Positions 1-64,000 of a stretch of 64,000 bases of DNA are shown one piece after another; position 1 is the first letter of the stretch, and each line of letters begins with the position of its first letter. The position numbers were made by a program, and so were the translations under genes. This DNA comes from Turbatrix aceti (lineage: Eukaryota > Nematoda > Chromadorea > Rhabditida > Panagrolaimidae): NCBI GenBank assembly GCA_963969345.1, contig OZ017769.1, forward strand, positions 10,667,725 through 10,731,724, read 5' to 3'. Below the pieces are notes generated by a model. That model saw only the letters and a list, made by a program, of their open reading frames with translations, had not been told where the DNA came from and did no database searches.

Positions 1-98
1 TATTATTACATACTCAAATAACAAACTTAAAAACAATGACACAAACGCATCGAATGCGCAGTTTTGTCAAAATGTAAGACGCAAACAGCACAAATTAA

Positions 99-1134
99 TA
101 GACAGTCTGCGACCCGATTTTCCTATAAGGGGAAAAGCCCGACCCCTCAATTTTTACACTTTGAAATGTTTTGAGTCTCAGTTGTAGAAGACCCTAAGGG
201 CAGTCTATAACCGCAATATTAGATTTTTTAAAAATCGGATTCTGTAGATTTGGCTTCAGATGTGTTTTCATAGTTCTCCCCAAAAAAGAATGGCGCGCGC
301 TTCGTTTCTAAGCAAAAAAACTGAAAATTTGTTTACGGGGGTTTCAGAGGACAGGGAATACGACAGCATACTCAAATTTTTAAAAAAACAACTGCAAGTA
401 TTTTTTTTGCAAGTATTTGAATTTTGGCGTCACAAAATTGGGCTTTACCACGCCCAAAAAAAATAATCACCCATTTTCATATATCCTATCTGAAAGAGCG
501 ATTTTTTTGGCTCAACATGTAGTTTCCGTTAGAAAAATTTAGGGTCTGGAATCACCTTTTAGGTCCCTATTTGTCGTGAAAACGACGAAAAAACCCCTTT
601 TTTGCGCGTGCGCGCGCGCGTGCGCACTTCCCGCCATTTTTTTGAGGGGGTTTTTGGTCGTTTTGACGACAAATCGGGACCTAAAAGGTGATTCCAGACC
701 CTAAATTTTTCAAACGGAAACTACATGTTGAGCCAAAAAAATCGCTCTTTCAGATAGGATATATGAAAATGGGGGATTATTTTTTTTTGGCGTGGTAAAG
801 CCCAATTTTGTGACGCCAAAATTCAAATACTTGCAAAAAAAAATACTTGCAGTTGTTTTTTTTTAAATTTGAGTATGCTGTCGTATTCCCTGTCCTCTGA
901 AACCCCCGTAAACAAATTTTCAGATTTTTTGCTTAGAAACGAAGCGCGCGCCATTCTTTTTTGGGGAGAACTATGAAAACACATCTGAAGCCAAATCTCC
1001 ATAATCGGATTTTTTAAAAATCTAATATTGCGGTTATAGACTGCCCTTAGGGTCTTCTACAACTGAGACTCAAAACATTTCAAAGTGTAAAAATTGAGTG
1101 GTCGTCGAATGTAAATCGGCTCGCAGACTGTCTA
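99..1134. mobile_element. Fold-back transposable element with TTAA target duplication
   Basis: The two halves are inverted copies of each other, about 500 bases per arm, meeting at a GC-rich alternating CG/TG core near 600-630. The outer ends read TAGACAGTCTGCGA on the left and its complement on the right. TTAA stands immediately outside both ends (95-98 and 1135-1138), the target duplication typical of piggyBac-type elements. No transposase reading frame is visible, so this is a non-autonomous element. The arms share blocks with the element at 59377-60746, for example the stretch ending CACTTTGAAATGTTTTGAG. Confidence 0.85.
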
Positions 1135-1138
1135 TTAA

Positions 1139-1790
1139 ATGCAGTTGTGCTTAAAGAATTGTGATAACTCATGTGAGTGGCCTGATCGAATGAAGCTTTT
1201 AGATAACGTAAATGCACTGATAACAAAATTCTTACCATTTTTGTTGTTTGCTTTGGACAAAAAAAATGGACAAATATTTTTTTACGTTTGCAGCACGTTC
1301 TCTCTCGAATATGCAGGCAAAATAGGGAACAAAATGCTCCTCTTCTTTGCTTCTTTGATGAAATAACCGTCGTAAAACACAAAAAAAAATTGAGCGTTCT
1401 TGTTGTTTACTTTAAAGACACTAAACACAAAAATTCACAAAGTGGATGATCGAGCAGCAGCTAGAGTTAAGCCCATCGTTATCTATCGACTTCATGCCGA
1501 CTATTTACGAGTATTTTGCAGGGAAGTCTTGGCAACGCTCAGGTATCTTTACAACATTGCTGATGCAGATATAAATCAAAAGATGCTTTTTTTGGAAAAT
1601 TTGCTTTTTAGGTACATCGCGAATTTTTATCTACTTTTTTGGATCAGATTTTTAGTTTGCGCAACATACACATTTTTGGCAGCAATTTTTCGAAAATCGA
1701 AAAAGTGGCGCCCGGGGAAAAAATCTCCATTAACGACAACTACATTAAATGTTGATCGGTTTTTATTTCAAGAATCCAGGTATCTTTACT
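1139..1790. repeat. Gene-free stretch holding a dispersed repeat
   Basis: No convincing gene. Two blocks recur in direct orientation at 6195-6370 and 6425-6525: one with GATAACTCATGTGAGTGGCC and a downstream GCAGCACGTTCTCTCTCG, one with GCAACATACAC and GAAAATCGAAAA. The two blocks keep their order, so they are parts of one degenerate dispersed element. The short open frames here are not coding-like. Confidence 0.55.
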
Positions 1791-1793
1791 TCA

Positions 1794-4700
1794 TTAATCA
1801 TTAATTTCATCCAAAAAAGATAAAGCAGGCAGATTCTTGTAAATATCTGTCATTTGTTTTTTGATGTCCGCTAACCGTTCTTTCTTGTCGCTGGCGTTTT
1901 TAAGCTTTTTTTCCCGGTACTCTTTTACTTTTTCAAACCGTTTTAAGATGAAAAAGCGTTCATCCAGAATTCTGTTGGTTAGCAGATTTTCACCATCTTC
2001 TTGATCCAATGAGTGTACATTTGATGAACTTTTTTTCCATTCAGATTGGTCATTTGCAAGAACATAAAAACTTCGGTCGGTGTTATCATTTTCCATTTTT
2101 AATTGACTTAACTCAATTTTATCTGAGTCATTTTCGTCAGAGCCAAATATATACGATGTCATGCGCGAGGCAAATTCCTTTGCAGATTCTTAAAGTTTTG
2201 AGAAATAAAAGTCAGAAATTTTTGTTTTTGATGAAATCATACCTCCATAAATATCTTCTTGATCCAATTTTAGCGCACTTCGCGGATCTTTTGAAAATTC
2301 TTTTGCAAATTTGCGTGGTAGAAGAATGGGTCCTGATTGTAATTTTTTCATAAATGCATAAACGGAGGTAATTCTGCGCGGTAGAACTTTAAGAAGTTCG
2401 GCTACAGTTGCTGGTATTTTTTTAAAAAAATTGTTTATACAATAAAAAATATTGGGCAACGTGAGTTTGATTTTTTTGATTGATTTCTCTATGTCGGCTA
2501 ACCGTTTTTTCTTGTTGCGGTCGTCTTTAAGTTTTTTAATTCGGTACTCCATTCCCTTTTCAAACTTTTTTAAAATGAACTTCCGTTCGTCTAAAATTTT
2601 GTGCATGACAATCAAATGCTCTGTAGGATCTGAAAATGTTGAAAAATAAAACGTCGACAAATTTGATGAAGCCAAACCTTGGATGGTGTCCTCATCATTA
2701 AATTCGTGTTCATATGATTTTGAAAACGCTTCATCAGATTTAAGAATTGAGAATGAAAAACGTAAGTGTTCTGCTATTGTTGCTTTCATATTTTTCATAA
2801 AATTTGATACAAATATAGTTAGATCAGGCAGCTTCGATTCAATGTCAATAAGTTTTTCGTCGACTTTTTTGCTACTGGTAGTATTTGTTAGTTTTTCGCG
2901 GTGCTTCTTCCCTTTTTCTAACTTTTCTAAAATGAACCTTCGTTCATCTATAATGTTTCTTGTTACATTGATGTCCAATAATTCTGCTTTATAATCTGAA
3001 ATTGTTTTGAAAAACCAAATATTAGAATAATCGTATGTAAGGAATTCAAACCTTTATAATATCCGGCATTGTAATTTTGTTTCTTCACAAAATTGTTTTG
3101 TGCATAGACCTGCCACGTTTCTTCCGTCATTGAATCCAATTCATTTTTCACGTCATTCAGCAGCGGCACCAAATCTTTCATAAAAACTCTATCTGTCCTT
3201 TTCAATTTCAGACCGGCTCGTAGCATAGTTTGCAATGATTGAGGAACAAAAGTTAAAACTTTGTCCAACGACTCGTATTTGCCTTCTACTAAACCTATAC
3301 AGAAATGGGGGGTTAGTAATCCGACAACAAGTTCGAGTACAACTTGACTGTACGACCAGACGTCTATTCTGGAGTCAAATAGTTTGTCTTTCATTAGTTC
3401 AGGAGCAACATAATGCGACGGGCATTCTACAAAATATGGGGGCAATCTGGTATTTGAACTATTCATCCGCAGAATGCTATCAATTTCACAGATTTTGGCG
3501 GTATCATTTTTGTCTATTACAATATTATAGGATGTAATATTGCAGTGCAAGATGTTGTTTTCATGCAGATAAATGAGTGCGTCGGCAATATTCTTAATCC
3601 ACTTCAGAAATAAATCTTTTTTTGGACGGCCTATTTGAATAGCATGAAACAATTTTTGTTCTGAATTCTTTTAACATTAAAAAGGCATAATTTAAAAAAT
3701 TAAACTTACCAGAATATTCGGTAAGGATGTAGAAAATGTTAAAATTCTCTTTGTCAGTGCCAATACCCAATATAGGACTGATAAAATCATGTTTGATATC
3801 CATCAATTCATTTTGTAGTTTTGTTACGTCGCCATCGAACCGTCTAGCGTCCACAACTTTGATTGCAACTTTGAGGTCTTTGTATGTTCCCTGAATATCA
3901 ATCATTTTTTCAGAAGAACTCTTGAACACGTTTCTGGCATAAATCGTAGTGATTACTGTATCATCGTCTACAAGAACAACGGTGTTAGGCAATTTCAGTT
4001 CGTTGTTTTTGTCTTGGTCGATACACTCTTGTTCATACGCTTCCTTTTGTTCGTCGTAAAATGTTTTAAAGTCATTTTGTTTGGATGATTCAGTAGTAAT
4101 GGCATTTGTAATTTGAATCTCTGCTGCGGCACTTAGTATTAAAAAAAATGATTCCTTGATGTTAGGCATAGGCGTTTTATTGACGATTTCTGGTCTTAGA
4201 ATTTCAATACCACTGATGATATGCAGAATGCGAAACAGTATAAGTTTTTGAAAATCGTAATAAAAACGCTTAGCGTTGTGTATCTGTAACAGTTTATAAA
4301 AAATGTATGCTGCATTTTTATTAAAAATTTTTGTTTGCGCATCTTTGAATCAATTTTACGGTCTTGACGCCAATTTTTCAATGACTTCAGTCAAATTTCC
4401 TGAGGTTTATGGGGTAGCGAACGCGAAGCGTTTAACCGTATAAAGACTTACAGTTTTAAAATTTTCAGTTACGTTTTCTAAAATAAATCCATACCAATCA
4501 AAAACACTGAACGAGTTGTTTCTGAAAAGTATTTGTTATTAATTTTATTTTTTTTGTCACAAAAACACTTCCAATTTTTCTAAGTAATCAAACATAACAG
4601 ATTCTTTGCGATTGTATTTATCAGTATTAAAATTCTTTGGTTTGCGATTCGGTTGATACGCGGCAGGATTAGCGACGATCCATACTTGAAATTTCCTTTC

Positions 4701-5266
4701 CAACAATTCTTTTTCAATTTCGTTAAGCATTTTAAAACTTGCTATAATCATTTGATTTATGCCCTCCTGAGTTCGTTGATTAGAACTTCCAAGGCAGTAC
4801 AATAAATATTTCTGATTTGGTGTATCCGGTAGCATTTTCGGGTCCAGTGGAACATGATCACTAAAACATTTATATAATACTACAATTTTTTCTGTAAAAT
4901 TCGGTACAAACCACGCGGAGCCAACAAATTTTTTTTCCGCCGCGGTACATAACTGACAACATTTCTTGTTTTTAGCACTGATTTTACTTTGGAATAAAAC
5001 TTACTAATGTAATTGAGAGTCGGTTCGTTTCAGATGCACAACGGCCACGTTCTCTTCATTGATCAATTTTCTCGTAGTACTGGTGTCATTGAAATCCAGA
5101 TCGCTCCAAACAAAAAATTGTTTGTTTTGGCTTTGACTGAGAGTGGGATAAATCCAACCATCTTTTTTGTTGCCTGTAAAAAACAAGCCTTTTATTTAGT
5201 TATCAGTATATCGATGGAGTAAAGTAAAGTCTATCGATATACTAACTCACCTTGTGATTGCGTCAT
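1794..5266 (-). CDS. Pseudokinase with C-terminal ILDER coiled-coil repeats (copy 1, intact)
   Basis: About nine exons join in frame. The start MTQSQGNKK (ATG at 5266) lies 19 bases after an acceptor-like TTTTCCAG. There is no signal peptide, so it is probably intracellular. An N-terminal region of about 230 residues of unknown fold is followed by a kinase-like domain (4169-3050). That domain has the VAIK lysine (VAIKVVDARRF), an APE-like VAPELM and DVWSYSQVVLELVVG. The catalytic HRD is replaced by HCN (ILHCNITSYN) and DFG is absent (AKICEIDS), which predicts no phosphotransfer. The C-terminal third has three copies of a charged motif (IIDERRFILEKLEKGKKHRE, ILDERKFILKKFEKGMEYR, ILDERFFILKRFEKVKEYRE), probably coiled coil. 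It is paralogous to the disrupted copy at 6930-15789. Kinase homology is clear from motifs; the biological role is unknown. Confidence 0.8.
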
Positions 5267-5465
5267 GCTTTGGACAGCGTTTACCTGGAAAAGCAATGCA
5301 AACGCTTTTTTATCGGTAGTAATATACCTTGCTCTAGCACTTTCTTATCAAACAAAAAATAAAACTATTAAAAACTAAAAATTGTTATGTCACGCGTTAG
5401 AAAAAAAAGAAAACGAAAACGTAACTAAAATTTTTAAATGTATAAGTTTAAAAACCTGCTCTCCA
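4655..5465. repeat. Left arm of large inverted repeat (pseudokinase 5' ends)
   Basis: This arm matches 6736-8126 in reverse complement at near identity, through promoter, first exons, introns and spacer, apart from a 597-base element inserted only in the other arm. Outside the arm, in exon 3 beyond IVANPAAY, the two genes diverge abruptly. That pattern fits gene conversion between palindrome arms. Confidence 0.8.
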
Positions 5466-6735
5466 GCTTAGTGTTAAGAAGTCAAACTTCGCCCCGGGCA
5501 CTAAAATTTGAAATTTTTACTGTAACATGAAGCTCCAAGTTTTGCAGCTTCATGTTACAGTAAGTTTATAGTTTTTGCGGATTCATTTTATTTTTTAGTT
5601 TTTAGTTTTTTAGTTCTCAACGGGCCGGCCGGGCCGGTCATGTTGATGCTGGTGTTTCCCTCTGCCCGATCCGGGTCGATTAGTTTTTATTGCCCGGCCT
5701 GAGCCAATTTACGGCCATTTTTTGACCGGGTCGAACTTTGATAGCCAATTGGCCGAGCCAGGGCCGTGGAAAAATAGGAAAACCCGAGTTTTGAGAACAT
5801 TGAATACAATCGCGTGAAATCGAAGTAAGCCAAAAAAGACAGCTCAACGCTTAAAAGCAAAAAAGAAATTGTACTAGAATTTTTTATCAGTGTTTTGGGA
5901 CTGCAAAGTTGTAGTTATCTTTTTCAAAGAAAAGCAAAAAGATAAATACGGCAGTATGACTGATAACAAATTAGTCCCAAAACATTGGTAAAAAATTTTA
6001 GTACAAATTGCTTTTTTTGCTTAAAAGCACTCTATACAGAGGGGCCTGTATTGAGCTGTCTTTTTTGGCTCACTGCGTTTGCCACAGCACGCTCTGATCA
6101 AATTGGTGTCTTTTTCTCTTGATTTCCCCCTTATTTGAAGGTGTTTTCCTTGAAGTATGTACATGAGAGTGCAAACAACACAAATTTTAATTTAAAAATG
6201 CAGTGGTTAAAGAATTGTGATAACTCATGTGAGTGGCCTGATCGAATGAAGCTATTCGAATGATGATAACGGAAATGCACTGATAACAAAATGTTTACCA
6301 TTTTTGTTGTTTGCTTTAAACAAAAAAATGGGCCAATATTTTTTTGCGTTTGCAGCACGTTCTCTCTCGATCATTCTAAAATATAGGACATTTGCGGTCT
6401 ACAAAACGGTGTAACTCACGTACTTTCATTTTTTTTTCGGCTCAGATTTTTAATTTGTGCAACATACACTCATTTTTGGTAGCAGTTTTTTGAAAATCGA
6501 AAATGGAAAAGTGACGTCCGGGGGAAAATAGGTATTCCCGTCACCGTACCTTGTTTATTTATTTATTTGTTTATTTCACTATTACTCAGTGGTTAGTTAT
6601 CATTAGACCAGATGCTAGGAGGCACAAATGATGTCCACGTAGGCGTAAATGTAAATGTTGGTATGGATTTAACCATGTTACCAAAAATCGTGATTTTTGG
6701 GGTGAGGCTATCTTTTCTGAACGCACTTTATGGGC
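5466..6735. other. Spacer between inverted-repeat arms; two hairpins and a dispersed repeat
   Basis: No gene seen. A perfect inverted pair ACTGTAACATGAAGCT / AGCTTCATGTTACAGT lies at about 5519-5562. A longer fold-back runs from about 5828 to 6072, with ends AGCCAAAAAAGACAGCTCAA and its complement. The segment 6195-6525 repeats sequence found at 1139-1715. The spacer probably contains the divergent promoters of the two pseudokinase genes, but no clear TATA element is recognisable. Confidence 0.6.
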
Positions 6736-8126
6736 GAGCAGGTTTTTAAACTTATTCATTTAAAAATTTTTGTTACGTTTTCGTTTTCTTTTTTTCTAAC
6801 GCGTGACATAACAATTTTTAGTTTTTAATAGTTTTATTTTTTGTTTGATAAGAAAGTGCTCGAGCAAGGTATATTACTACCGATAAAAAAGCGTTTGCAT
6901 TGCTTTTCCAGGTAAACGCTGTCCAAAGCATGACGCAATCACAAGGTGAGTTAGTATATCGATACTTTACTCCATCGATATACTGATAACTAAATAAAAG
7001 GCTTGTTTTTTACAGGCAACAAAAAAGATGGTTGGATTTATCCCACTCTCAGTCAAAGCCAAAACAAACAATTTTTTGTTTGGAGCGATCTGGATTTCAA
7101 TGACACCAGTACTACGAGAAAATTGATAAATGAAGAGAACGTGGCCGTTGTGCATCTGAAACGAACCGACTCCCAATCACATTAGTAAGTTTTATTCCAA
7201 AGTAAAATCAGTGTTGTCGGGTTACCCGACCCGAAACCCGACCCGACCCAAACCCGACCCGAAAATCCCGGGTTTCGGGTCGGGTTACCCGAATTTTTCG
7301 GGTTCAGGTTCGGGTTCGGGTCGGGTAACCCGAAATTTTCGGGTTTGGGTTTGGGTTCGGGTCGGGTTACTCGAAAATTTCGGGTTCGGTTTCGGGTTCG
7401 GGTCGGGTTTTCCAAATTTCGGGTTTCAGAACCCGACAATAAAAGTCAAAATGAGAAAAAAAGTTGAAAAAAACCGTTAAACATGTCAAAAATTTGCTTC
7501 TGAAGACGCAATATTTGTTATATTAGCCTCCACAATGCAAAAATTTAAGTACAATTAAATAAATTTACCGATTTTATGAAAAAAAAATTTGGGTTTTGGG
7601 TCGGGTTCTTCAGCTAACCCGCCCAAAAGCCGAAAATTTCGGGTTTCGGGTCGGGTTACCCGAATTTTTCGGGTTCAGGTTCGGGTCGGGTAACCCGAAA
7701 TTTTCGGGTTCGGGTTCGGGTTCGGGTCGGGTTACCCGAAAATTTCGGGTTCGGGTTCGGGTTCGGGTCGGGTTACCCGAAAATTTTCCGAACCCGACAA
7801 CACTGCTAAAAACAAGAAATGTTGTCAGTTATGTACCGCGGCGGAAAAAAAATTTGTTGGCTCCGCGTGGTTTGTACCGAATTTTACAGAAAAAATTGTA
7901 GTATTATATAAATGTTTTAGTGATCATGTTCCACTGGACCCGAAAATGCTACCGGATACACCAAATCAGAAATATTTATTGTACTGCCTTGGAAGTTCTA
8001 ATCAACGAACTCAGGAGGGCATAAATCAAATGATTATAGCAAGTTTTAAACTGCTTAACGAAATTGAAAAAGAATTGTCGGAAAGGAAATTTCAAGTATG
8101 GATCGTCGCTAATCCTGCCGCATATA
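6736..8126. repeat. Right arm of large inverted repeat
   Basis: Inverted counterpart of 4655-5465. It is longer because of the hAT-like insertion at 7209-7805, exactly at the acceptor of intron 2 of the plus-strand pseudokinase copy. The flanking coding sequence differs from the other arm at only a few positions. Confidence 0.8.
7209..7805. mobile_element. hAT-like non-autonomous element made of GGGTTCGGG repeats
   Basis: The element begins CAGTGTTGTCGGGTT and ends with the complement. Inside it is mostly GGGTTCGGGT / ACCCGAA short repeats interrupted by an AT-rich core at about 7440-7590. It sits at the intron-exon junction of the pseudokinase copy; the paralogous site at about 4977 has only CAGTG there. 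The apparent proline, arginine and glycine-rich reading frames on both strands come from the repeat and are not genes. Confidence 0.75.
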
Positions 8127-8424
8127 ACAAACCAAGCCTCAAAAAAAAAAGTAAATACTATCAACATCATTACAGGGATTCATTTTTTTATGATCACTTC
8201 GACAAGCTGTTAGTGTGTTTTTTGTTATATTATAAATAAAGTATCCTACCTTTCAGAAATGCATCTATCAATGTTTTTGACTGGTACAAAGCGATTGTAA
8301 AAAACACTACGGAAGATTTTTCAACTGTAAGTATATTTTTGTACTTACGAAATCACAGTGTACACGCGCCCTGCATTTCTATTTCATTTAGCCTTCGCCT
8401 TAACGTAAATGCGCTGCTAATAAT

Positions 8425-8516
8425 CAGTGTTGTCGGGTTCCCGAAAATTCGGGTGACTGGACCCGAAACTCGGAATTCGGGTTACCCGGGTCGGGTCGGG
8501 TTACCCGACAACACTG
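8425..8516. mobile_element. 92-bp hAT-type MITE with 8-bp target duplication
   Basis: Ends are CAGTGTTGTCGGGTT and its complement, the same as in the 597-base element at 7209. An exact 8-bp duplication CTAATAAT flanks it (8417-8424 and 8517-8524), which is diagnostic of hAT-superfamily transposition. It lies in an intron of the disrupted pseudokinase copy. Confidence 0.9.
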
Positions 8517-8548
8517 CTAATAATGACCGCGCGCGGTGGGTAGCAGGC

Positions 8549-8852
8549 AGAGTTGCAAAGATGGTATTCCCCGGCAGATTCTCCGGGAAACTCCCGAAAA
8601 TTTAAGAAAAGTAAAGGGCAGAGGCCTCTGGGGCTTCAGATCTCGCTTTAATGTTAAAGTTTGTTTGCGATTTTAATGATTGTTAATAAATAGATCGTTT
8701 TTGGTGTTGTTTTTTTTAGACCCCGTTTTAGACGCATGGCTTTATTTCGATGCTGGAAATTTGAAAGGAGATTCAACGGGGAGTCTCCGGGGATTCGCCG
8801 GGATTATTCCACCCTTTTTCATTCCCCGGGGAATTTTGCAACATTAACACAT
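8549..8852. mobile_element. GTTGCAAA-ended MITE
   Basis: Inverted ends GTTGCAAAGAT...CCCCGG and CCGGGGAATTTTGCAAC enclose about 300 bases. The interior (CTCTGGGGCTTCAGATC, then TAATGATTGTTAATAAATAG) recurs at 13050-13310 behind a matching GGTTGCGAAGATGGGATTCC start. No coding capacity. Target duplication not identified. Confidence 0.6.
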
Positions 8853-9280
8853 TTTTGCAAACGTTTTCATGCCTTTCGTAAAACAAATAATTGAATAAAA
8901 CAGGGCAGTTTTTATTGGACTTTAGCAGTGAAAAGCAATCGTTCACATCAAAGGCTTTACTTATTCACTATTTTTCACTATTTAGTCGTGTTTTTCCTTC
9001 AATTTTTGTCTTTTTTTTCAAAAACGGCGTAAAAATTTTGAATTAGGAATTTTACGGAGAGAAAATTTTTACGGAGAGTAGAACGGGTAATTTCACGGGG
9101 GCGATATCGTCACGGAGGAAAATCCCTGCTTCCGCCAGTAAAAACCTGTACTTTTTGGACATCAGACGCATGCGCGCATGGTGTATCAAATTTGATAAGC
9201 TCTTGTAAGATCAGCTGATCAAACTTCATACACCATGCGTAACAGAGTCTGAACTAGCCTAGCCTGTAACAGAGTCCGAG
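8853..9280. other. Intronic repeat debris with a hairpin
   Basis: Within an intron of the disrupted pseudokinase copy. About 8930-9070 is the reverse complement of a block at 13430-13560 (both contain the AAAACGGCGTAAAAAT motif). An inverted pair CGCATGGTGTAT (9175-9186) / ATACACCATGCG (9228-9239) forms a hairpin. No gene seen. Confidence 0.5.
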
Positions 9281-9828
9281 TTCGAGATGAAAAAAAAGTA
9301 CAAACTCGTGCTCAATTATTTACTTATCACAAAGTTTCAGATTAACTATGCATTGCATGGTTTTTACAATTTTCAAAAACTAATATTGTTTCGCATACTG
9401 CAAAACATCAGTGGCATTTCTATTTTAAAACCTCAGATCATTGATACCACGCCTATGCCTAGTATCAAGGAATCTTTCTTTCTGATATTCAATGCCACAA
9501 CAGAGTCTCTTGTAGCAAATGCCACTACGAATACTAATAATTCATCAAAGACAAAATTCAAGAAATTTTATGCCGAGCAGAAGAATGTATACAAAGAAGT
9601 CTACATGAACAAAACACTAAAATTGCCTACCAATATTATTTTAATTGATGCAACAGGCTTCACTACTGATGGCAAAAAATTGGACGATGCGTTTCTGGAA
9701 AATTGTATATCAGAGAAAGGTATTACATTTTGTTTCTCAGCACGGACAGACACAGCGATTGCATTCAGTGGCACACGAAAAATGTGCCTTTTGCCACACG
9801 AGCAAAGCTTACAATGAGAGGAAAGCGC

Positions 9829-12800
9829 GTTAAGAACCTTCGTATGAATCATGAAAGGTTCTTTTTCTTTCTTATACGGACCTTTAGATCCAATTTTCAC
9901 TCGTATACGAACCGTTAGATAAAAAATGGAAGACGCGCGCGTCCGGCCAGAACGCTGCTCGAGCGTTCCGCATGGCAGTTGTAAGGTCGTACAAGAACTT
10001 GTATTTTTTTTGCAGCGCGCGCGACTCAAACCAAGTTTTTTTTTTGTTTCAAATTGAAAACGACAAAAATCTCACTGGCTACCATTTCTGCAGCATAACG
10101 CTGTGGATGCTATGATAAATTTTGCCCTTTCAATTTTAAACAAACAATTTCCCCGTCTGGAGTTGAGTGGGGCTATCACTGGCTACCATTTATACAGCAA
10201 AAAACTGTGGATGCTCCGATATTCACCCAACTCCAGTTTCAAACAGACCTGGTAAATTTGACGAGCTGATTGCCGGTCGGATTCATGTCATGGGGTAGTA
10301 TCGAAGGATGTCGATGTCACGGTGATTCCTCATCTGAAACCAAAATGTGCCGGTAAAACGTGCTCAGAGATTATGTAGACAAAATTTTACCTGTAATAAC
10401 GGTTATTTCAGAATGACGAACTTGAGTAGCGGCTTTCGATAGTTGTCGAGGTTAATGAGAATCTGCAAAAAAAAGAAAATACGTTACTTTTTGTAATGCC
10501 ACTCAAAAAGAAAAAAAAGGAAAAAAAATATTTGTTCAACCCCATTTTTCAAAAAAAAAAACATACGGAAATCTGAAAAAAATACTGAAAAAGTCATTAC
10601 AATTTTATAAATATTCATGATTTTGTAAAGCAAAAAAACTCACCAAATTTTACTGAAAAAAATTGAATGAAACCCAATAAAAATTTCGGCGATATTAACG
10701 TTAAGTTCCCCACATAACTTTGGTTCCCCACAAAGTTCCCCCCCGAGTTCCCCACAACAGCAACGCCTTATGTGGGGAACTCGATCCCCCATAGATGGTT
10801 AAGTTCCCCATATCGCAAATGGGGGAACTCAACCCCCCTGACAAAAAATGTGATGTGGGGAATGCAGATTGCAAATTTCTCCTTGGAGGGGACCTCAATA
10901 CGCACACGTTAAGTTCCCCAGCTCCCGTTCCGGAGGTTAGGTTCCCAAAGAGTCCGAACTTGAATAGCACCGTTTTTTAGTTCACCCCAAGCTTGGGGAA
11001 CTACATATACGTCATATTTGGTACACAACATGGATGGGGAACTAAAAGTTTGTACGATTTAGTTCCCTATTCCGTATCGATGTATATTTGTGAATTTAGG
11101 CTTACTTACAGTAAGAAGAGGGGGGAACTAAAAGTATGTCAATTAAAGTTCCCCATCTAATCCCGCTTTCAGGGGGAACTTAAAATGCACAACGTTTAGT
11201 TCCCCGCATGAGTGGGGAACCAAAAGTCTGTACGATTTAGTTTCCCATTATGAATCGATGTATATTTGTATATTTAGGCTTACTTACAGTAAGAACATGT
11301 TTTATTTCACTGTAAACATGTGTTTTAGGATGGGGAATTAAAGGTGTGTCAGTTAAAGTTCCCCATCTGTTCCCGTCTCCGATGGGAGCTTAAAATGCAC
11401 AACGTTTAGTCCCCCACTTAAGAGGGGAACTAAAAGTTTGTGCGATTAAGCTCCCCACTAAAATTTAGGCTTACTTACAGTGAGAACGTGTTTTTGGATG
11501 GGGAATTAAAAGTGTGTCAGTTAAAGTTCCCCATTTATTCCCGTTTTCAAGGGGAACTTAAAATGCACAACGTTTAGTTCCCCTCGTTAAGGGGGGAACT
11601 AAAAGTTTGTGCGATTAAGCTCACCACTAATATTTAGGCTCACTTAGAGTAAGAACCAGAGGGGAACTTAAAGTTTCATTTCATTTCATTTATTTAAAGT
11701 TCCCCACGCAAAGGTCATTATGAACAACTTAAAAAAACCTAAAATAACAACATAAGATTAAAACCCGTGTTCAAAAATATCCAGTTTTGACCCCAAATTT
11801 TATCTTGACAATTACTTGCAAGCAATTACGATAAACTTACAACTAACAAAACAAACATAATCAGCTTACACTCAGGTACGAATTGAATCAAAGATAAAAC
11901 GCCGAAACTCGCAAAGCGATGCACAAAAAGCGGGAAAACAGACATAGCGATGCTCAAAAGGCTGGAAATCGCGCGCGTTTGAGGACGCACATCATTGAGC
12001 AAAAAAACAAGTATGCACATAGTTCTTTTTTGCATAGGGGGGAACCTAATCATCTATGGGGGATCGAGTTCCCCACTAAGAAAGTCTTTTTTTGTGTACA
12101 TGTGGGGGACCTATAGGTGGGGAACCTATAGGTGGGGAACTTAACCATCTATGGGGGATTGAGTTCCCCCCCAAAAGGATAGGGTGGGGAACTGAATGAG
12201 GGTGGGTATCGACATGTGGGGTATGGGGAACTTAAAGTAAATATAGCCAAAATTTCTTATTTTTTTTTGTAAAACAAAACTTACCGGAAAATTATTCTGA
12301 AAAGTCTAAAAAAAGTTAGTTTGTGTGAGCGAAATCACAATAATCGTATGTTTTAGCAAAAAAAGATATTATAGGGTTTGTGCAACCCATTTCTATATTA
12401 TTTTAAATAAAAGTTTATTGACAATTCATCACAACACATAAATACAAAAAATGATTACCAAAAAAGTAACGGATATTAAAGGGTTTGTAAAACCCATGAT
12501 CTTCAACAAGAGCCATATGCCATTTTTTTTTATTTACAAATTCACGTATTGTACGACAAAAATAAACGAAAAAAAAATTACTTAACAAAACGAGAAGCAG
12601 TGGGCCGTCGTAGATGAGAATCTGAAAACAATAGTTCATAGGTGACAAAACTAAGTAATATTACCGACAAATCACGGACATTAATTAGGAAAACAAACGG
12701 GCAAATCGCTCTTGCCATAGGAAAACCAAAGTTTTTGAAAAAAATTTGCTCGATTCATTTTGTTGCACGTGCAGGTTGCCGGCATCAAAACCAAACTCGA

Positions 12801-13056
12801 TCGTTTTTCGCATCGCAGAAAAGAAAAAAAATACAAGTCCGTAAGATCATATTTTTGGCTTATAAGATTCATACGCTGCCATATGGCTGCGCGATGCTGC
12901 GCCGCGACGCGTCGTCAAACCATTCCCCGCTTTTTGTCCTATAGGGTATTTTTATGGTCCATATTCGTTCGAAGATCTTTCAAATACCTTATAAGGCATT
13001 CTTAGGGAACAATACAAAGTATGGAGCTTTAGATCTGTGAAAGGAGTGTTGGGGAG
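9829..13056. mobile_element. Truncated copy of the CCGCCCCAAC element, itself interrupted
   Basis: From TTAAGAACCTTCGTATG to GGAGTGTTGGGG this is near-identical to 55375-56988, except for 10688-12248, which is absent from the other copy. The left terminal repeat seen at 55324 is missing here. Two tandem degenerate blocks of about 100 bases (CACTGGCTACCATTT...CTGTGGATGC) lie near 10070-10220. Its open frames have no recognisable domain. Confidence 0.8.
10688..12248. mobile_element. Nested TIR element with GTTCCCC subterminal repeats and 8-bp target duplication
   Basis: An exact 8-bp duplication AAAATTTC flanks it (10680-10687 and 12249-12256); the sister locus near 56200 shows the empty site. 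Inverted ends are GGCGATATTAACGTTAAG and GGCTATATTTACTTTAAG (complement of the right end), each followed by TTCCCC. The interior holds about four tandem units of roughly 180 bases (about 11040-11640) and dozens of AGTTCCCC / GGGGAACT boxes on both strands. The 8-bp duplication suggests the hAT superfamily. No transposase is present. Confidence 0.85.
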
Positions 13057-13330
13057 GGTTGCGAAGATGGGATTCCCCGGGAGATTCCCCTGGGGGATAT
13101 TCCTGGGAATCCCCGAGGATTCCTCCAACTTCTGCCAAATTCCCCTCAAAATTCCCCGGCAAACTCCCGAAAAATTTCAGAAAAGTAAAAGAATGTGGTT
13201 ATTTTTTTTGAAGTTTGCCCCTGGGGCTTCAAATCTTGCTTTTATGTGAAAGTTAGGTTGCAATTTTAATGATTGTTAATAAATAGATCGTTCTTGATGT
13301 GATTTATTTATTTGTTTTTTTTTATTTTAG

Positions 13331-13745
13331 GTGTGCGCAGTGCGCACTAGGGTTCCCGTCCTCCCCCTCGCAACGATCTCTTCCCCGTGAAATTCCCCGT
13401 TCCACTCCCCGTGAAAAATCTCTTCCCGTATAAATTCTAATTCAAAATATTTACGCCGTTTTTGGAAAAAAATGACAAAAATTGAAAGAAAAACACGACT
13501 AAATGGTGAAAAATAGCAATGAAAAAAGCCTTTGATGTAAATGGCCAAGTTTCACTGCTAAAAATCCCTGTAAATTGCCTATTTTAGTCAATTTTGATTT
13601 TTTAAAATCCCCTTCTCCCCGTGTACAAAAATATGCTCCCCGTGAAATTCCCCGTTCTACTCCCCGTGAAGATCTTTTCCCCGTATAATATATCCCCCCC
13701 CCGTAATGTAAACAGGGGGGGGGAGGGGAACTCTAGTGCGCACAC
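13331..13745. mobile_element. Fold-back MITE, GTGTGCGCA ends
   Basis: The inverted pair GTGCGCACTAGGGTTCCC (left) and GGGGAACTCTAGTGCGCAC (right) encloses about 400 bases rich in CCCCGTGAAATTCCCCG motifs, some shared with 9070-9120. It is another insertion within the TA-type transposon. No coding capacity. Confidence 0.6.
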
Positions 13746-16261
13746 CTTGTTGTACTGCGATCGCTCTCACCTTCTGTGCCAAAGAAACAAAATGCAATAT
13801 CTTGTATTCAAAGTGCTGAAACGCAAAATTGAATTCAAAGTATCTGACGCCAGAAATTTCAATGGAGATATGACAAAACTGAAAAACAAATTGATGGATA
13901 TCAAACATGATTTTATCAGTCCTATATTGGGTATTGGCACTGACAAAGCAAATTTCAACATTTTCTACATCTTTACCGAATATTCTGGTATGTGTAGTTT
14001 TTTTTAAATTAAGCTTTTTTAATGTTGAAAAGAATTCAGAACAAAAATTGTTTCATGCTATTCAAATAGGCCGTCCAAAAAAAGATTTATTTTTGAAGTG
14101 GATTAAGAATATTGCCGACGCACTCATATATCTGCATGGAAAGAACATCTTACACTGCGGTATTAATACAAGTAATATTGCTATATTCAAAGATGACATC
14201 GCAAAAATTAGTGATATGAGCGGCATTCTGCGGAGAACAAGTTCAAATGCTAGGACGTTACCGGATTATACAATGCGAGATGTACCTTTCGCCGCTCCTG
14301 AGATAATGGAAGGCCTTCTATGTGATTCCAGAATAGATGTCTGGGGTTACAGTTATGTCGTACTTCAGCTGATTGTCGGATCGCTAACAGCCGAATTCCA
14401 TGAATATTTAATAAAAAGCAATCAGGGACCTGGCGTAGCCTTAGCAGGGACCCCTTCGTGCAATAAGCAGGAACCACTGTTCGAAGTTTTAAACTCCCTT
14501 CCACAATCATTGCATACTATGCTACGAGCCGGTCTGAAATGGAAAAGGACAGATAGAGTTTTTATGAAAGATTTGGTGCCGCTGCTGAATGATGTGAAAA
14601 ATGAATTGGATTCAATGACGGAAGAAACGTGGCAAAACTATGCACGAAACAATTCTGTAAAGAAACATGTGTATGATACTTTACGAACTCAGAATGGTAT
14701 GATTTTAGCATGATTGACTTTAATGACATTTTTTAAACTTTCAGTGTTCACAGACGAATTCAACCAGAATAACAAAACCGCATGTTTAAATGAACGAAAA
14801 TTCATTTTAGAAAAGTTAAAAAAAGGGGGAAAGCACCGCGAAAAAAAACTACGAAATGCTAACGACATGGAAGTTCGAAAGAAAAACGCTAACAAAGAAT
14901 TACTGAGAAAAAATCTAGAAGTACAATTAGCCGACAACAAGACACAAGTCGACAAAATCATATCCACAATGCCTAAATTATCCGATTTTGATCACATGAT
15001 GCATTTTACACAGATGGATACATCACTTACAGAAGCTCTGAGCACACTAAGCAACAAAATAACATCTATTTTTGAAACAGACGATTCGGAAACGAATGAA
15101 TCAGGTAAGCTACATATAAATATTTGGAACAAGGGGCAATCAACCAAGATTTGATTTTCAGCAAGACCGATTTTACTATTTTTTATTTTTATAAATTTTA
15201 GGTTCTAAATACAATAGGTTTCAAGCAGCAGTAACAGAACAGGTGCACGCTCTACCGAACATCCTTAAAGGGTTAAACGTCGACCCTGCTGAAGTTTTGT
15301 CTGGATTGGCTTCTCGTTTTGCAAATAGAAAATCTGACGAAACCCCGATAAAAAACATTATTGCGGACGTATTTCTTTCCGCGTTTAATACGTACCAACC
15401 TGATGCAAAAACAAATTCAACAAATGCACCAGAATTGAGTCGTGGTGGCACCAACCGAGGTTTGATTTTAGCGATACCAATTTTTTGAATTTCTTTATTT
15501 TTTAAAATGTTTAGATTTCTCAGATCTAGGTGCCAGCTTTGCAACGGACGATTGTGATTCGGAAGCACTTCCATTAAAACTGGATCAGAATGATGGAGAA
15601 GATCGGATAACCAAGCACAAAATTCTAGATGAACGGATTTTCATCATGAAATCGTTTGAAAAGGCAATGAGGTACCGGGAAAAAAAGTTTAAAGACGCCA
15701 GCGACAAAGAAGAACGGTTCGCTGACATCAAGAAGCAAATGAAAGAAATTTATAACAGACTGCCTGATCCTGAAAAAGTTGAAGTTTAATAAATAAACTT
15801 GTCGCAAACGCGATGAGTTACAAATTTTATATTTTCTGTCGCTTTTCGACATCTGACATCCAATATGATACTTTTCCAAAAAAAACTGTTATGTAAGGTA
15901 AATTCTGAAATATCCGAGCTGCGTAAAATTAAGGTTTTCAATGTTCTGAAATTATACTGAAGTGCAAAGTCGTTTTTTTGTGTCACTAAATAAATAAATG
16001 CAGTTTGAGAGGGCGAAATTTTATTTCCCTATAAATCAAATTCATATTACACGTGGTTAAAAAAATCATTGTCCGGATGCGAAGTAATGTACACAAAACC
16101 CGGCTTTGGTAACGACCGGTATTTGTTTGCGTATCGCAAGCGTCGCTCAACTCTAATCTGTTGGATTCTTCTCGTCTTACCACCACGCAGACCTGCGCAG
16201 GTGGTAACCCCTCTAACCGAAGAAATCAGTCATGACTCATTCGGAAGGCCGGTGGTACACA

Positions 16262-16268
16262 TATAAAA
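16262..16268 (+). promoter_or_regulatory. TATA box of lipase gene
   Basis: TATAAAA about 110 bases before the lipase ATG, in an otherwise AT-moderate region. Position and sequence fit a core promoter. No other element is certain. Confidence 0.5.
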
Positions 16269-16377
16269 AGTCAAGACCGGACTGACAAGAGTACACGCAG
16301 AATATGAATAGACGGATTCAACAGTAACTTGGCGTCATTTTCAACCTCGGAGTTGTGTGATTTTTTTGGGTTTAGAC

Positions 16378-17729
16378 ATGCTTTTTCGTATGCCAGGTTT
16401 TCCTGTGTTAGCTGCGGCTTTTTCTGTTGTGTTCTTTTTGGGGGCTTTGACTCCTCTGGTTCCCGCTCCGTCAGTGGCACCCCAACAAACATCTTACAAC
16501 GAAAATGAAGCCAGAATGCTGCTCGTGCTGGCGGCTGCTGCGTACGGAAATGCTTCGATGACTGATTCGGCTGCGTTGGCGTGTATTCAGAAGTACGGTA
16601 GTTTTTGGGACCGTAATGAAAAAAATATCTTGGAGTTCACGAATAAATCTGCACGCAACGTGCAAATTTTTGCAAAATGCTGCGTGCAGCATGAAAACTT
16701 TTTTTACGGCGCGCAACCTGCGAATTTTACACTCATACAAACTTAACCCTTTTTTTATTTCCAATATGCACATTGCTGGAAAATTTGTCCCATAAAAATA
16801 CCTTTCAGTAACTTTGGAAACTCAGCATCCAGTTTCCAACTTGTAAATTCGTCGACTGTGCACTGCGATCTGCTCGGCAACACTTGTGCAGCATTCGCCC
16901 TCATCAATGTTGCCGAACAAAGAATTTACATTGTCTTCAGAGGTACCAAAACGTGGTCACAGCTTGCCATTGAGGGGTGGGACAGCTTGCAACCTGGTGT
17001 CAATTTCTATGGAGTGGGAAAAGCCAATGAATATTTTTCAAATGGAATGGAAAAATTGTGGCCGACCGTTTCACCTATTCTTTCGGATCCCAATTATCAG
17101 GTTAATTTTTTAAATCTCTGTTTTACAAAAAATCGATATGAAAAAAATTCCAGAACTTCCCGGTAACCTTCACCGGCCATTCTCTCGGCGCCGCAATGTC
17201 CTCTCTCGCCGCGTTAAAAACAGCCGTAACCAACCTCCGCCAGGGAAGACAAATCCGTCTCGTCAACTTTGGGCAACCCCGTGTCGGCAATATCGACCTC
17301 GCCAACGTCCACAACCAACTCATCCCCCAGAGCTACCGCGTCGTTCACAGCATCGACATCGTCCCTCACCTCCCGGAATGCGGAAAGCTTCACAACATGA
17401 CAAATGCCAACGGCAGCCGTCCGTGTAATTCAACAAACACAAAATTAAGCTATCACCACGGCATCGAGATCTGGTACCCGACTCACATGTATTCGAGTTC
17501 GCAGTTTATCGAATGTCTGGGATGGCCGTTTGGAGAGGATTTTTCGTGTTCAGATTCGCTGACGTTTGACGCTCTCAAGTACGAGCTATACTTTTATGCA
17601 CACAGGCATTATTTTGAAATTGAAGTACCGATTTTCGGCGAAACAAGTTGCAGTGGTCAACAGAAAAACAACAATGGAAATATGGAAGATGCTGTCGAAA
17701 CTCAGTATGACAATTCGGGTGAATATTGA
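16378..17729 (+). CDS. Secreted class 3 (fungal-type) lipase
   Basis: Predicted to hydrolyse lipid esters outside the cell or in the gut lumen. Exons 16378-16592, 16809-17100 and 17154-17729 join in frame (intron 1 donor GTACGG). A signal peptide starts at MLFRMPGFPVLAAAFSVVFF. The nucleophile elbow GHSLGAAMSSLAAL carries the catalytic serine, after IYIVFRGTKTWSQ, the oxyanion-region motif of lipase_3 proteins. Downstream are RLVNFGQPRVGN, HSIDIVPHLP with the probable catalytic aspartate, and YHHGIEIWYP with the probable histidine, so the triad is complete. Nematodes carry many such lipases. An in-frame ATG at 16390 is an alternative start. Confidence 0.92.
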
Positions 17730-18080
17730 ACAAGTTAACAGAATGATGAGAAATAAACTCCGGAAATGTCGCTTTTTTGTTACAATTTAAAAAAAAAACT
17801 AAAAAAAAGTAAAAGCAAGTAAATGTAAAAAGATGCTACCTAATAAAATATCGCTTCAATTTTCTTAATTTTAAACAAAATACGACAAAATCAGCATTCA
17901 TGTCGGAAAAGTACCAAAATAGCAAAAAATACTTCGTTTTAGTTTGCGAATAGTACAAAAATAACAAAATTGCACCAAAAATCATTCATTTTGGAATACA
18001 ATGTCAAAAAATACATTATTTATTTATTTATTTATTTATCCCCCTCACCACACAAAAAAAGGACAAAACACAAAATAAAA

Positions 18081-19090
18081 TCAGGTCAGTTTTTTGTAAA
18101 CGAAGGCGCAAGATTCAACGTTTTCGTCCAGGTTGTCGTAAATAACCTTGCCGGCTTTTTTGTACTGACTGTAAGGAAATTTAAATGCGTCTTTGTATCC
18201 CAACTGAAATCAAAATCGATAGCGTAAACATTTGGAACTCTGGAAAAAACTTACACGACGGAAAAGTGCGAGACTGATATTATCAAGGCAGAATGACGAC
18301 GTGTAATTGCAGCCGTCCTTTGCGAGAAGCTTTTCAGCGGCCTGGATTATGTAGTTCGTGATCTGGGTGTGCCGAAGAGCGGGGTGGACGCCCAAGCCAT
18401 CGCAGACGCCGAGACGGGTCACGTCTTTGGGAATGAACTTTCCGCGCTGAAGCATGACCGTCTCCAGAAGGCCGTAGAGCTCCCGCGCGTTGTTGAACTG
18501 GTAGGGGGTCTTGTCGATGACTTCCGAGTAGTCAGGTAAAATGGACAGCTGAGGGTTATCAAGGCAGTAGCCCTCAGGGTAGAGCTCGTCGAATTCTTCT
18601 TTTCCTTGGTGGGCGAAGACTCCGAAGGCCACGAGACGGGAACCTGCAAAGACGACCAGGCAGCGGTGTTGGTCGATGATCGTGTTGAGGACGTCGTAGA
18701 AGAATTGACCCAATTCAGCGTAGCAGCCGTCTAGAAATTACAAAATTTAACGAATTAAATTAAAAAAAGTAACTTACTGACACTCTTCATGAGCCTGTTG
18801 TGCGTGATGAAGGTGAACGTGTAAAACTGGCCAAGCATGGCAATATCCTCACGATTAGCAATCTCGATGCGAAGCGGCGTGTCGACATTGGGAATCGTTC
18901 CCGAAGCCACCGGGGTACGAGTACCGACTCTCGTATCAACAAGATATCCCCCGATGACCGGAAGCCCAAACTCTGGAGCCTGGAGACGATTTCCATCTCG
19001 GGGAAACGAGAGGACTGACGCGTAGCCACGACGGAAAGCTGCGATGCCGCCGAGGCGTCGAAGTGCGACAGTCGACAACGCAGCAATCAT
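18081..19090 (-). CDS. GNAT-fold N-acetyltransferase-like protein with mitochondrial-type leader
   Basis: Exons 19090-18778, 18730-18255 and 18203-18081 join in frame. The chosen start gives MIAALSTVALRRLGGIAAFR, arginine-rich and without acidic residues, like a mitochondrial presequence; a longer open frame begins at 19246. The core reads like a GNAT domain: IEIANREDIAMLGQFYTFTF (strand and helix 1), CLVVFAGSRLVAFGVFA (strands 2-3), LGVCDGLGVHPALRHTQI (acetyl-CoA-binding strand and loop) and a late LALFRRLGYKDAF typical of the family. The C-terminus resembles arylalkylamine N-acetyltransferase-like proteins. Substrate unknown. Family assignment is by motif reading only. Confidence 0.6.
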
Positions 19091-19509
19091 GATCTCGTCA
19101 CACGCTCTCGACAGGAAGGTGTAAAGTGTGAGCGGGTGAAGGAGTAGAAAGTTCAGGTTTGAACTGAATTTTTGCATGCAAGCTTTCATTGCCGGTGCAA
19201 TAAGATTTGGAGGATGCTGTGCATGCATCAGGATAAGCAATACCACAATTTGGTCGGATGTTTCTTTTCGTCAAAACAAAAAAATAAAAAAAAAATAAAA
19301 AATTCAACACGGTGGATCATTGTCATCCGCCATCCGTGATTTTTTTCAAAAACTCGAGTTTTCTAACACATCATTCGATCCATAATCCGACGGTTCGGAT
19401 GATCAAATTCGAAATGACAACTAAATGTTTCATTTATCCGTCAAATTTCCTCTCCCGCAGTACAATTTAATGTCAAAAATACTTTATTGTAAAAAACGAC
19501 AGAAAAAAT

Positions 19510-20695
19510 TCAACCGTCCTCTGGAAAAACAGGCGGGATGTAATACATCTTCGGGGGACCTGTAGCTTCACATACAGTATCAGCAGTAACAGTTTTGACA
19601 TTCTTTGGAAGACGAAAGGGGAACGGACAGTGTGGAAGAGTAATCGCACACATGACCTGATTCGTATACCTTTGATTGGGCAACTCGTCGTTTTCATAAG
19701 ATATATAACCAATATCATAGTAATGGATAAACGAATTCGTTTTGTCGGTACTTATTTGATACTCATCAAACGGCACGTCGACGGGACTGCCATCAGGTTT
19801 GACAAAGCTTTTCTCGTCAAAGGATTGTGAACACGGAATGTAATCACCAAGAAGGAGGGCATCCTTTTCAGCTGCAAGATTTTCTGAAAGTCGAAGACAC
19901 ATAATGTTATAAGTAAATCACACTCAAAAACTTACTGATAAAATCGCGTTCCAAAATCGAATCCAACGACACAGGTTGGGCATCTTTGTGGAGTCCAAGG
20001 CACGCCGCAGATAGATTGCATTTATCTGGCACATTTGGGGATTTATAAACTTTATAGCACTTTCGGATGCCAATGAATTCTCCGTAGATGTAGCTGTCGT
20101 CAGGACAGCCATAGTCCGCTCCCTTGACGTCGACGATGGCAGAATGAGGAGGAGGGACGTAATCTTGAAGGGTTAAGGCACACAATACATCATTTTTATA
20201 CCACGAGTCATCCAAAGAAAGGTCATCAATTTTGCCGTCTCCCCGCAGCATGATAAAGTACTCTTTATTCAGCTTATCATTCAGCACGTCAATCTTAACA
20301 GGAAGCAAGGTATTGTCAATGTTCACAAAGTTCTTTCTACCGTATTTTTGTGGACACGGTATATAAACTCCAAGAAAAATATACGTGTTGGCTTGCGCAA
20401 ATGTTCCTAAAAAATGTAAAAAATACAGAGGGTAAAAACGTGATGACTTACTGATGAATGCTAGTTCTTCCATGGAATTGATGGTTGCAGGAATTGCATT
20501 GCGATTGACACCACGGCAGTAGTCGATGTACTTACATCGATCAGGAGGATTTGTTCCGCGATAGACTGTGTAGCATCTAATGAAACCATTGTATTCCTTG
20601 CTGACAAAATTTTTGTTGGGCGGGCATCGCAACATATGGGTTGGTAGAGGAACAAATGCGCCGTAGAACAGCAAAAGAGAAAGCCAAAGCGACAT
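19510..20695 (-). CDS. Secreted protein with two C-type-lectin-like domains (copy 1)
   Basis: Exons 20695-20452, 20406-19936 and 19883-19510 join in frame. A signal peptide (MSLWLSLLLFYGAFVPLPTH) precedes two repeats. Each begins with a cysteine-proline and RCYTVY or KCYKVY, has a mid-domain cysteine and an alanine-rich helix ending in an acidic FIS motif, and ends with VLCAL or VMCAI. This layout is that of divergent CTLDs, though the calcium-site EPN/WND motifs are not evident. It is head-to-head with a close paralogue at 20975. Likely an extracellular recognition protein; ligand unknown. Confidence 0.65.
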
Positions 20696-20974
20696 TCTTG
20701 TCGCGGAAGGTGGCAGAAAAAAAACGACACGAACACGTCTGTCTTTCTGAAGACTGAGTATTCGACTTTATTTTGACAACAATGATTATTGTATGCAAAA
20801 TTCAGTTGTTTTTTAAATTGAAATGCATGACAGCGTTGATAGTTTGACTGTTTAGATTTACATAATGTTATCGATCAATTTTACCTACATTTCCTACTTA
20901 AAAGAATAAAAAATAAATGAGTCGATCAGATTGCGTAATCGTGTCGTTTTTTTCTGCCATCTTCTGCGACAACG
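20696..20974. promoter_or_regulatory. Divergent intergenic region between the two CTLD genes
   Basis: 279 bases separate the two ATGs. The flanks are mirror-image similar: both genes have a CTGCCA-type tract and CG-rich bases directly before the ATG (rc of GTCGCGGAAGGTGGCAG; CTGCCATCTTCTGCGACAACG), so the pair arose by inverted duplication that included promoter sequence. A shared bidirectional promoter is likely. Confidence 0.5.
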
Positions 20975-22151
20975 ATGTTTCTTCGGCTTTGTCTCATGCT
21001 GTTCTACGGCTGCGTCGTTGGTCATGCTATGCGATGCCCCGACGACAGTTACGTTCGCAAAGAATTCGACGGCATTCCAAGGTGTTATAAACTCTACAAG
21101 GCTGCCGACACGGTTGACCGGTGTAAATTCATCGACTACTGCCGCCCTCTTCATCCCAAAGCAATTCCCGCAACCATCAACTCTGAAGATGAATTGGATT
21201 TTCTAAGTGAGTCATTGTTTTGTATCATAGTAAATTTTGCGATTTATTCTAGAGACCCTTGTTTCCAATACCAAAGAGTTTACTCTCCTCGGCGCCCATA
21301 TTCCGTGCCCTAAAGAATACAGCAATGATAGTTTTGTCAACATCGACGGCAGTCAACTACCTGTGCCTGTGGAGAAAACCAATGGTGCTAAGAACGACGA
21401 GTTCTTGGTCATGTTGGTGCACGGCAAAACTGATGATGTTTCTCCGAATAGTTACTATTTTAACCACTACGTCATTTGTGCCATAACGCAACTGGATTAC
21501 GTTCCCGAGCCTCCTCCTTCCTTCATTGACGTCAAGGCATCGCGTTACGGCTGTCCGGACAACAGCTATATCTACGCGGAATTCATTGGCATCCGAAAGT
21601 GTTACAAAGTTTTTGAATTCCCCAGTATGCCGGATAAATGCAATCCCTCTACGGCATGTCTTGAACTCGACGAAAATGCTCGGCCATTGTCTTTTGACTC
21701 CATCCTAGAACGAGAGTTTATCAGTGAGTTTGTCATTTTTTTGACTGTGTACATTTGTTTTCATTTTTCAGAACAATTCCCGTTCGATGCGACATACGTT
21801 CTTCTCGGTGACTATATTCCGTGCGACAAGCCCTTCGACCTGGAAAACTTTGTCAGGGCGGATGGCAAGCCTCTCGAGGTACAGATTGAAGCCGGCAATA
21901 TCAATGATCAAAATTCAAGGCATCATTTTATTTGGCGTTCGCCCGAAACAGAGCATGTATACTCTCAGAACGACGTTTTGACGGATGATAAGGAACACGT
22001 CATGTGTGCCATCACTCTACCACACTGTCCTTTTCCATTTCGTCGTCCTAAAGATGTAGATATCATAACAAACGATACCACCTGTGAATTTGAAGGCCCT
22101 CCTGAAATGTTTTACCTTTCTCCTGTGTTTCCAAAAAAAATGAATGAATGA
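20975..22151 (+). CDS. Secreted protein with two C-type-lectin-like domains (copy 2)
   Basis: Exons 20975-21206, 21253-21723 and 21772-22151, with the same intron positions and phases as the minus-strand paralogue. Signal peptide MFLRLCLMLFYGCVVGHA. Domain 1 starts MRCPDDSYVRKEFDGIPRCY and domain 2 YGCPDNSYIYAEFIGIRKCY; both have the conserved closing cysteine (VICAIT, VMCAITLPHC). Similar to the other copy over the full length. A secreted, lectin-like role is inferred from fold motifs; there is no visible calcium-binding signature. Confidence 0.65.
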
Positions 22152-22424
22152 TTTTTTTGTTTTTTGAGCAATAAAATACCTGGTAAAGAAAGAGTACGTC
22201 GTTTCGTGGCACGACAATATCTAGTTTAAAATTTATACCATCGATGATCAGTGTCGTCGACAGGTACCAAAACCAACCGGTTACCCCAAAAAAAACGAAC
22301 TAGTTCCAGTTCGATAAAACCAACAACATTTGCCCCAAACTTGAAAAAAAATATTATGTATATAAAACAACAAAAATCAAGATTGAAAAAGCAAAAAAAT
22401 TAACTGTGAATCATTGAAAGGTGA

Positions 22425-24093
22425 TCAGTTGCTTTTCTTTTCCGCCAACGCCTTATTCTTATTCTTATCCATCTTCTTCGCATACGCCGTTGTCAGAATG
22501 TACTCAGAATAGTTAACCAGCTGCGACAACTCCCCCCTGAAGAAGGCAAGTATAAGCGGGGTCAGAAGACAGCACGGCACGATGTAGAGGAGCGCCGGCT
22601 GGGCAGCCCGATAGACATAACAGAACACGTTGGCCAAAACGAGTCCGACCATGTACGCCACAAGAGTCGTCACAAAGTAGTAACGCGGCTTCTGCTGATC
22701 CTTGCTCTGGACGAATATGTGGTTGTCGAAGCGATAGAGAAGAGCGAGGTAAATTCCAGGAACAATGATATCTCCAAGTCCAAGGCAGCCATGTTTGTCC
22801 GCGTTAAACCCGCCGTTGAGCAGAAAGTCGTAAGGCACCATCAGCAGGCCATGGGGTGCATCCGTGCTGAGGGCCACGGTGACCATGACATCCGTGCAGA
22901 AGACCCAGAAGATGTCGTACAAAAAGAGACCAACCAAAAGGATAGATCCTGCTTTGAAACTGACGAGATGTATAATTTCAATGATGTAAATGGAATATAA
23001 AACATAAACGATGTTGTTCGTAATCCAGTTGTGATGGTAGTGATGCCAGTAGCTAAGTGAAAAACATAAAATAAGTGCGATAATGGATACGCCATCGACT
23101 TTAATAAACCATGCCTAAAAAAATTATATTTTTTTAATTGTGTAGTCGCAGATCCAAAACAAGAAAAAGTAATATTTACAAAAACGACAAAAAATTTCTT
23201 CCTAAATACAACAAAATGAAAAATAATATAATAACACCAACAAATGGTGCTCTCAAAAAACAGCACTTAGCCTGCAACTCCAAAATTAACCGAATGGCAA
23301 CTTATTATCCGCAAACACACACTATTAAAATTATGATACATACATAACATAACAAAAAAGCGTTCAAAAACAGTTACTCTCAAAAACAGAGCCCTATTTT
23401 AAAACAAATTTTGAATACTTGAAAAAGAAATTTTTAATCGAACGTTATGTGTAAAAAAATAAAACATACGCGCTTACGGCCAGAACCTTCTTTTTCCGTT
23501 TCATTGTTCCTGCGGTTGATATTAAAGCAGTATGACTTGCCAAGACTCGGCCAGTAATTTTCGATGTGAAGACGCTCGAAAACAGCCAAGGTTATTAAAC
23601 CTGAAAAAAAATATTTGATTTGTTTGCAAGTCACTTCAAAACAATTGTCCTTACTTTCGACCGTGACAAAATAACGGAGAAAGCTAAAGATGTTTTTCAT
23701 CCTATTGACCAGCTTGGTTCCACTGTCCAATGCCCGATCGACGCCTGAAAGCAAGTTTTCTGGAATCTGGGAAAAAGCATGCTGGTGTACGACTTCGTTA
23801 ATTTTGTTGCTCCGTATACAAATGTAGAATCCAAAGAGAGCAATACTGAAAAGCACAGGCAGGCAAACGGCCAGTTTCGTCTGAATCGATATCATGAGAT
23901 GATTTTTCTTCGTTTGGAGGCGCTTCAACGACGAATGCGAACGAATGCCGCCCAGAATGATGCACACAAGTGCCATAGCGACCAGTGAAGCAAAAGCGAT
24001 GACTGGACCCTCGACATTTGAGTTGACGGTAGCGGTGTCATTCTGAACCGGATGAACAATAGGGGACTGCGTTGAGGGAACGGATTCCGTCAT
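22425..24093 (-). CDS. Signal peptide peptidase (intramembrane aspartyl protease)
   Basis: Cleaves signal peptides and tail segments inside the ER membrane. Exons 24093-23655, 23600-23470 and 23114-22425 join in frame. All three family signatures are present in order: the YD motif (LFLYDIFWVF), GLGD (GCLGLGDIIVPGIYLA) and PAL (AQPALLYIVP), so both catalytic aspartates are intact. Several hydrophobic segments flank them. The extreme C-terminus AEKKSN fits a KKXX ER-retrieval signal, which distinguishes SPP (HM13) from the endosomal SPPL proteins. An unpaired acceptor TTTTTCAG 9 bases before the ATG suggests spliced-leader trans-splicing. The N-terminal segment before the first membrane span is longer than usual and divergent. 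Confidence 0.95.
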
Positions 24094-25234
24094 TTTTTGG
24101 CCTGAAAAAGCAAGAAAAAACTAGTGCGGACCAAAAAGGAAATAAGAAACAAGAAAAAAGAAAGAAGCACAAATAATCAAAAACATGACACGAGTGGATG
24201 TAAAAAACATAAATCTACAAAAGATCAGTGCCACAGTAACTCGATGGTCTCGGCACAAGCCAGCCAAAACGGGCCGCTTTACTAAATTTTCAAGTTGTAG
24301 TTGGAGTACCTGAACGACGTACTAGCGCGCAAAGCCATCGTCGGGTCAATAAAACTCCGATTGACTAATTGGGTCAGTTGGCGCAGTATTAGAGTTGAAA
24401 GAAGCAATAATACTTGTTTACCATTGCCGTAATAGCAGTATTATACACCTAGTATTAATCAATGCACGGCATTTAAAAACAAATTTAAAAAATCAAGCGC
24501 GTTTCTGATGCCATTTTTTTGTCACGATAGTAATCAACGATATCACCATTAGTATCAAACTATGATATATGCAGCTTTTTTACGGCCCGGCCTGGCAAAA
24601 AATCGGCTCGTTGAGAGCCTTGGTTTCGACCCAACCGTATTCGCGAACAGACACAAACTGCAAACAGATTATTTTATAATTTGTCCAACCGTGTAAAAAG
24701 CGTAAACTAAAGCAATCTGCGTTTTCTCGTTTTGGGTATCAGTTTTCCAATATGCCCGGTCTTGTCTGGATCTTTTCGGGGCTAACATAATATAGTAAAT
24801 CAACAAAGATCACCTGTCGTAAACAGGATTGCTTGCCGTAAAAAGCGCCAACTTGCGTAAGCAGGACCTCTGAAAGCTTCTAAAAAATCGATTGAACTCG
24901 TCAGTCAGACTAGCCCTTTCGATTCGTTTTTTTCAGAGGTGTTGCGGAGCATGCCAAATGCTAGCGACCGTCGCGGTGCGCGGGTGAGCATGATTTTTGC
25001 CACCTTTTCCAGTCTTTCCCATCACTCTATGGTACCGAGGCGCAGTGCGGTTTTTTTCAATTTTTTACAATTGCAAATTCAACTGTTACTTCGGATTTTT
25101 GCTTCAAGACCAAAACAGTGCACAAAAACAGTTTTTACAAAATTTAAAAAATTGTAACAATTTATTTGTTCATTAAAAAACATGAAAAAATAAACAATCA
25201 AAACAACAAAGTTACGTAAAAAATACTGTAAATT
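24094..25234. other. Intergenic region without recognisable gene
   Basis: About 1.1 kb between the SPP start and the stop of the first Hsp70-like gene. Short reading frames have no coding character. No clear repeat or RNA gene seen. Confidence 0.5.
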
Positions 25235-27922
25235 TCAAGCTCCCAAAGTCTGAAGTTTAGTGGGATAAGACACCGTAAGAGTAACGTGGGGTACGAGGTC
25301 GTCGCTCGTAAAAACCTTTTCTATGGTCGGTCTGGATTGGGCAGGGAGATCGAAAGGCAGACGAAAATCTATGCTCTTGACAGGCGTAAATCGAAAATCC
25401 ACAACCTTCAGGAAGCATTTAACAAAAATCATGAGCAATTGTTGATCGCGTTCAAAATTGGGCGAAGACGGGTTGGACGCGAGAAGGTGTACGATATCGC
25501 TGACCACGGTCCAGCCACGTTCGCCTTGCTTGGCGAGGGCGTCGAAGCCTAGGACTACGGAAGCGGGAGGCTTGACGCCTGCAGCTACCGGGACCATTGC
25601 GTAATCTGAAAGATATTCAAAATAAAAATAATTGTAATAAAAAAAATTACTGTCAGGGACGTAGACTAAATCGTAGAAGTCGACTCTTCTCTGGTAGATA
25701 CAAGCCCGATCGTCGATGAATTCCATGACCAAATCAGCGGTCCAAGAACTTCGGTCCAGATCCAGCGAGCATTCTGCCACGCTGATGGATTCGTCTTCAT
25801 CATCGTCAGTCACAGATGGCGGCGCCGAACTCGATGGCTTGGGAGATTCTATTCTCATCAACTTGTTTACACTTTTCAAAGCGACTTTCTTGCGGATGGA
25901 GTCAACTTTTTTTGAACGTTGCGACGACTTTTCAAACGTGATATAACCCAACGTACTGATGTGCATTTTTCTATACTCAACGACGTGGGGAGAAGTGACA
26001 AAGGGAACGACGTCAAGGGAATGAGAAGCCATGAAGGGTGGTGTGCCATCGTAGACTGTGTAGAGCTGGAATACAAAAAATAGAGGTGGAATTCATGCAT
26101 TCCCCAAAACAAAAAATAGCGTTTTTAAATTTTAGTGCTAAGAAATTTAATGAAGCAATGCAATAGTGTTCGAAAATTGTTACACTGCACAAATGACACC
26201 ATAAAAATTAAAAATGTTATCTAATTTTTGGTTGTAAAACTATAAGTAACATAACAGCGCCTAAAAGTGTTACTCCATTCTAACCTGCAATTGCAAACGT
26301 AACAAATTGCATCAAAAAACTGTTATTCACTAAAAAATCACCTAGAAAAGTAATAAAATAATGTCAAAAAGCGTCAAAACTTGCTATCCGTCAAAAAAGT
26401 AAAAACTAAAGCAACAACCAAAAAATAATAATTTTTTCACATTGAAACCCCTTTTAATGAACCTACCGTTGTCAACTCATCGGCGTGGTCCGGGATTTCG
26501 TTGGTGGTGGGAAGCGGTGTTCCGAGGGCAATAAAAGTATTCTTAATGTACCCAGTTTCAGCCCTCCTCGATATAGAAAATTGTGAAGAAAAATCGTGAA
26601 TATCAATAACAGGAGTCGAATCGCTGACAGTTTTCTTCAGAATACAGTGCTGCTTGTACTGTCCACCGGAAGAAAGAATATCGTAAACCAATCGTTCTTC
26701 CAGAACCTCAACGGGTATTTGGAAGGATCGTTTGAGTCGACCGATATTAATGGTGTCAAGTGACTTTTGCGTCGACTTGATGATCTGCACGATGATAAAC
26801 TGAGGCCTGACAGCTCTTATCGTGGTGTACAGCCTGTCGACTGATGTCGAAGTTGGAAATTGTCCCGACACGAGTCTGTACTTTTCCTCGGACCACTCAA
26901 GCACGCAGTGATTGACTTTACGATCGAGGGATGAGACGACGACCACCTTGGCCGGGGGGCGGAGCACGTCGAAGCCACACATGTTGACGGCGTGGATGAG
27001 TCGCGCGTAGAGGCCGGAAATAAGGACGACATTCTGCGTTCGGTCACGCGCACTCGCTAGTGCAGTACTGATGTACTCGAATTCCAACTGGTCGCCGAGC
27101 ACGATGACAAACGCGGCCAGAATGTTGCTAGCATTGATTTTTTTGTAAAGTTGGGTCAAGTTGTCGTTAAATATGGAGAAATTTCGCAAGTCTAAAAATT
27201 AGGAAAAAAATTAATTTAAAAAAATTGTTAAAAAATAAGTCACTTTCATAAATGATACCAAAAACAGAATCCTTCAAAGTAATAAAATATCAAGAAAATA
27301 CATTACGTCAGTTTAGCCTGAAACACCGAAAGTAATAAAATAGCGAACAAAACAGGTACTCGATTCTAGCCTGCAGTTACAAAAGTAATAAAATAAGAGC
27401 AAAAAGTGTTACTTCCTATTAGCCTGCACCCCAAAAAGTAACATAATAACGTAAAATAAATGTTATGCATTAAACAGAGCACCCAAAAAGTAATACAATA
27501 GCGCTCAAAACACACATGTGTGTTGTGAATAAAGTTTTTTAAAATGTAACCAAATAATTCATTCCAAGTAAATCCAAGTGATAAAACAGTAACCAAAATT
27601 TATTTTGCTGCGATAAGAGCAGCGTTCTCGGGTACCCGAAAATTCAGATAACCTGACCCAAAACCCAGTTAATTCCCGACAATATCATATTAATCCAAAA
27701 GCACCCATAACCATTATATTCAAAATAAAAACCGCCAATAGAACAATCCAGGTCCCGCTTTTCAAACCCCTCTGTTCTTATCGATCTTGAATTTAAAAAA
27801 TTCTTACCGATATTTCCAATAACCTTGTTCAACCCTTGACTCGACGTCTGTTTGGTGTCAATGTTGTAAAGCGTGATTCTGTTGTACGGGAGAACGTACG
27901 TGACGCTGTACCTCTTGATCAT
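25235..27922 (-). CDS. Divergent Hsp70-like protein A (lobe II, SBD-beta, then second lobe I)
   Basis: Exons 27922-27808, 27191-26467, 26065-25651 and 25605-25235 join in frame. Module 1 has a short N-terminal hairpin (YVLPYNRITLYNI). It continues with AFVIVLGDQLEFEYIST, aligning with Hsp70 NAVVTVPAYFNDSQRQ, then NVVLISGLYARLIHAV (NVLRIINEPTAAAIAY), and RRAETGYIKNTFIALGTPLP near the SBD-beta. Exon 3 contains VEYRKMHISTLGYITFEK, corresponding to the SBD-beta FDIDANGILNVSA. The same exon then starts a new lobe I: LVMEFIDDRACIYQRR in place of VGIDLGTTYSCVGV, followed by YAMVPVAAGVKPPASVVLGF. It ends just after a second VPAYF-like segment (SIDFRLPFDLPAQSRPTIEK). DLGTT and GGGTFD are lost, so ATPase activity is unlikely. 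No lid domain. Confidence 0.7.
26135..26410. repeat. 53-bp palindromic repeat array (intron of gene A)
   Basis: Degenerate tandem units of the dispersed repeat with AGTAACATAACAGCGCC, GTGTTACTCC and TAACCTGCAA. Fits the family seen in many introns of this window. Confidence 0.6.
27236..27600. repeat. 53-bp palindromic repeat array (first intron of gene A)
   Basis: Six or so units with AGCCTGCA, AAAGTAACATAATAACG and GTTACTTCC. The stretch of about 27310-27510 is an almost exact reverse complement of 31620-31800, on the other side of gene B. Confidence 0.8.
27620..27690. mobile_element. Degenerate hAT-type MITE
   Basis: CAGCGTTCTCGGGTACCCGA, followed by ACCTGACCCAAAACCC and CCCGACAATA, is a decayed relative of the CAGTGTTGTCGGG element at 8425. 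Target duplication not recognisable. Confidence 0.5.
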
Positions 27923-28141
27923 CCTTCATACGGCAATAGATGCTGTGAATTCAATAACGCAGTCAATACATGCAGTAAGTTAGAATTGGATAACCGCCAA
28001 AGCTTAGGAACAAAAGACTATGGACGAAAAACGTAAGAAAACTATAAACAAACATCCACCAGTTGGCGAACCCAAAGCATTTTTACAACGCGAAGAATTG
28101 CGTGCTCTTGACCGGAAAAAAAGCGGTCGTAAAATTTGGCA

Positions 28142-28697
28142 TGTCGCATCCTACCGAACGCGAGCTCTATCGCGCCCCTCGCTCGACCGTTCACACCCTC
28201 TCCGAGCTCGTTAGGCGCCCTATCGAGTGGGAAAGCTGCCTTATCTCGCCTCCAAATTTGAATACACAATTACCGGGATGGCTCTTTCCCTCTCTGGATT
28301 GGTCTGTCTCCTCCCCCTGATTGTGTGTCCATAAAGGGTCAGTCTTCGACTGACCGTTCTGTTCGTTTGAGATTGAGTTTGAGTTTACAAGTCAGTTGTT
28401 GTTGTTGCTACCATCGAATAAACTTGTGTGGTCAACTCTCAACTCGCTCCATCGCTTCGGCCTACAGCGGGTTAGGCGAAGCAATTCAATCATCCCTCGT
28501 CGACGGCAAGGCCTTTGAGCTACCCACCTCGAGGAAGCGTAGGCTCCCTGAACGGAAGAGCCCGTGAGCCATCGTTCATTGAAGCCGTCCATCGCTCCCG
28601 GCCTCAGAGTCGACCGGTGAAGCATTCATCCGTCCGGCAGCGTCTAAGCACCGCGCCGTCATCTTCTCCTGTCCAGTAGCCGGTCGGCGCTGCGACA
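28142..28697 (+). mobile_element. Candidate solo LTR
   Basis: A gene-free block that begins TGTCGCA and ends TGCGACA, the inverted TG...CA ends of retroviral-type LTRs. Its composition differs from the surroundings (more GC). A TATA-like CATAAAG lies near 28331 and an AATAAA about 28418, in the order expected for promoter and polyadenylation signal. The adjacent bases do not give a clear 4-6 bp target duplication, and no primer-binding site or gag/pol frame is present. Orientation rests on the TATA-AATAAA order. Confidence 0.4.
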
Positions 28698-28795
28698 ACC
28701 GTTTGTTTTAAATAATTTATTTTACCACGTTTCAAAAAAGTTCAACAATACAACATGTGTAACTTGGCAAAAAGACAGTGTGTTGGCATCTGGCG

Positions 28796-31345
28796 TTAAT
28801 CATGGTAGACCGTACCAAACTTGAAGTCGACGTTTTCGATGACTTGTCGGAAGCGTTCATCGTAGTTGGAATCGATGTCGCGGGGTAGATGGATGCCGAG
28901 GTTGTCGTTGAGGGGATCGAAAAAGCAAAACCCCTGGGAATGGAGTGGCCTCATGATGAAGCCTATAAAAGCCGAAAGCGCAGCCTGGGCACGAGCGATT
29001 TCGGGCAGAGTGTCGGACTTGACGACGGCATGAACGAGATCGGATTGGCAGGTGTCAGGTGAGTCGAGGGCATCAAACCCGACGAGAACTTCCTTCTGAT
29101 TGCCCTGGGGGAAGGCGATCGCCGTCGGAATCCACGCGTAGTCTAAAAATTTTTTATCAAAAAAAATATTTTTAGTGCAAAAAAATGGTTAAACTCACTA
29201 TCAGGCACGAAAACAGGATCGTAAGTATTGTGGGAATTTCGGAAGTATATACATGCCCGATCCTTGCCAAACTCAATGACAGCCTTCTCACGCCAGCAAT
29301 TACGTGGACCATTCATGTCGAGTCCAACGAGATCGTCGACAATGGAATCACCGGCGTCGACGAAAGGAGCAGACTGAAGACTCGTTACAGAAGATTCGAT
29401 CGATGGGATGCCGAATTCGTCGATGGCAAGCCAGTAAGATGTCTCCGATGCGTCGAGATCACCGACGAACAAGTTGTTGGCAACGAGGCCGGGTTTCTTG
29501 TAAACCGGGTGGAGAATAATAAACGCCCCGTATTCAATCTGAAACAAACCGATATCAGTCAACTAAGTTGCGAGAAAAAAACAGTGTTTGGAAATATCGG
29601 TGGAAAAAATGCTGGAAAAAGTATCGATAAAAAAATAGCTACAAACAAGCATTCGAACTCCTGCAGCGAAAAATGACTCAGGGAAATGAATGCTTTCTTG
29701 AGTTTGAAAAAAGCGCATTGAAAAACGTAAAACGCGTCATGAAAGTAATAACTACAATTAAAATACTATAACGACAAAAAATTGTCAATCACTCAAAAAA
29801 CCGCGCCTAAATAGTCACAAAATAAGAGCAAAAAAAATTACTCAATTTTAGTCACAAAGTAACAAAATAGCGACGCTCAAATAAATATAGTACGGAAAAT
29901 ATAATTTAAATAAGAAAAAACGTAACAAATTAGGGTCCAAAATTTGTAACTTACAAAAAAAACGTATTTTATAAAACAATGTTCTGGCATAACATTTCTT
30001 TTATAAAATATCTTTAAAAAACCCACTCTTACAGTACAGTGGCTATCCTTGAGCCCGTTTGTGTCAATCGGTATCCGCAGGGGAAGTGGTTCACCGAGTT
30101 CAATCAGTAGCTTATTGTCTCCAAGTTGTTGTTCATTGACGACGATGAATTTCGTAGAAAATAGATCAATTTCAAATGGAGATCGTTCAAAGACGTTTTT
30201 CACCTTGATTGCCAGGCCCTGGAGTAGAACAGTTGACAGATCCTTCACCAGCGGATTGTTGGCAAGTGAACAGTGATTTTTCATGGCCGTGAGAAATTCG
30301 TGGAATTCTTTACGCGTGGCTTCGACAGATTCAATGATGACTTCGTCAAAGGCAGCACCGCTACGCGCAAACTTTGTGACAAGTCGGTCAATATCTTTCG
30401 TGTACATTCCGTTTGGCATAAAACCTTGTGTTAATTTGTAGCCAGTTTGATGCCTGAAACGATGCAAAAAAATGCACATAAAAAACATGAGAAATGTTGG
30501 TTACCCTTTACAGCGAAAGAAAACCACTTCATCGAAAGTTATAAAACAGAAGTCAAAAAACATTATTCACCAAAAACAGCGCTATGAAAAGTAACACAAT
30601 AGCGCCGAAGAAACGTTACTCTCAAAAAACCGTGCGTAAAACGTAACAAAATAACGACAAAAATTATTACTCCGTTTCGGCCTGCTCTACCAAAAGTAAC
30701 AAAATAACGAAAAATTATGTTACTTCACTTCAGCCTGCAACCCCAAAAGTAATAATATAGCGTTCAAAAACGTTGTTTTTCAAATACAGCGCCTCAAACG
30801 AAAGATTACAGTGTAAATTCAACGTCACATCTACTTTATTTAATAGTAAAAAGAGTATAATCACAAACCTTTCCAGAATATAGTAATCCGCGCAGTAAGT
30901 GGCAGAAAGCATGAGTATGAGAACCCGATTAGGCAAAATTCCTTCACAGAAGTAGTGTTGAGCGGCAGTGTAGAGAGCATGAGTCAGACGAATGTAAATC
31001 GAACTGACAACCGTAACATTAGGCGTAAACGTTCGGGCCAACCTGACAACTCTCGTGATCACGGAAAGTGGAAATTGTTCGCCGACCACCAAGACAAAGC
31101 ATTCAACTGGCTTCGTGATTTTGTTGAACAATGCTAACACTTTTTTGAATTGCTCGGGATTTTCCAAATCTGAAATAAAAAAACATCAAACTTTCTTAAT
31201 TTTCACGAAACTCACCAAGTCGATCGCGTACGCCAGCAACATTTTCCTTGGTGAAACGTCGTTCGTCGATGTCGTAAACGATCAGGGTGGGATATGGCAT
31301 AACCCATCCAACGCCACATCCATCTCGGAGATCAGAAAAACTCAT
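28796..31345 (-). CDS. Divergent Hsp70-like protein B
   Basis: Exons 31345-31216, 31169-30869, 30453-30033, 29538-29200 and 29142-28796 join in frame with the intron phases of gene A. The N-terminus is MSFSDLRDGCGVGWVMPYPT. Module 1 includes ECFVLVVGEQFPLSVITR and PNVTVVSSIYIRLTHALYT (the Hsp70 IINEPTAAA region), then a lobe II-like portion and LLIELGEPLPLRI near the SBD-beta. SYWLAIDEFGIPSIESS replaces the SBD-beta FDIDANGILNVSA motif. The same exon opens a second lobe I with AVIEFGKDRACIYFRN, then YAWIPTAIAFPQGNQKEVLV. It closes with DNLGIHLPRDIDSNYDERFR at the VPAYF segment. ATPase signatures are lost. Function unknown. Confidence 0.7.
29700..29880. repeat. 53-bp repeat array (intron of gene B)
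   Basis: Degenerate units with AGTCACAAAATAAGAGC and AAGTAACAAAATAGCGACG inside the third intron. Confidence 0.6.
30530..30790. repeat. 53-bp repeat array (intron of gene B)
   Basis: Four to five units, for example CGGCCTGCTCTACC, AAAGTAACAAAATAACG and GTTACTTCACTTCAGCCTG. Confidence 0.75.
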
Positions 31346-31599
31346 GGAAGTGATGGAAGAAAACGTCTGCCTGGAAGAATGTATTTAGACCGGTAAATGA
31401 CGCTGATAGATAAATCGCAAACTCGAAACACGAACAAACAAAAGCAATAAAAAAAGAATGCTGGAAAACGACGAGGAAATGCGTGAAAATCTTTTCAGTT
31501 TATTCATCAACTATGTACTTGACAAATGATAATGTTGTTGTTGATAGAATACTCCCAAGACGAAGAATTTGTCGCGTGCGCACTTGTTATAATCAACAC

Positions 31600-31805
31600 T
31601 GCTTGTTGGGAGTAACATTTTTTTGAGCGCTATTGTATTACTTTTTGGGTGCTCTGTTTAATGCATAACATTTATTTTACGTTATTATGTTACTTTTTGG
31701 GGTGCAGGCTAATAGGAAGTAACACTTTTTGCTCTTATTTTATTACTTTTGTAACTGCAGGCTAGAATCGAGTACCTGTTTTGTTCGCTATTTTATTACA
31801 ATTCA
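31600..31805. repeat. 53-bp repeat array, inverted copy of 27310-27510
   Basis: Units in the opposite orientation (CTATTGTATTACTTTTTGGG, TGCAGGCTAATAGG). This is an almost exact reverse complement of the array in gene A's first intron, so gene B is bracketed by long inverted repeats about 4.1 kb apart. It lies just past the stop of gene C and before gene B's start. Confidence 0.8.
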
Positions 31806-31848
31806 GGTGTTTTTTTTAAATAACTTTTGTCGAAAGTTATTTTGTTAA

Positions 31849-33233
31849 TTATTTTTTAGGAGGATTTTTGGTTAATTGCATGAATCCGTTGGCGTCGATG
31901 TGGAAGTAATCGTAATCAGCGCCGACGTTTGTAGCGAGAAAACTTTGATACGAGGATTTGAATCCGGTACCCACGTGGCCAGTGCTGACGATTTCGTCAC
32001 CGTATTTGATCTGAAAGAAATCGATCGCGCAAAAACAGTGCCATTGAAAAATTGTTTTTAAAAAACTCACATGAATGGAACCACCTGCCGACTGACGTTT
32101 CATGGGATTTAGTGGTACCGTGATAGGCAATTTTGTACCGAATTTGATGACTTCTTTAAAAATACGAACATCACTGGCATCGCATACGATCCACTGATTT
32201 GAAAAATTTGCGATATCAAGTTTTTCAAATCTAGGATCTCCGACCAAAGCCATGCCCTTGAATTTTGCGCCATCGCCGAGGATATCACAGTAGTTGCGCT
32301 TAACTTGTTGTACTTGAAGGTTTCCATCGTAGTATGACGATATTTCTTTAAAAACTACGTTGAAGAGCTTATCGGATCTCGAAATGCCCTGAATGATGAC
32401 CATATCAGGAACGACATTGTCATGCAGTTCTCGAAATTTTGCCATGGGTTTCGCGTCACAGATGAAGCTTTCGACGAGTCGGTAACGCATTCCGTCGTGT
32501 CGGAGGTAAAAGACATCGACGCCAATGTCGTCCTCGAAGACAGAGGTTACGATGACGTGTTTTGGGATGTTGAACGACCCGTGGAGATCGATCTGCTCGC
32601 GGCCGTATTCACCCATCGCGTGCATGAGCCGGGCCTCGGCGTTGTTGATGACGCGGACATTCGGAGTCAGTTCGAGGGCCTTGCGGCAGGTCAGGTTGAT
32701 GTAGTCGAAGGGGACGTGCTCTGCGACGACAATATTCAGCATCTCGACAGTCAGCTGTTCACGGATCAGCCCGAACACTTTCGTGATCCCATTTCGGAAG
32801 GATTCGATGGAGGTAAGGTCTGAAATTGGCGGTTTTAGCCGATTTGTTGGAAAAAGTATTTAGAATTAGAATTTTTTGAAATGCTACAGCGTCAAAAAAT
32901 CGTAACTCTTTTAAAAAAGAGCGCTTGGTAGAACCACAGCGCCTGAAAAGTAACAAAACAGCTAAAAAAAGCAGTTACACCCTTATGGCCTGCAACTCGA
33001 AAAGTTATAAAATAACATCAGAAAGTGTTACTTCCTTATTAGCCTGTACCACAAACATCATCTAAAAGTCACTAAGCCCAGGAAAATTTTATAAAATAAT
33101 TTTTGAAAAAGAACTCACCGATCTTATTCGGCCCCTTGAGCCACTGTGAACTCGGCTTTTTCGTCGGAATGCAGTAAAAAACAATCTTGTTGTAAGGCAA
33201 TACATACGACAAAATATAGCTCGGTGAAGTCAT
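31849..33233 (-). CDS. Divergent Hsp70-like protein C (lacks second lobe I)
   Basis: Exons 33233-33119, 32819-32071 and 32010-31849. The protein starts MTSPSYILSYVLPYNKIVFY. VAEHVPFDYINLTCRKALEL corresponds to VPAYFNDSQRQATKDAG, and NVRVINNAEARLMHAMGEYG to NVLRIINEPTAAAIAYGL. PDMVIIQGISRSDKLFNVV corresponds to the second phosphate-binding region (IVLVGGSTRIPKIQ). DYDYFHIDANGFMQLTKN is a clear SBD-beta motif. The protein then stops at PPKK, where the paralogues continue into a linker and second lobe I, so C is the shortest member. Part of exon 2 is identical to gene D. DLGTT and GGGTFD are absent; no ATPase is predicted. Confidence 0.75.
32465..32775. repeat. Tract identical to 35284-35594 (gene conversion)
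   Basis: 311 bases of exon 2 of gene C match gene D with no visible difference, while exon 2 beyond the tract differs at many positions. The next mismatches follow at 32776 and shortly after. Confidence 0.8.
32930..33065. repeat. 53-bp repeat array (intron of gene C)
   Basis: Two to three units: AAAGTAACAAAACAGC, GTTACACCCTTATGGCCTGC, TTACTTCCTTATTAGCCTG. Confidence 0.7.
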
Positions 33234-33689
33234 TGTGGCTAGTGCAAACACAGAAAAAAATGAATGACAAAAAACACCGATAAGCAATCAGTTTCACATG
33301 TCGTCGGGTAAATATTGTCTATGTCGACAGTATGTCGATAGCTACAGGGTGTTATCACCCCGCCAGCTATCCCCATGATGATTTTCCGTCCCGTCGAAAA
33401 AAATGAATCCGATTTTTTTCAATTTATGAACAATAACAAAAACAAAAAAACGAAACAACAATTCATATGTGCGAAAGTGTTATCATAGTGTTAACATAGT
33501 GTGCTGTAGTATACGATAAATATATAAGGTAACTAAGGTTAATAAAAAGTTCAAAATAGTAATCTCATAGTATGTAACTCACGAACAGCCCCGTTCGTGA
33601 AATTGTTGTTAATTAAAAACTTGGTAAGTGGTGGTTTGACCACATTCGATCAATGCTTCCATATTGTGTTAAACAAAAAAACGCTAAAC

Positions 33690-35945
33690 TCAGGCAGACG
33701 CGCTGTAGATGTGCGACATGATGCCGCATCGCTGGAGCGCAGTGGAGATGTTGTTGGTGACGATCGGCGTGATCTCGTTGCCGGACAGCTGGATGTCGAG
33801 GGTGTCAGTGCTCCGGTCGAACACCCTCGGCCCGACGGACTGCAGAATCACGTTGTCGATGAACGCCGCGAGATAGGCAATATTTTCGACCTCCGAGAGG
33901 TGCTGCACCGTGATGGCACCGATATATCGCATGGGAGCTTTGAGCGCAGCTTCGCCGACGATGAAGGATCCCGAGAGACGGAAGGCCAGGGCAATTGGGA
34001 TGGTTGTGGTGTCTGGAAAAGTTGGAAGGTGGTGAAAAATCTGAGAAATGAGAAAATTTTATAAACTTACTTCCAGGCAAGACAGACTCCTTGTATCCAT
34101 CTGAAGTCTTGTGGAAGACAGTGAGGCAATCCAGACCGAAGCTGAAAACCAGTTTGGAGTTCCAGGTGCTTGGCACAGCATGATTGTCCGGGGTCGATCT
34201 TTCAGCCGAAGCCGAACTTCCGGGAGTTCGGGTGCCATCGCTTCCGCATCCACCATGTAATAAAGGGTCGTTGAACGCCACCGGAGAACGAGCAACACGT
34301 AAACCAGACAGCAAATCTGAGAGCGACTGATTTGATCCGAGTGATTCGTGACCATTGACGCGCGTTGGCATCGCTTTGAGGAGAGTTGATTCCATGGAGG
34401 TTGAGTTCGTCGTCGATGACAGACCGCTGAGAGATCGGGTTTCGTAGGGCACGAGAGGACGGTTCACGCCTGGATGCCTGATTGCATGGTATTCTGGGGG
34501 TGTTGTGCGAGTCGGAACGCGTGCGGGTGCGACGGGGTAATCCACTGGTACATTCTTGGTGAATTTCATGAAACCGTTGATATCGATGTGGAAGTAGTCG
34601 TAGGCAGCGCCGACATCAGTAGCCAAAAAACAGTTGCCAGAGGTTTTGAATCCAGGGCCGAGGTAGCCATTTCCGACGATTTCGCGGCCGTATTCGATCT
34701 AAAATACAGTTTTTTGTTTTAATTCAAAAATGGCGTTCTGTTTAAAAGTGATAAAATAGCAAGCAAAAAATTTTACTCGCATGCGCTAGCAAAAGCTGAA
34801 CGAGACAATGTAGTACACTGTGCAATTAGCCTACACTACGAAAAGTAAAAACGATTAAAATAGATTTTTACGATTAATAAAAAACTCACATTGATAGCAC
34901 CCCTTTGCGCCTGCCGTTTCTTAGCGAGAAGCGGAATCGTAATCGGCAAGCCTTGACCGAATTTGACAATGATGTTACAATTCTGAACGTCACTTGAGTC
35001 GCATACCAACCACTCGTTTGAAAAGTTCACAATATCGAGTTTCTCGAATTTGGGGTCTCCAATCATAGCCATGCCCTTGAATTTTGCGCCGTCGATGAGA
35101 ATGTCGCAATAATTGCGCTTCATCTGCTGCACCTTGAGATTGCCCTTGTAGTACGATGAGATCTCGGTGAAGGCGACACCGAAGAGCTTTTCCGACCTCG
35201 ACAGGTGCTGAATGATGACCATGTCAGGTGCGACGTTGTCGTGGAGCTCGCGGAACTTGACAAACGGTTTCGGGTGGCAGATGTAGCTTTCGACGAGTCG
35301 GTAACGCATTCCGTCGTGTCGGAGGTAAAAGACATCGACGCCAATGTCGTCCTCGAAGACAGAGGTTACGATGACGTGTTTTGGGATGTTGAACGACCCG
35401 TGGAGATCGATCTGCTCGCGGCCGTATTCACCCATCGCGTGCATGAGCCGGGCCTCGGCGTTGTTGATGACGCGGACATTCGGAGTCAGTTCGAGGGCCT
35501 TGCGGCAGGTCAGGTTGATGTAGTCGAAGGGGACGTGCTCTGCGACGACAATATTCAGCATCTCGACAGTCAGCTGTTCACGGATCAGCCCGAAAACTTT
35601 CGTGATTCCATTTCGGAAGGATTCGATGGAGGTAAGGTCTGAAGTTGGCGGTTTTTAAAAATCGATTTTTTAGAAAAAAGTATATTTAGAATTTTTTATA
35701 ATGGTACAGCGTCAAAAAATAGTTACTTTTAAAAATGAACGCAAATAAAAGTAATTAAAAGTGTTTGAAAGATGTTACTTTCAATCCCCTTCTCTGAACT
35801 TTATAAAATAAATTTTGAAAAGGAACTCACCGATCTTATTCGGCCCATTGAGCCACTGTGAACTCGGCTTTTTCGTCGGTATGCAGTAAAAAACAATCTT
35901 GTTGTACGGCAATACATACGACAAAACATAGCTCGGTGGAGCCAT
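33690..35945 (-). CDS. Divergent Hsp70-like protein D
   Basis: Exons 35945-35831, 35638-34890, 34698-34071 and 34012-33690 join in frame. Module 1 matches protein C through the SBD-beta (YDYFHIDINGFMKFTKN). A serine- and proline-rich linker of about 110 residues follows. On the same exon comes a second lobe I: KLVFSFGLDCLTVFHKTSDG in place of the DLGTTYSCV hairpin, then TIPIALAFRLSGSFIVGEAA, corresponding to RTTPSYVAFTDGERLVGDAA. It ends soon after TDTLDIQLSGNEITPIVTNN at the VPAYF-like segment. Because lobe II, SBD-beta and second lobe I are read continuously across one exon, the permuted order is not a gene-model artefact. No ATP-binding signatures. Confidence 0.75.
34735..34860. repeat. 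53-bp repeat remnants (intron of gene D)
   Basis: Degenerate units with AAAAGTGATAAAATAGC and TTAGCCTACACTACGAAAAG. Further remnants lie at 35700-35790 in the first intron. Confidence 0.5.
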
Positions 35946-36602
35946 TGTGGTCAGTACAACAAGGAAGAAGAAAAATAAAGCAGAATTGAGTCTAGACAGA
36001 GACGAATCGGTTGGCAAACCAGATCGAGGATGGCAGTAAATGAGAAATGGCGTACGATTTTCGAGTTCCTTTTTCGTGGACAATTGTGGAGGCGGGATGC
36101 AGAGGTCAGGTCAATTTGACATTGCAACAAGGAAAAGATGAACGACGCACAACGGCGCTTGGGAGAGCCAGTTGGGCATCGGAATTGTTTTCACACCTCG
36201 CTTAAATTTGTGGACGAGCGCGGACGCGAGGAAAGAGGAAAAACTCGCGCAAGTTGTTTGTCTTGGAACGATTTTTTATCTTCACAAGAAAAATTGGAGG
36301 GAAATGACGGTGCTCGATGTCGTCGTTTTTGTCCGGCAAGCGTTTTCGGTATATTGTTCACCAAAAGTGTCGTTTATCGACTGCTTTATCACAGGGTGTG
36401 ATGTCGAATAGGACACCACCACACCTGGAAAAGTGGCCGGTGACTGCAGTCATCATGGCCTCGGGTGTTTATATAGAGGGCGTGGCGTGTTGGTTCTTCG
36501 CGTCTATTATGTCCCTGCAGTTGCACCTGCGGTTGAAGGCTGACGACGGCTTATAAAATCAAATAAAGTAAAAAGCAATCGATATCTTCTTTTTTTAGAA
36601 TC
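35946..36602. promoter_or_regulatory. Divergent region between Hsp70-like genes D and E, with TATA box
   Basis: 657 bases between two head-to-head ATGs. TATAAAA at 36552-36558 lies about 45 bases before the ATG of gene E, followed by an unpaired acceptor TTTTTTTAG four bases before that ATG. Short frames inside have no coding character. Confidence 0.5.
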
Positions 36603-38894
36603 ATGTCGGCTTCGACGGGACCGATACACACCACGACCACTGATTATTCCTCGGAACACTCTCTGGCCTTGGGACACGTCGTTGGTTCGGGCTTCACCTT
36701 TATTGGACATACTCACAATTATGATAAGAAGTTAATCGGAAAAAACGGTGAGTATTGCAGGGGAAAAATATGAATACATCAAAATTGATGTTTTTTTGAA
36801 AACAGATCGGCTAATATGAAGTAACACCTTCTTTCCTATTATATTACTTTTCATTTTGCAGGCTAAAAGGAAATAACGGTTTTTTTCGCTATTTGGTTAC
36901 TTTTTGGGATTAGAAATTTTTTTGAACGCTATGATATTGCTTTTGTAGGCGCTATTTTTGGAATGTAACATTTTAAATTTTTTGTTCATTTGCAGTCTGA
37001 TAATGATTTTTTTCAGAAGAGTATGATCGCCGAAGAGAAGTCGCTGTTCTACATCAGTTCTTCGCGCTTCACACTGACATTTTTCCTCGGATTTCTCGCT
37101 TTACCTATGTGGTTAACAAAGATTCTGCGCATCTGACAAGAATTCTGACCACCCGGGGTGCAGGGGTTTCTTGGGCATCTTCATCTTCGCCCCGACCGCC
37201 CACCGTCGATGTCATCAGCTATGAGCGTGCTGCTATGGTCGCCGTTCTCAACGAACTCTACAACTTGCGTAAACCTGGCTTCAACATCGGCAATTTCCGT
37301 CGCATGACCGGTATCTTGTGTCTTTCAAATTTTGTTCATGTTTTCGGCTTTGTCAACACGAGTTCCCGCATCCCAGGTGATCTTGAGGAGGTCGAAGCCA
37401 TCGCCATTCAGTCCATCGATGGTCCTACGCTTTCCAAGATCAATATCCAGGATTTTGTCATGCAAAGCCACGAACCAGAAGCCATATTCTTCGGCGGCTT
37501 GGAGACTGACCACATCAAAGACCTGCATCGACAGTTTGCCGACGCCGGCTTGAACGTCCGACTCAAAGTTGCTCCTCGGCATCAGCGCGAGAATCGTCTG
37601 TTGTGCACTGGAGCCTACCTGAACAGTCTCGCTGACCTGCGACAACGGACTAACCCAGATGGTGAGCGATGCTTTCCGGTGCGGTTTAACAATGCTTCGT
37701 GCCTGACTGTTGATGAACTCGTCAAAAGATTTTCGAAGCAGGAGAAAGAGTGAGTTTTGTTTTATTTTAAAAAAATTTTACTATTGTATTATTTTATGGG
37801 TACCGTCGCTCTTTTTGGTGCATAACATTATTTTACGCTATGTTGTTACTTTTTGTGATGCGGGCTAATAGAAAGTAATACTTTTTGTTGCTATTTTATT
37901 ACTTTTGGAGTTGCGGACTAGAATGGAGTACCTGTTTTTTTCGCTATTTTGTTACTTTTGCTGCTTTTAATGGCATAACTTATGTTTATAAACAAAAATT
38001 TTGCAAAAAATCCACTTTTTTAGATCCGTGAACAACTCTGATGCTGACAGTGATATGACTGTTCCAACTTCGAGCGATGTCGTGGATGAAAACGATTTAC
38101 TTGATATCCAAGTTGATCCGTCATCGGATATCCCAGATGAAGGAACTGTTTTGGTTAACGCGGACAAGAATGACAACCCTGAAAACTTGCCTAGTCTGCA
38201 TCCGTCGGTGGAAGAACCAGAGTCTCGTGCTGCTCCGGTTCCACCGAGCGTTGCTCCTGCCTGGGCAAACGCCAATTTTATCCTGGATTTTACTGTTCAA
38301 CTGGGTTTATACTGTCGGCTGAGCTTTGTCGAATCATATTTCCAGAGTGCACCTTCCGTGGCCGAGAGTTCGTTTTTTTTTGCAAAATGGCATTATGAGT
38401 ATATAAAAGATTTTAGACAGCATCATCATCCCCGTCCTTGTCTCGTTCGCGATTCCGTTGAGGCCGGTGGCCGGCAAACGAGCCCTGCCCGATTTTCAGA
38501 GTCACCATGGTCGAGCGTTTGTCTTGTACGGTAAGTGCTGTATTTTTTGTCAAAATTTGTAATATTGTTGGGGTCATTTTCAGACCTTCTCGACACCCTC
38601 GGCAAGCCTTTTGACAAGATTCAGCCCCGAAATGACAGGACTTTTGCGGTGACTCCGGGACGTTCGCCGGACGCAGAAGCCTACATGGAATTTGGCATGC
38701 CGGAGAATCGTATGCGGGTTTTTCCTTCTGTCGCATTTTTCATCTTTCTTCGGGCCATGCGGCAGCAAGCCGAATTCTACTTTGGACATTACGTCAGTGC
38801 CGTGCACATGATCTTTCCGGATTTTGTCGACGAAAGCCAACGCCAGAAAATCCACGAATGCTGCAAGAAACTTTCACTCACGGGATATTTTTGA
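36603..38894 (+). CDS. Divergent Hsp70-like protein E (lobe II, acidic linker, second lobe I)
   Basis: Exons 36603-36747, 37017-37749, 38024-38367, 38417-38530 and 38584-38894 join in frame (one donor is GTTCGT). Module 1: VDVISYERAAMVAVLNEL (IINEPTAAAIAYGL region), FVHVFGFVNTSSRIP near GGGTFDVSI, and EAIFFGGLETDHIKDLHRQF with LLCTGAYLNSLA, matching IVLVGGSTRIPKIQ...AYGAAVQAA. SBD-beta is not evident; an acidic linker follows. Module 2 is the best-preserved lobe I of the family: SIIIPVLVSFAIPLRPVAGK, RVFPSVAFFIFLRAMRQQAE (FPEEVSSMVLTKMKEIAE) and SAVHMIFPDFVDESQRQKIH (NAVVTVPAYFNDSQRQATK). It then stops at LSLTGYF, exactly where lobe II should begin. Most divergent of the five; opposite strand. 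Confidence 0.75.
36790..36990. repeat. 53-bp repeat array (first intron of gene E)
   Basis: Units reading TGCAGGCTAAAAGGAAATAAC and CTATTATATTACTTTTCATT, opposite in orientation to those in genes A-D when viewed on plus, but the same relative to transcription. Confidence 0.65.
37790..37980. repeat. 53-bp repeat array (second intron of gene E)
   Basis: Units with CTATTTTATTACTTTTGG, TTGCGGACTAGAATGGAG and GCGGGCTAATAGAAAGTAA. Similar in unit order to 31600-31805. Confidence 0.7.
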
Positions 38895-39513
38895 TCCATG
38901 TTTTTTTCTTTTTCAATTGTTGTTTTTTTATTGTTTGCACTAATGTGAGTTATAATAATTCTTTTTCTGGAAATGTGTTGTCAGTTGAAAAGCAAAGTTT
39001 GCGATGACCCGAACCAGAAAATTTTTTATTCTTTTTTGTTTTATAAATGGTTTTAAAAAAAAGTGTTTCGTCGAATTCCAAGCATTAGTAACACAATCTG
39101 TAAAAAAATGGCGGGAAACTTGTAGCAGTATACTTTTGTCTTCTCCGTTGTTAATTGCTGCACCTTACAAGTATACTTGTAAGGCATTTTCGCACTCGGA
39201 TGCGTCTTGCTAAATGTTCCCAAAAAAATTAAATTGCGATGAGTAGACAAACAGTACGGCCTGGGTCACAGCCTAAAAGGTATGTTCCCACGTCGGCGCG
39301 ATCGCCGATTTTTTTGAATGGCAAATTGCAAATGCATCGTAATAAGGTTGACATGTGCGGTACACATAATAGTAAAGCTGTCGTATGGGGGAATGACTAG
39401 TAAATACAACATAACAATGTTTTTAAATGCAGAGTAGTTTAAGTATGTATGCACACAAAATACAGAGTAGTTTAAGTATGTATGCACACAAAATTTTGGT
39501 TTTTTGTACCGGT
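38895..39513. other. Intergenic region with a short perfect palindrome
   Basis: No gene seen. A palindrome CTTACAAGTATACTTGTAAG lies at about 39164-39183. A 28-base direct repeat (with TTTAAGTATGTATGCACAC) is near 39430-39495. Confidence 0.5.
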
Positions 39514-39826
39514 TTAGTGTTCGTGCTCACGCTCTTCTTCCAAACGGTGAATGTCATCGTGAGTTTCTATGGCACAAAGACAGTGAAAAAATTTTTGAAC
39601 ACGACAGATGATGGGGCGGAGCTGGTAAAATGAACGAACTGAGGATGTATGGTATCTGCGAGGAACTTTCTAGAATATTGAAAAAAAATTACATATAACG
39701 GTTTTGAGAGAAACGTACCCTGGAAACATCGATGACGTTTTCCATCAGGCTTTCCGGAGGAGATTTCGAAGGATGTAGATGTTTGTAGATTTCCTGATAC
39801 TGTCCACAGTAGAGTTGGTGAGTCAT
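39514..39826 (-). CDS. Small uncharacterised protein (88 aa class), paralogue of the gene at 41.4 kb
   Basis: Two exons, 39826-39719 and 39669-39514, join in frame. The protein begins MTHQLYCGQYQEIYKHLHP and ends IHRLEEEREHEH. The second exon aligns with the neighbour at 41401-41769 along SVRSFYQLRPIICRVQKFF and the closing DIHRLEEE block, with the same intron position. No signal peptide, membrane span or known domain is recognised. Conservation of frame between the two copies supports it being a real gene. Confidence 0.55.
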
Positions 39827-41400
39827 TGCATTAAACTGAAAATTTTTAAAATTATAAAGTCAAATTCATTTTTTTGTTTTTAAGCTGAAATAACGCTGGT
39901 CGGATGTTTTCAATAGTACGCGATTTCAAAAGCAAGAGACAATCAGGTGATCTTCATAGGGACGCACAAAAAACCTTTGGCGATATAGCGTTAAAAAAAG
40001 GTTATCAAATAATTTTTTTTATCACAGTAATTTTTAATACAAACAAGAGTCATTCGATTTCAAAAAATGTCCCGCACTCGAAGGTGGGGCACAAAAGGGC
40101 AAATTTGTGTCCCACATGCGATTGCGGGTTCTGTTTTAACGCAGAGAGCAGGGTGGCAAGAATACTCGTTTCGGCAATATTTGACATGACTAACCGCAAG
40201 TAAAATTTTAGAAAGATTTGACAATATTCGTCTAAGAAAATTTGTAAAAATGCGTTTTTCTGATTGCCTCAAATTTTTTCACACATAAATGTTATGTATC
40301 GCAACAAGAATTCGAAATTACGATTTCGATATACGTTTTATCCACAAAACGACGGACCCGTCTATTATTTTTCGTTAATTCGAAATCTATCACTTACGTG
40401 ACAAATCAGATGCTAAAGTTAAGGCGGTGATAGTGCACTTGACTTGAAAGAGAAATTGGGGGGTCCAAAACAACTATAGGAACACATAAATGTTGACGCA
40501 ATCAAACTAAAATTTACTGTAACTGCTTTTGCGTTTGATTGAACGGGCTTGAATTTGAGAGGGATAAAAAATTTTCACAGACAGATGCGGAGATTTTTTG
40601 ATCTTTGCAATTTTATTAAATATATAGGTGTTGATTGAATTCGCGTGTGCACTTGTCATGTAATGTTTTTTGAGTGCTATTGTATTACTTTTTGGGTGCT
40701 CTATTTGGTGCATAACATTTATTTTACGTTGTTTTGTTACTTTTGATTTTGCGGGCCAATATGAGGTAATACTTTTTTTACCTATTTTATTACATTTTAT
40801 TTTGCAGGCTAAATCGGAGTAACGGTTTTTATTGTTACTTTGTTACTTACAGGTGCTGTTTTTAGAGAGTACCGTTCTTATAATTCGGTAGTAACACTTA
40901 TCAAAGTTGTTTAAAAAAGTATTTTTACGTGATTATTATTTTCGCAAATCAAGCGCATCAGTCAAAGATATTCCAATGACTTGTCTGATTTATCTCCCTT
41001 TTCTATGAAATTGGGAGTATAGGATGCTCCTCTGTCGTGCGCATTAATGACGTCAAACGTCGAAGTTTGTCCGCACGTAAATATCGCATGCTGTCGATAA
41101 TATTCTCTCTATCATATCCGTGCTACTATAATAATTTGTACCAGTTGCATGCATCCGGTGCAACAACAACAACACATTTTCACGTGCCCTGGTGGCCCAA
41201 TTTATAATACATAAAATTCCCAATGCTCCATTTTTAAAATTTATTTACGAAATAACAGTGTCAAAAATAAATGATTGGCACGTTAAATAAAAATTCCTGC
41301 CGTTGGTAGTAGCAAGCGCACATGTTCATAAAGCCTGGAAGAAACCCGTTGTAATACTTGGCCATGTTACTGTAGATATCATGCTTTGGATGCTTTTGTG
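39827..41400. other. Intergenic region with one 53-bp repeat array
   Basis: Apart from the repeat array at 40655-40880, no gene or RNA is recognised. Reading frames such as 39904-40203 lack homology or clean splice context. Confidence 0.5.
40655..40880. repeat. 53-bp repeat array (intergenic)
   Basis: GCTATTGTATTACTTTTTGG, TGCGGGCCAATATGAGG and TGCAGGCTAAATCGGAG units. The first 100 bases resemble 31620-31720. Confidence 0.75.
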
Positions 41401-41769
41401 TCAGTGCCGATCACCAATCAGGCTATTCTGAAAAGACGGCGTGTCTTCGTATTCGTATTCTTCTTCAAGACGGTGAATGCCCTTGTCGACTTCCATGCCG
41501 AAAATGTTATCAAACATTTTGTGGACACGATTGAACACGGGCTTGATGCGAAGCTTGTAAAACGACTGAACCGAATATGTCGGAAATTTCGTGTGGACGT
41601 TCTAAAAAAATGAATCAATAGATAATAAAAATAAAAATAGTAAAAAATGAAAGGTTACCTCTCCGAGACAAAAGACATTGTCGTCTTTTAGGAGGTGTTT
41701 TGGCTGAGGTAGCTGCGTTAGGGACGGAGCCATCGGAGAGTACGCGTGGGGGTAGAGTTGGTAAGACAT
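41401..41769 (-). CDS. Small uncharacterised protein, paralogue of the gene at 39.5 kb
   Basis: Two exons, 41769-41659 and 41601-41401, join in frame. MSYQLYPHAYSPMAPSLTQL leads to SVQSFYKLRIKPVFNRVHKM and a tail with DKGIHRLEEEYEYED. The intron position and the FY-LR...RV-K-F...IHRLEEE signature match the paralogue. Function unknown; no domain recognised. Confidence 0.6.
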
Positions 41770-42714
41770 CGTAGATCTGAAATTTATTACCAATTTTCAA
41801 AATGATTACGGTGCAAAAAAATGCATGTTGGTGAGAACGCCCCCCCCCCCACGATGATACATAAATAAACGTAGCTATCATCATCGACAAATTTTTTCTG
41901 ACAGTAAAGAAAAAAGACGACCCACAGCGTAACAATTATTTTTTTGATCAAAACACGCAAAAAAAGGCCTTGCAAACTGAACGGACTGCACCCAAATATA
42001 TGACAATTATACCAGCGCCAGGTAACGTGACCCATGACTACTGCCTGTCTATATTTGTTGTCTTCCCTAAATGTTCAAACTGTGGTCACTGCGCTTGCGC
42101 ACGTCGCGCAGCGCAGCATGAACACTCCCCCGTCTTACATTAAGGAACCACCACAAAGGGTTGGGAGAACACAAATTGAGAAACTAGATTATTAATTATC
42201 TTTTTGCGTGTTTACAAACTGTCGTGAACAAAATAGTACTATTTTTGGAATGCGTTCTGTGGAGCGATGTTATTTATAAAAATAAGTATGTTCGAAGGTA
42301 ACAATCGAAAAACGCACGTAGCCATTTTTTAAGACGGAAAGGAAACAAAAAGTTTGAGGAACGTGCCAGAAGAAATTGGAAGTCAGAGACTAAATAATAT
42401 TTTAGCCTTTTCAAACGGGAATTTTCTTGATTCACGAATATTTAGCTAGCTAATGTACGAAGCTAGGGTTCAAATCTCACATGACACCAGCTGTGAGAAA
42501 AAAGTAAAAACACATGCTCCGGCAAACTCCCGCTTGCATGCACACGTGATTGCAAAAAAACAACTGCGGAAATAATATTGAATTATTCAATATTTGTCGC
42601 TTCAGGACCTAATTTCTCTGCAACAAATATTTCCAGTCATTTATTCACCGTTTTTAATCTGATATCTGATTTCGGGGAAAAGGTATCCTACGTTGGCAAC
42701 CGGAAATTCTATCA
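41770..42714. other. Intergenic region, nothing recognised
   Basis: Contains a run of ten C residues near 41842-41851 and AT-rich sequence. A GGTTCAAATC string at about 42468 looks like a tRNA T-loop, but no cloverleaf forms around it. No gene seen. Confidence 0.5.
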
Positions 42715-43181
42715 TCATCTCCGACGTTGACAAAAAACTCTGGCCCAGAGAGATTTACTGCTATGTTTTTGGGATTGCACGCTTTCGACTTCTTGTTGAA
42801 GGCGTTCACGCTCGTATTCTGAACCAGGCAGGTGTCGAGGTTGATCGTAGATTACCTGAAAATTTTTAACATAAAAAATATTTTTAGAGGAGAGCGTGTA
42901 AAAAAACCTAAAACTCTCCTCTATTTCTTTCAAAAAAAACTCACGTGTGCACCGTAGCCATTTCTCGGACACTCAACCTGTCGATACTTGTCAGCGTACG
43001 CCTCCCGCTCTTCGGCAATCGTTCCCGGAATTTTGAGTTTTTGGAAACGTCTGCGTTGTCCTTCGAGACGAGCACTCCTCGTTCCCCCGCAATTAGCATT
43101 GCAAATTTTTCGATCTACAATTTTCTGCGTTAGTGGCGTGAACTGGGGAATGACAAATGGCGTCGCCGACCGAAGGGACAT
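42715..43181 (-). CDS. Small basic uncharacterised protein
   Basis: Exons 43181-42945 and 42855-42715 join in frame at a clean GTGAGT / TTTTCAG intron, giving about 125 residues. The N-terminus is MSLRSATPFVIPQFTPLTQK, the middle is charged (RRRFQKLKIPGTIAEEREAY) and the C-terminus is arginine-rich (ARVFCQRRR). A charged EYERERLQQEVE helix resembles the ends of the two small genes to its left, so it may be a distant member of the same cluster. No domain recognised. Confidence 0.5.
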
Positions 43182-44550
43182 GGACAAAGACGTTGATGAT
43201 TACGAAAACGACGTCAAGAGATCCCGTATCGATGAACTAGATGCCGAAGTCCGGCACGTGCGGGAAGTCGACGTTGTCCTTCCTTCTGGTGACAGACTCA
43301 TGACATCTGAAGGGTAGTTGCGTGGGTCGTTGAAAGCCGGAGCTTGTGTGGAAGAGGATGGTCCATCGTGTATAGTTCATCGTAAAAATGCTGCCATTGG
43401 ATTCAGTCTGGCATTAGATTCAGAGTCGCATCTTTGTCGTTTTTTTTGGCTTCAAAAAAATGTTCACACAAAATCTATCTGTCGAAAAAGTTACAGGGGC
43501 TTACAGTAAGTCGATTAGATATTAGTGCTCTGTCAGTTACGGGAATCTGTCAGGCGGCGTAAAAACTACCTTTTTTTCAGAGCAAAAAAGTATTCCAATT
43601 TTCAGGATGTAATTTGCAACTGTTTTGGGGTACCATAAAAACAAAATAAATTACGGTATCAATGTTTTTTGAACATTCACAAGATTGTGCGTAAATACTG
43701 TAAAACTGAAAGTATATTCTCGGTGCAATAATTTTTCATATATTTTTTCATTGTTTATAATTTTTCTAAGAATATCGCTCTTCGAGTTTCATCGGAAGAT
43801 ACTTGTAAACATGATGCATAATAGACAGTTCAGTTATGGAAAAGGTGAGGGGATCAGTAAATTAGTCGGTCGTGTTAGTCAGTCAGGCAGTCAAAGTCGC
43901 CTTGCTGTCGCGTTTGTCAAGTGTGACCTGTGCCGATTCTCATATTCTCACATGAGGCCGATGTGAGAATAAATTAATGATTCAACCGATGTTAATCTTG
44001 GCATTCAAATTTTTTTAAATGAGTTTTTTTATAAAAGTGAATTATAAAAGTAAAATAGTTTTTTTTTAAGTGAATTTCATATTTACATTATATTTAAATT
44101 TTTTTTCTCAACAACCTTTTTTTTGTACAAATTGTCAACGAGTACAAGAAAATTTTACAAAAAAACTCTGAAAAGTCAATTTGCGTGGCATTGATTTTAT
44201 TTTAGCGTCACACTATCGTACAATAAAAAAAATATGATAAGCATTCAATTGGGTACTTGTGTAACGCACGTCAAACAGATAAATTGCAGCGCTTGGGAAA
44301 TTTATCAAATGATTGCTTTTATCGTCAGTTTGATTGCTGATATTTTTGACGATGTGTATTGACCATAAATAGTTATGTGCTTGTTATAATAGGATTATAA
44401 CAGATCCCTCGATGGTTTAAAAAAATCAAGGGGGAACATTATGGTTTGTAATTATCATATTTTTGCTCTTTAATAAATTTTACAATTTCAGAACGACTGC
44501 CCTGCTAATATTTAGATTGCTATATATGGGATTTTTATTGATTATAGTAA
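43182..44550. other. Intergenic region, AT-rich, no gene recognised
   Basis: Strongly AT-rich from about 43980 to 44420. A short frame beginning MMHNRQFSYGKGEG at 43811 next to a GTGAGG donor could be a first exon, but no partner exon could be matched. Confidence 0.4.
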
Positions 44551-44581
44551 AAACGATTGGCGCAGATCGGTGCAGACAAGG

Positions 44582-44761
44582 CCGATACAAGTCACTCAAA
44601 AAAAAGTGACAGAAAAATTGGAAAGTGAAAGAAAAGAACGCTTCACGAATTCGTATTCACGAATACGAAGACAAAATGAAGAAAAATGGAAACTTAAAAA
44701 TTGGTGGCACCAACAACTGAAAAGATATGCAGCCGATTTTGAAGATGTTCCGGATAAATAA
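44582..44761 (+). CDS. Possible last exon of a small basic protein
   Basis: An open frame follows an acceptor-like CGGTGCAG and reads QVTQKKVTEKLESERKERFT through WWHQQLKRYAADFEDVPDK, ending in TAA that overlaps AATAAA. It has no ATG of its own, and an upstream exon was not found with certainty. The charged composition and the clean end next to a polyadenylation signal are the only support. Confidence 0.3.
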   Translation, partial: PIQVTQKKVTEKLESERKERFTNSYSRIRRQNEEKWKLKNWWHQQLKRYAADFEDVPDK

Positions 44762-45585
44762 AACTGCTTGCTCAAATTGGGACAAGTATGTGTCAACAGA
44801 AAACAAAATAGATAATATAATATGTATCATCAAACTGTCCAATATATATGTAAATACTGTTTAATGATGCAACCTTTGAATTGTTTGTCAGATGCATAAA
44901 TAAATACGCCAACGACTTTAGAGGTAGTCTGAGAGGAAATTTAGGATGACCGACAACGGATTTTCACAGGTCCAAATGTTTTGCACCAAAGTTGCAAAAT
45001 GCGCACCACACATAATTTTTTTGGACGGCGAATTTTGGAACTATTGGAACCGACCGACTCCCAGACTAAAAAATCGGTGTTTTTTGCTAATTGGTAAACG
45101 GAAAGATGCCGATTGTAAGTCAAACTATTGTTGCCTTACATGTAGTTTGACTTGTAAGGTCTTACATGCATGCATGCATGTAACATCGTGGATTTTTATG
45201 CGTACAAAAATAAACTTTATTATTCCACCACACCAGACAAAATAAAAACTTGTCAAAGACACATCGCGGCAGACAGAAGAAAAACTCCAACAACAACAAC
45301 AAAAAGGTGGGGTAAGAAATAAGTTAGGGAAAATGAATAACATAGATAGATAGTCGTCGTTGTCGTAAATGATACATTTTTTAAATCAATCTTCTATTGA
45401 CTATGAAAAAAAAACACGGATAAAAACGAAGAATATCAAATTATATCGAGCAGGCCAAAAAAAACTGAACGTAAACTTTTTTCTTTTTTTGTGTAAACCA
45501 GCGCCAGCCCTGCCTGCCCGTTAATAACATTGTTACATCGCTTGTTCAACTCATGTATACGGTGCCGTCCATCGATCGGGCTCGT
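44762..45585. other. Intergenic region, nothing recognised
   Basis: A short ATGC-repeat (GCATGCATGCATG) at about 45168 and AT-rich sequence. No gene seen. Confidence 0.5.
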
Positions 45586-48323
45586 TCATTGATAAGCCGC
45601 AGGTGGTGAAGCGGATTGGGGAACTTGCTGGGAAGGAGGGTAGCCTAAAAAATGAGCATTTTATAATTTTCCAGTCAAAGAAACAAAAGACATACCGTAT
45701 TGCTGGGAAGGAGCCTGTTGTTGGTAGTAGTTTGCAGGTGGCTGCTGCTGCTGTTGCTGCTGGGGTTGTTGTTGCTGCTGCTGTTGAGCAAAGCCGGATG
45801 GCGGCGGTGGTGGGACAAGACTCTGGATGCCGATGGACGACAGGGATGGCATCGGGAAAGACAGCGAAGCCGGCTGCGTGGTAATCGGTGGAGGAACGGG
45901 GAACGCGCCGTACGCAGACGTCGGAGGGTGAGGAGGCAGCGGGAATCCAGTTGGTGGCTTGTAGTCCGAGAACATCGGAGGCGGTGCTACTGGATTGTAG
46001 TTTCCTGAAAAAAGATACGTTGTTTTTTGAGTGCCAAAAAAAATCGCTTCATGTTTTTTCAACGTTTTTACAAAACATACGCAATGTTTTCAAATAAAAA
46101 TAGCGTCAATTTTTTCATTGTGCCAAAACTCACCAACAGACGACGGAGGCGGGGGAGGAGCGTAGAGAGTGGCTCCAGGCAGGGGAATGCCCTGGTTAGT
46201 CGGGGTAGGGGCGCTAGGCGGCGGAGTAGGCGTTGCCTGCGGGACATTCGTTCCAGGAGGAGCACCGTAAGCCAGGTACGGCTGGTAGGCCGATGATTGG
46301 ACAACCGGTGAGATGGATTCAACCGGAGGGTACTGTTGTGGTTGTTGCTGCTGCTGGTTGTTCGACTGTTGCTGATACGTATCAGGAGTCCGGGGTTGCT
46401 GCTGTTGTTGCTGAGGCTGCTGCTGCTGCTGGGGTTGCCAGTACTGAATCGGTGGTTGCTGTTGTTGTGGCTGTTGCTGTTCCTGAGTAGGCACGGGAGA
46501 TGACTGCTGCGATTGCTGTTGGTGCTGGGCTTGAACCGGACTCGGAGCCTGGGGCTGAGGAGGAAGCCTGACCTCGCTGGGCGGAGCTACCGGCTGAGGA
46601 TGGACCGTCGGTGGCAGCTTCTGCTCAACACCCAACTGAACAGAAGGATCCCAGCCGAGAATCGGGACCGGAGCAGGGGGAAGACCATTGGGCTGCGTGC
46701 CATTCGGCCGGACTGCGAATTCGCTCGGATCGGGGAACTGCTTCGGCGCGACCTTGGCAAGACCGTCAATTTGGGGAATGCCGGTAAATCCAGGCTGAGC
46801 AATGTTCACGGGACCCGAAGAGGGAAGCGATACGGACGTTTGATAGCCTTGGAGCAGCTGAAATAAAAAAATTAAGTTAAAAAAGGGATCCTATGACGAA
46901 AATTTTCAAAAAAACCAAAATATGAGCCAAAATATTAAATTCAAAGTCAATCAACCGTATAACCCCCTAAAAAAACTCACAGGTTGCTGAGGACGAGGCT
47001 GAGAACGATCAACGGAAACCGGAATACGGTGAAGATAACCGTAACCAATGTCGCATCCAAGACATCCCTCGCCACCCCAATTGTCGTTGGGAGTAAGCGT
47101 GACTTCGCGTACGTTGTCGTCATTGACGTTGTAGACGTAGAGCTTCAACGGCTTTCCGACATTCGCCTGGACAAGGGCAATAAGATCATCAGCCTGGTTT
47201 AGGACGGATTCGGCGCCGAGAACGTAATCATCGTTGGACACGAGGCCGGCAATTGCAGCGGGAGAGTTGGGCTGAACGGCGATGATGTGCCAGACGTTCT
47301 GGTTCGCGCCTTCGAAAGAGCAGAAACGAATTGAAACGCCGAGAAGGCCTTGGCCTCCCCAGTGGTCGGATGGCGTGATTTGGGTTTGGCGTACGGTTTG
47401 GGTTTTGCTGGAATAAGGCAAAAAAATGTAAAAATTGAAATGAAAAGTACAAAAGATCGTTTTCAGTATCTGCAATGTGGACTAAAAGGTAATAAAATAA
47501 GGAAAAAAGGTGTAATTCCGATGCAGCCTGCAACACACAAAAGTACTATAATAGTGAAATAAATTGTTACTCCGAATAAGCCTGCAAAACCAAAAATAAC
47601 AAAATAGCGACACAAACTGTTACTTCAATCTTGCCAGCAAACTGAAAAGTAATACAATAGCGAAAAAAGATGTTACATCACTTCAGCCTGCAAAACCAAA
47701 AGTAACAATTTAGCGTCAAAAACTGTTACACAGTACTTTTTTAATCATCAAAACAATAATACAAAAGTAACCAAACAAGACGTTTTATACCGTAACGGAC
47801 AATAACGTCCGATCGTTATTTTTTTCCGTTCAATATAAGAACCAACACACAAAAAACTTTTCGTTCATTTGTGCCTCCGAACATCAGGTCAAATGGTAAC
47901 TAATCATTGAGTAACGGTGAAATAAATAAATGAAGCTTTTCGTTCACCTTTTTTTTTATTAATATCATTTCCGCTCCACTCTTCCCTTTTTTTCCACCAA
48001 CCTGTTGTAAACCGTCATTTCAACCGGCCTCTCGACATGCTGCCGAAGAATTTCCTTGAGAGCATCGTTGTCCTGATCCTATAAAAACGAAAAACAAGCG
48101 ATGCACAAGTCCACGCGTTTGAACACCCACCAATCTCGTCTCGCCGATGGCAACAATGTAGTCAAAGTACGGCTCGAGGCCCGCTGCTTGTCCGGGAGAA
48201 TTGTCTTGAACCTGAAAGGCCCGGTGTAACGGATGGAAGGTGGTGACAGGTGTAACTCACCCGCAACACGTGGTATCCTTCACTGCCGCCTCCGGGAATA
48301 GGCGCGGACTCTGAATTGCCCAT
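45586..48323 (-). CDS. Golgi reassembly-stacking protein (GRASP55/65 family)
   Basis: Tethers Golgi membranes and supports unconventional secretion. Seven exons (48323-48261, 48211-48131, 48078-48002, 47407-46981, 46857-46134, 46004-45696, 45644-45586) join in frame. MGNSES has the glycine for N-myristoylation. Two PDZ-like GRASP repeats follow: [20 protein letters not shown] with [11 protein letters not shown], and [20 protein letters not shown] with [11 protein letters not shown]. Each is closed by a W-GG-G-LG motif ([34 protein letters not shown]), diagnostic of the family. The C-terminal half is proline- and glutamine-rich with CAG/CTG runs. It is divergent from the CDC40 gene. An acceptor-like TTTCAG lies 7 bases before the ATG. 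Confidence 0.95.
47450..47740. repeat. 53-bp repeat array (intron of GRASP gene)
   Basis: Five tandem units, the clearest in the window. Each has GCCTGCAA, AAAGTAACAAAATAGCG or a near variant, and GTTACTTC; spacing is about 53 bases. Confidence 0.85.
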
Positions 48324-48612
48324 GTTGCTTCTGAAACGGGTGAAATTCAGAAAATGAATTGAAAAGTTGATTTGAAGAGTGCAAAAAGTGATTCTGCAGG
48401 AAACAAGAAAGGAATACAACGTGGAAGGAGAAAAACACGAACAAATTTTAGCGAGCGTGTTTTACCATAATTGCGCGCAACCTGCGAGCTTGTCTCGCGC
48501 TGGAAAACCCAGTTCACCAAAGTCTCGCGCTTTTGCTTCGAAATTTTTTAGTTTTTTTTGTTGTTTACCGCTTTTTACGTTCCTTGATCGTGCATCTGCC
48601 GTCTATTTCAGC
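48324..48612. promoter_or_regulatory. Bidirectional promoter region of GRASP and CDC40
   Basis: 289 bases separate divergent start codons. No TATA box is obvious. TCTATTTCAG immediately precedes the CDC40 ATG, as in trans-spliced nematode genes. Confidence 0.5.
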
Positions 48613-51600
48613 ATGGATGCCCTACGATCGTATAAAGGTGCAGACTCGGACTCGGATGAGCCAGAAGACGTCTCGATGGACGCGGTTATTGATCCGGAAG
48701 AAGCAGCGAAGCGTCTCGGCATTGGATTTGCTCCGGTATCTGAGATCGTGCCGTACGCTTCCACCGCTGAGCTTGCTTCCAACAGCACAGTTGCTGTTTA
48801 CGATGAAAAGAAGAAGGAACTGACGACTAATCCTAAGTTTGGAGAACTTTTCAAGCCTCAGGTTGGTTTTTCGGTGGTTTTATGAGCTTTTTGGGTTTAA
48901 AATACTTGTATTTTTTTTCCTAGAGTGGCCATTTTGTTGTAGAAAATGGGGATTGTGGATTAGAAATAATTGTGTGGTTTTTAGTTGTTTTTTTGGGGGG
49001 TTTTTGGCAACTTCACGTAAAGTAACAAAATAGTGATAAAGGGAGCTACTCCAATGCAGCCTGCAAAAAAAAAGTAACGAAGTGGAGACAAAAAATGTTA
49101 TTCTACTTTGGCCTGCGAAATCAAAGGTAACAAAATAGCGATGAAAAGTGTTACTTCTTGTTAGCCTGCCAAATAAAAAGTAACAAATTAGTGTCGAAAT
49201 GTGTTACTTCGATTTAGCCTACAAACCCAAAAGTAACAAAATAGGGATAAAATGTGTTACTACTACTTCACCTTAGTTTTTGCAAAAATGTCTAAAATAA
49301 GACTTTTCACCCTTTTTTTCAGGTCGGTCCTTCGAACCCCTTCAAATCCGAAAAACAACGAGCTCCCAAAAACATGCTGACCGGCTACGTTGAAAAAGCC
49401 CACATCGATGCCTTCCAATTCGACTCTCAAATTCGCACTTTCAATACCCTTGGCTACGCGGATAATCCGTCGGTCGGCGCTAGTAGCAGCTCCATTGTCG
49501 GAAGCGCAAAGAAAGCCGAAGAACACGCCGGAGCGTCGGTCTTTGACAGCGCCATCAAGACAGGACTCCAAAAGCGTAAACGAGTTGCAAACTACGATGC
49601 TGCGGATGTTGATAACTTCACCGGTCCTTGGGCAAAGTTCGAAGACGAAAAGACGGTTGCTAAGGCGGATCCCGAACTTCAGAAGGAAATGGATGAGTAC
49701 ATGAAGAAAAAGCGAGCTCAATCAAGGGCTGGAAGGAAGAAGGCCCGTGACGAGGAACACGCGATTGAGGAAGACGTTACCTGTCATGGTGAGTGGGGGT
49801 TTGGGACGAAATTTTTTTTCATCGGATATTTTTTTATCGATTTTTGAAGATTTGGCAAAAAACATGTCGTATTTTTTGTTTAAAAATTAAGCCTAAATTT
49901 CAAATTTTATAAAAATAATTTTTTTATTTCAAATTTTATCACAATGATTTCGTTGCAAGATTGGCTTTTTTTCGAGGCTGACGGTTTTTTTGTTACAAGA
50001 GTTCTTTGTTGTTGTATTTTAAAAAAATTGTCCTAAAATTTTTGTTTCTTACCGAAAACTTTTTCATTTATATTTTTTTAGTCAAGGACAACCCGGATTA
50101 CAAGCAACGTCCTCTCCTCAGCATCCCTCAATTTACGGGTGCTACCCTGCGTGCGGATTACGTTCCCCACAGATGCTTCCCGCCCACCAAGCTCATCCAC
50201 TCGTACAAGGGTCACTCAAAGGCCGTCAATGCCACCCGCTGGTTCCCGGGCTCAGCCCACCTCTTCCTCACCTGTTCGATGGACGCCAAAGTCAAGCTCT
50301 GGGAGGTCTTTGGCAAGAGAAAGTGTCTCCAGACCTTCTCCGGCCACAAACTGCCCATCCGGGACTGTGCGTTCAACAACACTGGCACGGAATTTCTATC
50401 TGCGTCGTTTGACAACTACATCAAGCTCTGGGACACGGAAACCGGACAGGTCAAGCAAAGGTTCAATACCGGGCATCGACCGTTCTGTGTCAAGTACAAT
50501 CCAGATGACGACAAGCAGAATATCTTCCTATCCGGCATGCAAAACAAGAAAATCATTCAGTGGGACACTCGAACCGGAGAAATTGAACAGGAATACGATA
50601 GACATCTCGGAGCCGTCAATTCCGTCACTTTCTTCGACGATAATCGACGATTCTGCTCGACTTCTGATGACAAGTCTATCAGAATCTGGGAATGGGGAAT
50701 TCCCGTTGATACGAAGCTCATTCAGAATGCTGGTCTTCACTCGATTCCTACCATGACGAAATCGCCGGATGGTGAGTTACGAAAGAGGAAAAATATTTTT
50801 TGGGGGACAGACAAAACGTGGTTACGATCAAATTTACAATTCTTTGTTTGTTTTTTCAAATATTTTTTAATCGGTATAACTTATTAGGATCGTAAAAAAC
50901 TGACTAATATGTATCCAGAACACCTGAATGTTACGATATTATCATCGTAACATGCACAAAAATAGGAAATGTTTTATGAGGCAGCATAACATGCAAGCTA
51001 ACAAATAGTAACATTTTTTACCGCTATTTTATTACTTTTGGTTATACAGGCTAAAGTGAAGTAACTTTTTTTGTCGCTGTTGTGTTACTTTTTTGTTTGC
51101 ATGCTCGATCGGAGTAATATTTTTTTTTTTTACTTTTGGGTCTAAAATATTTTTTTAGTTTTAACAACCGCTTTTTTTCTGCATTTTTTTCGTTATTGCT
51201 TACTTTGAATTTTCAGAAAAATGGATCGTTGGTCAAGCCATGGACAACCGTATCGTTCTCTTCCAACTCATAGACGATAAACTGCGATTTTCAAAGAAAC
51301 GCTCATTCCGTGGTCACAACGTATCCGGTTATGCGTGTACCGTTGATTTTTCACCTGAAATGAGGTAGGTTTTTTTTTAATTAAAAGAAGCGTTGTTTGT
51401 AAAAAAATTGTGTACTTTCATGTCAGTTTGAAAGAGTGTGCACAGCGCGCTGTGGTGTGGTACGCTTTTCTCTGACTTCTCTGGGCTCTTGCTGGGCGCG
51501 GGTTAGAGTTGAGCGAGCGCATTGACTTGAGCTTGGTGCACCTCCTCGTCCGGTATCTTTGCGCAGAGGCGATAACGTGACCAATGAGGGAAACCGAGGT

Positions 51601-51945
51601 GCGTTTATTGCTGGTTGAAAACTTCTACCAATTGCCCGCGGTGGTCTCTGAAATATGAGTACCATTCGCAATTTTTGGACGCTCCTTGGGAGCTTATTTA
51701 ACAAATTTATTGTAGTCTTGTGGCATGATGCGGTAAATAAAAAAAATTTCAGCTTCATCTGCTCCGGTGACGCTCAGGGCAGAGTCTTCATCTGGGACTG
51801 GAAAACCCATCGCATCGTCGCCCGCTGGCAGGCGCACGAAAACGTCTGCATGTCAACGCTCTGGCATCCACACGAGAAATCACGCATGATTACGGCTGGC
51901 TGGGATGGTGTCGTCAAGATGTGGAATACAACTTCTGATGCATGA
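48613..51945 (+). CDS. cdc40: Pre-mRNA-processing factor 17 (CDC40/PRP17), WD40 splicing factor
   Basis: Acts in the second catalytic step of splicing. Exons 48613-48861, 49323-49788, 50082-50771, 51217-51364 and 51753-51945 join in frame. Signature regions in order: NMLTGYVEKAHIDAFQFDSQ (human NMLSGYAEPAHINDFMFEQQ), FTGPWAKFEDEKTVA, then a seven-bladed WD40 propeller: TCSMDAKVKLWEVFGKRKCL, FLSASFDNYIKLWDTETGQV, IIQWDTRTGEIEQEYDRHLG, STSDDKSIRIWEWGIPVD, SGDAQGRVFIWDWKTHRIVA, and the final TAGWDGVVKMWNT. Apparently complete. Intron 4 carries a U4 snRNA on the same strand. The next gene downstream starts after 174 bases on the same strand. Confidence 0.97.
49010..49265. repeat. 53-bp repeat array (first intron of CDC40)
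   Basis: Four to five units: AAAGTAACAAAATAGTG, GCAGCCTGCAAA, TGTTACTTCTTGTTAGCCTG and variants. Confidence 0.8.
50985..51140. repeat. 53-bp repeat array (third intron of CDC40)
   Basis: Units reading CGCTATTTTATTACTTTTGG and ACAGGCTAAAGTGAAGTAAC, opposite in strand to the array in the first intron of the same gene. Confidence 0.7.
51555..51693 (+). ncRNA. U4: U4 spliceosomal snRNA (nested in CDC40 intron 4)
   Basis: The sequence follows U4 from end to end. A 5' ATCTTTGCGCAG is followed by GATAACGTGACCAATGAGG, forming U4/U6 stem II and the 5' stem-loop with its K-turn bases. CGAGGTGCGTTTATTGCTGG covers stem I, then TTGAAAACTT and the central CCCGCGGT stem. The Sm site is AATTTTTGG, and a terminal hairpin GCTCCTTGGGAGC ends at 51693. 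The GATAACGTGACCAATGA and GGTGCGTTTATTGCTGG segments resemble nematode U4. The upstream 120 bases within the intron, GC-rich, should contain its own promoter. Same strand as the host gene, itself a splicing factor. Confidence 0.93.
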
Positions 51946-52119
51946 TACACACATTTGTATGAAACCGTGTTTACGTTAACGTTGAATGAACTCAAAAAAG
52001 AACTGTGAGGGTTGTCGATAAAACGGTTTTATTTACCGTAAAATAATTTTTATTATGATGATTTAAAAAAATGTCACCTTTTTAAAATCAAAAAATGTCA
52101 GGAATCTGAAGCACTAAAG

Positions 52120-52877
52120 ATGTCTGTTTGCCATCGGGCGGCCGATCAACTTCGGATCTGCTCCGGTTCTGTGGTGCTCCGTCGTCTGGCGTCATCTTCT
52201 TCTGCGGCGACAAACGAACAGCTCACAACTGCTTACGATGAACCCGTGCCGAAGGGGAAAGGCAAATTTCAGTTTTGGCGACCTCCGTATGTTTTTTTTA
52301 TAACATTTATTATCGGCTTCAAAATTTATATTTTTTTTGTCGAGGTTACATTATTCAAACTGAAAGATTGGGATGGGAATCTTTTCTAAAATTTAGAAAC
52401 TGATATAGTTTTTTTTTGTGACCCACGTGAAAAAAAAATGTGGCGCTAAAAATACCGTATATACTAAACAACGGTTTCTTTCAGGCCATTTTATAAGCAA
52501 TAACAATTTATAATGAATAAATACAGTAGTGAATATGTTTTTTTGTTTTTTGCAGTGTCTACGTCGGCCCCTACGTGAGTCCCCTTCAGAAGGGACCTGA
52601 TTACTCCGTTCTTAACAGCCATCGGCCTCTCGTAACGTCCCGCTCGGAATCCCTGCGTCTCAAACACCAGCTCGAACTTGGAGTGAGTTTTCGCGATAGA
52701 CGAAAAATTTTGAAGTGAATGATCTTTTATTTTCAGAAACAAATAGTCAAGGCGTTGGGCGAAATCAAGCTTGCTGAGGACCTTCACGCGCAATCCGTCG
52801 CCGAACAAAGGACCGCTGAGGCGGAAAAAGCCAAATGGACGCCGAAGGAAAAGGCTGCTGGCCTGCAGATATCTTAG
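52120..52877 (+). CDS. Probable mitochondrial ribosomal protein mL52
   Basis: Exons 52120-52286, 52556-52682 and 52737-52877 join in frame (about 144 residues). The N-terminus is an arginine- and serine-rich mitochondrial presequence without acids early on (SVVLRRLASSSSAATN). The mature part has a YVGPYVSPLQKGPDYSVLNS stretch followed by RPLV and a long charged helix, as in mL52 ([20 protein letters not shown] then helix). The assignment rests on this pattern and on size. It lies 174 bases after CDC40 on the same strand, with a TGTCAG acceptor-like site about 18 bases before the ATG, suggesting a nematode-style operon. Confidence 0.6.
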
Positions 52878-53570
52878 GTTTAGGAAAGGGGTTTTGTGCA
52901 TGAAAGGTTTGGGAAGATAAAGTGTTGGGTTTTTATGTCGGCAATGCGTGTATGAGGATGAGGGTGTGGATCAGGGATGGGCCAATAGTTTTTTTCGTTT
53001 GCAAACAAGCAAGAACGTTTTGGTAAATTTTGTTCGAAAAATCAAACAAATGTAAACACCTGATTTTTTTGTGAAACAAAAGCGCAAAATTTGTTTTCAA
53101 CCGAGAAAAATTGTCTGGCCATTGTTGTCGTCCTGGGCAGAAAAAAAAATTTGTCACTCTAAAAAAATCGGTGCAACGTTACTTTTCAATTTGTGGCAAA
53201 AACGGTATCAAGATATCAACATGATTTCTATTCAAGAGTCTGACTGCAAAATTAGGGGTGTGACTGTATAGTTATCGACAACATACAATTGAAGTCTATT
53301 GTACTTCGTCCACTCCTTCAGCGTTGTTCGTTGTTGTTGACATCTTTCCTTATGTGTAATCCGTCGAGCGCAATCTGTGACAGCCATTGTTAAGATCTGA
53401 GCGTTACAAAAAACTCATCATGGATTCAGGGTACCACCATTTGATATGATTGCCTTTTTTGCACCCCCTCCCCTGACTCCAGTTGTATTTAAGCCGGAGC
53501 AGCAACCAATATCACAGTAAACTTCCACAACGTTTATAAAGTTGTTGAAACTGCACAATTAGTTTCAATA
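52878..53570. promoter_or_regulatory. Intergenic; promoter of secreted gene with TATTTAA box
   Basis: TATTTAA at 53486-53492, about 80 bases before the ATG at 53571. The flanking blocks (AACTCATCATGGATTCAGG and TGATTGCC) recur before the gene at 57327 (AGCTCATTATGAATTCAGG), showing a shared duplicated promoter. The rest holds no recognised gene. Confidence 0.55.
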
Positions 53571-54274
53571 ATGAAGCTCGTGTCTACCAATAATTTTATA
53601 TTAATTTTCTTCCTTTGTAGTATTGGTATCACCAGCACGCTACCAGGTATGAATAAATATTTGTAGGATCGGACTTGTGTCATGTTGTTATTTTTTAAAA
53701 TGCTTGGCTTGAAAATAAAGAAAAAATAATAAATTTCACCTTTGCAGTGCCTGGCGGCAGCACGCCCCTGGCGACAAGTCGGATAGCACCCACGCAGACA
53801 ACGTATAAAAATACGACGGTCGTGACGAAAAAGACGCAAACAACGCCGCTGCCGACAGCACCACCTATAGCGGTATCGGTGAACATCTCCATTACAGGAC
53901 CTGAAAAATCTTCCGGTTCTTCGACCAAAGATGCCGCAGCACCTGGTGGAGTCGCCTCTAAATCTCCCGCTGCTCACACAACGAAACATCATTACAACCC
54001 TACGAAAGCCCCTAGCACCACAAAACTCCCGAGGAATCCATTTACAATTCCCAAAAAGACTACCAAACCTAAGGGAACGGGGGGACAAAGTTCCAAAGGA
54101 TCCGAACAGGCTGAGAATCAAGAAAAGCCGACAGAACAACCACAAAACGACGACGCCAATCAAGAAACGGAGGCGACTCAATATTCAGAACACCCTGAAG
54201 ACGCGTCACGGAACCCGCAACTGACACAGATGCAGTCACGTCAGCAGCGTAGATCCTGTCACAGTGGACGGTAA
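53571..54274 (+). CDS. Secreted threonine/proline-rich mucin-like protein
   Basis: Exon 1 (53571-53646) encodes a signal peptide, MKLVSTNNFILIFFLCSSIG; exon 2 begins at 53749 and runs open to 54274. The mature part is rich in Thr, Ser, Pro, Lys and Gln (VTKKTQTTPLPTAPPIAV, KLPRNPFTIPKKTTKPKGT), like an O-glycosylated surface or cuticle protein. The frame ends inside a duplicated block: GTGGACGG(T/C)AATACAGGGAA occurs at about 54262 and 54402. A different frame then stays open into the acidic tail at 54370-54795, so a frameshift or unrecognised intron may connect them. Paralogous in signal peptide and promoter to 57327. Confidence 0.6.
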
Positions 54275-54369
54275 TACAGGGAACGAAGAGGAGTGCGCAG
54301 ACGGCGATGAAGACTGCCCAGAAACCCCGAACACCCTGAAAACGCCGTCACGGAACCTGCAACCGACAA

Positions 54370-54795
54370 GAGGAAGTCACGGTTAGCAGTGTAGATCCTA
54401 TCACAGTGGACGGCAATACAGGGAACGAAGAGGAGTGCGCAGACGACGGCGATGAGGCCTGCCCGGAAGACCCCGAAAACAACAGCGAAGAAGAGTGCGT
54501 CGACGATGCCGATGACGGCTGTGAAAACGGCGGAGACGACGGCGGAGACGACAACGGCGGAGACGACAACGGCGGAGACGACAACGGCGGAGACGACGAC
54601 GGCGTAGATGATTATGGCGGAGATGATGACGGTGGAGACGACGGCGGAGATGATTATGGCGGAGATGATGACGGTGGAGACGACGGCGGAGATGATTATG
54701 GCGGAGATGATGACGGCGGAGACGACGACGGCGGAGACGACGACGGCGGGGATGACATGGGAGGAGATTATGACGCAGGTGGTGATTATTACTAA
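54370..54795 (+). CDS. Acidic Asp/Gly-rich repeat segment, probable C-terminal part of the mucin-like gene
   Basis: An open frame reading VSSVDPITVDGNTGNEEECA, several cysteines, then GGDDNGGDD and GGDDDGGDDYGG repeats to a stop at 54795. The 9-15 base repeats make other frames open too. It has no start of its own and directly follows the mucin-like frame, with a duplicated block of about 140 bases between. Likely a tail exon or a frame-shifted piece of that gene. Long aspartate stretches suggest calcium binding, by composition only. Confidence 0.45.
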   Translation, partial: EEVTVSSVDPITVDGNTGNEEECADDGDEACPEDPENNSEEECVDDADDGCENGGDDGGDDNGGDDNGGDDNGGDDDGVDDYGGDDDGGDDGGDDYGGDDDGGDDGGDDYGGDDDGGDDDGGDDDGGDDMGGDYDAGGDYY

Positions 54796-55323
54796 ACATG
54801 GCTTATATAGAGATTCATAACGCTTTACAACACAATTACGCTCAAAAGAAGTGTAGAAACGCATTATGTGATTGCATCCCCCATAGTATTGCTTACAATT
54901 TAGTTTTGACTGTATAGACAATAATTTATACAATTGTTAAGCTGACATGTATTACCAATAAATTATATCCGTTACTGACTAAAACTGGCAAGCGTTCGAT
55001 CAAGGGGTTATCAAAGTCAACGCACTATGAGCTGCGCATGCGATTTCCAGCCCCTAATGACCAAAAAGTACATGCTGTGCGTTCGTATAACGTATAACTA
55101 AATTTTTTGTATAACAATGAAAAGACAGAAAGCGAAATACCACTGCTTTTTAACAGATACCATAACTTCCGGATATCTTACAACTGTGATGTCAGGTACC
55201 AATGGATTTTACGGACAAACAAGTTCATGCATGACTCACTGCTCTCTCCCGATAGCTCACGAGCGCGAGCGGAGCGGAGCGAGCGCGAAAAATTGAAAAA
55301 CTCAGAGCGCGAGTTGAGCAAAC
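54796..55323. other. Intergenic region before transposon
   Basis: No gene recognised. An AATAAA at about 54957 could serve the upstream gene. GAGCGCGAGCGGAGCGGAGC-type short repeats near 55260 are low complexity. Confidence 0.5.
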
Positions 55324-56991
55324 CCGCCCCAACACTCCTTTCGACGACCTAATGCTCCATACAGGCTGTTTTTAAGAACCTTCGTATGAATCATGAAAGG
55401 TTCTTTTTCTTTCTTATACGGACCTTTAGATCCAATTTTCACTCGTATACGAACCGTTAGATAAAAAATGGAAGACGCGCGCATCCGTATGGCAGTTGTA
55501 AGATCGTACAAGAACTTGTATTTTTTCTGCAGCGCGCGCGACTCAAACCAAGTTTTTTTTTGTTTCAAATTGAAAATGACAAAAATCTCACTGGCTACCA
55601 TTTCTGCAGCATAACGCTGTGGATGCCATGATAAATTTTGCCCTTTCAATTTTAAACAAACAATTTCCCCGTCTGGAGTTGAGTGGGGCTATCACTGGCT
55701 ACCATTTATACAGCAAAAAACTGTGGATGCTCCGATATTCACCCAACTCCAGTTTCAAACAGACCTGGTAAATTTGACGAGCTGATTGCCGGTCGGATTC
55801 ATGTCATGGGGTAGTATCGAAGGATGTCGATGTCACGGTGATTCCTCATCTGAAACCAAAATGTGCCGGTAAAACGTGCTCAGAGATTATGTAGACAAAA
55901 TTTTACCTGTAATAACGGTTATTTCAGAATGACGAACTTGAGTAGCGGCTTTCGATAGTTGTCGAGGTTAATGAGAATCTGCAAAAAAAAGAAAATACGT
56001 TACTTTTTGTAATGCCACTCAAAAAGAAAAAAAAGGAAAAAAAAATATTTGTTCAACCCCATTTTTCAAAAAAAAAAACATACGGAAATCTGAAAAAAAT
56101 ACTGAAAAAGTCATTACAATTTTATAAATATCCATGATTTTGGAAAGCAAAAGAACTTACCAAATTTTACTGAAAAAAAATTGAATGAAACCCAATAAAA
56201 ATTTCTTATTTTTTTCGTAAAACAAAACTTACCGGAAAATTATTCTGAAAAGTCTAAAAAAAGTTAGTTTGTGTGAGCGAAATCACAATAATCGTATGTT
56301 TTAGCAAAAAAAGATATTATAGGGTTTGTGCAACCCATTTCTATATTATTTTAAATAAAAGTTTATTGTCAATTCATCACAACACATAAATACAAAAAAT
56401 GATTATCAAAAAAGTAACGGATATTAAAGGGTTTGTAAAACCCATGATCTTCAACAAGGGTCATATGCCATTTTTTTTATTTACAAATTCACAAAAATAA
56501 ACGAAAAAAAATTACTTAACAAAACGAGAAGCAGTGGGCCGTCGTAGATGAGAATCTGAAAACAATGGTTCATAGGTGACAAAACTAAGTAATATTACCG
56601 ACAAATCACGGACATTAATTAGGAAAACAAACGGGCAAATCGCTCTTGCCATAAGAAAACCAAAGTGTTTGAAAAAAATTGCTCGATTCATTTTGTTGCA
56701 CGTGCAGGTTGCCGGCATCAAAACCAAACTTGATCGTTTTTCGCATCGCAGAAAAGAAAAAAAATACAAGTCCGTAAGATCATATTTTTGGCTTATAAGA
56801 TTCATACGCTGCCATATGGCTGCGCGATGCTGCGCCGCGACGCGTCGTCAAACCATTCCCCGCTTTTTGTCTGTATAGGGTATTTTTATGGTCCATATTC
56901 GTTCGAAGATCTTCCAAATACCTTATAAGGCATTCTTAGGGAACAATACAAAGTATGGAGCTTTAGATCTGTGAAAGGAGTGTTGGGGCGG
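55324..56991. mobile_element. TIR element (CCGCCCCAAC ends), compact copy
   Basis: Inverted ends CCGCCCCAACACTCCTTTC (55324) and GAAAGGAGTGTTGGGGCGG (ending 56991) with further matching GCTCCATAC / GTATGGAGC. Interior 55375-56988 equals 9829-13056 minus the nested 1561-base element, giving the empty-site reference for that insertion. Reading frames inside are short and lack a transposase signature, so it is non-autonomous. Confidence 0.8.
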
Positions 56992-57247
56992 AAAATAAGT
57001 CAATTGAAGAATTTTGTGAAAAACCTTGGATTACGCATTAGGAAAAAAGTCACCAACAACGCTGAACGCGGGGGCGAGCTCTGTACAACGGACAGCAATT
57101 GTATGTTTCTGGGAACTACAGTCGCACCCTAATTTTGTAGTCAGAATCTCGAATTAAATGTGACGAAAAGCTCATTATGAATTCAGGAAGTCCCTGAATC
57201 AATGCCTTTGGCGGGATTGCCCGTTTACCACACCTTGACTCGGCGCG

Positions 57248-57255
57248 TATTTAAA
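57248..57255 (+). promoter_or_regulatory. TATTTAAA box of repeat-rich secreted gene
   Basis: TATTTAAA about 75 bases before the ATG at 57327, in the same relation as in the gene at 53571. Confidence 0.5.
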
Positions 57256-57326
57256 CTGGTACATGATGACAACAGCAGATCAACATTGTAACTTGAGCTT
57301 CCGGTGTTTCAAAGTTTGTTCCAACA

Positions 57327-58049
57327 ATGAAACTTGTGTCTAAAAAAAGCTATATCTCGATTTTCTTGGTTTGTCATGTCGGTATCATCACCGCGATACC
57401 TGCGCCAGCCGTTATACTTTCTCCCGAAGCTCCAGCGGTTACGGTAGGCGTTACGGTTCCTACTGTCTCAGGGGTTACGGTAGGCGTTACGCCTCCTACT
57501 TCCTCATCGAGCGTGGAAGTCACTACGCCTACTGCCGCTGCCCCATCGGGCGTGGAAGTCGCAACGTCTACTCCCGCTGCCCCATCGGGCGTGGAAGTCG
57601 CAACGTCTACTCCCGCTGCTCCATCGGGTGTGGAAGTCTCTTCACCTACTCCCGCTGCCCCATCGGGCGTGGAAGTCTCTTCACCTACTCCCGCTGCCCC
57701 ATCGGGCGTAGAAGTCACTACGCCTACTGCCGCTGCTCCATCGGGCGTGGAAGTCGCAATGTCTACTTCCGCTGCCCCATCGGGCGTGGAAGTCGCTGGG
57801 CCTACTCCCAGTGTCCCAGAAGACGCAGTTCAAATAACTTTAGAGTATCCTCCCAAAGATGTCAAAGGACTGCTCGATGCGCTGCGCGTCCTTCTTCACC
57901 CAAATGTGCTCAGGATATTGAATATTACTCCAGCTCCTGTTGGTCAGGGCGTGGTTCCTCTATCCACGGGTGCTCCAGAATCTGTGGGCGGTGTTACGAT
58001 AGGTAGCAGTGGCGCTGCTGAGGTTACCCAAGTACCTACCAGCGGCTGA
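57327..58049 (+). CDS. Secreted protein with 13-residue GVEV..TPAAPS tandem repeats
   Basis: Single exon, 240 residues. Signal peptide MKLVSKKSYISIFLVCHVGI resembles that of the gene at 53571. The mature protein holds about nine repeats of the type GVEVATSTPAAPS (39-base units), rich in Pro, Ser, Thr and Val. A non-repetitive end follows (VQITLEYPPKDVKGLLDALR and RILNITPAPVGQGVVPLS), where LL-ALRVLLHP looks helical. Probably a secreted mucin-like or surface protein. Because the unit is a multiple of three, two other frames are open over the same span and are not genes. Confidence 0.65.
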   Translation: MKLVSKKSYISIFLVCHVGIITAIPAPAVILSPEAPAVTVGVTVPTVSGVTVGVTPPTSSSSVEVTTPTAAAPSGVEVATSTPAAPSGVEVATSTPAAPSGVEVSSPTPAAPSGVEVSSPTPAAPSGVEVTTPTAAAPSGVEVAMSTSAAPSGVEVAGPTPSVPEDAVQITLEYPPKDVKGLLDALRVLLHPNVLRILNITPAPVGQGVVPLSTGAPESVGGVTIGSSGAAEVTQVPTSG

Positions 58050-58362
58050 TTTTCCGAAGCGGGTCATGTATGGAACATCTACGTTACACAAAGCAATACG
58101 AGCAACAATACAAATATATTAATGATGTGACCGTAGCCCCCCTTTACATTTAAACAAATAAATATCATCACACTACTACGACATGAACATATAACGCGGC
58201 GCATTTAAAATTAAGAAAAATGAAGTTTTGCAAAAAACTTTAAAAATGAACATAAAAAAACAGCGGTAAAAAATTAGAAAAAAAGAGCGGGAGTGGAGCG
58301 GAGTAAGCGCTATAAAAAATCATACAGAAAACCCTGCTAAAGAGTAAAAAATGGATGAAGAG

Positions 58363-58643
58363 CAGAGTTGTCGAGTCCAGCTTTCGAGCTGCTCGACTTG
58401 ACTCGAAGATCTTCAAGCGGCTCGACTCAATGCCGAGTTATCATAATTTTTATATTTTTTAATCCAAAAATAAAAACATTTAGCAAAATCGCCAATAAAA
58501 GTGCATTTTTCAAAATTAAGGGTCATTTTACTGACTCGACTCAGATCCTCGAGTCGAGTCCAGTCAGTAGGCTAAATCGTAACACTGGAACGAGTCGAAA
58601 ACTAGAAGCTCGGTCGAGTTCGAAAGCTCGAACGACAACTCTG
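58363..58643. mobile_element. hAT-like MITE with CAGAGTTGTCGAG ends
   Basis: Inverted ends CAGAGTTGTCGAG and CTCGAACGACAACTCTG enclose CTCGAC/GAGTCG-rich sequence. The CAG-GTTGTCG end resembles the CAGTGTTGTCGGG family at 7209 and 8425. An 8-bp target duplication is not evident. It lies about 150 bases before the INTS13 start. Confidence 0.65.
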
Positions 58644-58795
58644 GTTTTTTTCAGTGAAGAAAAAACTATTTCTAAAAACGCGCTTTTTTTAAATTATTGG
58701 CGAAACGCGTCTAACAGCCGTTGCAATTTTGGCGTTTTTTTATCATCCGGCATTACAACTTTCTCACCGGTTTTTCGAGCATTCAAATCGTCGGT

Positions 58796-61700
58796 ATGGG
58801 TAGTTCCGATGATTGTTTGCTTCCAATGGATGGAATTTTCTCTGGCACACACAAAACTATCGTGCTGCTGGATCGAAATGAGGGCCTGGTTACGTCAAAG
58901 TCGTCTGAGGTAAGTCAATCTTCCTGGTGTTGTTTTTATCTCTTGGCTTTTCAGTTTTTGTCCAATGGCATCTCCAAGCTAAAATTTCTCACCGAAGACA
59001 AGTACAAGGGAATCCACAAAACGTTGTGGCATGTTGCCGTGAACGCTATCAGCGAGCTGCATCGCATCGTCGTGGATATCTTCCCCGCCGAAGAGTGCCA
59101 GATGCGGGTCTTGCTCTCGGAGAAGGATAACTACTTTCTCACTGATCAGTGGGATCAAACGGATGCTTCTGGGTATTTGGTGAGTTTTTTTGGTTTCAGG
59201 AGAGAGGGGGAAATAACGGTTTTTTGGGGTTTGCTCTGAAGGTCTTGTTTTTTGAGAGTAACATTTTTGAAAGCTGTATTTTATTACCTTTGGCAGCGCT
59301 ATTTAAAAAGAAACTTTTTGAACGTTATTGTCATTTTTTAAAATCAGGCTAAATTGAAGTCTTTTCTCATTTTTAAGAGGCAGTCCACGACAGGATTTAG
59401 GAACAAGGGGGAGACGAGGACAAGGCTTTTTTACACTTTCAAATGTTTTGAGCCAGAATTGTTCCCCACCCCTAGGAAGGTCTAAAACCGCGATACACAG
59501 ATTTTTAAAAAAATCGGAATCTGTAGTTTTGGCTTCTGAAAGGTTTTGACACAAGTTAATGCCACGCACTGCGTTCAAGAGGAAAAGAGCTGAAAAATTT
59601 TTTAGGGGGGTTTTGGGGGAAGGGGAACACGATGTCGTAGTCAGATTTTTTTTATCGTTACGGTAAGTGCCACTTTTAGGCAAATTTTTTTGGTTTTTTG
59701 GCTACCATTGATTGGGTTTTCAGAGGTGCCAACATTGTTATATCCTATCTTCTTCCCCGTGTTTTTACGCCTCGAATGATGTATAACACAAAATTTTGAA
59801 AGGGGGATAAAGTTGTCATTTTGGCAATTTCGGCCGCGCACTCGAGTAAAAAGCGCGCGCACTGTCTCTTTTTCGCTTCGCAGGTCGAAAAAATGATGCG
59901 CGCGCACGTAAAAGGAGTCGACTTTGAAAAATTGCCCTGAAGCCAGTTTTTGTTTTTAATGCTTGCGGTTACTTTGTTGGGTTTGGGCATGTCCCAAAGA
60001 TTGTCTTAACCTACTTGCCATTTTTGTCGTTTAATTTTGCACAGTGCTACAGGCGACAATAGAAACATGAACTTTCCAATGCCGTCACTGATCGGAAAAT
60101 TATGCAATAAAAAGCACGAGTAGCTGAAAACAATCTTTGGGACATGCCCAAACCCAACAAAGTAACCGCAAGCATTAAAAACAAAAACTGGCTTCAGGGC
60201 AATTTTTCAAAGTCGACTCCTTTTACGTGCGCGCGCATCATTTTTTCGACCTGCGAAGCGAAAAAGAGACAGTGCGCGCGCTTTTTACTCGAGTGCGCGG
60301 CCGAAATTGCCAAAATGACAACTTTATCCCTCTTTCAAAATTTTGTGTTATACATCATTCGAGGCGTAAAAACACGGGGAAGAAGATAGGATATAACAAT
60401 GTTGGCACCTCTGAAAACCCAATCAATGGTAGCCAAAAAACCAAAAAAATTTGCCTAAAAGTGGCACTTACCGTAACGATAAAAAAAATCTGACTACGAC
60501 ATCGTGTTCCCCTTCCCCCAAAACCCCCCTAAAAAATTTTTCAGCTCTTTTCCTCTTGAACGCAGTGCGTGGCATTAACTTGTGTCAAAACCTTTCAGAA
60601 GCCAAAACTACAGATTCCGATTTTTTTAAAAATCTGTGTATCGCGGTTTTAGACCTTCCTAGGGGTGGGGAACAATTCTGGCTCAAAACATTTGAAAGTG
60701 TAAAAAAGCCTTGTCCTCGGTCCGAAATCCTGTCGTGGACTGTCTCTTAATAATTTTATTACAGTTTCTCCAACGCTTAACCAAACCCTACCTGTCCAAT
60801 GACACCGAACGCATCAATCGCCACCGCTTGCCGACTGGACTTCCCCTGGTTTGCAGCGGATTTGCCGAGATGACAAAGAAACAGCGTTCATTGTACGATG
60901 AGAAAGTGCGTATTTGCGGTACCCTACAGAATGCTGCTGCATCGATCACCAACGCCTGCAACCTCGTGGTCTTCACTTCCATTGACGTCGATCAGGATTA
61001 TGAAGCATTTATCAGTGATCTCAAGTCTGCGATCGATGGACAAAATAATTTTGTTCATCGTGACGAATCTGGAGTGTGAGTTTTTATGTGAAAAAAAACT
61101 GGGGGTTTATACTGTAAAATTTTCTTTGCGGGACACTCAAGTACTTTTTGAAGTTTTATTTAAAAATTTAACTAATTGCAGCAAAAAAAATTATTCCATT
61201 TTGGCCCACTAAACCCGAAGTAACAAAAGAGCGTTCAAAAAAAATGAAAAAAAAACATCAAAAGTAACACAATAAGGAAAAAACCCGTTACTTAATTTTA
61301 GCCTGCAAGTCAAAAAGTAACAAAATAGGCGTCAAAATTATTACTTCACATAAGCCTGCAAAACCCCAAAATTCCCATTCCATCTAAAAAATATCCGTAA
61401 TTTTAGCCCCCTTTTACGATTAACCAAACTACGAGTTTACGTTCTCAACCTGACGACCAAACCAGTCAATAAAGCTACCTGCATCGACCGACAAGTCAAT
61501 GAGGTTGGATTTTTGCTAACTTTTTATAAAAAGTAAATTTTAATTCACAACCAAAAATGCGTTTTACAGAATCTCTTTGTTCGATTCTACACAACCAATG
61601 AATCAAACGTTGTTCGCGATGTGCACCGGATTCTCTTCGATTCCCATGATCTCATTTGTACGAAGCTTATTGGCATTCCCATGAAGGTTTGTTGAGTTGT

Positions 61701-64000
61701 TAAAAAATGGAATACGGTTGATTTGTTTTTGTTTTACAGGAAGACAGTCAGACGGACGCTTCTGCGTACAACGTAGAAATTTTACATCCGCGAAGTTTTT
61801 ACGATAACTACAGGAGGACGTCCACAATTGAAATCCCCGAATTCACGGATGGCACAACGTATCCTACTGTCAATATGCATTGGGCAAACTTTTTTTACAA
61901 GTCACATAAGAAACTTTTGGTGGGTTTTTTAGATCCAAGGTTTGTTTTTTTACAGAAAGGGAGTTTTTTGCAGTTCAACTGTCAGAGAAATAGCGTCCGA
62001 TTCACAATTGCTCAGTCTGATAATAGACCTTCGGTATGCGTAATCAATTTTCTTAATGGCGGCAAGGTAATATACATGGATCACCTCAATCGACACGAAG
62101 TTACGAACGCTGATCACCTTCAAGCCGTGCTGCTGACACTTGACATTGCAACGAATTCACCGCTCATTGTCAATCTCACGGATCGGGGATCTTCGCATTG
62201 CTGTGAGTTTTTTTGGGTCTCTAAACGACTTTTTGATCTTGAAGCCAAATTTTTTTTTGTGGAATGTGATCGCTATTTCATTTCATTCGATTTCTTTTGT
62301 TTCTACTGCGCGTTTTTAGAATTTCTAGTGTTCTAACAGAAAAAAATCGTACTGAGAACCGAATTTATGATTTTTAGGTGCTAACGATTTTTTTTCATTT
62401 TGTGGGAGTTTGACGCGAAAATTAGTTTTTTGTGCTGAAAATATTTTTTGTTACAAGTTTATGTTTTTTTTACGTTTTTACTGTACTTTTAGATACCCCG
62501 GTTCACCCCGATACCCCCCAGACCTTCGACCCATCTGCTCTTTGCACTTCCTATGATGAACCCGAACTTCACGCTCATGCCGACTTCAAAGTTCACGCTC
62601 AACTTGTGGCTGCCCGTCTGCCCCGAGACGCTCTCCTCAACTCCGTCGTGAACTACCTCTGGTTCCGCGACAAGGTCATTGACGCAGCAAAGGCTGGCAT
62701 ACTCATCGATGAGTGCGCGCTGGAACTCCGCAGAATCCCCTTCACTGCTGATGGCCACCAAAGTTTTGAGGAAAATGATTTTTGGACTGTCGCCAGGACG
62801 CTCTCGAAAGTCAACTTCGATGGCAACAATCTCATCGCTCACATGATGACCCGTGTGATTGCATGCGTCGAAAAACAGGCGAGGAATTTGGTGCAGGTTC
62901 CAAGGGCGGCTTTTAACTCGAATCTTGGCGACATGGATGAGGAGGAAGTCGAGGAACTTTTACGACCTGTTATTTGCAAGTCCATCATAGAATACACTCG
63001 AATTCTGAGTATTGATGTTCCGATGTCAATTGATCGGGTTACGCAGTTCAAGAGGAGGTTGGTTTTTATGATTTTTTTTCGTGGAATCCGTCAGTTATAA
63101 AGTTTTAAAGAGTAATAAAATAACGAACGAATAATGTTACTTCATTTTGCCCTGCGAAACCTGAAGTAATACAATAGTAAAAAATGATGTTATTTCACGT
63201 TAGCCAGAGCATCAAAAGTAATAAAATAACGGCAAAAAATGTTACTTTCTGTTAGCCTGCAACTTTAAAAGTAACAAAACGGCGTTCAAAAATGTTACTT
63301 TTAAACACAGCGCCTGAAACGTAATAAAATAGCGTTCAAAAAATGTTACTTTAATAAAAGAGCGCCTGAGAAGTAACAAAGTAACGTAGAAAATATTTCT
63401 TCCATCTTAACCTATTAATGGGCGTAACATACAGTAGCCTTTTTCAGCATGGACAAGAACATCTGTTTGTTGGCAAGTGCCTTCAACCAAATTCACGCCC
63501 GCGCCGAGCTGTATCCGTCTACCGTGGCCTTGTACAATACTATAATGGCTTTTTCGGATCTTCGGGGTTTCAAGAAACTTCGATCGTAAGATTTTTTAAA
63601 AATATTTTTGTACATTCATGCCACTGTAATTTTTTAGATTTATCGTCACAGCTGAATTTTACACACCGAATCCGGATCCAGCTCCTCCGAGTTTCTTATC
63701 ACTTTATCCAGAGACTGAACTCTACAGTATCCCTGCAGTTGTTCCACCCGATGTTCCGGGAGCCCAGCTGGAAGAATTGGATCTTGGACCGCCGAATAGC
63801 GATCATCGGGAGCAGTTTGTTCACGTTTCCCAGCCAACTGAAGAAGGAGCAGTCCCAGAAGTGCGTTCGGATTCTGAAAAGCTGGGCATCGACGTCTGGG
63901 ACGAAAGTGAGAGCAGCGATGAGGAAGTTGAAATCGAGGGCGACCTAAAGGCGGAATTGGGCGAACAAAAAGTGGCTGAGACATCTGGAGTCATCCCCTA
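58796..64000 (+). CDS. Integrator complex subunit 13 / Asunder homologue, 3' end beyond window
   Basis: INTS13 is a nuclear Integrator subunit acting in snRNA 3'-end processing and transcription control; Asunder is its fly name. Exons 58796-58909, 58955-59179, 60765-61076, 61407-61503, 61570-61686, 61741-62202 (perhaps with a 36-base intron at about 61918), 62493-63057, 63448-63585 and 63638-end join in frame. Family matches: FSGTHKTIVLLDRNEG (human FSESHKTVFVVDHCPY), CTKLIGIPMKEDSQTDASAY (TNIPMKEEQHANTSAN), YNVEILHPRSFYDNY and DNRPSVCVINFLNGG (NSRPSSCLTNFLLNG). After about 62490 I cannot align it to INTS13: it has an acidic DVWDESESSDEEVEIEGD region. That part may be a divergent C-terminus or a second gene joined in error. 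Confidence 0.8.
59377..60746. mobile_element. Fold-back transposable element with TTAA target duplication (INTS13 intron)
   Basis: Arms of about 620 bases (59377-60000 and 60125-60746) are inverted copies around a 120-base loop. Ends are GAGGCAGTCCACGACAGG and its complement, with TTAA just outside (59373-59376 and 60747-60750). Internal blocks (CTTTCAAATGTTTTGAG, AAATCGGAATCTGTAG) match the element at 99-1134, so both are one family with related ends (GAGGCAGTC, TAGACAGTC). The right end sits only 14 bases before the exon acceptor. Identical reading frames appear mirrored in both arms and are not genes. Confidence 0.88.
61180..61380. repeat. 53-bp repeat array (INTS13 intron)
   Basis: Three to four units: AAAGTAACACAATAAGG, TTTTAGCCTGCAAG, AAAGTAACAAAATAGGCG. 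Confidence 0.75.
63100..63420. repeat. 53-bp repeat array (late INTS13 intron)
   Basis: About six units with AAGTAATAAAATAACG, TGTTACTTTCTGTTAGCCTG and AAAGTAACAAAACGGCG. Confidence 0.8.

Follow-up and report, generated by a model that had tools for sequence, protein, structure and literature searches.

Putative Hsp70-derived proteins with a second lobe I encoded by a gene cluster of the nematode Turbatrix aceti

The gene cluster and its relatives

The stretch of Turbatrix aceti DNA analyzed here (the window; 64,000 nucleotides, GC content 40.7%) is carried by contig C5 of 11.5 Mb (OZ017769.1 of assembly GCA_963969345.1, positions 10,667,725 to 10,731,724). The genome searched comprises 59.9 Mb in 28 contigs. 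A GC content of 32.1% is given for Halicephalobus mephisto (PMC6872716). Positions 25235-38894 of the window harbour a cluster of five genes, of which A, B, C and D are located on the minus strand and E on the plus strand, D and E being arranged head to head. These five genes had been proposed at these positions in an initial annotation, and indeed all of them splice into clean reading frames, with GT-AG introns throughout and a single terminal stop per gene. Gene A (25235-27922) encodes 541 amino acids in four exons (27808-27922, 26467-27191, 25651-26065 and 25235-25605) with intron phases 1, 0 and 1. Gene B (28796-31345) encodes 512 amino acids in five exons (31216-31345, 30869-31169, 30033-30453, 29199-29538 and 28796-29142), and gene C (31849-33233) encodes 341 amino acids in three exons (33119-33233, 32071-32819 and 31849-32010). 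Gene D (33690-35945) has four exons (35831-35945, 34890-35638, 34071-34698 and 33690-34012) coding for 604 amino acids, and gene E (36603-38894) has five exons (36603-36747, 37017-37749, 38024-38367, 38417-38530 and 38584-38894) coding for 548 amino acids. Splice sites were initially chosen by eye, in some cases with reference to the paralogues. When they were afterwards rated by a simple consensus score, all 31 introns of these genes and of the relatives F, G and H described below proved to be the top-scoring GT-AG pair that preserves the frame within 45 nt, intron 3 of gene B being tied in score with one alternative pair.

Several other features were observed in the window. A degenerate repeat with a 53-bp period (GTAATAAAATA... 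/ ...TTACTTTT...GCAGGCTA) occurs in both orientations between 26242 and 40848, in the longer introns and in intergenic DNA. Two small genes beside E, at 39567-39859 and 41400-41780 (both minus strand), look like paralogues by eye (MTHQLYCGQY... and MSYQLYPHAY...). Two related protein-kinase-like genes are present at 2966-3670 (minus strand) and 13895-14710 (plus strand) (PF00069, E 4.8e-17 and 1.4e-13); with LHCNITSYN and LHCGINTSN as catalytic loops, they look like pseudokinases. The window furthermore harbours genes for a class 3 lipase (17142-17726, plus strand), a signal peptide peptidase (22428-23114, minus strand) and a WD40 protein (49982-50884, plus strand), and a U4 spliceosomal RNA (51555-51692, plus strand; 105.4 bits).

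Genome searches with D, E and A as queries gave no match beyond the cluster. With B a weak match (E 0.089) was obtained at 4.289 Mb of contig C5, which on reading turned out to be a further gene, F. With F as query, strong matches were found to G on contig C1 and H on contig C4, and genome searches with G and H gave no additional members. The family thus consists of at least eight genes on three contigs (C5, C1 and C4). Each of F, G and H consists of six exons and displays the full domain plan; comparison of their N-terminal modules (N-modules) with those of A-D gave an E value of 7e-9 over 262 columns.

Elsewhere in the genome, two full-length Hsp70 matches in one open frame were observed at G000 C1:4873380-4888643, and between them two partial Hsp70 copies with identical scores, 2.2 kb apart. 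A tandem array with SL1-like RNAs every ~1644 bp is present at G000 C6:3376694-3418638; these RNAs score below the family cut-off, the scoring having covered 50 of 16941 candidates. The genome contains 64 matches to the cuticle-collagen N-domain, which identify it as that of a nematode.

Domain plan and lost subdomains

The products of A, B and D share the order lobe I, lobe II, SBD-beta, linker, second lobe I. In more detail, a beta-hairpin exon is followed by the second half of IA with IIA, the interdomain linker with SBD-beta, a further linker and the second lobe I. In D, an N-terminal NBD core of IA and IIA without IB and IIB (35049-35945, minus strand; residues 1-235) precedes the NBD-SBD linker and SBD-beta (34552-35048; residues 236-337), a low-complexity linker throughout which the exon is open (34162-34551; residues 338-467) and a C-terminal lobe I in which most of IB is lost (33693-34161; residues 468-604). 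The C-terminal modules (C-modules) of A (25238-25744, minus strand; residues 388-541) and B (28799-29295, minus strand; residues 366-512) have also lost most of IB, and match each other with an E value of 2.5e-5. The linker before the second lobe I measures 61 residues in A, 36 in B and 130 in D; F, G and H have the same order as the cluster, with linkers of 11-13 residues. The end of SBD-beta, this linker and the first hairpin of the second lobe I are encoded by one open exon (A exon 3, B exon 4 and D exon 3), in line with the earlier reading of SBD-beta and a new Hsp70 N-terminus within a single exon of these three genes.

Gene E lacks SBD-beta. Its N-module (residues 1-291, assigned by eye only) is followed by an acidic linker at the SBD-beta position (37745-38267, plus strand; residues 292-374), with 19 D/E and 3 K/R in 83 residues, and by a C-terminal lobe I that includes IB (38268-38891, plus strand; residues 375-548). 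The observation that E stops soon after FPDFVDESQRQ was correct, the protein ending 15 residues further. The second lobe I suggested for the cluster is present in A, B, D and E, but C stops after SBD-beta. Within the family, SBD-beta is present in seven of the eight genes. The second lobe I also occurs in seven, at the C-terminus, where it occupies the position of the lid, so that the canonical Hsp70 order is not followed.

In the first NBD, the spacing from the hairpin intron to the IA strand, which brackets IB, is 24-28 residues in all eight genes compared to 110 in worm Hsc70, and the spacing between the two IIA strands, which brackets IIB, is 27-34 residues compared to 117, as measured between anchors selected by the analyst. 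About 85 residues are missing at IB and again at IIB in every gene. Because the anchor spacing is shortened in all eight, IB and IIB both appear to be gone from this NBD. The stripped N-terminal lobe I of the initial annotation therefore holds for IB, but the additional loss of IIB had been missed. The N-modules of A-D and F-H retain a complete IA (hairpin and second half) beside IIA. The C-terminal lobe I, which had been described as the fuller copy, is so in E and also in F, G and H, all of which keep IB, but not in A, B and D, where IB is shortened.

Descent from Hsp70, loss of the ATP site and selection

The proposed Hsp70 descent was borne out by profile comparison, a structure model and above all common intron sites. 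Worm Hsc70 (L005) has introns at DQ(G)NRTTP (phase 1), IF(D)AKRLIGR (phase 1) and LIQ/VFEGE (phase 0), and introns in matching phase occur in the family at each of these positions. At the first site a phase-1 intron is present in all seven genes with a C-module, for example as PD(N)YAMVP in A and as PG(N)TTTIPIALAF in D, compared to DQ(G)NRTTPSYVAF in Hsc70. The strand proline after this intron is found at +5 in Hsc70, A, B, D and E, and at +6 in F, G and H. The second site is occupied, in exact register, by a phase-1 intron in all four genes that keep IB (E, F, G and H), E having kept both phase-1 introns of Hsc70. At the third site all seven genes with SBD-beta (A, B, C, D, F, G and H) have a phase-0 intron (AIN/IEYGRE in D). 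The second exon of Hsc70 is 105 nt long with phase-1 introns on both sides; its counterpart is 111 nt in F, G and H and 114 nt in E. In all eight genes, the hairpin of the N-module is likewise followed by a phase-1 intron.

Ordinary searches came close to returning no Hsp70 match at all. Pfam searches at E<=10 with whole A-E gave no Hsp70 match and one unrelated match, for C (E 0.076). Whole F had one unrelated match and no match to PF00012 at E<=10; among F, G and H as a group, one of three had an unrelated match and none matched PF00012 at this threshold. The C-module of E alone matched PF00012 with 11.8 bits (E 0.069), below the curated cut-off of 20.6 bits. Sequence searches of the PDB gave no match for D and E, and only an unrelated chain (E 1.7) for the profile of F, G and H. 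In a set of 5.8 billion proteins, whose nematode coverage is without a positive control, no match at E<=10 was found among 6338 word-sharing candidates for D, among 134 candidates for residues 380-548 of E, or among the best 7996 candidates for the alignment of F, G and H.

It was profile-profile comparison, together with the structure model and the intron sites, that rescued the relationship. The main Hsp70 profile was made from 16 sequences, one row being a 107-residue fragment. The C-modules of E, F, G and H matched it with an E value of 2.8e-4, the C-module of E alone matched Hsp70 with E 3.6e-4 and 3.9e-4 (hhalign), and an N-module profile of seven genes matched Hsp70 columns 355-472 with E 5.5e-3; in each case 0 of 100 column shuffles scored as well. 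By eye, 10 of the 11 top matches to the 16-sequence profile lie on the expected diagonal, several of them at E ~0.1 or worse. The N-module of E gave no significant match to the Hsp70 profiles and fell off the expected diagonal, and hhalign with a 6-sequence Hsp70 profile gave mostly weak alignments, out of register in places. Residues 1-232 of a low-confidence AlphaFold model of D exon 2 align to Hsp70 114-366. Hsp70-family proteins make up 44 of the 50 Foldseek matches listed for this model and 49 of the 50 VIA matches shown. The predicted structure of the terminal exons of A, B and D without the first hairpin had a pLDDT of 59.8, and Hsp70 was not among the matches listed for it. Descent from Hsp70 together with a fused architecture is considered very probable.

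The loss of ATP motifs noticed earlier was seen throughout the family: five ATP-site motif patterns are absent from all eight proteins, while all five are present in worm Hsc70. These patterns are of the DLGTT, DLGGGT, GGSTRIP, NEPTA and AKRLIG types. As no member has any of them, a nucleotide cycle seems unlikely. Judged from their sequences, the family proteins are likely ATP-independent binders and not folding machines.

Selection was analyzed for C-D and for the three pairs of F, G and H, with A, B and E outside the test. Over codons 1-160, the coding sequences of C and D agree in 93-100% of nucleotides per 20-codon step; beyond this point the similarity drops sharply and synonymous change is saturated. 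Codons 1-160 (window 32455-33233 and 35274-35945) are probably a recent gene-conversion tract. Over codons 161-288 of C-D, pS is 0.757 and pN 0.177, and for exon 3 (51 codons) dS is 0.85 and dN 0.23. For G-H, pS and pN are 0.592 and 0.267 in the C-module and 0.527 and 0.321 in the N part, and for G-F and H-F pS likewise exceeds pN in both parts. Among the pairs tested, purifying selection acts on both modules. C-D and F, G and H are not dead genes, since synonymous changes outnumber replacements. The best-conserved stretch of F, G and H is IB with IA2 of the C-module (48-54% identity), compared to 35-51% for IA2 with IIA of the N-module, 28-44% for the SBD-beta stretch and 26-48% for the hairpin of the C-module.

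Origin, possible role and comparison with known Hsp70s

The best explanation appears to be that these Hsp70-derived proteins originated when two adjacent Hsp70 genes were fused in frame, and that they would serve as nucleotide-independent adaptors in the chaperone network. Taken as a whole, this statement is held to be somewhat probable, a compromise grading that covers descent, fusion and adaptor role together. Copy 1 would have provided the N-terminal NBD, cut to its IA and IIA core, the linker and SBD-beta, ending before the lid, and copy 2 only its first third, a lobe I, attached through a linker within one exon. One exon encodes both SBD-beta from copy 1 and the opening hairpin from copy 2, as would result from a deletion that fused the final exon of one Hsp70 gene with the initial exon of the next. 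Dropping the 105-nt exon from copy 1 would preserve the frame and delete the start of IB, in which case the remainder of IB must have been lost from the following exon. The N-module would still keep an Hsp70-like fold.

Tandem gene fusion explains the domain order without permutation, and does so better than permutation. Under circular permutation or lobe swapping, a two-lobed cleft would be re-formed by packing of the C-terminal lobe I against lobe II of its own or a second chain. The C-modules of E, F, G and H do hold the IB that the N-module lacks, and the C-module ends about where lobe II would start. However, a swap is not needed because the N-module keeps its own IA beside IIA, and with IIB absent from every copy it could not restore a complete NBD; the C-modules of A, B and D have also lost most of IB, and no ATP-site pattern survives. 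This reading is judged improbable. The same grade is given to a version with ATP-free, lobe-swapped pseudo-chaperones, in which the second lobe I would supply IB to the IA and IIA core and the proteins would dock on real Hsp70 and control its cycle. If instead the C-terminal lobe I exons were separate neighbouring genes with promoters of their own, lobe I would hold its usual first place. This is highly improbable in view of the single open exon from SBD-beta through linker to hairpin in A, B and D, without a stop even across the 130-residue linker of D, and of the same order at F, G and H with their short linkers. Convergence from another actin-like (ASKHA) family could account for Ppx, YeaZ, sugar kinases, ParM and PilM among the weak fold matches, but is disfavoured because the introns are common with Hsc70, with matching phases at all three sites; SBD-beta, moreover, comes after the NBD. 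Such an origin is hardly credible.

That the genes are pseudogenes decaying after an Hsp70 expansion would agree with the lost catalytic motifs, the strong divergence and the missing C-module of C, but is very unlikely given eight open frames, good local sites at all 31 introns and pS above pN in every pair tested. An ATP-independent holdase, in which SBD-beta binds unfolded clients and lobe I is a spacer, finds its argument in the SBD-beta of seven genes; E has none, and in F, G and H it belongs to the least conserved stretches, so that this function is thought unlikely. The adaptor role itself is put forward tentatively. Exchange factors of Hsp70 contact IB and IIB, while J-domains contact IIA, the linker and SBD-beta. 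The N-module would accordingly have lost the exchange-factor contacts and kept those for J-domains, and the C-module would place a lobe I where the lid would sit; on these grounds the proteins are read as extreme atypical Hsp70s. They may bind a partner without ATP, most likely through the C-terminal lobe I as main surface, and would steer canonical Hsp70, as Ssz1 or Hsp110, instead of folding clients. A J-domain protein, an exchange factor or an Hsp70 would be our guess for the partner. Decoys, adaptors or regulators are the class of function we prefer.

Compared to canonical cytosolic Hsp70/Hsc70, the family is alike in module types, in the NBD-core fold as predicted at low confidence, and in the sites and phases of three introns. 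It differs in a copy 1 without IB, IIB and lid, in the extra C-terminal lobe I, and in the absence of ATP-site patterns and of a Pfam call. Of the atypical Hsp70s, Ssz1 and Sse1 are among the fold matches of the D exon 2 model. Ssz1, Hsp110/Sse1 and Lhs1/Grp170 retain the whole NBD, and to our knowledge no atypical Hsp70 has a bare IA and IIA core or a second lobe I. The bacterial actin-like proteins FtsA and PilM are without a normal IB and have kept IIB. They illustrate that the actin-like fold tolerates loss of IB but, unlike the present family, are not Hsp70-derived. Atypical Hsp70s are described as fast-evolving with a limited cycle, the known ones acting on canonical Hsp70 or J-proteins (PMC3879978). 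The expanded, divergent Hsp70s of H. mephisto and Diploscapter are likewise a nematode lineage expansion, but these were counted by Pfam Hsp70 matches, which the present family fails, and the portion of that report available to us mentions no fusion or lost subdomain (PMC6872716). A literature search in open-licence papers found no report of such an Hsp70 fusion.

Pfam-based surveys can miss a whole Hsp70-derived family, because PF00012 calls none of these eight proteins. The family would show that the NBD of Hsp70 can lose both IB and IIB and yet stay under selection, and that fusion of tandem Hsp70 genes can yield proteins with two copies of lobe I. It would thereby offer a natural test of which Hsp70 surfaces matter after ATP is gone.
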